Below, in pieces: positions 1 through 44,184 of a stretch of DNA of 44,184 bases (position 1 is its first letter; each line of letters starts with the position of its first letter). The notes beneath the pieces are model-generated. The model saw only the letters and a list, made by a program, of their open reading frames with translations. It had not been told where the DNA came from and made no database searches. Origin of the DNA: a virus; IMG/VR virus record IMGVR_UViG_3300042301_001863, positions 1 to 44,184 of that record; one strand, 5' to 3'. The position numbers and the translations under genes are program-made.

Positions 1-19
1 TCAAACAAGGTCTATTAGA

Positions 20-403
20 TTAAGCAAACGGATCATCGATATCGTCCGTGTGAATTTGTCCTGCGGGACGTGGGTTAGGAGTAGCCTCTTGCTCCTTACG
101 CGAATCAAGCAATGACCAGTTGTCTACCATAACCTTAATCGCTTGCATCTTTACACCATCTTTATTAGTGTACTTATCAATCTGCACCTTGCCACTTACA
201 GCAATCAACCTGCCCTTTTGGGCATACTCAGCTAGTGCTACACCTGAGTTGCCAAACATTGTGCAGTTGAAGAAATCAGATTCCTTATCTTTAGTCTTGC
301 GATCAACTGCAATACAAAAAGTTGTGTAGGGCTTTCCTAATTGCGATTCTTTTGTTACAGGATTATCTGTTAATCTACCAACAAGTGAAACGTTATTGAA
401 CAT
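20..403 (-). CDS. ssb: Single-stranded DNA-binding protein
   Basis: A 127-residue OB-fold SSB that would coat single-stranded DNA during phage replication and recombination. The N-terminus MFNNVSLVGRLTDNP and the block FFNCTMFGNSGVALAEY are characteristic of bacterial/phage SSB, and the protein ends in a short acidic tail (DDIDDPFA) like the tip that recruits partner proteins. The frame stays open 14 codons further upstream, but the ATG at 403 has a strong AAGGAGGA ribosome site just ahead and matches the usual SSB N-terminus, so I chose it. A TACGGTATAAT element at 420-430 leaves a leader of only about 10 nt. Confidence 0.93.
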   Translation of the reverse strand: MFNNVSLVGRLTDNPVTKESQLGKPYTTFCIAVDRKTKDKESDFFNCTMFGNSGVALAEYAQKGRLIAVSGKVQIDKYTNKDGVKMQAIKVMVDNWSLLDSRKEQEATPNPRPAGQIHTDDIDDPFA

Positions 404-419
404 AATGTCCTCCTTTTTT

Positions 420-430
420 ATTATACCGTA
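420..430 (-). promoter_or_regulatory. Promoter -10 motif TACGGTATAAT for ssb
   Basis: The minus strand reads TACGGTATAAT, a perfect TATAAT with a fixed TACGG extension. The same 11-mer occurs intergenically at 2663-2673 and 14165-14175. No TTGACA-like -35 is seen at normal spacing. Initiation about 7 nt downstream would place the transcript start almost on the ribosome site of ssb. Confidence 0.6.
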
Positions 431-473
431 ATACAGTAAATGCACAGGTGTAATTGTTGAAGTAAACTCAGTT

Positions 474-635
474 ATGGCTCGTGAAATTAAACAGATGCGT
501 AATCAAGGCATCTATAAAACATCTATGATGAATGGGATGAAAAAGGGCATGAAAAAAGGCAAGCCCGTTCCAAAAGAAAAGACTTGCCCTAAATGCGGTA
601 AGACGGATTGTGGGTGCGAAGAATACGAAGATTAA
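474..635 (+). CDS. Small zinc-ribbon-like protein (53 aa)
   Basis: A 53-residue basic protein, too short for usual ORF cutoffs. It has an N-terminal Lys/Met-rich stretch (MMNGMKKGMKKGK) and a C-terminal cysteine cluster CPKCGKTDCGC that could bind zinc. It is divergent from ssb and its stop overlaps by 3 nt the stop of the leftward DUF3310 gene, so it fills an otherwise empty gap exactly. No strong Shine-Dalgarno is visible, which is the main doubt. The function is unknown; the biased composition and cysteine spacing argue against a random ORF. Confidence 0.5.
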   Translation: MAREIKQMRNQGIYKTSMMNGMKKGMKKGKPVPKEKTCPKCGKTDCGCEEYED

Positions 636-952
636 AGCTGTTTGTTTAAATCCCTAGCGCATTCTGGGCATGCGCATTCCTGCTTCTTCATCTTGTTGAA
701 CGTAGATTTTTTGTCTGCGCCTAACGTTGTTTCAACATCTCTAGCAATCCGTTCTGCCACAATGTCACTCTGTGTAATTGCAGCGACAAGATACCAGACC
801 GCCTTAAGCATGTCATCATTGTAAGTAGATCCATCTTTGCTTCCAGCTCGCTCAATATACTTGACTGCACTGAACGCTTCCCAAGATAGATCCCATTCCC
901 ACGCACAATGAACTGCTTGAATTTTGTGTTTTCGATAATGCTCGTTATTCAT
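632..952 (-). CDS. DUF3310-family protein with C-terminal Cys pair
   Basis: A 106-residue protein whose N-terminal two thirds (HYRKHKIQAVHCAWEWDLS, then AVKYIERAGSKDG, then DDMLKAVWYLVAAI) matches the DUF3310 pattern of phage proteins: HY near the start, VKYI-RAG-KDG in the middle and a KA-WYL helix. DUF3310 proteins are linked to nucleotide metabolism (the T7 gene 1.7 nucleotide-kinase group is usually placed with them), which fits the neighbouring dut and thyX. The extra C-terminal CACPEC pair could bind a metal. Its ATG overlaps the dut stop by one base (TAATG), implying translational coupling. Confidence 0.7.
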   Translation of the reverse strand: MNNEHYRKHKIQAVHCAWEWDLSWEAFSAVKYIERAGSKDGSTYNDDMLKAVWYLVAAITQSDIVAERIARDVETTLGADKKSTFNKMKKQECACPECARDLNKQL

Positions 953-1416
953 TAGAATTTTCCTGTAGATCCAAAACCACCAGTTCCGCGTTGTGTGTTT
1001 TCTTCAAACAAACTTCCTGTTTGCACAACTTTGATCTCTGGTAAAACGACTGGGCACATAACTAACTGTGCGATTGCCATGCGCGGAACAACAATAAACT
1101 GCTCCTCGCCAGTGTTGTGCAGTATTACTCCAAGTTCACCTTGGTAATCAGCATCAATAGTTCCCGGTGAGTTTAATACAAATACGCCATGCTTTGCAGC
1201 CAATCCACTACGGGATCTAATTTGCAATTCAAAACCTTCAGGAATTTTTACTTTCCATCCAGTTGGAATTACCATTGTTTGACCACGTCTTAGAACAACA
1301 GGTTTTTTTACATAGGCTTTTAAGTCAACCCCACTCGAAAGCGGGGTTTTTCTTACAGGGATAAAGTCATTGACTTCATCATCTTTGCCTGTCCATTGAA
1401 ACTCTAATGAATTCAA
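952..1416 (-). CDS. dut: dUTP diphosphatase (trimeric type)
   Basis: A 154-residue dUTPase that hydrolyses dUTP to dUMP and pyrophosphate, keeping uracil out of phage DNA and supplying dUMP to ThyX. All five family motifs are visible: GVDLKAY (29-35), RSRSGLA (68-74), GTIDADYQGE (86-95, with the catalytic Asp), RMAIAQLV (112-119) and RGTGGFGSTG (143-152, the C-terminal P-loop-like arm). The length is normal for the homotrimeric class. It sits in a leftward chain with thyX, and its stop overlaps the start of the DUF3310 gene. Confidence 0.96.
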   Translation of the reverse strand: MNSLEFQWTGKDDEVNDFIPVRKTPLSSGVDLKAYVKKPVVLRRGQTMVIPTGWKVKIPEGFELQIRSRSGLAAKHGVFVLNSPGTIDADYQGELGVILHNTGEEQFIVVPRMAIAQLVMCPVVLPEIKVVQTGSLFEENTQRGTGGFGSTGKF

Positions 1417-1418
1417 GT

Positions 1419-1652
1419 CTATTCTGCCTTGTTCTTAAGCTTATCCATCAAACTTGTAATCGTAACTAACGCAAGGTCATTGACCCATTTAGATGGAACA
1501 CGCACAACTTGCTTAAGTTTAATTACTTCTACAGTCAAGTCCTCGATAGATAGCGGTGCAGTTTCTGTTTCGTTATGCTTAACAACGTACTCACTGGGAG
1601 ATACCTGCACAACTTCAACATCAGATTGATTACTCTTCTTTAGGATTACCAT
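1419..1652 (-). CDS. Unknown small protein, paralogue of the upstream gene
   Basis: A 77-residue protein I do not recognise. Its C-terminal half (EDLTVEVIKLKQVVRVPSKW, then VNDLALVTITSLMDKL) aligns with the C-terminal half of the gene just upstream (1630-1917: LRIPHRFIKDLAIKAVSEL), both having the pattern (V/L)R(V/I)P-x3-(V/I)-x-DLA. The two genes therefore look like a tandem duplication with divergent N-termini. The start lies inside the upstream gene (23 nt overlap), and the stop is 2 nt before the dut start. It is probably a minor member of the nucleotide-metabolism operon. Confidence 0.65.
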   Translation of the reverse strand: MVILKKSNQSDVEVVQVSPSEYVVKHNETETAPLSIEDLTVEVIKLKQVVRVPSKWVNDLALVTITSLMDKLKNKAE

Positions 1653-1917
1653 TGTCTCGTCCCTCTATTAATTCACTTACTGCTTTTATTGCAAGATCTT
1701 TAATAAACCTGTGCGGAATTCTTAAACCACTTGCCTCAATAGCATCTAGCAGTATAACTGCTTCAGCTATGTCTTGCACTACTTCTTTATTTAAGATGCT
1801 GCTATTCTTGCACATCCATTCAACAGTTATAGATAAATCATCATTTTCTATAACACCTACATCTGAATCGTTGCAGATAGTTAAAAGAATTGTCCTTATA
1901 GGACCCATTGACTTCAT
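1630..1917 (-). CDS. Unknown small protein, paralogue of the downstream gene
   Basis: A 95-residue unrecognised protein between thyX and its own paralogue. It has an N-terminal predicted beta segment (IRTILLTICNDSDVGVI) followed by two amphipathic helices (VVQDIAEAVILLDAIEA and FIKDLAIKAVSELIEG); the second half is shared with the 1419-1652 product. Its ATG overlaps the thyX stop by one base, so it is probably translated by re-initiation. No catalytic motif is visible. It may be a helical binding or regulatory protein. Confidence 0.65.
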   Translation of the reverse strand: MKSMGPIRTILLTICNDSDVGVIENDDLSITVEWMCKNSSILNKEVVQDIAEAVILLDAIEASGLRIPHRFIKDLAIKAVSELIEGRDNGNPKEE

Positions 1918-2558
1918 TAGTCTAGGTTCAAATAGAATGCTTCAAATGCTTCTGTCGTTACTGGCAATACTTCCCTAAGTACATTCCAGCAATCAACAGC
2001 CAGCTCTCTATGTTCGGTTTGCGTATGGTTGTCCATGCGCACACGGCAGTAATGAAGCCAGTCTCTTACTGTGCCTTTCATGTAGAGCCTTGTACCAACA
2101 CACAGTGGCAGCACCATTCGTGCTGACTCAAGTGCTACACCAGACTTAACAAGATCATCGTATGCGCGAATTGCAACCAACACTGGAGCTAACGCTTTAT
2201 TGTCCATTTGAAATTGTGTTTCTTCATCTTCAAACGGCATGCTACCTTGCCGGTTAGTGGTACCTTTACGGCGCATAACTGGTAGATCCAACTCAATCTT
2301 GCTTGGGTTAGCATAACGCTGGCTAAACTCTTGAAAGTGGAAGCTTCTGTGGCGCAGTATCTGCGCTGAAATAGCCCGTGATGTGTAGATTTCCATTACC
2401 ACATCAACCATCTCAAATACTGACCAGTGGCCTTCTTTCATGCAGTAGCGAAGTAGTCGCTCATAGTTCGGATTGTTCTCGTTCTCGGATGATACACGTG
2501 CAAGATGAATCATAAATTCTTCTGCATCAGGTTGAATATACTTAAGTGTAGCTGCCAT
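1917..2558 (-). CDS. thyX: FAD-dependent thymidylate synthase ThyX
   Basis: A 213-residue flavin-dependent thymidylate synthase that makes dTMP from dUMP using methylene-tetrahydrofolate, FAD and NADPH. The diagnostic RHR-X7-S signature is intact at residues 69-79 (RHRSFHFQEFS, followed by QRY). The C-terminal segment HTQTEHRELAVDCW matches the conserved Gln/Glu/Arg helix of the family. It leads a leftward operon (thyX, two paralogues, dut, DUF3310). A ribosome site (GGAGAAAG) precedes the ATG, and tRNA-Leu lies 15 nt upstream, so tRNA and operon may share a transcript. Confidence 0.95.
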   Translation of the reverse strand: MAATLKYIQPDAEEFMIHLARVSSENENNPNYERLLRYCMKEGHWSVFEMVDVVMEIYTSRAISAQILRHRSFHFQEFSQRYANPSKIELDLPVMRRKGTTNRQGSMPFEDEETQFQMDNKALAPVLVAIRAYDDLVKSGVALESARMVLPLCVGTRLYMKGTVRDWLHYCRVRMDNHTQTEHRELAVDCWNVLREVLPVTTEAFEAFYLNLD

Positions 2559-2573
2559 CTTTCTCCTCCAAAA

Positions 2574-2654
2574 TCCCCAGTACGGGATTCGAACCTGTAC
2601 TCCTTGCGGAAACGGATTTTAAGTCCGTCGTGTCTACCATTCCACCAACTGGGG
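2574..2654 (-). tRNA. tRNA-Leu, anticodon UAA
   Basis: An 81-nt class II tRNA read on the minus strand. The acceptor stem CCCCAGT/ACTGGGG pairs perfectly, the anticodon stem ACGGA/TCCGT encloses loop CTTAAAA (anticodon TAA, reading UUA), a short variable arm TTCCGCAAGGA follows, and the T loop is TTCGAAT. One A-C mismatch lies in the T stem. The discriminator is A, as expected for Leu, and CCA is not encoded. It sits directly upstream of thyX. Confidence 0.93.
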
Positions 2655-2662
2655 GCAAAATT

Positions 2663-2673
2663 ATTATACCGTA
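2663..2673 (-). promoter_or_regulatory. Promoter -10 motif TACGGTATAAT for tRNA-Leu/thyX operon
   Basis: An exact minus-strand copy of the motif found upstream of ssb and at 14165. Initiation 6-7 nt after the last T of TATAAT would fall at about 2656-2657, only 2-3 nt before the mature 5' end of tRNA-Leu at 2654. No standard -35 is visible. Confidence 0.6.
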
Positions 2674-2760
2674 GGTATATATGGTATTATGTATGCACAA
2701 CGCGATGAAAACTTAAAAAGTCCGCCCATCATGCCTAGATATTTTGAGTCGAGCGAAGTA

Positions 2761-2789
2761 AAAAGCCCCTTCACAGAGGGGCTTTTTTT
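2761..2789. terminator. Bidirectional intrinsic terminator
   Basis: A perfect 10-bp stem AAAAGCCCCT / AGGGGCTTTT with loop TCACAG, followed by further T residues on the plus strand and preceded by A residues. It lies just upstream of the SNase-like gene start side of the tRNA unit and just beyond that gene's stop, so it would end leftward transcripts of the SNase unit before tRNA-Leu, and any rightward transcript from the 2674-2760 gap. Nothing else convincing is seen in that gap. Confidence 0.85.
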
Positions 2790-3186
2790 ATTCAACAATG
2801 GCAGTTGCGGTGACTGCTTTTCTAGAACTTCGTGCTAACTCTTTGTTTCCACCGCTGTAGTAGACTGCTAATCCGTCTCTTACTAGTTGTTCATTGAGTG
2901 AGCAAGCTGCCTTATCTGTCCTCACAGTGACTAACCTGCGCCCATATTTGTCTGCTTTGTGTTCTACTCCGATAATGAACTTTTCGAGCCTAGCTGCGGC
3001 GTCTTCAAACCAGAATTTTGCTTCAAGTAGGGACTTCTTTCCGTCTGCCGTTGTTTTCTCCGGCGTATTAATTCCGTGGAGCCTACAGTGCTGATCCACC
3101 AACCAAATACCAAAACCGAGATCGATGTCGCAAACAAAAGTGTCGCCGTCAATAACTCTTTTGTACTTGATTCCATATTCGTACAT
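2788..3186 (-). CDS. Staphylococcal nuclease-like (SNase/TNase) endonuclease
   Basis: A 132-residue SNase-fold protein. Visible signatures are VIDGDTF (11-17, with the metal-ligand Asp14), CRLHGINTPE (34-43, with Arg35 and Glu43 at the active-site positions), DKYGRRL (79-85, with the second catalytic Arg) and SLNEQLVRDGLA near the end. Family members are calcium-dependent nucleases that cleave DNA and RNA. No signal peptide is seen, so it should act in the cytoplasm, perhaps in host-DNA degradation or recombination. Its start overlaps the stop of the next gene by one base. Confidence 0.9.
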   Translation of the reverse strand: MYEYGIKYKRVIDGDTFVCDIDLGFGIWLVDQHCRLHGINTPEKTTADGKKSLLEAKFWFEDAAARLEKFIIGVEHKADKYGRRLVTVRTDKAACSLNEQLVRDGLAVYYSGGNKELARSSRKAVTATAIVE

Positions 3187-3581
3187 TACTTTTTCTTCCC
3201 ATTAGACCCACTGAGTGCAGTTTTACCATACTCATTTGGGTCATTTTTAATACCTAAAGCATCGCGAGTAACACCAGCATTTTGTTTGCTGTCTCTGATT
3301 TCCATCTGCTTAAAGGTTTCATTCCAAGATTGGGATTTAATCTTGCGATTTGCGTTTATCGCACTATCAATTGGCTCTTGTAGTTTCTTTGTAACGCCTC
3401 GTACAGCGCTTGAAATAAAGCTTCCGACAAATGGTATTGATTTGATCTTTTTATTGGCTGCATCAGGCAATTCTGGGCGCACAGACTCTAGGAAATCTTC
3501 CTTTTCCTTAGCATCTTTGCGGATGCTTTTAAGGTTTTTCTCTGGAAGGTTAGTGAAGTCTTTATTGTAATCCTGTGGCAT
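3186..3581 (-). CDS. Unknown basic protein with short hydrophobic centre
   Basis: A 131-residue highly charged protein that I do not recognise. Lys/Glu-rich helices flank a central segment (SIPFVGSFISSAVRGVTKKL, about residues 48-67) that could be a short amphipathic or membrane-touching helix. The C-terminus is low complexity and Lys-rich (SGSNGKKK). It is translationally coupled to the SNase-like gene downstream (one-base overlap). A TATAAT box at 3599-3604 and AGGAG ribosome site give it its own promoter. It could be a small virion or DNA-binding protein; I cannot decide. Confidence 0.65.
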   Translation of the reverse strand: MPQDYNKDFTNLPEKNLKSIRKDAKEKEDFLESVRPELPDAANKKIKSIPFVGSFISSAVRGVTKKLQEPIDSAINANRKIKSQSWNETFKQMEIRDSKQNAGVTRDALGIKNDPNEYGKTALSGSNGKKK

Positions 3582-3598
3582 GGCGGTTCTCCTATGCC

Positions 3599-3604
3599 AT
3601 TATA
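3599..3604 (-). promoter_or_regulatory. TATAAT -10 box for the 3186-3581 gene
   Basis: On the minus strand TTGGTTATAATGG lies between terminator 3611-3637 and the start at 3581. Initiation near 3592 gives a leader of about 11 nt carrying AGGAG. The upstream extension differs from the TACGG copies. Confidence 0.5.
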
Positions 3605-3610
3605 ACCAAA

Positions 3611-3637
3611 AAAGACCAGTGTGGCTGACTGGTCTTT
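3611..3637 (-). terminator. Intrinsic terminator after the 3807-4088 gene
   Basis: The stem AAAGACCAGT / ACTGGTCTTT with a 7-nt loop is perfect, and on the minus strand it is followed by a run of six T residues. It would end the leftward transcript of the 3807-4088 gene before the promoter at 3599. Confidence 0.8.
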
Positions 3638-3806
3638 CCTGTTTGCAGAGTTTGAATTTGACGGACAGAAGAGGAGGTTTCCGTTCCTTCAAAGCTCACC
3701 TCTCGGTGGCAACCCTACTTTATCATAACGCTACACCCTGTGGGAGAAAGAGAAAGGACCACAGGGCATAACGCCATTCCCGGTGCGTTTTCATGCATGG
3801 GGAAAT
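3638..3806. other. Gene-free spacer with a long inverted repeat
   Basis: A 169-bp stretch downstream of the 3807-4088 gene. It contains the perfect 8-bp inverted repeat CCCTGTGG (3736-3743) / CCACAGGG (3759-3766) and a second complementary pair GAGGT/ACCTC around 3673-3707. It could be a structured 3' untranslated region or small RNA. A 27-codon leftward reading frame from about 3795 lacks a ribosome site, so I do not call it. Confidence 0.4.
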
Positions 3807-4088
3807 CTACTTGACTTTTAGAAGCTTAGAGTACGACGTACCTGACATAGCTTGTGCAGCCTGTTTATTAGTAACCTTTGTGTACACAGGCTTGTTCACA
3901 GTTGCTTTCATTTCTGGGTCAGTGGTGTTGATCGCATGCGTATATGCTGCATGCTGCTTAGCTTGAGCACCCATGTCCTCTACACGCTTATCACGGTCTT
4001 CCTTAAGGCCAGTACGGATATACTCTGCGTTACGTCGGTGCCTATTCACGAGCTGTGGTGTGTTGTATTGCTTGCCTTCTTCACGCAT
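3807..4088 (-). CDS. Unknown basic protein
   Basis: A 93-residue basic, helix-prone protein, unrecognised. The first half is Arg/Lys/Glu-rich (VNRHRRNAEYIRTGLKEDRD), the second half Thr/Lys/Ala-rich (TKVTNKQAAQAMSGTSYSKL), suggesting a nucleic-acid-binding or virion-associated protein. A TATAAT box at 4106-4111 abuts the 3' end of tRNA-Asn, and GAGGT lies just before the ATG. Terminator 3611-3637 closes this one-gene unit. Confidence 0.65.
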   Translation of the reverse strand: MREEGKQYNTPQLVNRHRRNAEYIRTGLKEDRDKRVEDMGAQAKQHAAYTHAINTTDPEMKATVNKPVYTKVTNKQAAQAMSGTSYSKLLKVK

Positions 4089-4105
4089 ATCTATACCTCA
4101 CAGCG

Positions 4106-4111
4106 ATTATA
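4106..4111 (-). promoter_or_regulatory. TATAAT -10 box abutting tRNA-Asn
   Basis: The minus strand reads GGAGTATAATCGC immediately after the tRNA-Asn discriminator base at 4112. Initiation near 4099 leaves an 11-nt leader with GAGGT. The upstream promoter DNA would lie inside the tRNA gene. Confidence 0.5.
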
Positions 4112-4183
4112 CTCCTACTGCTGGGATCGAACCAGCGACCATCCGGTTAACAGCCGGACGCTCTTCCGCTGAGCTAAGTAGGA
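4112..4183 (-). tRNA. tRNA-Asn, anticodon GUU
   Basis: A 72-nt tRNA on the minus strand. The acceptor TCCTACT/AGTAGGA pairs perfectly, the anticodon stem TCCGG/CCGGA encloses CTGTTAA (anticodon GTT), and the T arm is GCTGG-TTCGATC-CCAGC. The discriminator is G, as in bacterial tRNA-Asn. CCA is not encoded. Confidence 0.95.
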
Positions 4184-4193
4184 AAGTACCGTA

Positions 4194-4199
4194 AGTATA
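4194..4199 (-). promoter_or_regulatory. TATACT -10 box for tRNA-Asn
   Basis: The minus strand reads GATATACTTACGGTACTTT before the tRNA. TATACT matches the -10 consensus at five of six bases, and initiation about 7 nt on would be 3-5 nt from the mature 5' end at 4183. A degenerate TACGGTA also follows. Confidence 0.4.
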
Positions 4200-4240
4200 T
4201 CTATAGTATGAGGATGTAGCAAGTTTGTATGGAACCTATT

Positions 4241-4276
4241 TTCTCCGGGGAGATACTGTTTCTCCGTAGGGAGAAA
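4241..4276. repeat. Pair of TTCTCC...GGAGA inverted repeats
   Basis: TCTCC-GG-GGAGA (4242-4253) is followed, with a 19-bp offset between repeat starts, by the longer TTTCTCC-GTAG-GGAGAAA (4259-4276). The repetition of the same half-site is what a dimeric regulator operator or iteron pair looks like. A related hairpin (ACTTCTCC-5-GGAGAAGT) recurs at 6867-6887. Confidence 0.45.
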
Positions 4277-4300
4277 TGATATATAGAGGAGAAGGAATAT

Positions 4301-4321
4301 ATGTTTTGGAGTCCCTACTAG
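4301..4321 (+). CDS. Possible six-codon leader peptide MFWSPY
   Basis: The frame ATG-TTT-TGG-AGT-CCC-TAC-TAG is preceded by GAGGAGAAGGA (4286-4296), one of the best ribosome sites in the window, yet it codes only MFWSPY. A good ribosome site on a tiny, aromatic-rich frame in a regulatory region resembles a leader peptide. No matching attenuator is proven downstream, so this is tentative. Confidence 0.25.
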   Translation: MFWSPY

Positions 4322-4355
4322 GCCGATCGGACCCACCCACCCCCTTGCCATGCCA

Positions 4356-4377
4356 CCCTTTACCCTCCCCGCCCCCC
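4356..4377 (-). other. G-quadruplex-forming tract
   Basis: The minus strand holds four G-tracts (GGGGGG, GGGG, GGG, GGG) separated by loops of 1, 1 and 4 nt, satisfying the canonical G3+ N1-7 rule. Further G-tracts (GGGGGTGGGTGGG) continue to about 4331. Confidence 0.6.
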
Positions 4378-4464
4378 GGCACGTGACTGGTTTGAAATTC
4401 CCCACCCACTTACATGGTGTGCCCCCTACTGGGTGGTGCGGTACTTCATTCCCTCTAACGTCTG

Positions 4465-4483
4465 GCACGTATGGTGTACGTGC
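4465..4483. repeat. Inverted repeat GCACGT-7-ACGTGC
   Basis: A perfect 6-bp dyad with a 7-bp spacer (ATGGTGT), 50 bp before the first rightward gene. It may be an operator for the early block. Confidence 0.35.
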
Positions 4484-4532
4484 TATTGATAAGACAAACC
4501 TATGTCGAAACGTTTGAACAAAGGAAAAAGTT

Positions 4533-4880
4533 ATGAAGTTTCTCTCTGCCGCCTCTTCTGAGGTAACCGCTCTTCTCGACCTGCTCAAAGTCTGCCAAGC
4601 CAATAATGACATGGTACGCACTGAGTCTGTACAAAAGTCGTATCGGAATATCGCTAAGATATACGCCAATAATGCCCGGCGTTCACCAATGGCGTCGCAG
4701 GCGAACCTTGACGAACTGCTAACCGCGCTCAATGCGAAGGTTCTGGAGTGCAATGTCAAGTCTGCTGATGCTAAGGCGGACGCTATCGCATCGCAGTATG
4801 CGCAGTCTGCTAAGGTTGCAATGGATGCAATCTCGGTTCAGACTGGTGGTTCTGAGGATGCTGGCACAGAGCTGGCATAA
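4533..4880 (+). CDS. Unknown Ala-rich helical protein, first early gene
   Basis: A 115-residue, Ala/Ser/Asp-rich protein predicted almost wholly helical (for example VTALLDLLKVCQANNDM and LDELLTALNAKVLECNVKSA). I do not recognise it. It is the first rightward gene after the switch region, has an AAAGGAAAAAG ribosome site, and is closed by its own strong terminator at 4888-4926, so it is probably an abundant immediate-early product. Such proteins in phages often bind host enzymes, but nothing in the sequence shows a target. Confidence 0.75.
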   Translation: MKFLSAASSEVTALLDLLKVCQANNDMVRTESVQKSYRNIAKIYANNARRSPMASQANLDELLTALNAKVLECNVKSADAKADAIASQYAQSAKVAMDAISVQTGGSEDAGTELA

Positions 4881-4887
4881 CCTCCCC

Positions 4888-4926
4888 TCTGGCATCCGGT
4901 GTAACATACCGGGTGCCAGATTTTTT
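4888..4926 (+). terminator. Intrinsic terminator after first early gene
   Basis: A 13-bp stem TCTGGCATCCGGT / ACCGGGTGCCAGA (one T-G wobble) with a 7-nt loop is followed by six T residues. It would limit read-through from the first early gene to the rest of the block. Confidence 0.9.
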
Positions 4927-4957
4927 AGAAAAAACACACATAGAAAGTCAATGAGCC

Positions 4958-5356
4958 ATGTTTGACAACATCAAGACCCCAACAATCAACAACCTGTTAG
5001 CGCTCGGTAACCAGTCTGGTTACGGCGTGAAAGCGCACCTGCATATCCTTGCTACTAGCCCTGAAGGCGTACGGGAAACAGTCAAGGTCACACAAGACAT
5101 TGATGCGTTTCGTCTGGAATTCATTACGCTTATGCCGCACTTCACTATGCGCCAAGTGAAGAACAATCAGTTACACGTCTGGTATCACTCGGAAGAAGCA
5201 AGTGCTTACGTTGGAAGTGGTGACGTGATGGATGAACTGAAAGAAGAAGGGTACAGCGATATCCGGTACAGCGATGATGGGTACTTGCTCATCATTGATG
5301 CGGACTCGGTCAAGCGCCTCGTGCGGAAGGGGCTACTTGAAGAACTGGGGGCTTAG
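4958..5356 (+). CDS. Unknown alpha/beta protein
   Basis: A 132-residue acidic protein that I do not recognise. It alternates strands and helices (VKAHLHILATS, FRLEFITLMPHF, NQLHVWYHSEE, DGYLLIIDADSVKRLV), suggesting a compact alpha/beta fold. The ribosome site is weak. The stop codon lies in the loop of a perfect 8-bp hairpin (5345-5364), so the 3' end of the mRNA is structured. Confidence 0.7.
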   Translation: MFDNIKTPTINNLLALGNQSGYGVKAHLHILATSPEGVRETVKVTQDIDAFRLEFITLMPHFTMRQVKNNQLHVWYHSEEASAYVGSGDVMDELKEEGYSDIRYSDDGYLLIIDADSVKRLVRKGLLEELGA

Positions 5357-5364
5357 GCCCCCAG
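5345..5364 (+). other. Hairpin over a stop codon
   Basis: CTGGGGGC / GCCCCCAG pairs perfectly around loop TTAG, which includes most of the TAG stop codon (5354-5356). No T-run follows, so it is not a standard terminator; it could stabilise the upstream mRNA or affect termination. Confidence 0.5.
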
Positions 5365-5460
5365 CCGTTATCGTGTCCTCATTATGTGACGATAATGAGC
5401 TGATGAGGCAGTTATGCCGAAACACGATTGCCTCACTGTTATGTCATAGGAACCGCAGAA
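5357..5460 (+). other. Structured leader with two further hairpins
   Basis: After the stop hairpin come TTATCGT / ACGATAA (5369-5395 region) and AGGCA / TGCCT (about 5406-5433), giving three stem-loops in a row before the membrane-protein gene at 5461. I see no gene in this 104-bp gap. Confidence 0.4.
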
Positions 5461-5796
5461 ATGCTTACACAGGAAAAGATCGACTCTCTCCCAGCGGATG
5501 TCCGCTTGCACATTGAAGTGCTTGACGCACACCTTGATGACGCTATTGCATCGTTGAGTCGTGGTGCAAAAACAATGCGTAATGCAAGGCAGAGAATCAT
5601 CGGGTTACAGTCTGTTGTTGCAAGTTTGGTTATCATCGCCGTCGGGTCATTGGTTATTGCAGGCATGGAGCACACAACCATGATGCAGACAGAAGTGGAA
5701 CGACAGCGCATATCCGAGGAATTGGATGAAGCACACGTCAACGCGGCATCTATGGGTTGTGACCTTGGACGGCACATCGAGAAGCCAATCAACTAA
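5461..5796 (+). CDS. Single-pass membrane protein with coiled-coil flanks
   Basis: A 111-residue protein with one clear transmembrane segment (VVASLVIIAVGSLVIAGM, about residues 49-66) between a helical N-terminal region (LHIEVLDAHLDDAIASL) and a Glu/Gln/Arg-rich C-terminal helix (QTEVERQRISEELDEAHV). The frame opens earlier at 5428, but the ATG at 5461 has AGGA at suitable distance. Its position among early genes makes a host-envelope role (such as exclusion or signalling) more likely than a holin, but this is a guess. Confidence 0.7.
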   Translation: MLTQEKIDSLPADVRLHIEVLDAHLDDAIASLSRGAKTMRNARQRIIGLQSVVASLVIIAVGSLVIAGMEHTTMMQTEVERQRISEELDEAHVNAASMGCDLGRHIEKPIN

Positions 5797-5803
5797 TGCA
5801 CAC

Positions 5804-5827
5804 GGGGGGCGCAAGTCCCCCACTTTT
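5804..5827 (+). terminator. Intrinsic terminator
   Basis: GGGGG / CCCCC (5805-5809 / 5817-5821) around a 7-nt loop, followed by ACTTTTT. It lies directly after the membrane-protein gene. Confidence 0.75.
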
Positions 5828-5860
5828 TACACATACAACGTTTGTATCGAGGAGTTAGTT

Positions 5861-6430
5861 ATGTTGAAGTTTGAGTTTCTTTACGATTCGCCGGTTAAGT
5901 GCGAGCATATGCAAGCCAAGCTGAACAAGAAGGCATCCCACCTTCTCAGTAAAACACTGATGCGCCGTACCTACTATGGGTCAATCATCAATGAGATCCC
6001 ATACGATGATGCAGCTGCAACGTCTGATGCACGTCAATTCTTTAATGCAGCAATGATGTGCTGTATCAAAGAGGAATGGGATGAGGCCCTTATGTGGTGG
6101 GCAATGGGCGATAAGTTGTGGGCATCTAGTAATGCCAGCCTCCTGTTTGAGCACAGCATGGATGTTCAAGTGAAGGTTGACACAATCATCAATTACGCCA
6201 CACTCAGTGTTGATAGTTGGATCAACACAATGTATGGCTCTTGCCACACAGAAACCGCCGTTGCACACATGAGAGTGCGCACGATCGATGCAACAAAACT
6301 TCACGAGCGACTCGAAGAGCTTAGATGGGAATGGCTCGCCCATTGCGCAGAGAAGAAGAAGGAACGGCGAGAGTTAGCACAATCGCTTGATGAACTGTGC
6401 AACTACACAGAAACAGGAGAAACAAAATGA
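5861..6430 (+). CDS. Unknown helical protein, Cys/Trp/Met-rich
   Basis: A 189-residue unrecognised protein. The chosen ATG at 5861 has AGGAG 7 nt upstream; the longer open frame would run through the terminator. It is largely helical, with a notable cluster FFNAAMMCCIKEEWDEALMW, then WWAMGDKLWAS, and a charged C-terminal helix (HCAEKKKERRELAQSL). The stop overlaps the next start (ATGA). It has no membrane segment or known motif. Confidence 0.7.
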   Translation: MLKFEFLYDSPVKCEHMQAKLNKKASHLLSKTLMRRTYYGSIINEIPYDDAAATSDARQFFNAAMMCCIKEEWDEALMWWAMGDKLWASSNASLLFEHSMDVQVKVDTIINYATLSVDSWINTMYGSCHTETAVAHMRVRTIDATKLHERLEELRWEWLAHCAEKKKERRELAQSLDELCNYTETGETK

Positions 6431-6861
6431 ACATATTCAAAAAGATGCAGACAGCCCACATGGCTAACCAAGTTAAGCGTGAACTCGAAAGAGTTATCAA
6501 GTCCATTGAAGTCGCAGCTGAAGAATGCGAATACAACAAGGATGAGATGCTCGACTGGCCCAAGTGGCCATACATGCTCATCACAGAAGACGATGAGGAG
6601 TATGTATGTACTCTCGATAACGTTGGAAAGAAGAACCTCATGCTCTTCATCACTGAAGAGGAAGCCAAGCAGTTTGGATGCCTGTTCGAAGCCATGACCA
6701 AGCAGAAATGCAAGGTTACACAGCCAGAGAAACTACTCTCTTTCAAGAGAGACTGCGTTCTCACCATTCACAACTGCGGATTCGAGATGTGGTACGGGAC
6801 ATACAAGTCACACACATTCATCGAAGAATTCAAGTCAATGAGGGCAACAGGCCTTATCTAG
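6427..6861 (+). CDS. Unknown acidic protein
   Basis: A 144-residue unrecognised protein, translationally coupled to the preceding gene by an ATGA overlap and also carrying GGAG upstream. An N-terminal helix (NQVKRELERVIKSIEVAAEE) precedes a mixed region with aromatic and Cys residues (WPKWPYMLITEDDEEYVC). Stretches such as NLMLFITEEEAKQF suggest an alpha/beta fold. A hairpin lies just after the stop. Confidence 0.7.
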   Translation: MNIFKKMQTAHMANQVKRELERVIKSIEVAAEECEYNKDEMLDWPKWPYMLITEDDEEYVCTLDNVGKKNLMLFITEEEAKQFGCLFEAMTKQKCKVTQPEKLLSFKRDCVLTIHNCGFEMWYGTYKSHTFIEEFKSMRATGLI

Positions 6862-6866
6862 ACGAA

Positions 6867-6887
6867 ACTTCTCCCTTGCGGAGAAGT
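6867..6887 (+). other. Hairpin ACTTCTCC-GGAGAAGT
   Basis: A perfect 8-bp stem with loop CTTGC immediately after a stop codon, without a T-run. The half-site resembles the TTCTCC inverted repeats at 4241-4276, so it may be a protein-binding or RNA-stability element rather than a terminator. Confidence 0.45.
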
Positions 6888-6927
6888 CTGTGAGAGTTGA
6901 CCGCCTTGCACTGATGAGTCAGGTCTA

Positions 6928-7143
6928 ATGGAAAACACCATGAAAACAAATGAGATTCTCGAAACACAGACACAGATCAACGAGTTGTCACGCGCTATGT
7001 ACAAGACTTGGTCACGTACAGGCGAGACACTCAAGGCTAATGAGGCACACCTCAAGAGCCTGTGCAACAAACTTGATCGCCTCATCGTTGAGGCACATCA
7101 GGCTGACAAAGAGGCACAAAAGCGTCGTAGATTAGGGGTCTAA
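6928..7143 (+). CDS. Small coiled-coil protein
   Basis: A 71-residue helical, charged protein (ETQTQINELSRAMYKTW, then LKSLCNKLDRLIVEAHQADK) ending in KRRRLGV. Unrecognised; it resembles short coiled-coil phage proteins. The start could be the ATG at 6928 or the one at 6940, since neither has a strong ribosome site. A weak inverted repeat (TGAGGGTT 7174-7181 / AACCCTCA 7193-7200) follows the gene. Confidence 0.6.
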   Translation: MENTMKTNEILETQTQINELSRAMYKTWSRTGETLKANEAHLKSLCNKLDRLIVEAHQADKEAQKRRRLGV

Positions 7144-7173
7144 ATTTTAGTACCCTCCCAAAAATAGTAAGGG

Positions 7174-7200
7174 TGAGGGTTGCAAATTTTGTAACCCTCA
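7174..7200 (+). terminator. Weak terminator-like hairpin
   Basis: TGAGGGTT / AACCCTCA encloses an 11-nt loop. Only a short T-rich stretch follows, so termination would be weak. Confidence 0.35.
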
Positions 7201-7205
7201 TTACA

Positions 7206-7234
7206 TTGAACAACAATAATCTTAACTATAAGAT
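7206..7234 (+). promoter_or_regulatory. Possible sigma70-type promoter
   Basis: TTGAAC (7206-7211) and TAAGAT (7229-7234) are spaced by 17 bp, after the hairpin at 7174-7200 and before the gene at 7249. Both boxes are imperfect. Confidence 0.35.
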
Positions 7235-7248
7235 TTAGGAACAACACA

Positions 7249-7737
7249 ATGATTCGAACAAAGCAGTTTAAGTGTGGCTGGCTAGTAACCACCACTGACA
7301 GTAGTGACAGTGGATACGATGACCATGATGTAACACTTCATGGTTTCTTTGACAACAAGCGTGATGCAGAAGCATGCCTTGTTCAACACTTGCCACAAAC
7401 TATTACAGGATGGTGCAAGCGCTATGAGCACTGGACCCAAGAACAGTACGATGAGATCCAGACGTTTGTAGACTTTAGTTTGTATCCAAACTTAAGGGTT
7501 TACCGAATAAATGATGATGAGGACTGCTTCCCTGCACTCTATGACCTCAACACCATTGAGTTGTATGAGCCTTTGCCCAAGTTAAATCAAGAGCAAATCA
7601 TCAAGCTTTACAACATGATGGGTGGACACTTTGATTGCTCAAGGCATTCAAGTTCCACAACAGAGATGGAATGGGTAGCCTGTATCCCAAACGGATACTA
7701 CAACAAGAACTACAGCAAAGGAAAACGAAATGCTTAG
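7249..7737 (+). CDS. Unknown acidic protein
   Basis: A 162-residue unrecognised protein, rich in Asp/Tyr/Thr with several Cys and His. TAGGA precedes the ATG. It opens a tightly overlapped run of genes (7249 to 8542 with overlaps of 3-8 nt). Segment HGFFDNKRDAEACLVQHLPQ suggests a small alpha/beta domain, but no motif is diagnostic. Confidence 0.7.
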   Translation: MIRTKQFKCGWLVTTTDSSDSGYDDHDVTLHGFFDNKRDAEACLVQHLPQTITGWCKRYEHWTQEQYDEIQTFVDFSLYPNLRVYRINDDEDCFPALYDLNTIELYEPLPKLNQEQIIKLYNMMGGHFDCSRHSSSTTEMEWVACIPNGYYNKNYSKGKRNA

Positions 7738-8044
7738 TGTAGGACAACGAGTTCGCAATGTACGTCGCCCCGATGTTATCGGGGTGGTTGTATCTTTAGA
7801 TGCTCCCAATAACAAATGGGCAGCTAGACCACAAGACCATCGAGTAATGGTCAGGTACCCACGCCTCACGCTTACCTCTAACGGTAAGTGGAAGGGAGGC
7901 GAGCTTGATGAACTCCCTAACGATCTATTACCTACAGGGGAGCCAGTTCATGAGGCGTTTGCTAGTTATAAGCGCAGTGGTGATGAGGGCGGTGTCGGCG
8001 CTCGCATTGCTGCGTATGACAGAAAGAAGAGGCGTAGCAGATGA
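7730..8044 (+). CDS. Unknown basic protein, possible SH3/KOW-like beta domain
   Basis: A 104-residue protein whose first half (VGQRVRNVRRPDVIGVVVSL, then HRVMVRYP) has the look of a small beta-barrel in which a turn reads 'V-G-x-x-V', as in KOW/SH3-like domains; this is only a resemblance. The C-terminus is strongly basic (YDRKKRRSR), consistent with nucleic-acid binding. It overlaps its neighbours by 8 nt upstream and ATGA downstream. Confidence 0.6.
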   Translation: MLSVGQRVRNVRRPDVIGVVVSLDAPNNKWAARPQDHRVMVRYPRLTLTSNGKWKGGELDELPNDLLPTGEPVHEAFASYKRSGDEGGVGARIAAYDRKKRRSR

Positions 8045-8154
8045 TTATCATTGCATGCGTTTGCGTTGCTATGTTGTCCATCCTGTTTTTAATAGGATGG
8101 TTTTTTAATACCATTGAGGTTGCACAGAAAGAGATAGATAACAAAGATGAATAA
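8041..8154 (+). CDS. Tiny single-pass membrane protein (37 aa)
   Basis: A 37-residue protein too short for normal ORF calling. Residues 2-24 form one hydrophobic helix (MIIIACVCVAMLSILFLIGW then FF), followed by a charged tail (EVAQKEIDNKDE). Its ATG overlaps the upstream stop (ATGA) and its end overlaps the next ATG by 8 nt, so it sits exactly in the operon with coupling on both sides. The function is unknown; small early membrane proteins in phages often alter the host envelope or block superinfection. Confidence 0.7.
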   Translation: MIIIACVCVAMLSILFLIGWFFNTIEVAQKEIDNKDE

Positions 8155-8542
8155 ACAGATTATTAGTGCGCATGAACTTGCACGTAACGTAATCAAGGCT
8201 TACGAGATAGCTGACGCTCTTATTACGGGCGTTGAGTTCCATAACTCAGAGAATGGCAGGTCAAAGCACAGAATTAATATTAATGGCACTCTTGAGGTGC
8301 GATTGTATATGCACTATGAGCTTATGGCTCCCGCTGTGTACAACATCTATATTCAAATACATGATGACAAATGGGCACTCACAACACATGGTTACCTTGA
8401 TGAGGTCAATGTCGAGTATTCAAGTACTAATACTGACATGGCTTACAACTATCTTAACCTCAAAGAGTGGGTGAATGACTTTGTCGCCACTGTCTATCAA
8501 CTCAAGGTTGCAGAAGTACACGGCATCGTAATCGTTCCTTAG
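8147..8542 (+). CDS. Unknown protein upstream of pseudoknot A
   Basis: A 131-residue unrecognised protein with predicted strands (VRLYMHYELM, VYNIYIQIHDD, VAEVHGIVIVP) and an N-terminal helix. Its TAG stop is followed 6 nt later by the first copy of the repeated RNA pseudoknot, and the downstream gene is in the same frame with no other stop between them. Confidence 0.7.
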   Translation: MNKQIISAHELARNVIKAYEIADALITGVEFHNSENGRSKHRININGTLEVRLYMHYELMAPAVYNIYIQIHDDKWALTTHGYLDEVNVEYSSTNTDMAYNYLNLKEWVNDFVATVYQLKVAEVHGIVIVP

Positions 8543-8548
8543 TTACAT

Positions 8549-8577
8549 GTGAGGGATGCGTCTCACCAACAACGCAT
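8549..8577 (+). promoter_or_regulatory. Repeated H-type RNA pseudoknot, copy A
   Basis: A 29-nt element: stem 1 GTGAG/CTCAC (8549-8553 / 8562-8566), loop GG, stem 2 ATGCG/CGCAT (8556-8560 / 8573-8577), one bridging T, and an A-rich crossing loop CAACAA. It starts 6 nt after a stop codon and ends 13 nt before the next ATG. Copies B and C share the architecture, with a compensatory change in the outer stem 2 pair (A-T here, G-C there). Confidence 0.75.
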
Positions 8578-8590
8578 GAAAGAGAACACA

Positions 8591-8815
8591 ATGACATTAG
8601 AACAAAAGAAAGTTGCCTACTGGAAGTGGGTCAACGATATGGTTTTGATTAACATGATGGCAAACATGGGTTTGCATAAGAAACATCGCAGTGATTTCCA
8701 ATCAGAGCTTCCAGATACTGATGATGTTGAGACACAGTATCAATTCATGCTCAACTACAACACCAACAAAGCACAAGAGCTTAACCGTCAACGTGCAGAA
8801 TTACGAGGATATTAA
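8591..8815 (+). CDS. Unknown small protein downstream of pseudoknot A
   Basis: A 74-residue helical charged protein (TLEQKKVAYWKWVNDMVL at the N-terminus), unrecognised. I start it at the ATG following AAAGAGAACACA, because the same AAAGA-AACACA-ATG context follows pseudoknot C; earlier in-frame starts would fall inside the pseudoknot. It lacks a clear Shine-Dalgarno. Confidence 0.65.
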   Translation: MTLEQKKVAYWKWVNDMVLINMMANMGLHKKHRSDFQSELPDTDDVETQYQFMLNYNTNKAQELNRQRAELRGY

Positions 8816-8816
8816 T

Positions 8817-9134
8817 ATGCCACCACTACATCACTACAAGAGAATTATTCTCAATTTCGCCTACCTCCACATCCATCCCGGTGGTGGACTAGAGAAAACT
8901 ATACTGTTAGCACCAAGTTTTCAACGCTTTCTAGATCGTGAGGCACGTCAACACTGTGCTGAGTTACTTGACTTTATTGATGCTCATGTTCCACATGATG
9001 CACGTAACAGGCAAGGCTTTGACATCTGGCACAATGCGGAACCTACAGATAGCGAGCGAGTTGTTTACAAGCAGTGGCTTGACGCAATCACGCCAATGCC
9101 ACGAGGATGGGAGGAGGTAGACACAAGTGCCTAG
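8817..9134 (+). CDS. Unknown protein
   Basis: A 105-residue unrecognised protein with several His and Trp (HHYKRIILNFAYLHIHPGGG, then QGFDIWHNAEPTDSE). The ATG at 8817, one base after the previous stop, has GAGGA upstream; the longer open frame has no ribosome site. It is mostly helical after residue 30. Confidence 0.65.
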   Translation: MPPLHHYKRIILNFAYLHIHPGGGLEKTILLAPSFQRFLDREARQHCAELLDFIDAHVPHDARNRQGFDIWHNAEPTDSERVVYKQWLDAITPMPRGWEEVDTSA

Positions 9135-9375
9135 GTATACATACCACAATCAACAGTATGACTTTCAGGGCCGAGCAATCGGCCCTGTTGGTGTCTTTCA
9201 TAATGCCACTGTTGCAAAAACAGTGGCTCGTTATCTTGTATACATGCAACCAGAAATCATGCACATTAGGATTTCAAGATGCCTTGAGCATACATATGAA
9301 TTTGAGCCGTTCATGATTGTTTACATGAACATCGTAACTGACAAAGCTAAAGTAAGTAGAAGGAAAGTATTTTAA
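9127..9375 (+). CDS. Unknown small protein with GTG start
   Basis: An 82-residue protein starting at GTG, with GGAGGAGG upstream, overlapping the previous gene by 8 nt. The first part is beta-rich (PRYTYHNQQYDFQGRAIGPV), followed by a helix with ATVAKTVARYLVYM. Unrecognised. Confidence 0.55.
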   Translation: MPRYTYHNQQYDFQGRAIGPVGVFHNATVAKTVARYLVYMQPEIMHIRISRCLEHTYEFEPFMIVYMNIVTDKAKVSRRKVF

Positions 9376-9376
9376 A

Positions 9377-9640
9377 ATGAGATTTGTACCTGTAGTGTTG
9401 TACGGTTCACTCGTACTTGAAGCGTTATTGCAAGAACAATTAATAACAAAAGATCATTACGATCATATGTGGGAACGGTTTAAAGATCTTAGCAACCAAC
9501 TCAATTATGTGTTAATTGATCTTGATGAGGTGACTCTTAATCTTGAGCAAATTGAATCAGAAATGATAATGAATTACATAAGAACCAGAGAAAACATAAC
9601 GGACCACGAGTTTTCGTTCAATATCAAAATCGCTATCTAA
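9377..9640 (+). CDS. Unknown small acidic helical protein
   Basis: An 87-residue protein, acidic in the second half (LIDLDEVTLNLEQIESEMIM). AGAAGGAAAG precedes the ATG. Pseudoknot copy B begins 7 nt after its stop. Unrecognised. Confidence 0.65.
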   Translation: MRFVPVVLYGSLVLEALLQEQLITKDHYDHMWERFKDLSNQLNYVLIDLDEVTLNLEQIESEMIMNYIRTRENITDHEFSFNIKIAI

Positions 9641-9647
9641 TGTTTGT

Positions 9648-9676
9648 GTGAGGGGTGCGCCTCACTAACAACGCAC
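9648..9676 (+). promoter_or_regulatory. Repeated H-type RNA pseudoknot, copy B
   Basis: A 29-nt element: stem 1 GTGAG/CTCAC (9648-9652 / 9661-9665), loop GG, stem 2 GTGCG/CGCAC (9655-9659 / 9672-9676), bridging C and crossing loop TAACAA. It lies 7 nt after a stop codon and 16 nt before the next ATG. Confidence 0.75.
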
Positions 9677-9692
9677 AGAAAGAAACATAATC

Positions 9693-10184
9693 ATGTCTAT
9701 CGAATTGTACACAAAGTATTTCCGCGAAGCTCTTCTCGCTGTTCCTGCAAAATTAGCAGACGGTACATTGCCTTCATATGGTGGATACTACACCACATCA
9801 CATTCAGATGCCGTTGAACTCAACGGTCATCTCATCCAAATGCATTACGATCTGCGAATGGATGTAGCGGATGGTCAAGAGAAGACTCTTCACCCTGTTC
9901 CTCTTGTACAGATTGAAGTCAGAATGACACTGCGTCCTGATAAGGATAACCGTGATACATCTTCAATGATGAGCAAGATTATCAAGGTTCAGTTGAACTC
10001 TGAAACTCTTGAAGAGCAGATCGATGAGGCGATCCAAACACTGGAAAGAGTCATCATTGATGTCAAGTTGCCTATCATTGCCTTTGACTTCTGGAAGTAT
10101 GTTGCTACTGCAATGCCAGACTTTGAAGGTCAAGTGAGGAAGACTTGTGTTCGTAACCACCAGAGATTAACCCTCAAGGATTAA
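9693..10184 (+). CDS. Unknown protein downstream of pseudoknot B
   Basis: A 163-residue unrecognised protein. A beta-rich centre (HLIQMHYDLRMDV, VPLVQIEVRMTLRPDKDN) is followed by a helical region (EEQIDEAIQTLERVIIDV). The leader between pseudoknot and ATG has only AAAGAAA in place of a Shine-Dalgarno. Its stop is 6 nt before pseudoknot C, so this gene has the element on both sides. Confidence 0.7.
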   Translation: MSIELYTKYFREALLAVPAKLADGTLPSYGGYYTTSHSDAVELNGHLIQMHYDLRMDVADGQEKTLHPVPLVQIEVRMTLRPDKDNRDTSSMMSKIIKVQLNSETLEEQIDEAIQTLERVIIDVKLPIIAFDFWKYVATAMPDFEGQVRKTCVRNHQRLTLKD

Positions 10185-10190
10185 TTAGAT

Positions 10191-10219
10191 GTGAGGGGTG
10201 CGACTCACTGACAACGCAC
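10191..10219 (+). promoter_or_regulatory. Repeated H-type RNA pseudoknot, copy C
   Basis: A 29-nt element: stem 1 GTGAG/CTCAC (10191-10195 / 10204-10208), loop GG, stem 2 GTGCG/CGCAC (10198-10202 / 10215-10219), bridging A and crossing loop TGACAA. It lies 6 nt after a stop codon and 23 nt before the preferred ATG (8 nt before an alternative ATG at 10228). Confidence 0.75.
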
Positions 10220-10242
10220 ACTACACAATGAAAGACAACACA

Positions 10243-10488
10243 ATGGAAAAAGTTATTTGCTTGGTAAGCGTAGAGATGTTCAATGCACCGGGAATGCTCC
10301 GGTGGGCACGTCACTTTTACCGCATGACTAACTGCTCAAAGAAAGATAAGAAATATTTTTTGGGTGTCATGGAAGCATGGGTGACAGACAAAGCAACTGC
10401 TAAATACTGCCTTGAATGTCCTGATGATGTCATTCAATGGGATGACACAGCACAAACAGCAACAATAACAATAAAGGTAACAAAATGA
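10243..10488 (+). CDS. Unknown small protein downstream of pseudoknot C
   Basis: An 81-residue protein, unrecognised, starting with a strand (KVICLVSVEMF) and ending in a Thr-rich strand (TAQTATITIKVTK). The ATG at 10243 follows AAAGACAACACA as in gene 8591; the upstream ATG at 10228 would add five residues. Its stop overlaps the next start (ATGA). Confidence 0.65.
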   Translation: MEKVICLVSVEMFNAPGMLRWARHFYRMTNCSKKDKKYFLGVMEAWVTDKATAKYCLECPDDVIQWDDTAQTATITIKVTK

Positions 10489-10802
10489 GTTTTGAATTTA
10501 GACCTATCAAATACACGTTTTGGAACACGTTCGGGGATAACACCCCGAACGATTTGGTTTGTACGTATATCGAACCGCATTACGGCAACCCATGTTTCAT
10601 CAAAATAAGACGTAGGCTTGCAACTGAAATCGGATGTAAGAGACTACGTCAAGGTGTAGAGTGGCACGTCAATGATACTGACTGCTCTATGTGGAGTGAA
10701 AGACACGCGGTAATTGGTTTTGCTGAAGTGTTAGCACCTGTGACTGTAGTGTCAAAAGCACAAGCACTGGCGGTGTGTGAGTTTATGGAGTTAAAAGCAT
10801 GA
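10485..10802 (+). CDS. Unknown protein
   Basis: A 105-residue unrecognised protein, aromatic and Cys-containing (FRPIKYTFWNTFGDN, then YGNPCFIKIRRRLA). The second half contains VIGFAEVLAPVTVVSKAQAL, suggesting an alpha/beta fold. It is coupled to both neighbours by 4-nt overlaps, with AAAGG as ribosome site. Confidence 0.65.
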   Translation: MSFEFRPIKYTFWNTFGDNTPNDLVCTYIEPHYGNPCFIKIRRRLATEIGCKRLRQGVEWHVNDTDCSMWSERHAVIGFAEVLAPVTVVSKAQALAVCEFMELKA

Positions 10803-11197
10803 GTGACAACATAATGATACAAGCATGGAATGAGATTATGACAGATGCACAAGAAGCTGAGGAGTGCATTGTGTCCATGTATAGCATTGAGCCGTATTAT
10901 GGTGGCCCAGAGGAAGGAGGTTGGTGGGGCAACCTGTACATACTCAGAGAATATGTACGATGTAGCAATCGTGAAGCAGCAGAGAGTCTACGAACAAAAC
11001 TGCAAGAGAGATGTTCACAATTAAATTATGAAGCAAAAATAGCAGATGGGGAACACTGCTTACGTCAGATCGAACGTGCTGATGCACGAGGTTTAGACGT
11101 CGATGACTATAATTATGATGGACCAAGTTCATACAATGTAATCATCGAGAAGTTTCCCGGTGAGAATCAAGTAACAGAAAGATCACATTACGAATAA
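10799..11197 (+). CDS. Unknown acidic protein
   Basis: A 132-residue acidic protein with a Gly/Trp-rich turn (YYGGPEEGGWWGNLYILREY) and a following helix rich in Arg/Glu/Ser. The stop overlaps the next ATG by one base. GGAG lies upstream of the start. Unrecognised. Confidence 0.65.
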   Translation: MSDNIMIQAWNEIMTDAQEAEECIVSMYSIEPYYGGPEEGGWWGNLYILREYVRCSNREAAESLRTKLQERCSQLNYEAKIADGEHCLRQIERADARGLDVDDYNYDGPSSYNVIIEKFPGENQVTERSHYE

Positions 11198-11706
11198 TGC
11201 CACTCAAGAAACTGACGCCTGAGCAAACAGAATCAATACGTCATCAAGCAAACAACGGCGTAAGTGTAATTGCACTCGCAGCTAAATACAAAGTGTCTGA
11301 ACAACACATATACAGAATTAAAAGTAATCAACGACGAGACAGAAAGACAAAACAAATGAGTACATACAACGGCTGGACTAATTACGCGACATGGTTGTTT
11401 TACCTGCATCATCAAGAGCAAGTAGAGAACTGGTATTACGATGAGCCAGCAAGCACACGCAAAAACCTTGATGAAACACATCTTCAAAATTACTTTGAGG
11501 AAATGTATGGCGAGCTGATTGATGGCGTCGCAAACATTTATATCACTGACGTTCTCAACAATGAGTTGCGTGATGTGAATTGGAGGGAGGTGATGAAGAC
11601 ACTACGAGAAGAAGACGAATCTACTGACGCCAACTGGACAGAAGAAACACAAATACAAAACTACATGGATCATGTAGCAGAAAACAAAGATAGAGAGAGA
11701 AACTAA
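11197..11706 (+). CDS. HTH domain fused to a phage 'NGWTNYATW' domain
   Basis: A 169-residue two-part protein. Residues 1-50 (LTPEQTESIRHQANNGVSVI then ALAAKYKVSEQHIYRIK) form a Hin/resolvase-like helix-turn-helix with a basic tail QRRDRKTK. From residue 54 (MSTYNGWTNYATWLFYLHH) it matches the short 'NGWTNYxTW' module common in phage genomes (DUF7249-like), usually a stand-alone protein. An internal ATG at that junction could give a separate shorter product. The role may be DNA-binding regulation; the second module has no known activity. Confidence 0.65.
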   Translation: MPLKKLTPEQTESIRHQANNGVSVIALAAKYKVSEQHIYRIKSNQRRDRKTKQMSTYNGWTNYATWLFYLHHQEQVENWYYDEPASTRKNLDETHLQNYFEEMYGELIDGVANIYITDVLNNELRDVNWREVMKTLREEDESTDANWTEETQIQNYMDHVAENKDRERN

Positions 11707-12599
11707 TGACAGCACAACAATACCTCGCTAAGTTCGGGCTGGATGCAAATCCAGCCCTTTTCACCAATGTACACAATGGCAAACACATGAAGCCCAAGTA
11801 CAACTCTTATTGCATATACGATGGCGTTAGCCAGCTAGATCGACGATCTCGCATCATATGCGTCATGTCTAATTGCCAGACCAACAACGAGGACTGGAAC
11901 ATCAAAACTGGTGACATGATTCAGACATACATCATTATGCGTGATGTACATCCACAGGTTGCCATTGACCAACTACTCGACGGTTGCATCTGTGGTAACT
12001 GCACACATCGTAAGCGACGCAAGCGCCACACGCGCACTGCCAAAGTCAAAGATGTACGCACTTGCTATGTCAACATCGGCAAGGGCACATCCGCTGTGTG
12101 GGAATCATTTCAGCGAGGCAACATACCTATTATCACTAGTACTGTTGCAGCCACTATTCAATTAGTTGCTGGCAAGAAGTTGCGCATGGGTACATACGGT
12201 GACCCTGTAGCCGTACCATTCCCTATATGGGGTGACATGTTGCGCTATGAGATTGGTCATACTGGCTATACACATCAATGGCGTATGCCAATAGCACAAC
12301 CATTCCGTGGTGTGCTTCAAGCGTCATGCGATTCTTACATTGATCGATGGGAAGCCAAAGAGGCTGGCTGGGGTACATTCCTAGTTCGTCCACACGATGG
12401 CTATATTGACAGACGCCACACTGCGTATGCTCGTGGTTGCAAGCAGTGTCCTAGTGATCCATTTATTAATGAGATGCGAGCAATGCGCAATATGCTACCT
12501 ATGCATACAACGTGCGACACCTGCCCTGCATCTTTACGTTGTGATGGCGATAGTGATATCGTCATCCGTGCCCATGGCTCAGCTGCGCTGTGGGTTTAA
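11706..12599 (+). CDS. DUF7227-like Cys-rich phage protein
   Basis: A 297-residue protein. Landmarks are CICGNC (near residue 95), TCYVNIGKGTSAVW, LRMGTYGDPVAVPFPIW, HTGYTHQWR, WGTFLVRP, GCKQCP, TTCDTCPASLRCDGD and IVIRAHGS. This set of landmarks is that of a phage family I know as DUF7227, found widely in phages without a proven function; the paired cysteines suggest metal or Fe-S binding. The N-terminal 90 residues, including VMSNCQTNNEDWNIKTGDM, appear to be an added domain. The end of the gene is followed by GGAG for the next. Confidence 0.6.
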   Translation: MTAQQYLAKFGLDANPALFTNVHNGKHMKPKYNSYCIYDGVSQLDRRSRIICVMSNCQTNNEDWNIKTGDMIQTYIIMRDVHPQVAIDQLLDGCICGNCTHRKRRKRHTRTAKVKDVRTCYVNIGKGTSAVWESFQRGNIPIITSTVAATIQLVAGKKLRMGTYGDPVAVPFPIWGDMLRYEIGHTGYTHQWRMPIAQPFRGVLQASCDSYIDRWEAKEAGWGTFLVRPHDGYIDRRHTAYARGCKQCPSDPFINEMRAMRNMLPMHTTCDTCPASLRCDGDSDIVIRAHGSAALWV

Positions 12600-12618
12600 T
12601 TAAACAAAGGAGATAAAC

Positions 12619-13032
12619 ATGTTCTATTCAATAGCAGATTACGACGAATGGTCCCAAGATTGTTGGGACCAAGCCGGTCATTACACAAAAGATGGCGATT
12701 GCCTATCACCAGCCTGTGGCGCGTACTTTATGGCCGCTCTTGGTAAACGCATCTTTAAATCTATTGACGTTCGTTACACAGATACAGCAATACGTCGATT
12801 CATTAGTGAAGAAGAATCACAAGGAGAGGTAAAAGTTACCGAGGATGAAATCACAAACTTCATTGCTTTAGTACAGTCCGTGTACCACGAACGCACCATA
12901 GAAGAATTTAATGAGGCTATGTGGGAATACATTTGTGACTCTACATACAGCGAGTGGAATGACATATTTAGTGCGCATGACTTAGGTTATGCATGCAAGT
13001 TAGAAGAACCAGAAGGGTGGCCAGTGCCATGA
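12619..13032 (+). CDS. Unknown acidic protein
   Basis: A 137-residue acidic protein with Tyr/Trp/Cys-rich N-terminus (YDEWSQDCWDQAGHYTKDGD) and a helical C-terminal half (EEFNEAMWEYICDSTYSEW). It has a strong AAAGGAGAT ribosome site, suggesting good expression. The stop overlaps the next ATG (ATGA). Unrecognised. Confidence 0.7.
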   Translation: MFYSIADYDEWSQDCWDQAGHYTKDGDCLSPACGAYFMAALGKRIFKSIDVRYTDTAIRRFISEEESQGEVKVTEDEITNFIALVQSVYHERTIEEFNEAMWEYICDSTYSEWNDIFSAHDLGYACKLEEPEGWPVP

Positions 13033-13322
13033 CAGTAGAAGAAATTGATCAAGATCAAGAGAATTTTGAGAACGAGTTGCGATGGCTGCGGGAGAAATAC
13101 CCGCAGTTTTATATTGAAGTATGGGGGCCATACGATTTTGCATTGCAACTTAATCATGATGGATACCCGAATGGAGACGAGCTTGCACAGGCTGCAGCAG
13201 ACAACTGGGATAAATGGGTGGGTGTAGTAGAAGTATTACACGACACATTTGATGCTCATGTTGGGACAAATTGGGATCGGCTTACACAAGCAATAAAGGA
13301 GATAGACCGAGATGGTAAATGA
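13029..13322 (+). CDS. Unknown small acidic protein
   Basis: A 97-residue acidic protein, helical with several Trp (NELRWLREKYPQFYIEVWG). I start it at the coupled ATG (13029) rather than at an earlier in-frame codon inside the preceding gene. It overlaps the next gene by 11 nt. Confidence 0.65.
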   Translation: MTVEEIDQDQENFENELRWLREKYPQFYIEVWGPYDFALQLNHDGYPNGDELAQAAADNWDKWVGVVEVLHDTFDAHVGTNWDRLTQAIKEIDRDGK

Positions 13323-13641
13323 TTACACGCCTGAACACATGACTTTCACTATTCAATCCATCAACACAGAGTGGTGGTACGAGATGATGATGGACATGAT
13401 CCAATACAACGATTGGGTCAAGAATGTACGCACCGTTGAACATACAGATACAAACTGGGTAATAGAGATCATTGATGATGAGTGTGAAACACATCTCATA
13501 TCAGATCTGAATCTATTGGAACACCTGCGTAAATGCTGGTCAATTGGTGATCGTACGTTTTTAGAGCCACAGAATGTTGACTACGACATCATCGACTGCA
13601 TTGTACAGGAGTTGTGCTTTGGTGAGTTAGTTTACGGTTAA
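13312..13641 (+). CDS. Unknown acidic protein
   Basis: A 109-residue acidic protein containing WWYEMMMDMIQYNDWVKNV and VIEIIDDECETHLISDLNLL. AAGGAGA within the previous gene is its ribosome site. It is unrecognised; the charge and composition are similar to its neighbours, as is common in clusters of phage anti-host proteins. Confidence 0.65.
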   Translation: MVNDYTPEHMTFTIQSINTEWWYEMMMDMIQYNDWVKNVRTVEHTDTNWVIEIIDDECETHLISDLNLLEHLRKCWSIGDRTFLEPQNVDYDIIDCIVQELCFGELVYG

Positions 13642-13652
13642 GGAGTAACACA

Positions 13653-14159
13653 ATGCCGAATTGGTGCGATAACACATTTATTGTTTCTGGTGACAACATC
13701 GACGATGTAACAAAATGGCAGACAGAAAACACAACTGCAGATAAACATGGTCTTTACCAAGTAGATTTTAATGGCTCAGTGCCAATGCCAGATGAAGAAG
13801 ATGGCAACAACTGGTACACATGGTCTCTGTCCAACTGGGGGACTAAATGGAATGCATGTTACGGATGCATACTGGAGAGCATTGGTAATGATAACGAGTT
13901 ACGGTATAACTTTGACACAGCATGGGGTCCACCACGAGAGTGGTTCATAACCATGAGCGCAAAGTACCCTAAGCTCAACTTTGCATTGCATTACTCAGAA
14001 CCCGGCATGTGCTTTGCTGGCACTATGAGTAGACAAGATGGTTACTTTGACGAAGTGCAGCGATGTAATGAAGACTTAACTGATGACGACAAAGAAGCAA
14101 TGGGATACACACCATGCGAAGCATGCGGTGGATGGGAAGAAGAATGCATGTGTGACTGA
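13653..14159 (+). CDS. MPNWC-type (Api92/YubB-like) phage protein with zinc ribbon
   Basis: A 168-residue protein starting MPNWCDNTFIVSGD, the hallmark of the Api92/DUF1281 (YubB ferredoxin-like) family of phage and plasmid proteins. The family motif continues with WSLSNWGTKWNA and FDTAWGPPREWF. The C-terminus adds CEACGGWEEECMC, a probable zinc-binding knuckle. AAGGAG lies upstream. The biological role is unknown. It is the last gene of the early block before the promoter/terminator at 14165-14240. Confidence 0.75.
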   Translation: MPNWCDNTFIVSGDNIDDVTKWQTENTTADKHGLYQVDFNGSVPMPDEEDGNNWYTWSLSNWGTKWNACYGCILESIGNDNELRYNFDTAWGPPREWFITMSAKYPKLNFALHYSEPGMCFAGTMSRQDGYFDEVQRCNEDLTDDDKEAMGYTPCEACGGWEEECMCD

Positions 14160-14164
14160 TTACC

Positions 14165-14175
14165 TACGGTATAAT
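14165..14175 (+). promoter_or_regulatory. Promoter -10 motif TACGGTATAAT
   Basis: An exact plus-strand copy of the motif upstream of ssb and tRNA-Leu (here CCTACGGTATAATTA). It sits in the gap between the early block and the replication block. Expected initiation is near 14182. Confidence 0.6.
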
Positions 14176-14196
14176 TAGTCTGGGAATTAACCATAA

Positions 14197-14238
14197 TTTG
14201 TGGAGCGTGAACTGCATTTCAGGCTCCACAAACTTTTT
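14197..14238 (+). terminator. Terminator just downstream of a promoter
   Basis: TTTGTGGAGC / GCTCCACAAA is a perfect 10-bp stem (14197-14206 / 14223-14232) followed by CTTTTT. With the promoter at 14165-14175 it defines a transcript of about 55 nt, either a small RNA or an attenuated leader for the replication genes starting at 14253. Confidence 0.75.
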
Positions 14239-14252
14239 ATCAAGGATTAAAA

Positions 14253-14663
14253 ATGTTATCAAATATCAATGAGATTTTAGACGAGATGGCTCGTACAAGT
14301 GAGTTTGCAGATGGTTGGAAGAAGATAGAAGTTACAGTTGGACCTAACAATATAGTTACATTGTCGTGGCCTTTGTGGAAGCTAAAGATTATTTCGTTTC
14401 GTGTAAACAGCAACGACATTATCAATTGTAAGGATGTGAATACGCTTGCGTTAAACATTGAGGTTCTTGACAACCTCTATGAAGATGGCGATACATATAT
14501 GTGGAAGACAAACCGCAATCCTAATGAACGCAAGTGGGAAGAACTTCAGCGAGCTAAAGTTGCAGATGTAGTAGACGCTTTCCTTGATGGTGCATGGACT
14601 CCACCATGGAAGTGCGGTCATTGTTCAGCTCGTCTATCTGGTAAGTATCAGCCACGCTGGTAA
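14253..14663 (+). CDS. Unknown protein with C-terminal CxxC
   Basis: A 136-residue unrecognised protein. The central segment (NIVTLSWPLWKLKIISFRV) is beta-rich, and the C-terminus has WKCGHCSARLSGKYQPRW, half a zinc ribbon. AAGGA precedes the ATG. Its stop overlaps the next start (TAATG). It is the first gene after the promoter/terminator pair. Confidence 0.7.
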   Translation: MLSNINEILDEMARTSEFADGWKKIEVTVGPNNIVTLSWPLWKLKIISFRVNSNDIINCKDVNTLALNIEVLDNLYEDGDTYMWKTNRNPNERKWEELQRAKVADVVDAFLDGAWTPPWKCGHCSARLSGKYQPRW

Positions 14664-15229
14664 TGCCTAGCATACGCAAGAAATACAATGCGCCAGTAGC
14701 ATATTACGTGCATGCCAATAATGTTGGTGTGCACGTATCTAATAAATACACAGCAAAATTAATATTCGAATTGCTTGTGATCAATGCTAAAGGCAACGAC
14801 ATCATTGAGATGAAAGCAATATTGCCTCCAACTATGTGGCCTAGTTGGTCACGGACGCATATCATTTCTCTCCTCAATGGATGTTGGCATGCATCTCTTA
14901 TTGGAAGATATGTCTACAAAAACAATAAGCTTGTAGATGTTGTTGATTACTCTAGGAGTAACTACAAAACTGATCATTACGAGAGGCATGCAGAGTTTAT
15001 GCATGACGCACTATCTTATGGAGAAAAGCAAACCCTTAATTACATACTATCTACCCCTGAGTTATTAAAGTTAATCATTCAGTCACCAACAGCAGCTAGT
15101 GCCAAAGTGGCGGTGAAGTACTTAAATAAAATAGACAAAACAAATAATGTGCCTCTGTCGCATGTAGTAACTTGCTGGAAATTCCTAAGGTTACAACATG
15201 AAAGACAACGAAAAAATAACACTAACTGA
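14663..15229 (+). CDS. Unknown basic protein
   Basis: A 188-residue basic protein. N-terminal strands (APVAYYVHANNVGVHV) lead to helices, ending in LRLQHERQRKNNTN. Unrecognised. It has no ribosome site of its own and is probably coupled to gene 14253. Its 3' end is overlapped by the small membrane-protein gene at 15198. Confidence 0.65.
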   Translation: MPSIRKKYNAPVAYYVHANNVGVHVSNKYTAKLIFELLVINAKGNDIIEMKAILPPTMWPSWSRTHIISLLNGCWHASLIGRYVYKNNKLVDVVDYSRSNYKTDHYERHAEFMHDALSYGEKQTLNYILSTPELLKLIIQSPTAASAKVAVKYLNKIDKTNNVPLSHVVTCWKFLRLQHERQRKNNTN

Positions 15230-15296
15230 TTCCTGTGTAGTGCCTATACTAGCTACATTATGGTTAATCGCAATAGCACTGTACTTAAATCGGTAA
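15198..15296 (+). CDS. Tiny membrane protein (32 aa)
   Basis: A 32-residue frame with a ribosome site AAGG 7 nt upstream of its ATG. A charged N-terminus (MKDNEKITLTD) is followed by a hydrophobic helix (VVPILATLWLIAIALYL) and NR at the end. It overlaps both neighbours in other frames. The ribosome site and hydrophobic segment favour a real gene, but it could be a chance frame. Confidence 0.5.
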   Translation: MKDNEKITLTDSCVVPILATLWLIAIALYLNR

Positions 15297-15691
15297 GTGA
15301 AAAGCAGCTGCAAGGTTCAATTGTAAGAGCCTTGCAACTGCTTGGATACACTGTTTTTGAAACAGGCAAAACACGTACGAAAGTAGCATGCCCTACTTGT
15401 AAAACTAGGCATTACGCTACAGGCTGGCAAGGTAATACTATTGGCTTACCAGATATCTATGTTCACAACTCTAAATGGAAGACTCCAATTGGAGTTGGCA
15501 TAGAACTAAAAACAACTACAGGAAAGGTACAAGAAAAACAACAAATGTTTGCATCATTGCAAGTAACTTCAATCTGCAGGTCACTTGACGATGTATTAGA
15601 TGTTCTTCATACGGCAGAGTTAGTAATTGGTAGCGAAGACACGATTAAAAAATTAGAGGCGTTTATAAGTAATGAGTACAGACGGTATTAA
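15260..15691 (+). CDS. VRR-NUC nuclease with CxxC insertion
   Basis: A 143-residue VRR-NUC (PD-(D/E)XK superfamily) nuclease. Residues include Glu14/Gln18 in SEKQLQGSIVRAL, GLPDIYV (Asp65), IELK (Glu82, Lys84) and VQEKQ (Gln91), the usual metal-binding and catalytic pattern. CPTC at 44-47 is an inserted zinc-binding-like pair. Phage VRR-NUC proteins act as structure-specific nucleases in recombination or replication. The ATG at 15260 is the only plausible start but has no Shine-Dalgarno; a TATACT box 10 nt upstream would give a nearly leaderless mRNA. Confidence 0.85.
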   Translation: MVNRNSTVLKSVSEKQLQGSIVRALQLLGYTVFETGKTRTKVACPTCKTRHYATGWQGNTIGLPDIYVHNSKWKTPIGVGIELKTTTGKVQEKQQMFASLQVTSICRSLDDVLDVLHTAELVIGSEDTIKKLEAFISNEYRRY

Positions 15692-16358
15692 TAGATTTGA
15701 ATATTTGTTTCCTGTTAAAGAAGAAAATATGGACTACTACGTAGACAAATACTACCTAAGTAAAACATATGTATCTTATGAAATGAGTGATGGTGGAGTT
15801 GATTGGTTTGTCACATCTGTTGGTGACAAGGTATTCATAGAAGCAAACGATGACCCAAATTTCTTCAAGGGCCTTGAACGAGAACCAGTAGAGATATCTT
15901 GGCGAGATTTACTAGAATCATTTAGATCAGTTAGGTACAACGGTGAGTTATATTACATGGCAGGTTGTGATGGTCATGTTCCGGCAAACATATATGGAGC
16001 TGAAGGTAGTCACTTATATCCCAATCCATCAATGCTAATTCATGTACTAATGAAGCCAAGTGTCAATAACCCTAGGCTAACAATTGACTGCAAAACTATT
16101 GATATTGATGGCACTGAGTGTGCATTAATTGGATCTAGCCCACATGAACTAGTGTATTTCTACAACGAGGATGATGGTTACGATTTGTTTGCTGCTATGC
16201 CATTAGGTATTGTGTCGCAATTTTATAAGTATGGATGGATGAATGGCTCTATGTATGACTTACGTATGGCTGTTGCCACATCTAAGGAAGCACTAGCATT
16301 GATGACTGACGATATTAGAGAACGACTTAACGGAGAGAAAGAAGACGATAATGTTTAA
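15672..16358 (+). CDS. Unknown protein, possibly DNA clamp-like or structural
   Basis: A 228-residue acidic protein I do not recognise. It is beta-rich throughout (VSYEMSDGGVDWFVTSVGD, LTIDCKTIDIDGTECALIG, HELVYFYNEDDGYDLFA). This pattern of repeated short strands with helices at FYKYGWMNGSMYDLRMAV could suit a sliding-clamp-like or binding fold, but I have no motif support. It lies between VRR-NUC and the annealing-protein candidate, so a role in DNA processing is likely. Confidence 0.6.
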   Translation: MSTDGINRFEYLFPVKEENMDYYVDKYYLSKTYVSYEMSDGGVDWFVTSVGDKVFIEANDDPNFFKGLEREPVEISWRDLLESFRSVRYNGELYYMAGCDGHVPANIYGAEGSHLYPNPSMLIHVLMKPSVNNPRLTIDCKTIDIDGTECALIGSSPHELVYFYNEDDGYDLFAAMPLGIVSQFYKYGWMNGSMYDLRMAVATSKEALALMTDDIRERLNGEKEDDNV

Positions 16359-16932
16359 CCCACGAGACCACTTTATTAACCTCAAAGGCAAGCAATACCT
16401 ACCAGTTGCAGCTCGTATTGCTTGGTTTAGAGATGAGTGCCCAGATTGGACAGTTAATACGTATGCAGTGCCCGAACTTTCGGGCGCTGACTACTGTACA
16501 TTTGCAGCTGAAATCCTTGATAATAATGGCCGATTAATTGCCAAGGCTCATAAAACAGAACACGAAAAACACTTTGCTGACTATCGTGAAAAAGCGGAGA
16601 CTGGAGCTATAGGTCGTGCTCTTGCATTATGCGGATTTGGTACATTGTTTGCTCAGGAACTTGAAGAGCCTATAGTCAATGGTACTGAGATGCGCATTGT
16701 AGATACTCCACAGCCAGTAAGATCAGCACTTACACCGGGTAAGCAGTTTGCAATGGAATGCAAGCGAATATGGGGATCTGGCATCACCCCATCTGATATG
16801 AAACGCGTGTTCTTTAAGTTAGCTGGACATACAGATACTAGCGATGAGAACCTTAAACTTGTTATTGAGGTATTGGCAGGGTTTAACACACCGGAAGAAG
16901 CAGAGTCGGTGTTCCTAGCAGAGGAGGAATAA
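16351..16932 (+). CDS. Putative single-strand annealing protein (Rad52/Sak-like)
   Basis: A 193-residue protein. Its core YLPVAARIAWFRDECPDW, then HFADYREKAETGAIGRALAL and CGFGTLFAQELEE, belongs to a phage family with the signature EKAETGAIGRAL-FGT; the pattern is reminiscent of Rad52/Sak single-strand annealing proteins. Such proteins pair complementary single strands during phage recombination. The neighbouring VRR-NUC nuclease and Gp157/Gam-like protein support a recombination cassette. C-terminal helices (SDMKRVFFKLAGH) are less conserved. Confidence is moderate because the assignment rests on motif memory and context. Confidence 0.5.
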   Translation: MFNPRDHFINLKGKQYLPVAARIAWFRDECPDWTVNTYAVPELSGADYCTFAAEILDNNGRLIAKAHKTEHEKHFADYREKAETGAIGRALALCGFGTLFAQELEEPIVNGTEMRIVDTPQPVRSALTPGKQFAMECKRIWGSGITPSDMKRVFFKLAGHTDTSDENLKLVIEVLAGFNTPEEAESVFLAEEE

Positions 16933-16933
16933 A

Positions 16934-17515
16934 TTGGATACGACTAAGTTTTTAGATCTAACTAAGTTTGACATTATTGGAGACAGTATTTACGAGATTG
17001 AGACCGGCGAATATGCCGGTCCAGTTGATGGCTGGCTAGGAGAAGAGCTTAAAACAGAAGATGACGTTCTTTTAGCTTTACAGCGTTTACTAAAATACGA
17101 GACTGAATTAAAGGCAGAGCAGCTTGCAATGCAATCAGTGATAGAGCGTTGCAAATCTATGGTTAAAGACAAAGAGCGTAAAGTGTTATGGCTACAGGCA
17201 CGTTATGGCGCACAGATTGCAGACTTTGCTAAATCACAATTGACTGGCAAGTCTAAAACGTGGAAGTGCCCATGGGGTCAAGTGTCATGGCGTACATCAT
17301 CGCCTTTATTCTCTGTGCTTGATGACGAAAAAGCAGCCATGGTTATTCCTCTTAATCTTGATGCCGTCAAAGTAGAAGCCAAGGTATATAAAAGTAAGAT
17401 ACCAAAAGAAATTCAACTCACACTTGTTCAAGAGTATCCAGAGCTATTTAGTATGACTGAAGCATCTGAAAACTTTAGCATAAAGTCATTGACAGCAACG
17501 GATGTAGAGCAGTAA
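16934..17515 (+). CDS. Gp157/Gam-like protein, TTG start
   Basis: A 193-residue protein with a central coiled coil (ETELKAEQLAMQSVIERCKS, about 55-95) followed by a beta-rich domain with KTWKCPWGQVSWRTSSPLFS and IPLNLDAVKVEAKVYKSKI. That layout (helical arm, then K(T/S)-x-x-PxG-x-xxxR) is typical of Siphovirus Gp157 and Mu Gam-type nuclease inhibitors, which protect DNA ends from host RecBCD. The start is TTG with an excellent GAGGAGGAAT ribosome site; no ATG lies nearby in frame. Confidence 0.65.
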   Translation: MDTTKFLDLTKFDIIGDSIYEIETGEYAGPVDGWLGEELKTEDDVLLALQRLLKYETELKAEQLAMQSVIERCKSMVKDKERKVLWLQARYGAQIADFAKSQLTGKSKTWKCPWGQVSWRTSSPLFSVLDDEKAAMVIPLNLDAVKVEAKVYKSKIPKEIQLTLVQEYPELFSMTEASENFSIKSLTATDVEQ

Positions 17516-17524
17516 GATTGCTGT

Positions 17525-17547
17525 GCTCCGTACCAATATCCAACGGA
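17525..17547 (+). other. Hairpin in leader of gene 17617
   Basis: CTCCGT / ACGGAG (17526-17531 / 17543-17548 region) forms a 6-bp stem ahead of the stronger stem at 17564-17594. Together they make an attenuator-like pair. Confidence 0.4.
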
Positions 17548-17563
17548 GTACAACTACCAAATG

Positions 17564-17596
17564 AAGGACCACGGACATCTACCCCGTGGTCCTTTT
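17564..17596 (+). terminator. Terminator-like hairpin with possible 19-codon frame
   Basis: AAGGACCACGG / CCGTGGTCCTT is a perfect 11-bp stem followed by TT then GTTA, so a short T-run. The same stretch holds a 19-codon frame (17561-17620, MKDHGHLPRGPFV...) whose stop overlaps the ATG of gene 17617; whether it is translated is unclear. Confidence 0.5.
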
Positions 17597-17616
17597 GTTA
17601 CAAAGAAAGAAAGAGA

Positions 17617-18219
17617 ATGAGCGACGAATTAGTTTACATAGGAAGCATCCCAGACTCAATTAGCGTTACGGATGTTGGAATCATATTTAATAACGACATT
17701 GAGTTTGATCAATGGCAACGTTTAATGGAAACGCTAAACCAATTAACTACTGCGTTTCAATTTGCCATGGGAGACGCATTAAATTACGGGCAGAAACGAT
17801 ATGGAGAGAAGTATGCACAGGCTATGGATGCTACTGGTTGCGCTTACCAGAGTCTTGCTAACTGGAGCTGGGTTTCTAGCAATGTTCCTATTCATAACCG
17901 CATTGCAGGTATTAGCTGGACTCATCACAGGCTTGTCGCGCATGTGGGAACAGAGCAACAAAAGCAACTCTTAGAATCAGCAAGAAGTCGAAATTTGTCT
18001 GCCGTAGAGTTTGAGCGAGAACTGAAAGGAGAGGACGAGACAGAGAAGAAGCCACTAAAACAAATTACTATTCCAGAGGGCTGGAGCGTAGATGATGCCA
18101 ACAAAGCATTAGAAATGATTAGTTCATACAAAGATGGACTAAACGCATTGTGTGAAGCAATAGAAACTAAAACAGAATCAGTGCAACGATATTGCTCTGA
18201 ATGTCCATATAACAATTAG
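17617..18219 (+). CDS. Helical DNA-metabolism protein of unknown function
   Basis: A 200-residue helical protein. The block FAMGDALNYGQKRYGEKY, then NRIAGISWTHHRLVAH and LLESARSRNLSAVEFERELK, resembles a family seen in actinobacterial and proteobacterial mobile elements next to replication genes, with a helix-turn-helix-like arrangement similar to KorB/ParB-type proteins. The C-terminus ends in CSECPYNN. I cannot name it firmly. The ATG at 17617 is preferred over an upstream GTG/TTG because it follows GAAAGAGA and avoids the hairpin region. Confidence 0.6.
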   Translation: MSDELVYIGSIPDSISVTDVGIIFNNDIEFDQWQRLMETLNQLTTAFQFAMGDALNYGQKRYGEKYAQAMDATGCAYQSLANWSWVSSNVPIHNRIAGISWTHHRLVAHVGTEQQKQLLESARSRNLSAVEFERELKGEDETEKKPLKQITIPEGWSVDDANKALEMISSYKDGLNALCEAIETKTESVQRYCSECPYNN

Positions 18220-18228
18220 AGGTAACAC

Positions 18229-18933
18229 ATGATTACAGTATTTAATGGCAAGTCATTTGGCTTGTCAGGAGAAAAGGCGTCTGGCTTTGTTCAGATAGAT
18301 CGTTTACTCGTTGACCACATTACTACATTCACGCCATCAGGCTTTGTTGTTTTTATGACGTTAGTTATGCATGTTGATAATAATGGTTACTGTTGGCCTA
18401 GCATCAAGCGATTGTGTGAATGCACAGGTTTATCAGAAGCTACAGTAAGGACTGCATTGCACTACCTTACTGGCATGAGGATTAACGACAAGCGCATACT
18501 TGCAGTCAATCCTAGGACTTCTCCTAATGGGAGAACATCTAGTAATGGATACAAGTTGTTTCCTGATTCTGTTAATCATGATGCAGAAATTCAAGTCGTG
18601 ACTTCTGGCTCGACGAAAAAGGAGTTGGCTAAAGAAGAGGACCCAGCGTACACACTCTACAAAGCATTTAAACAGGCTAGATATGGGTTTAATCCTGAAG
18701 CATCAATCACTGACAAAGAGTGGAAGAATGTGCGCTTGACTATATGGCAGATGCATAAAGCAGGTGTAACAGAAGAGCAGGTGCAGGAAAGAGTTAAAGT
18801 ACTTATTGGAAAATGGAGGAATCAAGATATGATTACAGTCCGATCACTGTGGAAGCATTGGGAGACATATGCTAATCCAGAGATTGGTAAATTTTGCAAC
18901 ACTAATACAACTATTGAGGAGTGGTTTAAATGA
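18229..18933 (+). CDS. Winged-helix (HTH_36-like) replication initiation protein
   Basis: A 234-residue protein. Residues about 30-85 (FVVFMTLVMHVDNNGYCWPS, then KRLCECTGLSEATVRTALHY) form a helix-turn-helix of the HTH_36/DnaD-N type, common at the front of phage replisome-organiser proteins. The C-terminal half (DKEWKNVRLTIWQMHKAGV, VLIGKWRNQDMITVRSLWKH) resembles the helical C-terminal region of such proteins. With the next gene and DnaB it should act in origin binding and helicase loading. AGAGG precedes the ATG; the stop overlaps the next start. Confidence 0.75.
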   Translation: MITVFNGKSFGLSGEKASGFVQIDRLLVDHITTFTPSGFVVFMTLVMHVDNNGYCWPSIKRLCECTGLSEATVRTALHYLTGMRINDKRILAVNPRTSPNGRTSSNGYKLFPDSVNHDAEIQVVTSGSTKKELAKEEDPAYTLYKAFKQARYGFNPEASITDKEWKNVRLTIWQMHKAGVTEEQVQERVKVLIGKWRNQDMITVRSLWKHWETYANPEIGKFCNTNTTIEEWFK

Positions 18934-19364
18934 CAGCGACAGATAAATTAATGGCAGTTCTTTCACAGTTACCTAGTTCCATTCAATGGAATGAGACAAG
19001 CCAGACTGTGTATCGGGTGGCGATAGTTGGACTCAGCGATGACGATATTACGTATGGACTTAGGCGGATACTTACACGTGCTAAGTTTCGCCCAACACCG
19101 TCAGAGGTGCTGCTGGCTATAGCAATTACAAAATATGGAGACTATTTACCACAGTCAATCACAAATGATATTTCTGAGGCCATACGGCTCGGTACTCCAT
19201 TACATAAGATGCATCCAACTGTACAAATGGTTGTTGGAAAGACAGGTGGGTTAAAAGCATGGAGAATGGAGCCACCTGTCAAGGGACAACAGTTACAGGA
19301 AGTACTCAATGACGTTTTATTAATGAGGATAACGGATCACATAGATGAGCAACGTGCAGAATAA
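18930..19364 (+). CDS. Unknown protein, possible helicase-loading partner
   Basis: A 144-residue helical protein placed between the winged-helix initiator and DnaB helicase, a position often held by helicase loaders. It shows SDDDITYGLRRILTRAKFRP and DYLPQSITNDISEAIRLGT but no Walker motif, so it is not a DnaC-type ATPase. The overlap with dnaB (20 nt) and strong GAGGAG site point to coordinated expression. Function is inferred only from context. Confidence 0.65.
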   Translation: MTATDKLMAVLSQLPSSIQWNETSQTVYRVAIVGLSDDDITYGLRRILTRAKFRPTPSEVLLAIAITKYGDYLPQSITNDISEAIRLGTPLHKMHPTVQMVVGKTGGLKAWRMEPPVKGQQLQEVLNDVLLMRITDHIDEQRAE

Positions 19365-20718
19365 GAGCCTTGGGTTTAACATCGAGATTCCATCGGACGT
19401 TATGAGTGAGCAATCACTTATAGCGTCTGTTCTTCTTGGTGGCAAGAAGCTCTTTAAGAGTCTCTCGCACATCAACAAAGGAATGTTCTATAGGGTCGCT
19501 CACAGCATCATATGGGAGGCTTACACTGCGATTGATGCATCTGGCCAAGACATAGACATTGTCACTGTAAATGAGGAACTGACGAAGCGAAATGCACTGG
19601 AGGCATGTGGCGGACTAGCTTATATTATGCAGTGCGCAGAGTTGTTACCTACGACTGCAAACTACGAGAGTTATGTCAAGTTAGTGGTTGACTATCATAG
19701 ACGTAGAGAGATTATCTTTTCATCGGAACTTGCAAGTAAGAAAGCTTCCGAGGGAGACACAGACATTGATCAAATCATTACCGATTTAAATAACTCTGTT
19801 GCGTTTGTTAATTCCGGAAACACAACTGATGATTTATCTAAATTAATATGGGACACAACCAATGAAGCTATACTCAGAGACGAAGATAAGATTGATTTTT
19901 CAATTGGCTCTGGTTACAACGAGATAGATACGATTACAGGAGGGTGGCGCAATGGAGAGTTGATTATATTAGGTGGCAGACCATCTATGGGTAAGTCTAG
20001 TCTTGGATTGCAATATGCATGGAATGCAGCTAAGTGTATGAGAAGCTTAGATAAAAAGACTGGAGTACTCATTGTGAGTGCGGAAATGTCGAAAGACATG
20101 GTAACTGCACGTATGTTGTCAATCTACAGTGAAGTGGATAGTCAGGTCATACAGACCAAGAAGTTAAACAACTATCAGAAAGACCAGCTGCATACCGTAG
20201 CTAGAGAGGCTAAGACACTTCATGTTAGGATTGTCGCAGATAAAACTGTCACCCTTGGAGGAATACGTGACGCAATTAGAGATACCCAAAAATCATTTAA
20301 TGTTGGCTTGGTGGTTGTTGATTACTTACAGATGATCGCAATGCCTAGTTCATACAAGTCTGAGAATAGGACTAGAGATATAGGAGTTATAAGCCGTGGA
20401 CTTAAAGATATTGCACGTGAGTTTGCGTGTCCTGTTATTGCTTTGTCTAGTTTGTCTCGCGCTGTAGAACAGCGGCAAGACAAGCGCCCAATGATGTCAG
20501 ATCTACGAGAGTCAGGTGATATTGAATCTGATGCTGATGTTATTCAATTCATATACAGAGCTGGTTACTATGAGCAGAAAACAATTGACGATGTAGAGAC
20601 TGATGATAAAGCTGAAGTAATTACAGCAAAGAATAGAAATGGAAAGACTGGCGTATCGTTACTTCAATGGAAGTCGCAATACGCCAAGTTCCTTGACTAC
20701 GATGCACTAGGACTTTAG
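19345..20718 (+). CDS. dnaB: DnaB-type replicative DNA helicase
   Basis: A 457-residue hexameric helicase of the DnaB/RecA-like superfamily that unwinds DNA at the fork. The N-terminal domain (EQSLIASVLLGGKKLFKSLS, then GGLAYIMQCAELLPT) and the RecA-like domain are both present. Walker A is GRPSMGKS (211-218, Lys217); the Walker B strand is VVVDYLQMI (Asp326); a downstream DLRESGDIESDADVIQFIYR gives the family's H3/H4 signature. Length is normal. It is the last gene of the rightward block; its stop overlaps the convergent endolysin gene by 12 nt. Confidence 0.97.
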   Translation: MSNVQNKSLGFNIEIPSDVMSEQSLIASVLLGGKKLFKSLSHINKGMFYRVAHSIIWEAYTAIDASGQDIDIVTVNEELTKRNALEACGGLAYIMQCAELLPTTANYESYVKLVVDYHRRREIIFSSELASKKASEGDTDIDQIITDLNNSVAFVNSGNTTDDLSKLIWDTTNEAILRDEDKIDFSIGSGYNEIDTITGGWRNGELIILGGRPSMGKSSLGLQYAWNAAKCMRSLDKKTGVLIVSAEMSKDMVTARMLSIYSEVDSQVIQTKKLNNYQKDQLHTVAREAKTLHVRIVADKTVTLGGIRDAIRDTQKSFNVGLVVVDYLQMIAMPSSYKSENRTRDIGVISRGLKDIAREFACPVIALSSLSRAVEQRQDKRPMMSDLRESGDIESDADVIQFIYRAGYYEQKTIDDVETDDKAEVITAKNRNGKTGVSLLQWKSQYAKFLDYDALGL

Positions 20719-21498
20719 TATTGACACAGTCTTCTTGATTGAGTTTACAACTATCGTTTTGCCTAGCCACGATGAAAGATCCCTGACGCTAATATAACGA
20801 CTGCCGTCTCGTGTTATTAGTTGAGCAGGGATTATTTCATCTCCCCAAGCAGCTCCTTCAGAAGTTGCTTTCAAATTAACTAACACATCATGAGCGGTAA
20901 AAAACAATCCAAGTGATAAACGCAATGGAGCGTACACACGATTGTTGTGATTAATACACTCGACTTCTTTTGCGCTGACTACAAGTTTCCAGTCATCTTC
21001 CAACGTAACGAGTGATGTCCATCTAATGTATGAAACCGTGTTGATTGATCGACCGCCCATTAAGTTTTGTCTACGAGCAACTGTAATTCCATTGCGACTC
21101 CCGTCGTTATTACTGTTGCCCTCTATGCTTGTGGCTGTGTAATCTTTATCAACATCTTCAACTATTCCAATGTGATATGCATCGTTGCCTTTATGGCATA
21201 CAAATAAATCACCAGCTTCAGGGATGTGCACAATAGCATTCTTCTTTTTTGCTACAGCGAAAATTACATCACAGTCAGCTGTGTATGGAAATGGCCACAC
21301 AATGTCGTGTTTATCTGCCAGCTCTCGCGCTACAGCTGAAACAAATGAGCAACACCAAAAGCTTCCAGTAGCAACATTAGCTTGCTTATTCCATTTATCA
21401 ATAAGCTCTCCCCTGTTGCTACCAACAGGGCTTTCAGTTGTACCAACATATTTGTCAGCAATAGCAATAAATTCACTAGCCAATTTTAATAAGTTCAT
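20707..21498 (-). CDS. Endolysin: CHAP/NlpC-P60-like peptidase with C-terminal stalk domain
   Basis: A 263-residue lytic enzyme candidate. The N-terminal ~160 residues carry a Cys-His-Asn hydrolase pattern: WCCSFV (Cys49 in the WCxxF position), YHIGIVED (His109) and EGNSN (Asn128), cleaving peptidoglycan peptide or amide bonds. The C-terminal ~80 residues (NRVYAPLRLSLGLF, then DGSRYISVRDLSSWLG) match a copper-amine-oxidase-N/stalk-type domain, probably a cell-wall binding module. No signal peptide is seen, so a holin would be needed. Its ATG overlaps the giant gene's stop by one base. Confidence 0.85.
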   Translation of the reverse strand: MNLLKLASEFIAIADKYVGTTESPVGSNRGELIDKWNKQANVATGSFWCCSFVSAVARELADKHDIVWPFPYTADCDVIFAVAKKKNAIVHIPEAGDLFVCHKGNDAYHIGIVEDVDKDYTATSIEGNSNNDGSRNGITVARRQNLMGGRSINTVSYIRWTSLVTLEDDWKLVVSAKEVECINHNNRVYAPLRLSLGLFFTAHDVLVNLKATSEGAAWGDEIIPAQLITRDGSRYISVRDLSSWLGKTIVVNSIKKTVSILKS

Positions 21499-24400
21499 TA
21501 TTTACCATACCAGTCTGCAATCGATCTAGTAACATTATTTAACGGTAACCGCTTCATCTCTACGGTGCCACGGTCTTGAGCCTGTGCACTTGGTAACCCA
21601 AGTGATTGTGCACTAAGGTCTTCTCCAATATCGTATCCATGTAACACAGCATTTGGATCTTGTCGCAATGTCTGTAATAAATTTGGAAATTTATACCAGT
21701 CACGAAGCATATATACAGCACGTCCAAGGCTTGGTGTTGATCCAGCTATATTTACTTTGATGTCCTTATTAGCCTTCTCGTATGCCCTTGGTTCATACAT
21801 GACATCGATACCAAATAGTCTTGGAATTAATCCCTTTATGTAGAGTTCTCTAGCAGCAGCCTTACTAACTGCTACACGATCTGGCATAGACATCTCAGTT
21901 GCTAATTCTTCACGTGTCATCATGCGTCGAGCTTCATCAGAATATAATGCCATCTTCAGCAGGTCATCATAATACTGATTAGTATGAGCAAGCGTAAATG
22001 TATCCATAAAGAGGTTACTTTGATTTGGATTTAAGTATCCAGCCGGATGGAAGTACATAGGTGCACGAACATCATTTTGAACTGCAACCTTTAATCCCGC
22101 ATTGCGATCAAACGCAGGGGCGCCATTAAAAGTTTTGCCAGTAATTGAACTCATAATGAACTGACCACCATTATGAATCCTATTCTTAAACATCATCTTT
22201 ACCCAAGCATCAGCAAATGCTTGCATCTTTTCTTTAGCACCATAGTTTTCAGCACTTTGAAAAGCTTGAAATGGTTTTAGTTGACTGCCAATTCTTTTTA
22301 ACAATGGCATTGCTACAACCCAGTTGTCGTTTAATCGCTGATACCCAAAACGCTTACTAGAAATATTCATCCATTCTGTAGGATCATAATCTTCAGCTGG
22401 GTTGTTTATCATATGACTTATCCAGTTAAGTCCCATATTTACAAAGCCCATGCCAGCCCACATACCAAGCGCCCAACCCTGTTCTTTTCTTTGCCTTCTA
22501 TCCGACCAAGGAGTCTGACCGTATTGTTGAAAGTCTAAGTCACTTTTAATATCAAACACTTCACCTCTAAACCACTTTGGTGCATTTACAGTGTTGACTA
22601 CAGACCAGTCATTAATTGCCTTCTTTGCAGGAAGAGTCCAGTTATTAAATCCCCAGTACTGTGAGAAGTGCCTGTTGTAACCCGGTGCAGTCATAAAGTA
22701 GTTGACTACATTGCTTAAGAATTTAGCTGCTGGCATTTGAATCTTACTCTGTGAGTGTGATCCCATTGCCATTTCTCTACCGTATTTCATTAACGATGCA
22801 CGAATACTTTGTTCGACTTCATGTGGTTTTAAACTTGTATCTGCACGAGCATCACGTACTGCGCGTAATGCGTTCTGCAGCATACACAAGTCCATTACTA
22901 AAGTACGCGACATATCCCAACGGTTCCAAGCTGGCAGAAGTTTTCCGGGTATCTGGCCAACTAAACTGTTTTCAATGTCTGTTTCAAAAGGAGTATCAAT
23001 AATGTCTCTGTATTTTAAAGGGTCCGCAATTGCATTTGCTTTGTGCTTCTTATACCAGTCACTATATCCACTAGGCATGTAATACGTGTCTATCAATTCG
23101 GACATGGAAATTGCAGCACCCTTATTGTTGTAACGGTTAAATCGATCAACAACAGTATTCATAATCCAGTTGTAGTATTTAACGTCAGCATTCCATGCGT
23201 TAGTTAAAAATCCTTGTTTTCCACTACGAGCATTCTTTTGACGTATGCCGTGAATGACATCTCCAATTACAAATCCAATATCTTTAGTATTAAAAGCAAC
23301 TGCTTCTGGAACTGTGTAGAGCAGAGATTTTAATAAGACTAATGGATTACGGACCTGAGTTGCAAGCTGAATGCCAACAGATGAAATATCTACAGCCAGT
23401 GTAACTGCAATAGATAATGCTTTGAACGGAGATAGTACATGCTTGTGAATATTGTAAGCAGCGTTGTTAAATTTTGGACTACTTGAAAATACTCTATCGA
23501 TTACAGCACCGTCAAATGTCAAAGCCTTTCCGTCACCTACAGTAGTTTCAAATTCAGTACCCTTGAGTGGAGTGTCAACGGAGTCAGCCCAGATGTCAGA
23601 CGATATATGTAAAACTGGATTACGCCTATTGCCCGACACCATCATTCCACCCTTAGTTTTTGGATCCTTATAGAAGGTAACTGTGTCTGGTTGCACATTA
23701 GCATCTCGCTGCACACGCGCATAGTCATTGACGGCGTCATATTTAATATCAACTTCAGGGTCAGCAGTGTCGTTGACGTATGGAATAATCTCTTCATCTT
23801 GCACGGGGATGCTGTCAGATTTACCAGAATCAAATGTTGGGTGGCTTGAATACCATGTTCCAGTACTAGCATCTTGCATGTACTCTGTGCCAGATGGGAA
23901 TAATACTTTATGCCCTATCTGATTCAGTTTAGAATATTGAGTATTAGACGATGCTCTGTCTTTAGCTAACAGCAATTTAGCAATATGATATTCCTCATGC
24001 AACATAGTGTTCGACACTAATTTATTACGTTGCTCTGCAGACAATGGAATAGATCCGGTTTCATCAAACCCATCAGTGATCATTCGCAGTAACCCAGATG
24101 GCAACTGAGATCTGTAATTATCAGATGTTGACCAGTTTGGTTGAGTCTGTTGGAATTCCCATGTCTTAGCTGACTTGTTATATTTAGCCTTTATGACATA
24201 CATGCCAGCATTGTCGCGAGTGGCATTACTATCAATCTCACCAAGTACATTAGTTTCATTTGTGCCATCAGGACCCTTAGAAGTATCCTTTCCAATGAAA
24301 TCGTAAGGAAGCATAAAGTATAAAGGCTGTTCAGAATTATACGAGCTAATTACGTTATCTACTCCAGCAATAGAAGATAGATGCCCATAAACTTCTTGTA

Positions 24401-27400
24401 CATTGTCTGTCCCAAATACATCCATAGATGTATATACAGGGCTATTATTTGCAGCTTTGAATGCAAACGGATCTTCCTTGCCCTTGCTACCAGCTCGGTC
24501 TGACCAGTTATATTTCAAGAAAGAATCAACGTCTTGTATGTCTTGATAGGACTCAACATATTTGCCAGATGCTGCATTAAAACGTAAAGACTTTGCAACT
24601 AACGATACTCGTCCATCATTTAAATTAACTCTGTACAACGCACCAGACTTACTTGCTCCCTTGGCATCAGCAGCAATGTCTCTATCTGGAGAGCGCAAAA
24701 TAACTTGACCCTGCTCAGGCATTGTGTCAACAATGTCGTAACTCTTCCAGTTACGCAACGCTGCATTTCTAATTTTTGCGTCTGTCTTGACTAAGTGCTC
24801 TACGACATTAAATAGATTTCGCGCACGTATAACATCATATTTAGTTGCACCTTCTGGTATGCGACCAGCAACAAGGTTCATAAAGTTAATACGGCTAACA
24901 TCATCTGTAAATGTTTTATTTAAGATGTGATCAAGTACTGCATGTGGAACAACAGACAACGTACTTTTTGGATCAAATGTTTGCCTGAAGTCAACTGCAT
25001 TCTTTAACCCACCAAGTACTTGGATAAATTGATCCGCGTTTCCAGCCCTGCTTGCAGCAAATCGCAACATGGAGTCAACATCAACTCTGCGTTTATTACC
25101 AGACATATAGTCCTGCGATAATCCAACCAAGTCGTATACAGTTAACTCTTTTGGCTGTGGCTTGTTATCAATGGTTGCTAACTCAGTACGACTAGCATTT
25201 CGTTCATTCAATACTGTTGGGTCGTTATATAACTCATATAACTGCTTCAACCTAGTTTCTAAATTAACAGTGTTATTTCCTAATACGGATTGGTTTTCTT
25301 TGTACCAACCGTCAAATGCCACACCTGCCCATGTAAGTAAGAATTGTTGATAGTTGGCTTGAAGATTTGAATCTGGAGTATTTAATCCAAATAGTTGGTC
25401 AACAAACGTAGACACATCAACCTTAACGCCATCTATATCAACAACTAACGATCGTGCTTTAACACCATCAACTGATTCACTAGGGAAGAACTTTGCTAAA
25501 TCTAATGCAAGTGGATCATTCATCAACTGCATTCTTGCGCCAATAGCTTGTTGCAAGAACTGCTGCACATCTCCAAAATCCGTAAAACCTTGCTCATACA
25601 ATGCTGCAACAGCACGGGTGACACCTCTGTCTGATACGTCTTTAGTTGCTATAGGTAAGAACGAATACCAGTCAGTGCTCTTGTTGAAAATACCTAGTAG
25701 TCGATCACTCAAACTTCCTTCGGTACCACCAAGTTTGTCAGCAACAAGTGCAGCATGCTGTACTGTTATTTCCTGTATTAATGGAAGTACGACAGCTTTC
25801 TGTTCTGCTGGTAAGTTGTTCGCCCAACGGAGCAAGTTCTTTGCATGCACTTGGTTTCGCACATATGCATGAGTACCAGTGTTGCGAACGGCAGCTAACT
25901 CCTCTGAAGGTGTGCCAGATATGATGTTTTTAATATTCTTCTCTGATGCAGCTGCTAATGGAATAGATACAACTTCATCCCACTTATCAAAACTACCAGT
26001 ACGCATTCCGTCGGCAAGAGCTGCGTTAATACGTGTCTCATACTCATAGGTTCGTTGACCTGCAATGTCAATAATCTTTTTATCAATCTGGCTCAACATT
26101 TGATACAGAACACTCATGAACTGAGGGCTTGCAGAATCAGATGTACCTACCATATACAAACCATCTTGCTCGGATATTAAGTCGTGACCAACAACATATT
26201 TTAAAGTTGTTTTTCGGTTGAATCCATTTTCACCAAGGTCAACCGTTGTTGCTCTACCTCGAACTACATTGAGGCGTAATCCTGCAGAACTTTCAACGAC
26301 ATATCCATAGTCACCCTTGGTTCCATTCTGTATGAACTTGGCTCCACGTTGACTATGCTCGTAAGTTTTTAATGTGTACCATGGCGTATTAGCAGCAGAT
26401 GTCTCACCTTTACTTACAGTCATCCACGATTTACCTCTATAGGTAAATGATCCAAGGCCGGAAGGTATATCAGCCATCGTGGTCTTTTCGCGAGCCATGC
26501 CAACAACTTTACCGACAACGTTGTAACCTTCTGCTGCTGTAGTTCCAGTGTCTTGTTTCGTATATCCGTCGTTGCCATGAATACTTAAGTAATAATCATC
26601 GCCATACACAATGCCCTTATCTTGAAGAGCATTGATTTTCTGAGTAAGTTCTTGTGCTACATCAGCTGGAATAAATTCCTTCAAGGCAGCCATTGCTTCC
26701 CGTATGTTTACTTTATTCGCAGATTTATTTGACATGATTACGTCATGTACGTCTATAACTTTAACCGCACTGCTGGTTTTCTTAGCCTTGTTGTTTACGA
26801 ATGAAACAACTGAGCCGTGTTTCATTGGATAAAACGCACGGTTTACACCTTGCTTAGATTGCGATTGATACACTACCGATCCCGGCCTGTAATGGAATAC
26901 GTTGTTTGGTTTTCCATCAACAGTAGTGTATGCACCGTGATTTAAAGCTAACCGTTCAGCCATAGGCTTCAGTACAGATTGCAGGTTAATCAGCGCACTT
27001 GTAATATCCTCGCCTACGTATACCTTTGGGTTTGTTACGTCAGCTACTACACCATTATTCAAGATGTAGTTCACTAAACTGGTAGCAGACGATTCACCCC
27101 AAATTCGCTTTGCAATCCCAATCTGTTCTCTAGTGTAACCACCTTTGCGGGCAGCAAATTCTTCAATAGATTGCAGTCTAAATGAGTTTTTATTACCAGC
27201 ACTTAAATCTGTGTATGCTTTGTTTTGACCTTTAAGATAATCATAGAACAATGCGATTTCAGGATTAATCTTGTCATCACTCTGTTGGATGTTTAATGGT
27301 CGAGTAATCGCATTAATCCAATCCAACTGGCTCTTATCTGGCAATGAGTAAAACAACTGGTGAGATATTTCATGCGCCATTGCTAATGATGTCTTGTCAA

Positions 27401-30400
27401 AATTCTTTGTGGTAGATGCCATGAATAAGATTGACGAGATTGCATCACCTTGCCGAACTCTAGTAATACTTGCTTCAACACTTTCACCAGCAACTTCAGA
27501 TCTGTCATATCCAAGCTTAGCAATTTCAGCCTCATGTGCAAAGAACAACTTATGATTTTGATTGTAGAAATCTTGCTTTAACTGAGCAGCGCGTAATGCT
27601 ACAAGCATCTTCTGCTGGTCTTTAGATAGGATCTGGCTATCCTTATTTAAAAGCTGCGCAACACTCGTTACCGCTTCTGGCAACATGATTGCGTTGTATG
27701 CGTCCTGATCTAATCCTAAGAATGCAGTAAGAGCTTTATATTGATCTAAGTCGTAATTGTTTTCAATGTCAGATGTAATCTTGCGTGTGCTGTTTCTGTT
27801 GGCGTAAGTGTCATAAACCTTGGCTAAGTTAGCCGCAATTGCTCGTGCATCAGCAAACCTATTTGACACACGAGTAATATTTTTATCACCTGCATTTATT
27901 TGCGATGAGCGTTTAACTGTCCTGTAGTATTTTGCCAGCTCTGCAAATCCTGCTTTTTGAGTTGGATTGTATAACTCATCTTTAGACATGATTGTGTAGA
28001 AAGACGCTAATTGATCTGCATCAGACTCAGTTAGGTCAACATCATCAATCCTGTCGTAGATAGAGACATTATCAAATGCTTCAATGAAACTACGCCTGTT
28101 GCCTAGGTTATTAAATTGACTCTCGACACTAAAATCTGATTCGGCATTTAGCGGACTGTCAGATACCGATCCGCGAATAGAGCCAATAAGTGACTTAACT
28201 TTGTAGGCAGTAGTAAATGTTTTGTTGATTGGAAGACCATATGCCAATGTTTTTGCGTCGTTAGAAACTTTGAATAACTGGTTTCGAGTACCTGCAAATC
28301 CTTCAGCAATCGTCATCAAGTCTTTTATTTCAAACTCAAATTCTTGTGCGTTAGATTCAGAACGCTTCTTTGCAATGTAATTGGCAACAGCTTCAGTAAA
28401 TTTTGCTTTATCGCGAGGTGCTAATAATTCGTATGCTTTGCGCATAAAATGATTCAAGACGGACTGCCCTTCAATCAAATCATGTTTAGTTGCATCAGGA
28501 AGCGTATATACTTCTGCGCCTCCGGGCATAACCGCAGCTCGTAATCTACCATCTGTTCCAAATATAATTTTGTCAGTAACATAACGTGCTTGATTTACAC
28601 GAGCAAAATATTTGCGAGCTACTTCAGGCCCAAGCGTCGCTTCAATAATTGCCTTATCGATAGACTCAAATTGAATTTGATCTTTGCTTGCAGCATCAAA
28701 TAACGTAGCAAGGATTATCTTTTCTAATCCAGCGCGGTTACCAGCTAATAGTAAATATGCAGCTGCATCTTTATTGGCACCAGACCGCTGATGGAACGTG
28801 TTGCCATCAATTGCATTGACTACTCTTTCAGCAGTAGCCTCGGCAGCTGGAGTATATGCAGCGCTTGGTTGATCTGCTAGTGATTTGTCACCAAGTACAA
28901 AGTCAGCGATTTGAACAGATAATGAACGTGCTTCCTCAAGCATTGCACGTGCTTGCTCAACTGAGTTTAATCCAGCTGTGCTTTGCTTACCCTTATTAAT
29001 AACAGCAGCAACAGCATCACTAATCAATACTCGCGTTCGTGGATCAAAGGTAACACCTAAGTATTGCAATCCATCTGTAGTGACTGTCTGTAGTAATTCA
29101 AGCACGGCTTGCTTAGTTGCTTGGTCACCTTCTACTGAACCAGCAATGCGAGCTACATTTTTAAGGTCTGCAGCATGATCGCTGATTAATGCCATGACCT
29201 CCATGTGGTTTGCTTCTTTGTTCTTAGCAAGAACATCCAACATAGACGTAGTAACTTCTTGCGAAACCATAGACATGAATGAATACAAGTCAGATGGTTT
29301 AATGCCAGCTTGAGTGTAATAGTTTGCTGCATCTTCTAAAAGACTTGTTCCATCTGGGCTTATCATTTCTGAACGCAACTTTAGCAGTAGGTCCATCGCT
29401 CCGCGTATTGATGTTTTGCGTTTAGTTTCTTTTGATTCACCAGTTTCGTCGGACTGAATTTTTTTTGCCATTACGTCTGAAGCGTAATCACTAAACCGAT
29501 TTGCTGCGTCTAATGATCTAAATAACTTACTTAACTCAAATCCTAAATTAGTAGAACCATCTGTGCCAACTGCATTCATAATTCCAAAAATTAGAGCTTG
29601 ACGTAAGCCGTCATCGTTGGAGTTATCAATTGCACGAATCAATTCGGACAACTGTATTAATGGCGATCCTAAGTATGTGATTGCAGCCTTAGATTCTGGG
29701 GTTAGGTTATTAAATTGCTTAGTGGCACTAGCTAGTAAGGCTTTATTTTGTTGCTGTGCTTTTGCTGTTTGCAAAGCTCCCGGACTTACGGCAAATCCTT
29801 CTTGTTCATATACACTTACGCCAGTTAATATGTCATCATTGTCCACATCATTTACTAACTTACGACCCATGTCAATTAATTTTTGAACTGCTTCCTCATT
29901 ACCAACTAGTGCATCCATTGCATCTACATCCGAAATAATAGCTAAGTCGAATGAGCCATCTGAATCTGCAATTCTGCTAACTGCCAGTAATTCATTCATA
30001 GGCACAGGAACAGCCATATCTGGAGATGTCTTATTATCAGCTAATTGTTTAGCAATAATTGCCAACTTCTCAGTTGCTAATCGTTTGACAACATCATGTA
30101 CAGCATCAGCAGATCGCTGACGGCTTGCGCTAATTGACTCAGGGGAATCACGTTCCATGTCAATTCTAGTTGCAAGTTCTGGTGCACGTGCAGCAATTTC
30201 GTAGAAGTATCCAAGGCGAGCGTCATATAACGCACGTTTTAAATTAGCAATAGCATCAGGGCCATTGGCAACAGCCGTCGAATATAAGTCTTGTGCTCGT
30301 GTAACAGCAGCATTATATTTTTCTCTAGATGTAAACCACTCCCCGAACGAATCAGCATAAACTGCTGGCATATCTTCGTAAGGCAATAATGCAGATAGAA

Positions 30401-33400
30401 CTTGAATATCCTGTGGCAGTAACGCAAGTTTTTCCATCTGCCAAACTGAACCCTTGTTGAGGATCACTCCAAGAGCAATAGGGTTAACTAAGCTAGATAA
30501 CTTTGATAGTCTTTTAATGGTTTGTAAGGCAACATCTAATTTGCCTTCAAAACGCGGGTCTTCACCAAGGTCTTTGTTTACAACGCGCTCAATAGTGGCA
30601 TCTGTAATACCCTTGTCACGCATCATTAATCTATTAATCTTATTGGCTACTCCTAAGAGTGTAAGGAATTCTCCTTTTGCTGTGCCAATCCTACGTGGAC
30701 TAGATGAATACATAACTTCTGCAGAAGTTGCAGCGTCCGTGTCATATACACCCACTAACTGATCAACAAGAGCGTTTAGTTCGCCATTTTCGAGTATGCG
30801 TGTAAGCCTAGCTAATTTCTGAACACTAATATCACGAGCGCTTTTCGTGATTTCAGTAGCCATTGATGTCTGCAGATAGAGTTCAAAATCGGCAGCCGAC
30901 TCGCGGTTTTTTAATAGCCACTCACGTAATGATGCAACGACGTTGCGTTCAACTCCAAGTGTTTCAGCGTCACGTGTTAATACATTATGAATTACACCAG
31001 ATAGTTCTTCTGGCAGAGAATTAATAATTTCGTCGTATGTAATAGCTGGGCCATCTACAGACTCATCGCGACTCGACATATACATTGCGTGCTGCAATAT
31101 ATTTGTTATCTCATTACCTTCTGGTCGTATAGCTGTTAAATCAGAACCCGTTACGCGACCAGCTGCTTCCAATTTTGATTGCAAAAATCCACGATCAATC
31201 TTTTCAACCTTTAAGGCAGGATCATCAAAAATAATTGCAGGAGTTGCAGCTGGATCATCAACCCGTACCCCAATTGCAGAGTCATTAAATTTCTCAATTA
31301 TTACGTAACGGGCTTCAGAGCCATCTTGCTGTGGAACAGAGACAATGTCACCGACATCGTGTGTAAATGGATCTGCGTAATCATAAACTTTCTCAATACC
31401 CTTTTCGGCAGTAGATCCTTCAGGTACTTCAGCTGTAAGTTTTGCGCGTTGATTTTCAGATAAAACTAAGTCAACTACAACTGTCCCGTTGTCAGTATCC
31501 TTGCTAACGCGCCATACAGATCCTCTATTTGATGGTTGCCGTTCTCTTACATCTGTATATTCAGGAGAAACCGATGCAGGGATATCTCCCTTTGCAAATA
31601 TTGCATAAGAACCATCATGAAGTTGAAATATATCTGTCCCTCGAAATGTATCTACTAGATTACCTTCAGGAAGCCTGCTTGTAGTTCTTCCGTAATTAGG
31701 AATATTTAGTTTAAATCTGTCATCTTTTATTTGAGCGGTATACGGTATTAGATTTGTGTCTGGAATGCTTTGCGTATTAATTAAAGAATCAATAAGTGTA
31801 GCAACTTGCTCTAATACGTTGATTTGCTCATTACTTAAATCAGATGTGTCGCTCAATAAGTCCTGTATAACACTCCTATTGATTAATTCACTTTTACCAC
31901 TCTCAGTTTTTACGTAAATCTTATATCTATCAAATCCAGTAATGACTGCATCTTCACCACCAAATCGTATAATTTTTCCGCGTAAATTATCAATTAACTC
32001 GTATATGTTTTGGCGATCCTGTTTTTGCTCAGGAGTAAGAACATTGTCAACCGTAGAGTACTGCGGCTTAAGCATGCCGATGTCTTCTGATTCATGCTTT
32101 GGAACTAGTGTCGCGTTTTTAAAATCTCTATCAAACAACAACATGTTGCCATCGTTTGTATCAATACCGTAGTAACGAATCTTTGCACTTGGGTCTGGTT
32201 GTTTTTTACCAAACTGCTTCATCTGTTCTGTGTACACAGGAAGCAACGCATCTGTATATTCTTTAATTCGTCTACGTCGAGTAATCAAGTCCGTCTTGTA
32301 CTCGTTAGATAATTCAATGTTGTTTAGAGGATTGCCATCTTCAAGGTTTATCTTGTCTTTATTTCCACGCATATTAGTAAGCAACGTGTCGTACTTTGCA
32401 CGTAATGCTTCTGGGAATAAGTCTGGATTATTGACATATGCCTCAACATACTCTCCAGTTGTTTTGTAAATTGGTGTACCTTCAGGCACTTCTCCAAACT
32501 TAGCAAGAGTCTGTAGATTAGCTGCATTATCAGCAGCCATGACTGACGCAATACGACGAATGTCAACGTCATTTGGTTTTATATCAGCGTTGTATTTTGC
32601 ATTGTAATGTTTAACCAATGCTTGTAACTCTGGGCCACCTTTATTTACAATGTCAGTAGCATGAGATAACGCCATTGTCTTTGGCTCAAGATTTTGTAGC
32701 GGATTACCACGGAAAATAAACTGAGCATCTTTTCCGGGACGAGACGCTACTAATCCAAGCATAAGCGATTTAAATACATCGCCAGCATCAGGGGTATCAA
32801 TAGGAGTAGATTTATCTATGCGGGTATTTGCATAGACCATGCGTCCAATATCACTAAGAGGTTGCGTCATAGCAAATCCAAGATCTGCAGCAGCAGCTTT
32901 ACCAACCTCACTCTCAATAGATGCAGACAACCCACTGCCTAGTGCGGTAAACGGATTACGGCTAACCTTTAAGCTATCCCTCATGGCTTGTATGCCAATG
33001 GCGGATTGGTTTTTTACATCCTTCCACATTTGGACTGAGCCACCACTAGCCATACCTAAGATGCCAGCTTGCTGTAATGCAGATTGAATCTCACCCTTTG
33101 GGTCAAATTCTTGTTGTGCTATAGCTCCCGATTCTGTCATGCCACGTTGCATGGTAGAGCGGATAGGATCCATTACAGTTTCAAAACCAGCAACTAAATC
33201 TTCACGCACTCCCGGTTGACCGCCGGTTAACTGATCCCTAAATGCAGCAGTTGCAGTAGGCGCAGCAACACTGCTGCCAATACCAATGTAACGACCAATG
33301 TTTGAAGCCTTAGTGCCAAATCCAGCAAGCATACGAGCACCAAGTGAACCTGCGCTATTAAGTAATCCAAGGCTTGTGTATAGAGCTGGCACAGCAGTAA

Positions 33401-34349
33401 ATGCCTCAGCTCCTACCTGTGCACCAAATGCAAATTCTGAATTTGTCATTCCGGGAGCAAGCATCTCGTTGCTCTTTTGATACCAAGGTGTTTGCTCTTT
33501 AATGTCAGACGCGATTTGATTAGCTGATTGCGGTGACCTGCCAGCCATTCGTGCGCCAAGGTACGATGTCCCTTGTGTCAAACCAGACATCATTTCCATT
33601 GGTTTTGCAGCAAAACCAGACTGGAAACCCTGTGCTCCTGAGATAGTTCTTCCAAGAAATGACTCGTCATCACCCCTTAAGCCACTAATATCAATACCCG
33701 GCATTACTGCCTTAAATCCACCCAAAGCCACACCAGCAGCCCTTGACCCTAATATGGATGCTGTTTCTGCATCAGCATTTACAGGTGTGGCGCCAGCTTG
33801 AATGCCTTGTTGTCTTTTATAATTGGCTCTCGTAACCGCGTTGATTGCATCTGCGGTGCCAGATGGGACGTAACCCCATGATCCATCTGGGTTGTACTGG
33901 ATAAGGTCCGAATGCATAAGTCTATCTGGAACTGTGCCAAACGTGCCTTTAGGTCCCTGCACACGTCCCATTCGACCATACGGAATTTGCTGGCCATCAC
34001 TAGTCTGAATTGGCGTACGCGACATTTGCTGTCGCATATTCGTAATACTAGATGTGATGTAATTTTTCTGAGACTCGTCAATTAATCCTTGCCTAAATGC
34101 ATTGTTAGCAAAGTCAATTGTAGACGATGACACAACTGCAGGATTACCTCTACGGATAGCATCTGCAATTGGATTATATTGAGTCTGCACAAACTCATTT
34201 ATTTGACTCTGAGGATATGAGCTTTCAAAGCCCATTCTATTCGTGGGCCTTGTAACAGTTACGCCTTGCGGACTTGGAACAACTCCAGCTTCAGTGTATC
34301 TTTTCTTCCAATAAGCATCTGATCTGGATTTATCACGTTGACTTGGCAT
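21498..34349 (-). CDS. Giant internal virion/ejection protein with two HExxH motifs
   Basis: A 4,283-residue protein (29% of the window) in one unbroken frame, start supported by AGAGGT. It sits where T7 places gp16, after two smaller core-like proteins. An N-terminal Ala/Gly-rich hydrophobic stretch (about 290-350) and hydrophobic stretches near 3630-3670 and 3954 may help DNA ejection through the membrane. Two zinc-protease motifs are visible: HEISH (2326-2330, with a downstream Glu in RLQSIEEFAARKGG) and HEEYH (3451-3455, with DEEIIPYVND downstream). The C-terminal region looks like the long helical tails of large polyvalent phage proteins (LPD38-like, inferred). No lytic transglycosylase or polymerase motif was found. 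Confidence 0.8.
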   Translation of the reverse strand: MPSQRDKSRSDAYWKKRYTEAGVVPSPQGVTVTRPTNRMGFESSYPQSQINEFVQTQYNPIADAIRRGNPAVVSSSTIDFANNAFRQGLIDESQKNYITSSITNMRQQMSRTPIQTSDGQQIPYGRMGRVQGPKGTFGTVPDRLMHSDLIQYNPDGSWGYVPSGTADAINAVTRANYKRQQGIQAGATPVNADAETASILGSRAAGVALGGFKAVMPGIDISGLRGDDESFLGRTISGAQGFQSGFAAKPMEMMSGLTQGTSYLGARMAGRSPQSANQIASDIKEQTPWYQKSNEMLAPGMTNSEFAFGAQVGAEAFTAVPALYTSLGLLNSAGSLGARMLAGFGTKASNIGRYIGIGSSVAAPTATAAFRDQLTGGQPGVREDLVAGFETVMDPIRSTMQRGMTESGAIAQQEFDPKGEIQSALQQAGILGMASGGSVQMWKDVKNQSAIGIQAMRDSLKVSRNPFTALGSGLSASIESEVGKAAAADLGFAMTQPLSDIGRMVYANTRIDKSTPIDTPDAGDVFKSLMLGLVASRPGKDAQFIFRGNPLQNLEPKTMALSHATDIVNKGGPELQALVKHYNAKYNADIKPNDVDIRRIASVMAADNAANLQTLAKFGEVPEGTPIYKTTGEYVEAYVNNPDLFPEALRAKYDTLLTNMRGNKDKINLEDGNPLNNIELSNEYKTDLITRRRRIKEYTDALLPVYTEQMKQFGKKQPDPSAKIRYYGIDTNDGNMLLFDRDFKNATLVPKHESEDIGMLKPQYSTVDNVLTPEQKQDRQNIYELIDNLRGKIIRFGGEDAVITGFDRYKIYVKTESGKSELINRSVIQDLLSDTSDLSNEQINVLEQVATLIDSLINTQSIPDTNLIPYTAQIKDDRFKLNIPNYGRTTSRLPEGNLVDTFRGTDIFQLHDGSYAIFAKGDIPASVSPEYTDVRERQPSNRGSVWRVSKDTDNGTVVVDLVLSENQRAKLTAEVPEGSTAEKGIEKVYDYADPFTHDVGDIVSVPQQDGSEARYVIIEKFNDSAIGVRVDDPAATPAIIFDDPALKVEKIDRGFLQSKLEAAGRVTGSDLTAIRPEGNEITNILQHAMYMSSRDESVDGPAITYDEIINSLPEELSGVIHNVLTRDAETLGVERNVVASLREWLLKNRESAADFELYLQTSMATEITKSARDISVQKLARLTRILENGELNALVDQLVGVYDTDAATSAEVMYSSSPRRIGTAKGEFLTLLGVANKINRLMMRDKGITDATIERVVNKDLGEDPRFEGKLDVALQTIKRLSKLSSLVNPIALGVILNKGSVWQMEKLALLPQDIQVLSALLPYEDMPAVYADSFGEWFTSREKYNAAVTRAQDLYSTAVANGPDAIANLKRALYDARLGYFYEIAARAPELATRIDMERDSPESISASRQRSADAVHDVVKRLATEKLAIIAKQLADNKTSPDMAVPVPMNELLAVSRIADSDGSFDLAIISDVDAMDALVGNEEAVQKLIDMGRKLVNDVDNDDILTGVSVYEQEGFAVSPGALQTAKAQQQNKALLASATKQFNNLTPESKAAITYLGSPLIQLSELIRAIDNSNDDGLRQALIFGIMNAVGTDGSTNLGFELSKLFRSLDAANRFSDYASDVMAKKIQSDETGESKETKRKTSIRGAMDLLLKLRSEMISPDGTSLLEDAANYYTQAGIKPSDLYSFMSMVSQEVTTSMLDVLAKNKEANHMEVMALISDHAADLKNVARIAGSVEGDQATKQAVLELLQTVTTDGLQYLGVTFDPRTRVLISDAVAAVINKGKQSTAGLNSVEQARAMLEEARSLSVQIADFVLGDKSLADQPSAAYTPAAEATAERVVNAIDGNTFHQRSGANKDAAAYLLLAGNRAGLEKIILATLFDAASKDQIQFESIDKAIIEATLGPEVARKYFARVNQARYVTDKIIFGTDGRLRAAVMPGGAEVYTLPDATKHDLIEGQSVLNHFMRKAYELLAPRDKAKFTEAVANYIAKKRSESNAQEFEFEIKDLMTIAEGFAGTRNQLFKVSNDAKTLAYGLPINKTFTTAYKVKSLIGSIRGSVSDSPLNAESDFSVESQFNNLGNRRSFIEAFDNVSIYDRIDDVDLTESDADQLASFYTIMSKDELYNPTQKAGFAELAKYYRTVKRSSQINAGDKNITRVSNRFADARAIAANLAKVYDTYANRNSTRKITSDIENNYDLDQYKALTAFLGLDQDAYNAIMLPEAVTSVAQLLNKDSQILSKDQQKMLVALRAAQLKQDFYNQNHKLFFAHEAEIAKLGYDRSEVAGESVEASITRVRQGDAISSILFMASTTKNFDKTSLAMAHEISHQLFYSLPDKSQLDWINAITRPLNIQQSDDKINPEIALFYDYLKGQNKAYTDLSAGNKNSFRLQSIEEFAARKGGYTREQIGIAKRIWGESSATSLVNYILNNGVVADVTNPKVYVGEDITSALINLQSVLKPMAERLALNHGAYTTVDGKPNNVFHYRPGSVVYQSQSKQGVNRAFYPMKHGSVVSFVNNKAKKTSSAVKVIDVHDVIMSNKSANKVNIREAMAALKEFIPADVAQELTQKINALQDKGIVYGDDYYLSIHGNDGYTKQDTGTTAAEGYNVVGKVVGMAREKTTMADIPSGLGSFTYRGKSWMTVSKGETSAANTPWYTLKTYEHSQRGAKFIQNGTKGDYGYVVESSAGLRLNVVRGRATTVDLGENGFNRKTTLKYVVGHDLISEQDGLYMVGTSDSASPQFMSVLYQMLSQIDKKIIDIAGQRTYEYETRINAALADGMRTGSFDKWDEVVSIPLAAASEKNIKNIISGTPSEELAAVRNTGTHAYVRNQVHAKNLLRWANNLPAEQKAVVLPLIQEITVQHAALVADKLGGTEGSLSDRLLGIFNKSTDWYSFLPIATKDVSDRGVTRAVAALYEQGFTDFGDVQQFLQQAIGARMQLMNDPLALDLAKFFPSESVDGVKARSLVVDIDGVKVDVSTFVDQLFGLNTPDSNLQANYQQFLLTWAGVAFDGWYKENQSVLGNNTVNLETRLKQLYELYNDPTVLNERNASRTELATIDNKPQPKELTVYDLVGLSQDYMSGNKRRVDVDSMLRFAASRAGNADQFIQVLGGLKNAVDFRQTFDPKSTLSVVPHAVLDHILNKTFTDDVSRINFMNLVAGRIPEGATKYDVIRARNLFNVVEHLVKTDAKIRNAALRNWKSYDIVDTMPEQGQVILRSPDRDIAADAKGASKSGALYRVNLNDGRVSLVAKSLRFNAASGKYVESYQDIQDVDSFLKYNWSDRAGSKGKEDPFAFKAANNSPVYTSMDVFGTDNVQEVYGHLSSIAGVDNVISSYNSEQPLYFMLPYDFIGKDTSKGPDGTNETNVLGEIDSNATRDNAGMYVIKAKYNKSAKTWEFQQTQPNWSTSDNYRSQLPSGLLRMITDGFDETGSIPLSAEQRNKLVSNTMLHEEYHIAKLLLAKDRASSNTQYSKLNQIGHKVLFPSGTEYMQDASTGTWYSSHPTFDSGKSDSIPVQDEEIIPYVNDTADPEVDIKYDAVNDYARVQRDANVQPDTVTFYKDPKTKGGMMVSGNRRNPVLHISSDIWADSVDTPLKGTEFETTVGDGKALTFDGAVIDRVFSSSPKFNNAAYNIHKHVLSPFKALSIAVTLAVDISSVGIQLATQVRNPLVLLKSLLYTVPEAVAFNTKDIGFVIGDVIHGIRQKNARSGKQGFLTNAWNADVKYYNWIMNTVVDRFNRYNNKGAAISMSELIDTYYMPSGYSDWYKKHKANAIADPLKYRDIIDTPFETDIENSLVGQIPGKLLPAWNRWDMSRTLVMDLCMLQNALRAVRDARADTSLKPHEVEQSIRASLMKYGREMAMGSHSQSKIQMPAAKFLSNVVNYFMTAPGYNRHFSQYWGFNNWTLPAKKAINDWSVVNTVNAPKWFRGEVFDIKSDLDFQQYGQTPWSDRRQRKEQGWALGMWAGMGFVNMGLNWISHMINNPAEDYDPTEWMNISSKRFGYQRLNDNWVVAMPLLKRIGSQLKPFQAFQSAENYGAKEKMQAFADAWVKMMFKNRIHNGGQFIMSSITGKTFNGAPAFDRNAGLKVAVQNDVRAPMYFHPAGYLNPNQSNLFMDTFTLAHTNQYYDDLLKMALYSDEARRMMTREELATEMSMPDRVAVSKAAARELYIKGLIPRLFGIDVMYEPRAYEKANKDIKVNIAGSTPSLGRAVYMLRDWYKFPNLLQTLRQDPNAVLHGYDIGEDLSAQSLGLPSAQAQDRGTVEMKRLPLNNVTRSIADWYGK

Positions 34350-34378
34350 GTATTACCTCTGGACTATTTTACCAACGA

Positions 34379-36106
34379 TTATGGTCCTGTATTATTTGGC
34401 ACAAAAGTGGCTGGAGCTATTGATGTGCCACCTGAAATTCCGGGCTGTATTGTTCCTGCTGGAGGTGGAGTACCCGGTGTAGGTGCTCCGGGAGTCGGAG
34501 TTCCAGTGCCTACAAAACCACTTTGCACAAGCATATTAATTGCATTTGCTGCTCTAGTAGATGGATCGGGTTCTGCCTGTACATCTGAAAATGTTTTCAC
34601 AGACCGACTTAAAAGGCTACCCAACCTATTCCTTTCATCTAGCAGCCGTTGTGCTTGGGCTGCTCTATTGGCGTCTCCCTGTTGTTTTAATTTAGTAATT
34701 AAGGCTTCAAGTACACCATCTTTAGGATCAACGTTAAAAATATCCACGGCCTTTTTATTTGTCTCATTCAAGGCTTTTTGAGCATCTTGCCATGCACTAG
34801 TCCATGTATTGATTAATGGATAAGCCAACTGTTTAAGTGTTGCATTAATCTGTTCTTTGGCCACACCCTTTGTTTGTGATGCAAGATATACGGCAAGGTT
34901 ATTCTTGATAGATTCTTCATATCCCGGATTAGTTCTAAGTACGGCTTCCTGAATTTTTGGATCAGCAATAAACCCCATTGCCATTTTTCCTGCAATGATC
35001 TTTTTTACTTCCGCGTTACTCAAATCAGCAGTGCCGTTTTTTAATTGCGCATCTGTTAATCCAAAACCTTCCTTCCATAAAGTTGGTAATGGAATTCCAT
35101 TTGCCCTAGATGAATGGCTCATCATGCTGGCTAACTTATCTATATTCATAGATGCCATTTTGTTTACGTTTAATGATGGTGTTTTATATATTCCTTTTGG
35201 TCCGGTAACGGGATCAACAGTATACGTACCTCTATCAATGAAACTGTCGTTTGGCACAGATGCTGCAGCTGCCATTATCCCTTGTATGATTCCCGGAGCA
35301 ATATTGAATCGCTCTAAAGTATCTGCAATGGTAGGTGCTTTTCGTTCTGGTGCATAACGCTGGATAGCTGCAGCCATATCCGTTTCACCTTCTTTTGCTC
35401 CAAGGCGTTTCATGTAATCAGCTCGCATGCCAGCCGTATCTCCGAATAGACTTGGAAGTGCTTCTGCGGATTGAACATATCCGGGCATTGCCGCGAGCGT
35501 TGTTCTTGCAGTGTTGTATTCTTTGTACGCAGCAGTTTTATCTGCCAGTGACATAGTTGGACTATTTAAAACAGCAAGTGCACTCTGGATTGTTTTAAGT
35601 GGGTCATCAAAACCTGCGCGTAATTTCGTAGCTGCAGTAAACTTATTGCCTTCAGGTACTTGCTTTGCAAGTGTAATGTTTGCATCTTGAGTTCCTTCCG
35701 CAATGTTTCCCTGCACTTTAGAAATTCTGTTAGCATTAAACATGCCTTCTTTTTGCAAAGGCATCATTTGTTCTACATTAAATAAGTTGCCTCTATTTTG
35801 AATGTCTTGACCAATTACACCAAGCTCAGCACCCCTAACCTGACTAGGTAGTAGACGCTCACCAAGAGTTGCTTGTGTTTCAAGTATCCGTCTTTGAGTT
35901 GGATTAACCAACTTGGTATTGAGAACTTGTTCTGTTGTACCTTGCCGTGCAAGGTCCTCCATAGCGCGTTGATGGAGCATGTTTTCATTCTCAATGCGCT
36001 GTTGCCGTTCCATCTGCGCAAGTTGTAATTTTTGTTGCGCAGTCTGCTGAATACCTTGCAACATAGATCCGAGTCCAGCACTCAGTGCTGATGAATTGAA
36101 TGCCAT
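34379..36106 (-). CDS. Internal virion (core) protein, T7 gp15-position
   Basis: A 575-residue mostly helical protein with a long Gln-rich N-terminal coiled coil (MLQGIQQTAQQKLQLAQMER). The C-terminus is a Pro/Gly/Thr linker (GTPTPGAPTPGTPPPAG) typical of flexible virion tails. Its place between the 237-aa protein and the giant protein matches T7 gene 15 in order, but sequence similarity cannot be shown by eye. AGGAGAT precedes the ATG. It probably forms part of the ejected core. Confidence 0.65.
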   Translation of the reverse strand: MAFNSSALSAGLGSMLQGIQQTAQQKLQLAQMERQQRIENENMLHQRAMEDLARQGTTEQVLNTKLVNPTQRRILETQATLGERLLPSQVRGAELGVIGQDIQNRGNLFNVEQMMPLQKEGMFNANRISKVQGNIAEGTQDANITLAKQVPEGNKFTAATKLRAGFDDPLKTIQSALAVLNSPTMSLADKTAAYKEYNTARTTLAAMPGYVQSAEALPSLFGDTAGMRADYMKRLGAKEGETDMAAAIQRYAPERKAPTIADTLERFNIAPGIIQGIMAAAASVPNDSFIDRGTYTVDPVTGPKGIYKTPSLNVNKMASMNIDKLASMMSHSSRANGIPLPTLWKEGFGLTDAQLKNGTADLSNAEVKKIIAGKMAMGFIADPKIQEAVLRTNPGYEESIKNNLAVYLASQTKGVAKEQINATLKQLAYPLINTWTSAWQDAQKALNETNKKAVDIFNVDPKDGVLEALITKLKQQGDANRAAQAQRLLDERNRLGSLLSRSVKTFSDVQAEPDPSTRAANAINMLVQSGFVGTGTPTPGAPTPGTPPPAGTIQPGISGGTSIAPATFVPNNTGP

Positions 36107-36118
36107 TGTGATCTCCTA

Positions 36119-36832
36119 TTACTTAGTCTTGTTGGCTAATGCTCGCATATTTCTGGCGTTCTCCATTTGGAATGGAAGTCCAGTAAGGAATGATGTGAAC
36201 TGTGCATGTTCGCCACGTGCAGCGTCATCAGCTGCCTGATACTGCGCACCAATATTTGCTTGATCTTGCATGCCTTGCGAATACAAGTTTGATGCACCTT
36301 GAATGCCACCTTGCATCATATTCGTTCCGGCTCCAGCCATTTGATTAGCCATGCCTGTTGCAGCAGCGTATCGCTGCGGTGCGTTTGCCTCATAGTTTGC
36401 GCCAAACTGCGCAATGTTTCCAGCCTGTGCCGCATTGATACTGTTTTGCGCAGATTGCATAAGTCCTGCCTGAGCTGGCCCATACAATCCAGATTGTGCA
36501 CCTCGCATCTGCGCTCCTGCCATTTGTGCATCGCCTTGATTTTGAAGAATGGCATTTGTTGCACCAGTGCCTCTAAATACATCTGTCTGCGTTAATGGTT
36601 TATATGCAGCCTCAATGCCCATTGCTGCGGATTTCTGAGCCATAGGCATGAATTGATTTTGCTGGGCCTGCCCCTGCTTCATCATGTTGTCAAAGTATGG
36701 AATATATCCCATCTTTGAACGAGCATACGCTTCTTGCATACCAAGCGTTTTGCTTCTTCGTGGTTTAAATAATCCACCAGCAAGTTGGCCAACGCCCTGC
36801 ATAATCATTGAACCTGTCATTGGATCTATCAT
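36119..36832 (-). CDS. Internal virion protein, T7 gp14-position
   Basis: A 237-residue Ala/Gln/Gly/Met-rich protein with a hydrophobic N-terminus (MIMQGVGQLAGGLFKP) and repeated QA-rich helices (QNQGDAQMAGAQMRGAQSGL, NSINAAQAGNIAQFGANYEA). Composition and size suit the small membrane-inserting core protein (T7 gp14 type), ejected first into the host outer membrane. It lies 12 nt before the gp15-position gene. Confidence 0.65.
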   Translation of the reverse strand: MIDPMTGSMIMQGVGQLAGGLFKPRRSKTLGMQEAYARSKMGYIPYFDNMMKQGQAQQNQFMPMAQKSAAMGIEAAYKPLTQTDVFRGTGATNAILQNQGDAQMAGAQMRGAQSGLYGPAQAGLMQSAQNSINAAQAGNIAQFGANYEANAPQRYAAATGMANQMAGAGTNMMQGGIQGASNLYSQGMQDQANIGAQYQAADDAARGEHAQFTSFLTGLPFQMENARNMRALANKTK

Positions 36833-36833
36833 T

Positions 36834-37289
36834 TTAAACTGACCTCGCCATCATTATTATCCAGCGCCCTTGCCCAGCACTGTCAACTACCGCTAATAAT
36901 CTGCACGTTTCCCACTGCTCATTTAATCCAACCCAAGCCGCGTTAAACGAAATAATGTCACTGCCAAATGCAGTAAATGTCACAGTATTCACTGTCGAAT
37001 CAGACTTAATAACGTCTACATAACGACCATAACAAGATGATGCCTGTGGCAATGTAAGTGCAATCGCAGCTGTTGTCGCATCACATATCATAACGCATGG
37101 CGCAAGTGGTACGTCAGTAGACACCGATGTGTAATACAAAGCATTATACGCAGGTTGATATGGAACTGGATCCGTACCACGTAAATTGGATTCTCGAATA
37201 GACGCAGTTGATTTACCCGGACCAGTAATCTTTTCCGGTTGTCCTGACCGTGCATCTGTAGGATATGTAAGTGGAGCAATAATAGGCAT
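36834..37289 (-). CDS. Small beta-rich tail/appendage protein
   Basis: A 151-residue protein. The second half (APCVMICDATTAAIALTLPQ, then YGRYVDVIKSDSTVNTVTF) has the alternating Thr/Val pattern of beta-rich capping or fibre domains, similar to 'ITLPxAS...KxDSS-NTVT' sequences common in phage appendages. It occupies the position of T7 gene 13. AGAGAT precedes the ATG. Confidence 0.6.
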   Translation of the reverse strand: MPIIAPLTYPTDARSGQPEKITGPGKSTASIRESNLRGTDPVPYQPAYNALYYTSVSTDVPLAPCVMICDATTAAIALTLPQASSCYGRYVDVIKSDSTVNTVTFTAFGSDIISFNAAWVGLNEQWETCRLLAVVDSAGQGRWIIMMARSV

Positions 37290-37291
37290 GA

Positions 37292-40200
37292 TTAATCTCT
37301 TGGAGTATTACCTTCCGTGGTTGTTGCATGGAATGAAAATAATTTCCACGCAGTACTTGTTGTTCCACTTAACTGCACAGTAAAGGTTTGCTTATCTGAT
37401 GTCCTTTGAATGTTACGTATAGATACAACCTGCTCTTTATTAGCTTCCCATGTGTACGAACCAGTACTGGCAAATCCGTGCATCGCCCTTAGTGTCCAGT
37501 TAGTTTGGACTAAAGATGCGGAGTCATTGCTTAGATGCATATTGAAACTGTGTATCTTATTTGCGGAGTAATACATGTTTCCTTCTGCTGCAGATTGGCC
37601 ATACTCTCTAGATAGTAAGTTCCACACAATAGGGGTACTTGTCCTAGAAGACGATGCATATGCAAGATCTGAAAAACCTTCTAATCTAAAGAGTTTTCCA
37701 TTACGACTACCAACGTAAAGTTCCTGTGTATCATCTGCAGTTTCAACAGAAACAATTGATGTAAATGGAGTTGGGTTTGTCCAGTTTACCCATCCGCCTG
37801 TCCGTGTATCGTACACATACATCGTTGAACAAGACGCACCTGATGCTTCACCAGCAATAGGTGCTAGTGCGTGAATACGCCTATCATGCACACACAGTTC
37901 AGACTGTGCATATGCAGCAGCATTGATATATGAACCACTTGATAATGGCCCATAATCTTGGCTTCGTATGTTTAATACGCCTTCAAGTGGTAAACCAATT
38001 GCTTCCAGTTGCATCCCCGTTAATTGCATTATCCCAGACGCAGTAACGTAAACTAAACGCCCATTGACAATACATGCACCTCGCTTTGCAAGTAAGCCTG
38101 TGCCTTCACCTTGTAAAAATCCTTGACTTGCAAAGTTACTAGGATTATCTCCCGTAAGGAGATAAGTAGATCGCTCACGTAGAATTGCTAGTGCTGCAGA
38201 TGTACTGTTGTCACGTATCAATCCATCTCCACCGATGGAAAGCATATCCATAATTTGCTCTTCATCAGTACGTGAAGAGATGCTGAAACTTGTTCCTTTG
38301 ATAGACATTTGCGCATCAGCAAAGTTTGGAACTAGCGTAGTGTAAATGCCATATTCGTTAGTGACATCTAGTAGCCAACTTGCATAAATTGTATTTTTAG
38401 CTGAAGCAAATAATCTACTATTGAATACAGCTAACGATGTACAGCCAGTAGGAAATGAATCACGTCCCTGCCGTAATCTATATCCTCTAGTGCCAATGCC
38501 ATTGTCAAATAGTAATCCTGAATCTTGCACTTGATCAGTAAAGGTAATTTCGTTTGTTGCTACGTCTGAGAATGCAGATGTAGCACCTGTCCATTTGTTT
38601 CCATCGGAATAAGATAATCCAGTGTCAAGGTCGATGATTGCTATCAACCTACCGACGTCATCGCCAGTTAAAACATTCTTTCGATAAAGTAACCCGTATT
38701 TGTATTCGCAGTTACCGCCACCAATCTTACGTAAATCTCCTGCGTACAGCTTTAGTGTGACCTGATTAACTGCAGCTGTAATCGTAACATCTGCACTAAA
38801 CTGTGTAACTGTAGTTTCAAATCCGTCACCAGTTGGCAGTTCAGGTGTAGTTGCCCATGCGGACACACCAACTCCCGCAGTCGGCGTAGATGGAAGCGTA
38901 TATGGGCGCCATAAGGATAATCCATATGAGTACTTGCTTGATGGAGTTAATGCGCCCTGCTTAGTAACCTCACCAAACGATATACACCACTCGTTATTTC
39001 TTAACTCCGAGATGTCGTAGTCTAACTTGAAGTACAAATATCGTACTGATGTCCTGTAAGCTTGTGGCACAGGGAATAACTGAAACGTCAGATAACCCTT
39101 ATCCTTGTCATAAGAACACTGGCCAGTCCATTCAGTTTTATTTCCAACTCTAAACCCAAGACTAAATGGCGGAATAGACGAGTTGATTACTTCTGAAAAT
39201 GATGAACGAATACTTATGCTTTCTGTTTCAGCCAGCGAATAGGTAGTGCCTAAATCTATTTTGATGTATTCGCCTTGTAAGTATTTCGAGTATGTTTCAA
39301 CAGGAGACGTTGCCTCAAAGGTTGCGTTATCTTGTACCCCCATTAGTTTGGCTAATCCAGCTGGATCATCTTGTGTAGTTGACAATGCTAACGCGCTATT
39401 GATTGCGTACAAGGACGTGTCTTCAATCAACATATAACTAGCGCCACCTCTGTCAAAGGCACTACTTAATCTGATCTGTATACCAGTGATAGTGTTTGCA
39501 TACTCTCTAAAGTCAACCAGTATCTCAAACCGTTGCCAGTCACTAGAGTTTCTTGCTGCTGATGGACGTGCATTGTAATAAACTTCCGCACCAGCAATGG
39601 CTTGGTTTGACGCAAACGCAGTAGCGTCTGTTGTCTTATATGCTTGTACGCGAATGTCTAATGTGTTGCCACTTACAAAATTTGTAAGATCATCTTCATT
39701 CCACAAATAACAAGTAAACACATATAGACCTGAGTTGCGCAACACTTTAAAAGTGCTTGATGAAACAGCCGTAAATGTAAATGCGCCAGACACCAGTGTG
39801 CTGTCAGTTGTTATTGTGAATGTCGTTGTGTTTACTATGGTTTTGACATAGTAAATTGTAGTAGTGCTAACACCACCTGTTGTGGCTTGAAACTGTATTT
39901 TCTGACCTAATGTCAAACCGTGAGAAGTAGTTGTTACAACGTTAGTCAATGCTCCTGCTAGAACACTGAATGTAAATGGCTCACTGTCAGTAATTAAGTT
40001 TATTGAACGGACATCAATATCTTGAGTCAAGTAATCCTGTATTTGGTCAATTTTTACACAACGTTTTGCTGTAGATCCATCTCTAGTAGAAATGTATCCT
40101 TGTGGGTTTTTTGCACTCGTAGCAAACTTATTAGTTGCGCCAGATGAAATATTTGTAACGTCAGCCGTATTGTAATTCCATCGATTAAATCCAGTGTTTA

Positions 40201-40909
40201 CATTTAACTCAAAACTTGGGTCACCAACTTGATTGGCCCAAGCCGAGCTTGGCAATGAACTAAATCCGGAAGTAAGAATAGGCGTTGTATACCTAGAGCT
40301 AATCTGTTCACCACTCATTACTTTTAGTGATGATGCAGTAGCTACCGGCTTTACGTTTTTTAGTTGGTCATAACTTAAATTTGGAAGCGTCTCAGCTTCA
40401 ACCGTACTGCCATTCATGCGGACTCTGAATAACGGATTTGTATTACCACTGCACCCATATACGTAACGGCCATACTGAACCATACGGACATTATCTGCGT
40501 TAGTGATATTGATAGCAGATCCAGTTAATCTGTCATTTAACTGCACAGGCTGATTAGCAGTGGTGTATCTTGTACCAAGTGACGTGTACTGAGATGTGTC
40601 ATATGTGTACAACCCAGTACCACTTGCAAACAGTAATCTACTAGTTTGCCCTGCATCACGCAACACAGTCAGTTCTCGAATAGGATTTGCCAAAGCAAAG
40701 TCATACGCTGGAGTGCCTGTCGTGTTATACCAAACAGATGCCCACCCATTGCGTGGACGTAGAGTGCCAGCTGTTATAAAAAGGTTATTTAAACTTTGGC
40801 AAAACCCAGCATCAATTCTCGATGGGTCATTGTACGTATCGATGCCTTGAAATTTTCTATCGCCAAGAGTAAATGGTTGTTGATTATTTCTAACTTGTCT
40901 TACTGCCAT
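37292..40909 (-). CDS. Tail nozzle-like (T7 gp12-position) structural protein
   Basis: A 1,205-residue beta-rich protein. The N-terminus (LGDRKFQGIDTYNDPSRIDA, then GFCQSLNNLFITAGTLRPRN) fits the 'xN-x-RxGW' entry seen in nozzle proteins (podovirus tail tubular B): a loop/strand series built around LRPRNGW. Later blocks (LAVFNSRLFASAKNTIYASW, ISSRTDEEQIMDMLSIGGDG, CIVNGRLVYVTASGIMQLTG) suggest a beta-propeller. The length exceeds T7 gp12 (794). I start it at the ATG at 40909, which overlaps the upstream stop (TAATG), in preference to a GTG at 40918. Confidence 0.7.
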   Translation of the reverse strand: MAVRQVRNNQQPFTLGDRKFQGIDTYNDPSRIDAGFCQSLNNLFITAGTLRPRNGWASVWYNTTGTPAYDFALANPIRELTVLRDAGQTSRLLFASGTGLYTYDTSQYTSLGTRYTTANQPVQLNDRLTGSAINITNADNVRMVQYGRYVYGCSGNTNPLFRVRMNGSTVEAETLPNLSYDQLKNVKPVATASSLKVMSGEQISSRYTTPILTSGFSSLPSSAWANQVGDPSFELNVNTGFNRWNYNTADVTNISSGATNKFATSAKNPQGYISTRDGSTAKRCVKIDQIQDYLTQDIDVRSINLITDSEPFTFSVLAGALTNVVTTTSHGLTLGQKIQFQATTGGVSTTTIYYVKTIVNTTTFTITTDSTLVSGAFTFTAVSSSTFKVLRNSGLYVFTCYLWNEDDLTNFVSGNTLDIRVQAYKTTDATAFASNQAIAGAEVYYNARPSAARNSSDWQRFEILVDFREYANTITGIQIRLSSAFDRGGASYMLIEDTSLYAINSALALSTTQDDPAGLAKLMGVQDNATFEATSPVETYSKYLQGEYIKIDLGTTYSLAETESISIRSSFSEVINSSIPPFSLGFRVGNKTEWTGQCSYDKDKGYLTFQLFPVPQAYRTSVRYLYFKLDYDISELRNNEWCISFGEVTKQGALTPSSKYSYGLSLWRPYTLPSTPTAGVGVSAWATTPELPTGDGFETTVTQFSADVTITAAVNQVTLKLYAGDLRKIGGGNCEYKYGLLYRKNVLTGDDVGRLIAIIDLDTGLSYSDGNKWTGATSAFSDVATNEITFTDQVQDSGLLFDNGIGTRGYRLRQGRDSFPTGCTSLAVFNSRLFASAKNTIYASWLLDVTNEYGIYTTLVPNFADAQMSIKGTSFSISSRTDEEQIMDMLSIGGDGLIRDNSTSAALAILRERSTYLLTGDNPSNFASQGFLQGEGTGLLAKRGACIVNGRLVYVTASGIMQLTGMQLEAIGLPLEGVLNIRSQDYGPLSSGSYINAAAYAQSELCVHDRRIHALAPIAGEASGASCSTMYVYDTRTGGWVNWTNPTPFTSIVSVETADDTQELYVGSRNGKLFRLEGFSDLAYASSSRTSTPIVWNLLSREYGQSAAEGNMYYSANKIHSFNMHLSNDSASLVQTNWTLRAMHGFASTGSYTWEANKEQVVSIRNIQRTSDKQTFTVQLSGTTSTAWKLFSFHATTTEGNTPRD

Positions 40910-42252
40910 TACGTACACCCCGGTCTTCCATAAGTCTTTTTAGCTGGCATGTTAATAACATAATTTACATTTACAACCTGACTCATAGTATATGTCGGAG
41001 ATAGTGTTCCTTGTTGTGTATAAGGATCAGGTGTTGTAGTTGTTGTGCCAGATGTAAGTAATGTACCAAGTACATGAATTCTAAATACTGGCAATGTAAA
41101 TGGCAGATCGTAACTTACAGATGTCGTGATTGTTGTCTGTTGTATGCTGTCAACTGACCATCCACATGTCGTGTTGTCATCAGGTATCCATGGTGGACAC
41201 TCACATAATGTTGGTTGTACTCCAATAGCAGTTAGCGTAGCTCTTGCATTTATGTTAGCAAATTTTGGTGCAGCTGGAGTATTAGGGTTAATTGAATAAA
41301 AAAGTGCAGTTGCGCGACTTACTAATCCAGCGTTTTTGCTAAATCCTAAACCAGCATTTAAATTAGTAACCGCCGTGATGTTGGCATTTAAGTAAGTTGG
41401 TACTCCTGTAGTATAGGAGCCAGAAAGATTTGTGACAGTATTGAGTTGTGCTTGTAATTGATTTGAACGTGTTGCGTTTAATGATGCTAACGACGTGATG
41501 CCTGAACTAAGTTGTGTAGACCTTGTTGCATTTAATGATGTTAATGATGTGATTATAGAAGATAGTTGAGTTGATCTTGTTGACTGTAAATTCGTTATAG
41601 CAACAATAGTCGATGCACCATTAACGCCAGTTGTAACACTACCTGTGCCTAATAGGTTACTAACACTGGTAATTTGTGATGCGCCAACATATGAATATGC
41701 TGCAGCCAACGTAGCCCTAGATTGTAAATTTGCTGCAGAACTCCCTGTTACTGTAGCAAGTATGTTAGACACACTAAACAGTGAGGCTGTTCTAACAAAC
41801 GAGACCCCAGCTTGTAGATTTGCTTTTGCGTCTAACGCTGACGTTAGGGAATAAACACCACTAGTATTTACTCTTGAAATAGAAAATAGAGAAGCAGATC
41901 TAGGAAATGTAGGAGAAGCATTTAATGTTGAGACTGATGTTAATCCAGCAGTTTTAGGGAATGATAAAGATGCATCTAGTCTACTAATAGACGTAATTTG
42001 AGACGCACCAACCCGTGTTTCATTTGTTATTAAACTAGAACGAGATGTTAAAGATGCTGTTCTTGTAAATGTCGGTGCTGAATCTAATCTGGCAACAGAA
42101 GTTAAACTTGCAGTTCTAACAAAAGATACTGAAGCGTCAAGTCTAGCGACAGCAGTAAGGCTTGCAGTTCTAGTTACTGTTGAACTAGGCGCAGCAAGCC
42201 TTGCAGCAATAAACGCTACTGTTATATAACCAGCGCCGAATGGTCCTGCCAT
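40909..42252 (-). CDS. Fibre/stalk protein built of 18-residue repeats
   Basis: A 447-residue protein. Residues about 10-323 are a tandem array with an 18-residue period, e.g. RTASLTSVARLDSAPTFT starting at residues 28, 46, 64, with two 22-residue units near 190 and 266. The consensus alternates hydrophobic and Ser/Thr/Asn, as expected for a trimeric beta-solenoid or beta-spiral stalk. A Cys-bearing C-terminal domain (about 345-447, PTLCECPPWIPDDNTTCGW) may be the tip or attachment. It lies immediately upstream of the nozzle gene, supporting a tail-fibre role. Confidence 0.75.
   Translation of the reverse strand: MAGPFGAGYITVAFIAARLAAPSSTVTRTASLTAVARLDASVSFVRTASLTSVARLDSAPTFTRTASLTSRSSLITNETRVGASQITSISRLDASLSFPKTAGLTSVSTLNASPTFPRSASLFSISRVNTSGVYSLTSALDAKANLQAGVSFVRTASLFSVSNILATVTGSSAANLQSRATLAAAYSYVGASQITSVSNLLGTGSVTTGVNGASTIVAITNLQSTRSTQLSSIITSLTSLNATRSTQLSSGITSLASLNATRSNQLQAQLNTVTNLSGSYTTGVPTYLNANITAVTNLNAGLGFSKNAGLVSRATALFYSINPNTPAAPKFANINARATLTAIGVQPTLCECPPWIPDDNTTCGWSVDSIQQTTITTSVSYDLPFTLPVFRIHVLGTLLTSGTTTTTPDPYTQQGTLSPTYTMSQVVNVNYVINMPAKKTYGRPGCT
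41284..42225 (-). repeat. Tandem 54-bp coding repeat (18-residue period)
   Basis: About 17 diverged copies encoding the fibre repeats. Unit starts by residue: 10, 28, 46, 64, 82, 100, 118, 136, 154, 172, 190, 212, 230, 248, 266, 288 and 306. The shared core is x-x-A-x-L-x-S-(V/I)-x-x-L. Confidence 0.75.
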
Positions 42253-42255
42253 AAA

Positions 42256-42735
42256 TTACTCGATCGAAATACTAATTGCCCCAGCAGCAAAAGTAATTGA
42301 TTGGCCAGCAGTCAGCGACACAGAACCACCAGATAAATCTCCATAGTAATGCAATGCTGCTTCACTCTGTACCGCAGTTGTAGTAGCACCTACAGCCTGA
42401 GATGTTGAGATACCAATGCCAACAATGCCAGAGTGCGTTGCTGTTGCAGTAAACGTAATTGCATTTGCGTTTACAAGAGCAGCTCCTGCGGTAGATGCAG
42501 TATTTGTACCAGCAGTAGTAGACCATTGCTGTCCAGCTGTACCTGTAAATGCAGGACGCCCTGTAGCACCAGTGTAACTTCCAGCTGCAGCAAGTTCTGT
42601 AATAGTATTGTCTGCTGTACTGTTAGTCAGAAATACTAAAAAGAATGCACCTGTTCGAGCAGATGGAGCAGTTGCCCTAAGAGACCAGTTCAAAACTTCA
42701 GATTCAAGACCCGGCATTAATGCTGTATTAGCCAT
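42256..42735 (-). CDS. Beta-rich fibre/decoration protein
   Basis: A 159-residue Ala/Thr/Gly-rich protein with a pattern seen in phage tail-fibre or decoration proteins: ARTGAFFLVFLTNSTADNTI, then AAGSYTGATGRPAFT and a closing SVSLTAGQSITFAAGAISIS. Such proteins form a compact beta sandwich. AGGTAGG precedes the ATG. It lies between two fibre-type genes, and the function is assigned by composition and place. Confidence 0.6.
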   Translation of the reverse strand: MANTALMPGLESEVLNWSLRATAPSARTGAFFLVFLTNSTADNTITELAAAGSYTGATGRPAFTGTAGQQWSTTAGTNTASTAGAALVNANAITFTATATHSGIVGIGISTSQAVGATTTAVQSEAALHYYGDLSGGSVSLTAGQSITFAAGAISISIE

Positions 42736-42737
42736 GA

Positions 42738-43712
42738 TTACGTACCTACCTTCACAATTGGATCAGCGCTTACACTCGTAGTAATTGGTTGTGACCAAAT
42801 AACTGTAGTGTCTGCTTCATTGTACACATCAATCTGTGTACCAGTTGTTGCGTCAATCTTATTACGTAAGATACGCAACGCATTACGGACCGTACGTCCA
42901 TTAGATGTTGTAGATGCCTCATTACCAGAGCTGTCGAGATTACGTGCAAGTATAGCGTCGGCAATCTCAGCAGTAGCTGTTGCTGCTAACTCATCACTGC
43001 CAATCGCGTCTGTTGCAATAGCAGCAGCATTAATAGCACCAGCTGCAAATGATCCTGTTGTAATACCACCAGATGCAATAGATCCAACAGAACCTGTAAC
43101 GTTGCCTGTAACAGAACCAACGCTTCCGGAAACGTTTCCAGTAACAGATCCAACAGATCCGGACAGGTTTCCAGTTATGTTTCCTGTGACGTTAAACGTC
43201 TGCGTTCCCGACAACGCATAGCCAGTTTTATCGTTGTTAGTGGCAACTGTAACCTGACCTGTAGCATTACCTGTAGGGATAGCACCAGAGGTTCCTTGTG
43301 CTACGTTTGGTAATGCAGTCAACCCAAGGCGAACAGCATCATCTGGGTTAAAGGCAACAATTTGATATTCCAACAGGACTGGAGCCATGTTAGTTGCACC
43401 CTTAAGCATGACTACGGCTTTATCAGAACCGGCTGATGCAAATACAGCATTAGGTACATCAAATCTATAAAGCCCCGGCATATTAGTGCCATCTACAGCC
43501 ACGAATCCACCAGATGAGTATGCACCAGTAACAGTCTGTGTAACCAATGGAATGTTTACTCTCGCACCTCGCTCAACACAGTAATCAGCAGTAAGACTAG
43601 CAGTGTTAAATACAAGACCAGTCAAACCTGCACCAGTAGATACAGATGAGTTCTGTATAAACACATACTCTGTACGGCTAGTGTTATTAATCTGTACTAT
43701 TTGTTTAGCCAC
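42738..43712 (-). CDS. Fibre/baseplate-type protein with TGN/GSV repeats, GTG start
   Basis: A 324-residue protein. The N-terminal ~130 residues (IVQINNTSRTEYVFIQNSSV, then GTNMPGLYRFDVPNAVF) resemble upper baseplate/attachment domains. Residues about 170-212 are a low-complexity run of VTGN and SGSVGS units, followed by a helical C-terminal domain (ELAATATAEIADAILARNLD) and a closing strand region. That order is common in environmental phage fibre proteins. The start is GTG, with GGGAGG at 5-6 nt, and overlaps the preceding gene by 8 nt. Confidence 0.7.
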   Translation of the reverse strand: MAKQIVQINNTSRTEYVFIQNSSVSTGAGLTGLVFNTASLTADYCVERGARVNIPLVTQTVTGAYSSGGFVAVDGTNMPGLYRFDVPNAVFASAGSDKAVVMLKGATNMAPVLLEYQIVAFNPDDAVRLGLTALPNVAQGTSGAIPTGNATGQVTVATNNDKTGYALSGTQTFNVTGNITGNLSGSVGSVTGNVSGSVGSVTGNVTGSVGSIASGGITTGSFAAGAINAAAIATDAIGSDELAATATAEIADAILARNLDSSGNEASTTSNGRTVRNALRILRNKIDATTGTQIDVYNEADTTVIWSQPITTSVSADPIVKVGT

Positions 43713-44184
43713 GTATGCCTCCCATCATGCCCGGATGCACAACCATACCACTGCCACCTGCACTAGCGACAGGAATTGCGTCAATCTCAGCAACTGGCAC
43801 AGCCCTGTAAGCAGGAGGACCTAACGTCGTAAATGAAGTAAATACACCAGATGTTCCGTTCCTAGAAACAACATCAACGCTATTAACTTCACCACTAAAC
43901 GTTTGAGACGAATCGGTATTTTCTTGAAAATGAAGATACTGCAGTTGTTTACCCAAACCACTCTCAACTACAAAAAAGTATGTTGTCCCACCAGTAAGTG
44001 TTATGTCCGAAATAAATTCAAATTTAAAGTTACTAGCAAGACTTGTTGCTGCACGTATATCAGCATGCAATACAGATTGAGTTGAAACTAATGTTGTAGT
44101 ACCAGCACTATCTAAAATGCGTCCTATATAACTACCTGTTGTAGTACCAGCTGAACTTAGAACTAATCCATTAAGCCGTATGTT
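43705..44184 (-). CDS. Partial structural protein (5' end beyond the window)
   Basis: The minus frame is open from the right edge to the TAA at 43705 (at least 159 residues seen). Visible segments are VLSSAGTTTGSYIGRILDSA, SDITLTGGTTYFFVVESGL and a Gly/Met-rich end (SGMVVHPGMMGGIRG). The beta-strand pattern with repeated SAGTTT suggests an appendage or fibre protein. A downstream TTG at 44070 could start a shorter product, but the frame clearly continues to the edge, so I call it truncated. Confidence 0.6.
   Translation of the reverse strand, partial: NIRLNGLVLSSAGTTTGSYIGRILDSAGTTTLVSTQSVLHADIRAATSLASNFKFEFISDITLTGGTTYFFVVESGLGKQLQYLHFQENTDSSQTFSGEVNSVDVVSRNGTSGVFTSFTTLGPPAYRAVPVAEIDAIPVASAGGSGMVVHPGMMGGIRG

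Follow-up and report, generated by a model that had tools for sequence, protein, structure and literature searches.

Three pseudoknot copies and their neighbouring genes

The window, i.e. the whole 44,184-nt stretch of the IMG/VR virus record IMGVR_UViG_3300042301_001863, has on its plus strand, at 4958-20718, a run of small genes without known function, the last of which encodes a DnaB helicase. Within this run, three copies of a 29-nt element capable of forming an H-type pseudoknot lie a few nucleotides past the stop codon of one gene and ahead of the next. The copies and the adjoining open reading frames (ORFs) are as follows:

8147-8542, plus strand: ORF upstream of copy A, 131 aa, function unknown
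8549-8577, plus strand: pseudoknot copy A; stem 1 8549-8553/8562-8566, L1 (GG) 8554-8555, stem 2 8556-8560/8573-8577, L2 8561, L3 8567-8572
8591-8815, plus strand: ORF after copy A, 74 aa; an unrelated family takes its place in other genomes
9377-9640, plus strand: ORF upstream of copy B, 87 aa, function unknown
9648-9676, plus strand: pseudoknot copy B; stem 1 9648-9652/9661-9665, L1 9653-9654, stem 2 9655-9659/9672-9676, L2 9660, L3 9666-9671
9693-10184, plus strand: ORF between copies B and C, 163 aa, function unknown, compact predicted fold
10191-10219, plus strand: pseudoknot copy C; stem 1 10191-10195/10204-10208, L1 10196-10197, stem 2 10198-10202/10215-10219, L2 10203, L3 10209-10214
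10228-10488, plus strand: ORF after copy C, starting at 10228 or, more likely, at 10243

The copies lie at the coordinates given in the preliminary description and match the consensus GTGAGGGRTGCGNCTCACYNACAACGCAY with 0 mismatches, and 100 dinucleotide shuffles of the window contain no match to this 29-nt consensus, even when 3 mismatches are allowed. The spacer between stop codon and pseudoknot is 6 nt in copy A (TAG, 8540-8542), 7 nt in copy B (TAA, 9638-9640), and 6 nt in copy C (TAA, 10182-10184). As had been proposed, both stems are fully paired in all three copies, the topology is that of an H-type pseudoknot (5/2/5/1/6 for stem 1, L1, stem 2, L2 and L3), and the outer pair of stem 2 is A-U in copy A and G-C in copies B and C. 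Exact stem lengths vary by one pair, as the middle base L2 may add a pair to stem 2 (in copy A, where it is U) or to stem 1 (in copy B, where it is C). A folding program without pseudoknot capability forms a single stem at a time and, as expected, reports a nested stability that is not unusual; a generic single-sequence pseudoknot scan of the window gave so many chance hits that it was of no use. The copies are spaced by 1099 nt (A-B) and 543 nt (B-C), and they contain no UUCG.

The element had been said to belong to no described family, and comparison with Rfam 15 agrees with this. In the gene run carrying the copies, even a threshold of E=10 gives no credible match, and the gathering-score matches in the window and 26 related loci are limited to tRNAs and two hammerhead ribozymes. 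No tRNA or tRNA-like structure was found after the copies in the window.

The products of the genes downstream of the copies are mutually unrelated in sequence, and the claim that their leaders are devoid of a good Shine-Dalgarno (SD) sequence gains statistical support over 80 genes: the SD pairing energy of genes after a pseudoknot has a median of -5.5 kcal/mol versus -6.1 kcal/mol for other genes and a 10th percentile of -5.8 versus -9.2 kcal/mol (p about 1e-11). AlphaFold models of the 131-aa and 163-aa upstream proteins (pLDDT 77 and 88, respectively) are both predicted to consist of a helix, four strands and a helix, and neither has a PDB homologue at E<=0.001. We rejected the explanation that the upstream genes are paralogues spreading the element by duplication, as the 163-aa and 131-aa family profiles do not match, and that of an upstream protein being a known RNA binder, as no PHROGs or Pfam hit was found and the fold matches are not convincing. 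The genes adjoining the window copies contain no match to the single-stranded DNA-binding protein (SSB) family, and the annotated phage records include no relative of the window region or of the 163-aa protein.

Conservation and covariation of the pseudoknot

An exact scan of IMG/VR with the first 18 bases of the element identified 43 stretches, and 89 copies were collected, ignoring duplicates; one of them is cut off by a contig end. The remaining motif is missing from two scan matches (L019 and L029), and 18 matches in bacterial genomes are attributed to chance, since all of them are devoid of L3 and the stem-2 partner. Most records, including those of 60-67 kb, have two to four copies, which share a single orientation within each record. 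The distance from the stop codon to the pseudoknot is 5 nt in 4 copies, 6 nt in 38, 7 nt in 31, 8 nt in 14 and 11 nt in one, thus 5-8 nt in 87 of the 88 copies with an assignable stop, and the next start codon follows 8-26 nt after the pseudoknot, with a purine-rich SD-like run often beginning immediately 3' of stem 2. The outer pair of stem 2 in the 89 copies is G-C (55), A-U (17) or G-U (17) and never A-C (Fisher p = 3e-9, a value that is indicative only for such related sequences). The outer pair of stem 1 is G-C in 86 copies and C-G in three, the latter form being found in three genomes (G006, G028 and G032) and with both stem-2 backgrounds. Stem 2 is otherwise nearly invariant in the window group, with variation limited to its outer pair, and L1 (GG) and the A residues of L3 are also near-invariant. 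The information content of the pseudoknot is 1.8-1.9 bits per base, compared with 0.5-0.9 in its flanks.

A test set free of any sequence pattern was obtained by protein alignment of the 163-aa protein alone, which yielded 33 viral loci at 32-89% identity. A fully paired copy, with ten of ten pairs, is present at the site of copy B in 33/33 loci and at the site of copy C in 33/33. Homologous leaders that keep the sequence and break stem 2, named beforehand as the observation that would speak against the pseudoknot, were thus not encountered at any of the 66 protein-anchored sites. The pseudoknot also follows the stop codon in all homologues of the 131-aa gene that were read, with the exception of L088. 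This locus has no copy-A pseudoknot, and a strong SD (TAGGAG, TAGGAGTAAAACAATG) stands immediately after the stop of its 131-aa homologue, which suggests that a pseudoknot with a weak SD and a strong SD are alternatives.

The preliminary description regarded the element as a mobile-looking module. The related genomes do not support this, as the copies occupy orthologous places behind the same upstream genes and it is the following gene that is swapped. At site C the upstream 163-aa gene is constant, whereas at least six unrelated families alternate downstream; at site A two downstream families alternate. Copies at new places are found only in L023/G022, with four copies, one of them 11 nt past the stop, and in L020/G019, with a third copy at a new spacing. 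The copies are place-keeping rather than hopping, and mainly the following gene changes.

A scan with a pattern that leaves stem 1 free (GGRTGCG-N8-ACAACGCAY) revealed further viral contigs in which stem 1 differs in sequence yet is fully paired (ACGAG/CTCGT, ACGTG/CACGT, GGCAG/CTGCC, AGGAG/CTCCT, CGCAG/CTGCG and others). The remaining matches have 0-3 pairs, the level expected by chance, and none has 4. The reciprocal scan with stem 2 left free returned the known stem 2 and no others. In 24 distinct sequences of this kind (type I below), 240/240 cells are paired, 6 of the 10 pairs are changed on both sides, and the covariation score (0.484 vs 0.119) was reached by 0/500 shuffles, the evidence for stem 1 being the stronger part because some sequences were retrieved with stem 2 fixed in the search pattern. 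The covariation is lost when the partner is shifted by one base.

For type I and for a second sequence type described below, 98.6-100% of cells are paired and 4-6 pairs have two-sided changes; the covariation score was reached in 0/500 shuffles, and the slid controls collapse. The proposed H-type pseudoknot with a compensatory change is thus backed by the 89 group copies and by other phage lineages, and it is near certain that the pseudoknot is a real RNA structure. The GAGG within stem 1, which had been considered a working part, is not supported in this role, because stem 1 is the freest part of the element in other lineages, which carry e.g. ACGTG, GGCAG or AGTAG instead. One contig with a type I pseudoknot (L156) also encodes two type-II hammerhead ribozymes on its minus strand (7193-7256 and 7512-7575), about 320 nt apart.

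Pseudoknots between SSB and primase genes and the structures behind them

Most type I sequences outside the window group are located between an SSB-like gene and a primase gene (phrog_10514). A second protein-anchored set, comprised of 80 loci found by primase alignment, gave 63 distinct SSB-primase intergenic regions, 55 of which have a fully paired H-type pseudoknot within 70 nt after the SSB stop, compared with 12 of 315 shuffles; most of the other regions have, by eye, a pseudoknot with a single mismatch or a shorter stem. The distance from the stop codon in these other lineages is 5-22 nt, and once 34 nt. Two sequence types alternate at this site: i) type I, GG-RYGCG...ACAA-CGCRY, including stem 2 in the versions GCGCG/CGCGC and AUGCG/CGCAU, and ii) type II, C-TGAGCA...AAAC-TGCTCA, with two-sided changes in stem 2 such as TGAACCA/TGGTTCA, TGGGGTA/TACCCCA and TGAGACA/TGTCTCA. 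Since the two types alternate at one site, it is the form and not the sequence that is kept.

In the SSB-primase regions a tRNA-like structure usually starts a few nucleotides 3' of the pseudoknot. It is built of a 5-bp acceptor stem, a TTCRANN T-loop on a 5-bp stem, and a long arm with an anti-SD loop; in L102, for example, the loop CTTCTTCTCC is complementary to GGAGAAGAAG ahead of the primase start. Such a structure can be parsed in 61/63 regions, an upper bound because the parse is permissive and L273 and L275 are devoid of such an arm, and in most of them 6-11 nt are complementary to part of the 30 nt that precede the primase start. The tRNA-like structures (SSB-primase intergenic regions of L102, L107, L119, L121, L138 and L198-L276) are called neither by ARAGORN nor by Rfam. 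A true tRNA takes their place in L110, L113 and Arthrobacter phage Amigo. In L110, where the pseudoknot precedes a true tRNA-Thr, a separate hairpin (TACCGGG-GCTTATCTCCTTTCA-CCCGGTA, with an CTCCTTTC loop; reverse complement, about 9142-9175) separates the stop codon from the pseudoknot, and judging from this locus the anti-SD loop seems to be an independent module. Six regions (L207, L208, L210, L227, L230 and L273) have an extra long hairpin between the tRNA-like structure and the primase SD, often with a stretch like AAATCTTCGAYTACGTCTTCGG.

The arrangement is also present in isolated phages. Amigo has the order TAA, 6 nt, pseudoknot, 2 nt, tRNA-Gly, and Arthrobacter phage Molivia shares it, with stem 1 changed on both sides (by eye). 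In Microbacterium phage Cassita, inspection by eye shows a type-II-like pseudoknot followed by a tRNA-like stretch; in Curtobacterium phage Yappy a plain long hairpin occupies the position of the pseudoknot. The open-access literature yielded no account of post-stop pseudoknots preceding phage tRNAs or tRNA-like structures. The window element is part of a wider set of phage post-stop pseudoknots, with or without a following tRNA or tRNA-like structure.

Possible roles of the post-stop pseudoknots

What follows the pseudoknot varies with the setting (a gene, a tRNA or a tRNA-like structure) and the sequence type is interchangeable, whereas the preceding stop codon and the form are shared. A structural role that serves the message upstream is therefore favoured over a specific recognition in the service of the downstream gene. 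The best-supported reading, which we adopt tentatively and at somewhat less than an even chance, is that the pseudoknot serves as a structural block in the 3' UTR, protecting or punctuating the message upstream of it. REP-like stabilisers of mRNA 3' ends block 3'-to-5' exonucleases and lengthen the half-life of the upstream mRNA. The pseudoknot may likewise act by its shape, as a compact cis barrier that ends the upstream message and halts 3'-to-5' exonucleases entering from downstream cuts. In the other lineages the cut would be made by RNase P at the 5' end of the tRNA or tRNA-like structure, and in the window it may fall in the poorly translated leader of the following gene; weaker SD pairing implies that the RNA behind the pseudoknot would be poorly covered by ribosomes, though a role in downstream initiation explains the weak SDs equally well. 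The 5-8 nt spacer of the window group would keep the pseudoknot unmelted just beyond a terminating ribosome, and every upstream gene would end as a stable mRNA segment that is expressed separately. The near-invariance of stem 2 in the window group exceeds the needs of a pure barrier and would be compatible with the binding of a protein or ligand.

The preliminary description considered control of translation or re-initiation. Such control has some plausibility, yet it is less well supported than the structural block, because in other lineages the pseudoknot is succeeded by a tRNA or tRNA-like structure rather than by a gene start. It is nevertheless the main rival to the structural block, albeit one that we consider unlikely: the pseudoknot would control translation of the downstream gene either by aiding a weak ribosome-binding site, as in repZ, or by serving as a repressor operator, as in T4 gene 32. 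The weaker SD pairing behind the pseudoknots, the strong SD in L088 and the SD-like purine run that often abuts stem 2 are consistent with it, whereas the loose distance to the start codon (8-26 nt) and the many unrelated genes behind copy C are not, and in the SSB-primase lineages the gene is separated from the pseudoknot by a tRNA or tRNA-like structure, with the SD sequestered by the tRNA-like arm. The alternation of two pseudoknot sequences at the SSB-primase site argues in particular against a protein operator. The tight window-group spacing of 5-8 nt past the stop, which is the usual recoding geometry, would suit an action on the ribosome that has just terminated, through insulation against sliding and re-initiation or stimulation of readthrough or frameshifting. 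Luteovirus frameshift pseudoknots are also compact and have an A-rich L3. Recoding is not supported, because no conserved open frame continues: the next stop comes after a median of 8, 8 and 2 codons in the three frames, often within the pseudoknot, and the next gene lies in a random frame. Given also the looser spacing in other lineages (5-22 nt, once 34), the terminated-ribosome readings taken together appear improbable, ribosome insulation being possible.

Two further readings have much less in their favour. A DNA site, either repressor- or stoperator-like or a homologous linker for gene swapping, would fit the switch of gene families immediately behind sites A and C, and actinophages are known to carry asymmetric sites of one orientation in short gaps between genes (SAS/ESAS and stoperators; PMC3203893 and PMC7302621). 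A DNA site does not need crossing covariation, and for this reason such readings fail to account for two crossing helices with two-sided changes including G-U (240/240 cells, 6 double-changed pairs, 0/500 shuffles), which makes them very improbable. A small riboswitch that binds a ligand and is similar in size to preQ1-I or SAM-V is the least probable reading of all. It would be in line with the compact fold and the near-invariant L1 (GG), stem 2 and L3 A residues, and has against it the alternation at one site of two types with differing loops and downstream genes without a common pathway; neither an Rfam riboswitch match nor an expression platform beyond the pseudoknot was found.

Several known systems resemble the post-stop pseudoknots in part. 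In plant viruses of the TMV and TYMV type, an upstream pseudoknot domain lies just 5' of a tRNA-like structure, an order that recurs after the stop codon in the SSB-primase lineages. The elements described here differ in being encoded by dsDNA phages, between two operon genes, with an anti-SD loop, and the window copies have no tRNA-like structure. The stem and loop make-up is also similar to that of tmRNA PK1; a tmRNA, with its tag reading frame and tRNA-like domain, was rejected, as ARAGORN and Rfam are negative at the loci and the tRNA-like part follows the pseudoknot rather than enclosing it. The repZ pseudoknot folds upon termination of the upstream reading frame and aids a weak ribosome-binding site. 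The repZ/repA pseudoknots of IncI, IncB and IncL plasmids thus likewise stand between an upstream frame that terminates and a weak start; they are long-range and antisense-controlled (Asano and Mizobuchi 1998 as cited in PMC10724649), whereas the unit here is a compact 29 nt.

The T4/T2/RB69 gene 32 pseudoknot is also an H-type structure in phage mRNA, and an SSB gene adjoins the pseudoknot in the other lineages analysed here. It lies 5' of the SSB gene that it regulates, 67 nt before the start, and is followed by an A+U-rich binding tract (PMC3014915), whereas the present pseudoknots are directly 3' of an SSB or other gene and match no Rfam model. An operator of the gene 32 kind was rejected on this ground for the SSB-primase lineages and for want of an SSB match among the window neighbours. 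STAXI elements, which are likewise small pseudoknots in multiple copies with a partial SSB association, are repeated 2-3 times in tandem near SSB, topoisomerase and antirestriction genes and have UUCG tetraloops (PMC2864571); the window copies are ~540-1100 nt apart, each behind its own stop, without tetraloops or an Rfam match. The SAS/ESAS and intergenic inverted repeats of actinophage clusters K, O, EC, EF and EG are similarly short, conserved, in one orientation and several per genome next to varying genes. SAS sequences overlap with the SD and ESAS consists of a simple inverted repeat whose spacer varies; the available excerpts of PMC3203893 and PMC7302621 describe no pseudoknot for them. 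The elements here are not SD-containing 13-mers just before a start, as the start is 8-26 nt away and the SD is weak.

The analysis confirms the observation and firmly establishes the structure. The original interpretation survives as regards the pseudoknot and its compensatory change; the mobile leader element is replaced by a place-keeping pseudoknot of the 3' UTR that has counterparts in other phage lineages. Few phage-mRNA pseudoknots have a known role, and that of gene 32 has been considered as possibly the sole viral pseudoknot used in translational autoregulation (PMC3014915). The family described here is compact and strongly covarying, occurs in tens of phage genomes and in at least two gene settings, and has no entry in Rfam. 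Through it, pseudoknots become linked to the tRNAs and tRNA-like structures of phage operons, a combination also found at the 3' ends of plant RNA viruses. A broader and rather speculative reading, which we consider unlikely as it stands, is that a stop codon, 5-22 nt, an H-type pseudoknot and then a tRNA or anti-SD tRNA-like structure, replaced in the window group by the next leader, form a novel type of phage mRNA punctuation in several tailed-phage lineages. tRNA-processing enzymes would cut the operon, the pseudoknot cap would stabilise the message, and the tRNA-like loop would shut the next ribosome-binding site until processing. The family offers a handle on separate mRNA lifetimes within one phage operon, which can already be tested in the isolated Arthrobacter phages that share the arrangement.

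Elsewhere in the window, an ORF of 4283 aa on the minus strand (21498-34349) occupies 29% of the sequence, and two other minus-strand ORFs contain in-phase repeats: three of 33 nt (43077-43175, in the ORF at 42738-43712) and two of 54 nt (41458-41565, in the ORF at 40909-42252).
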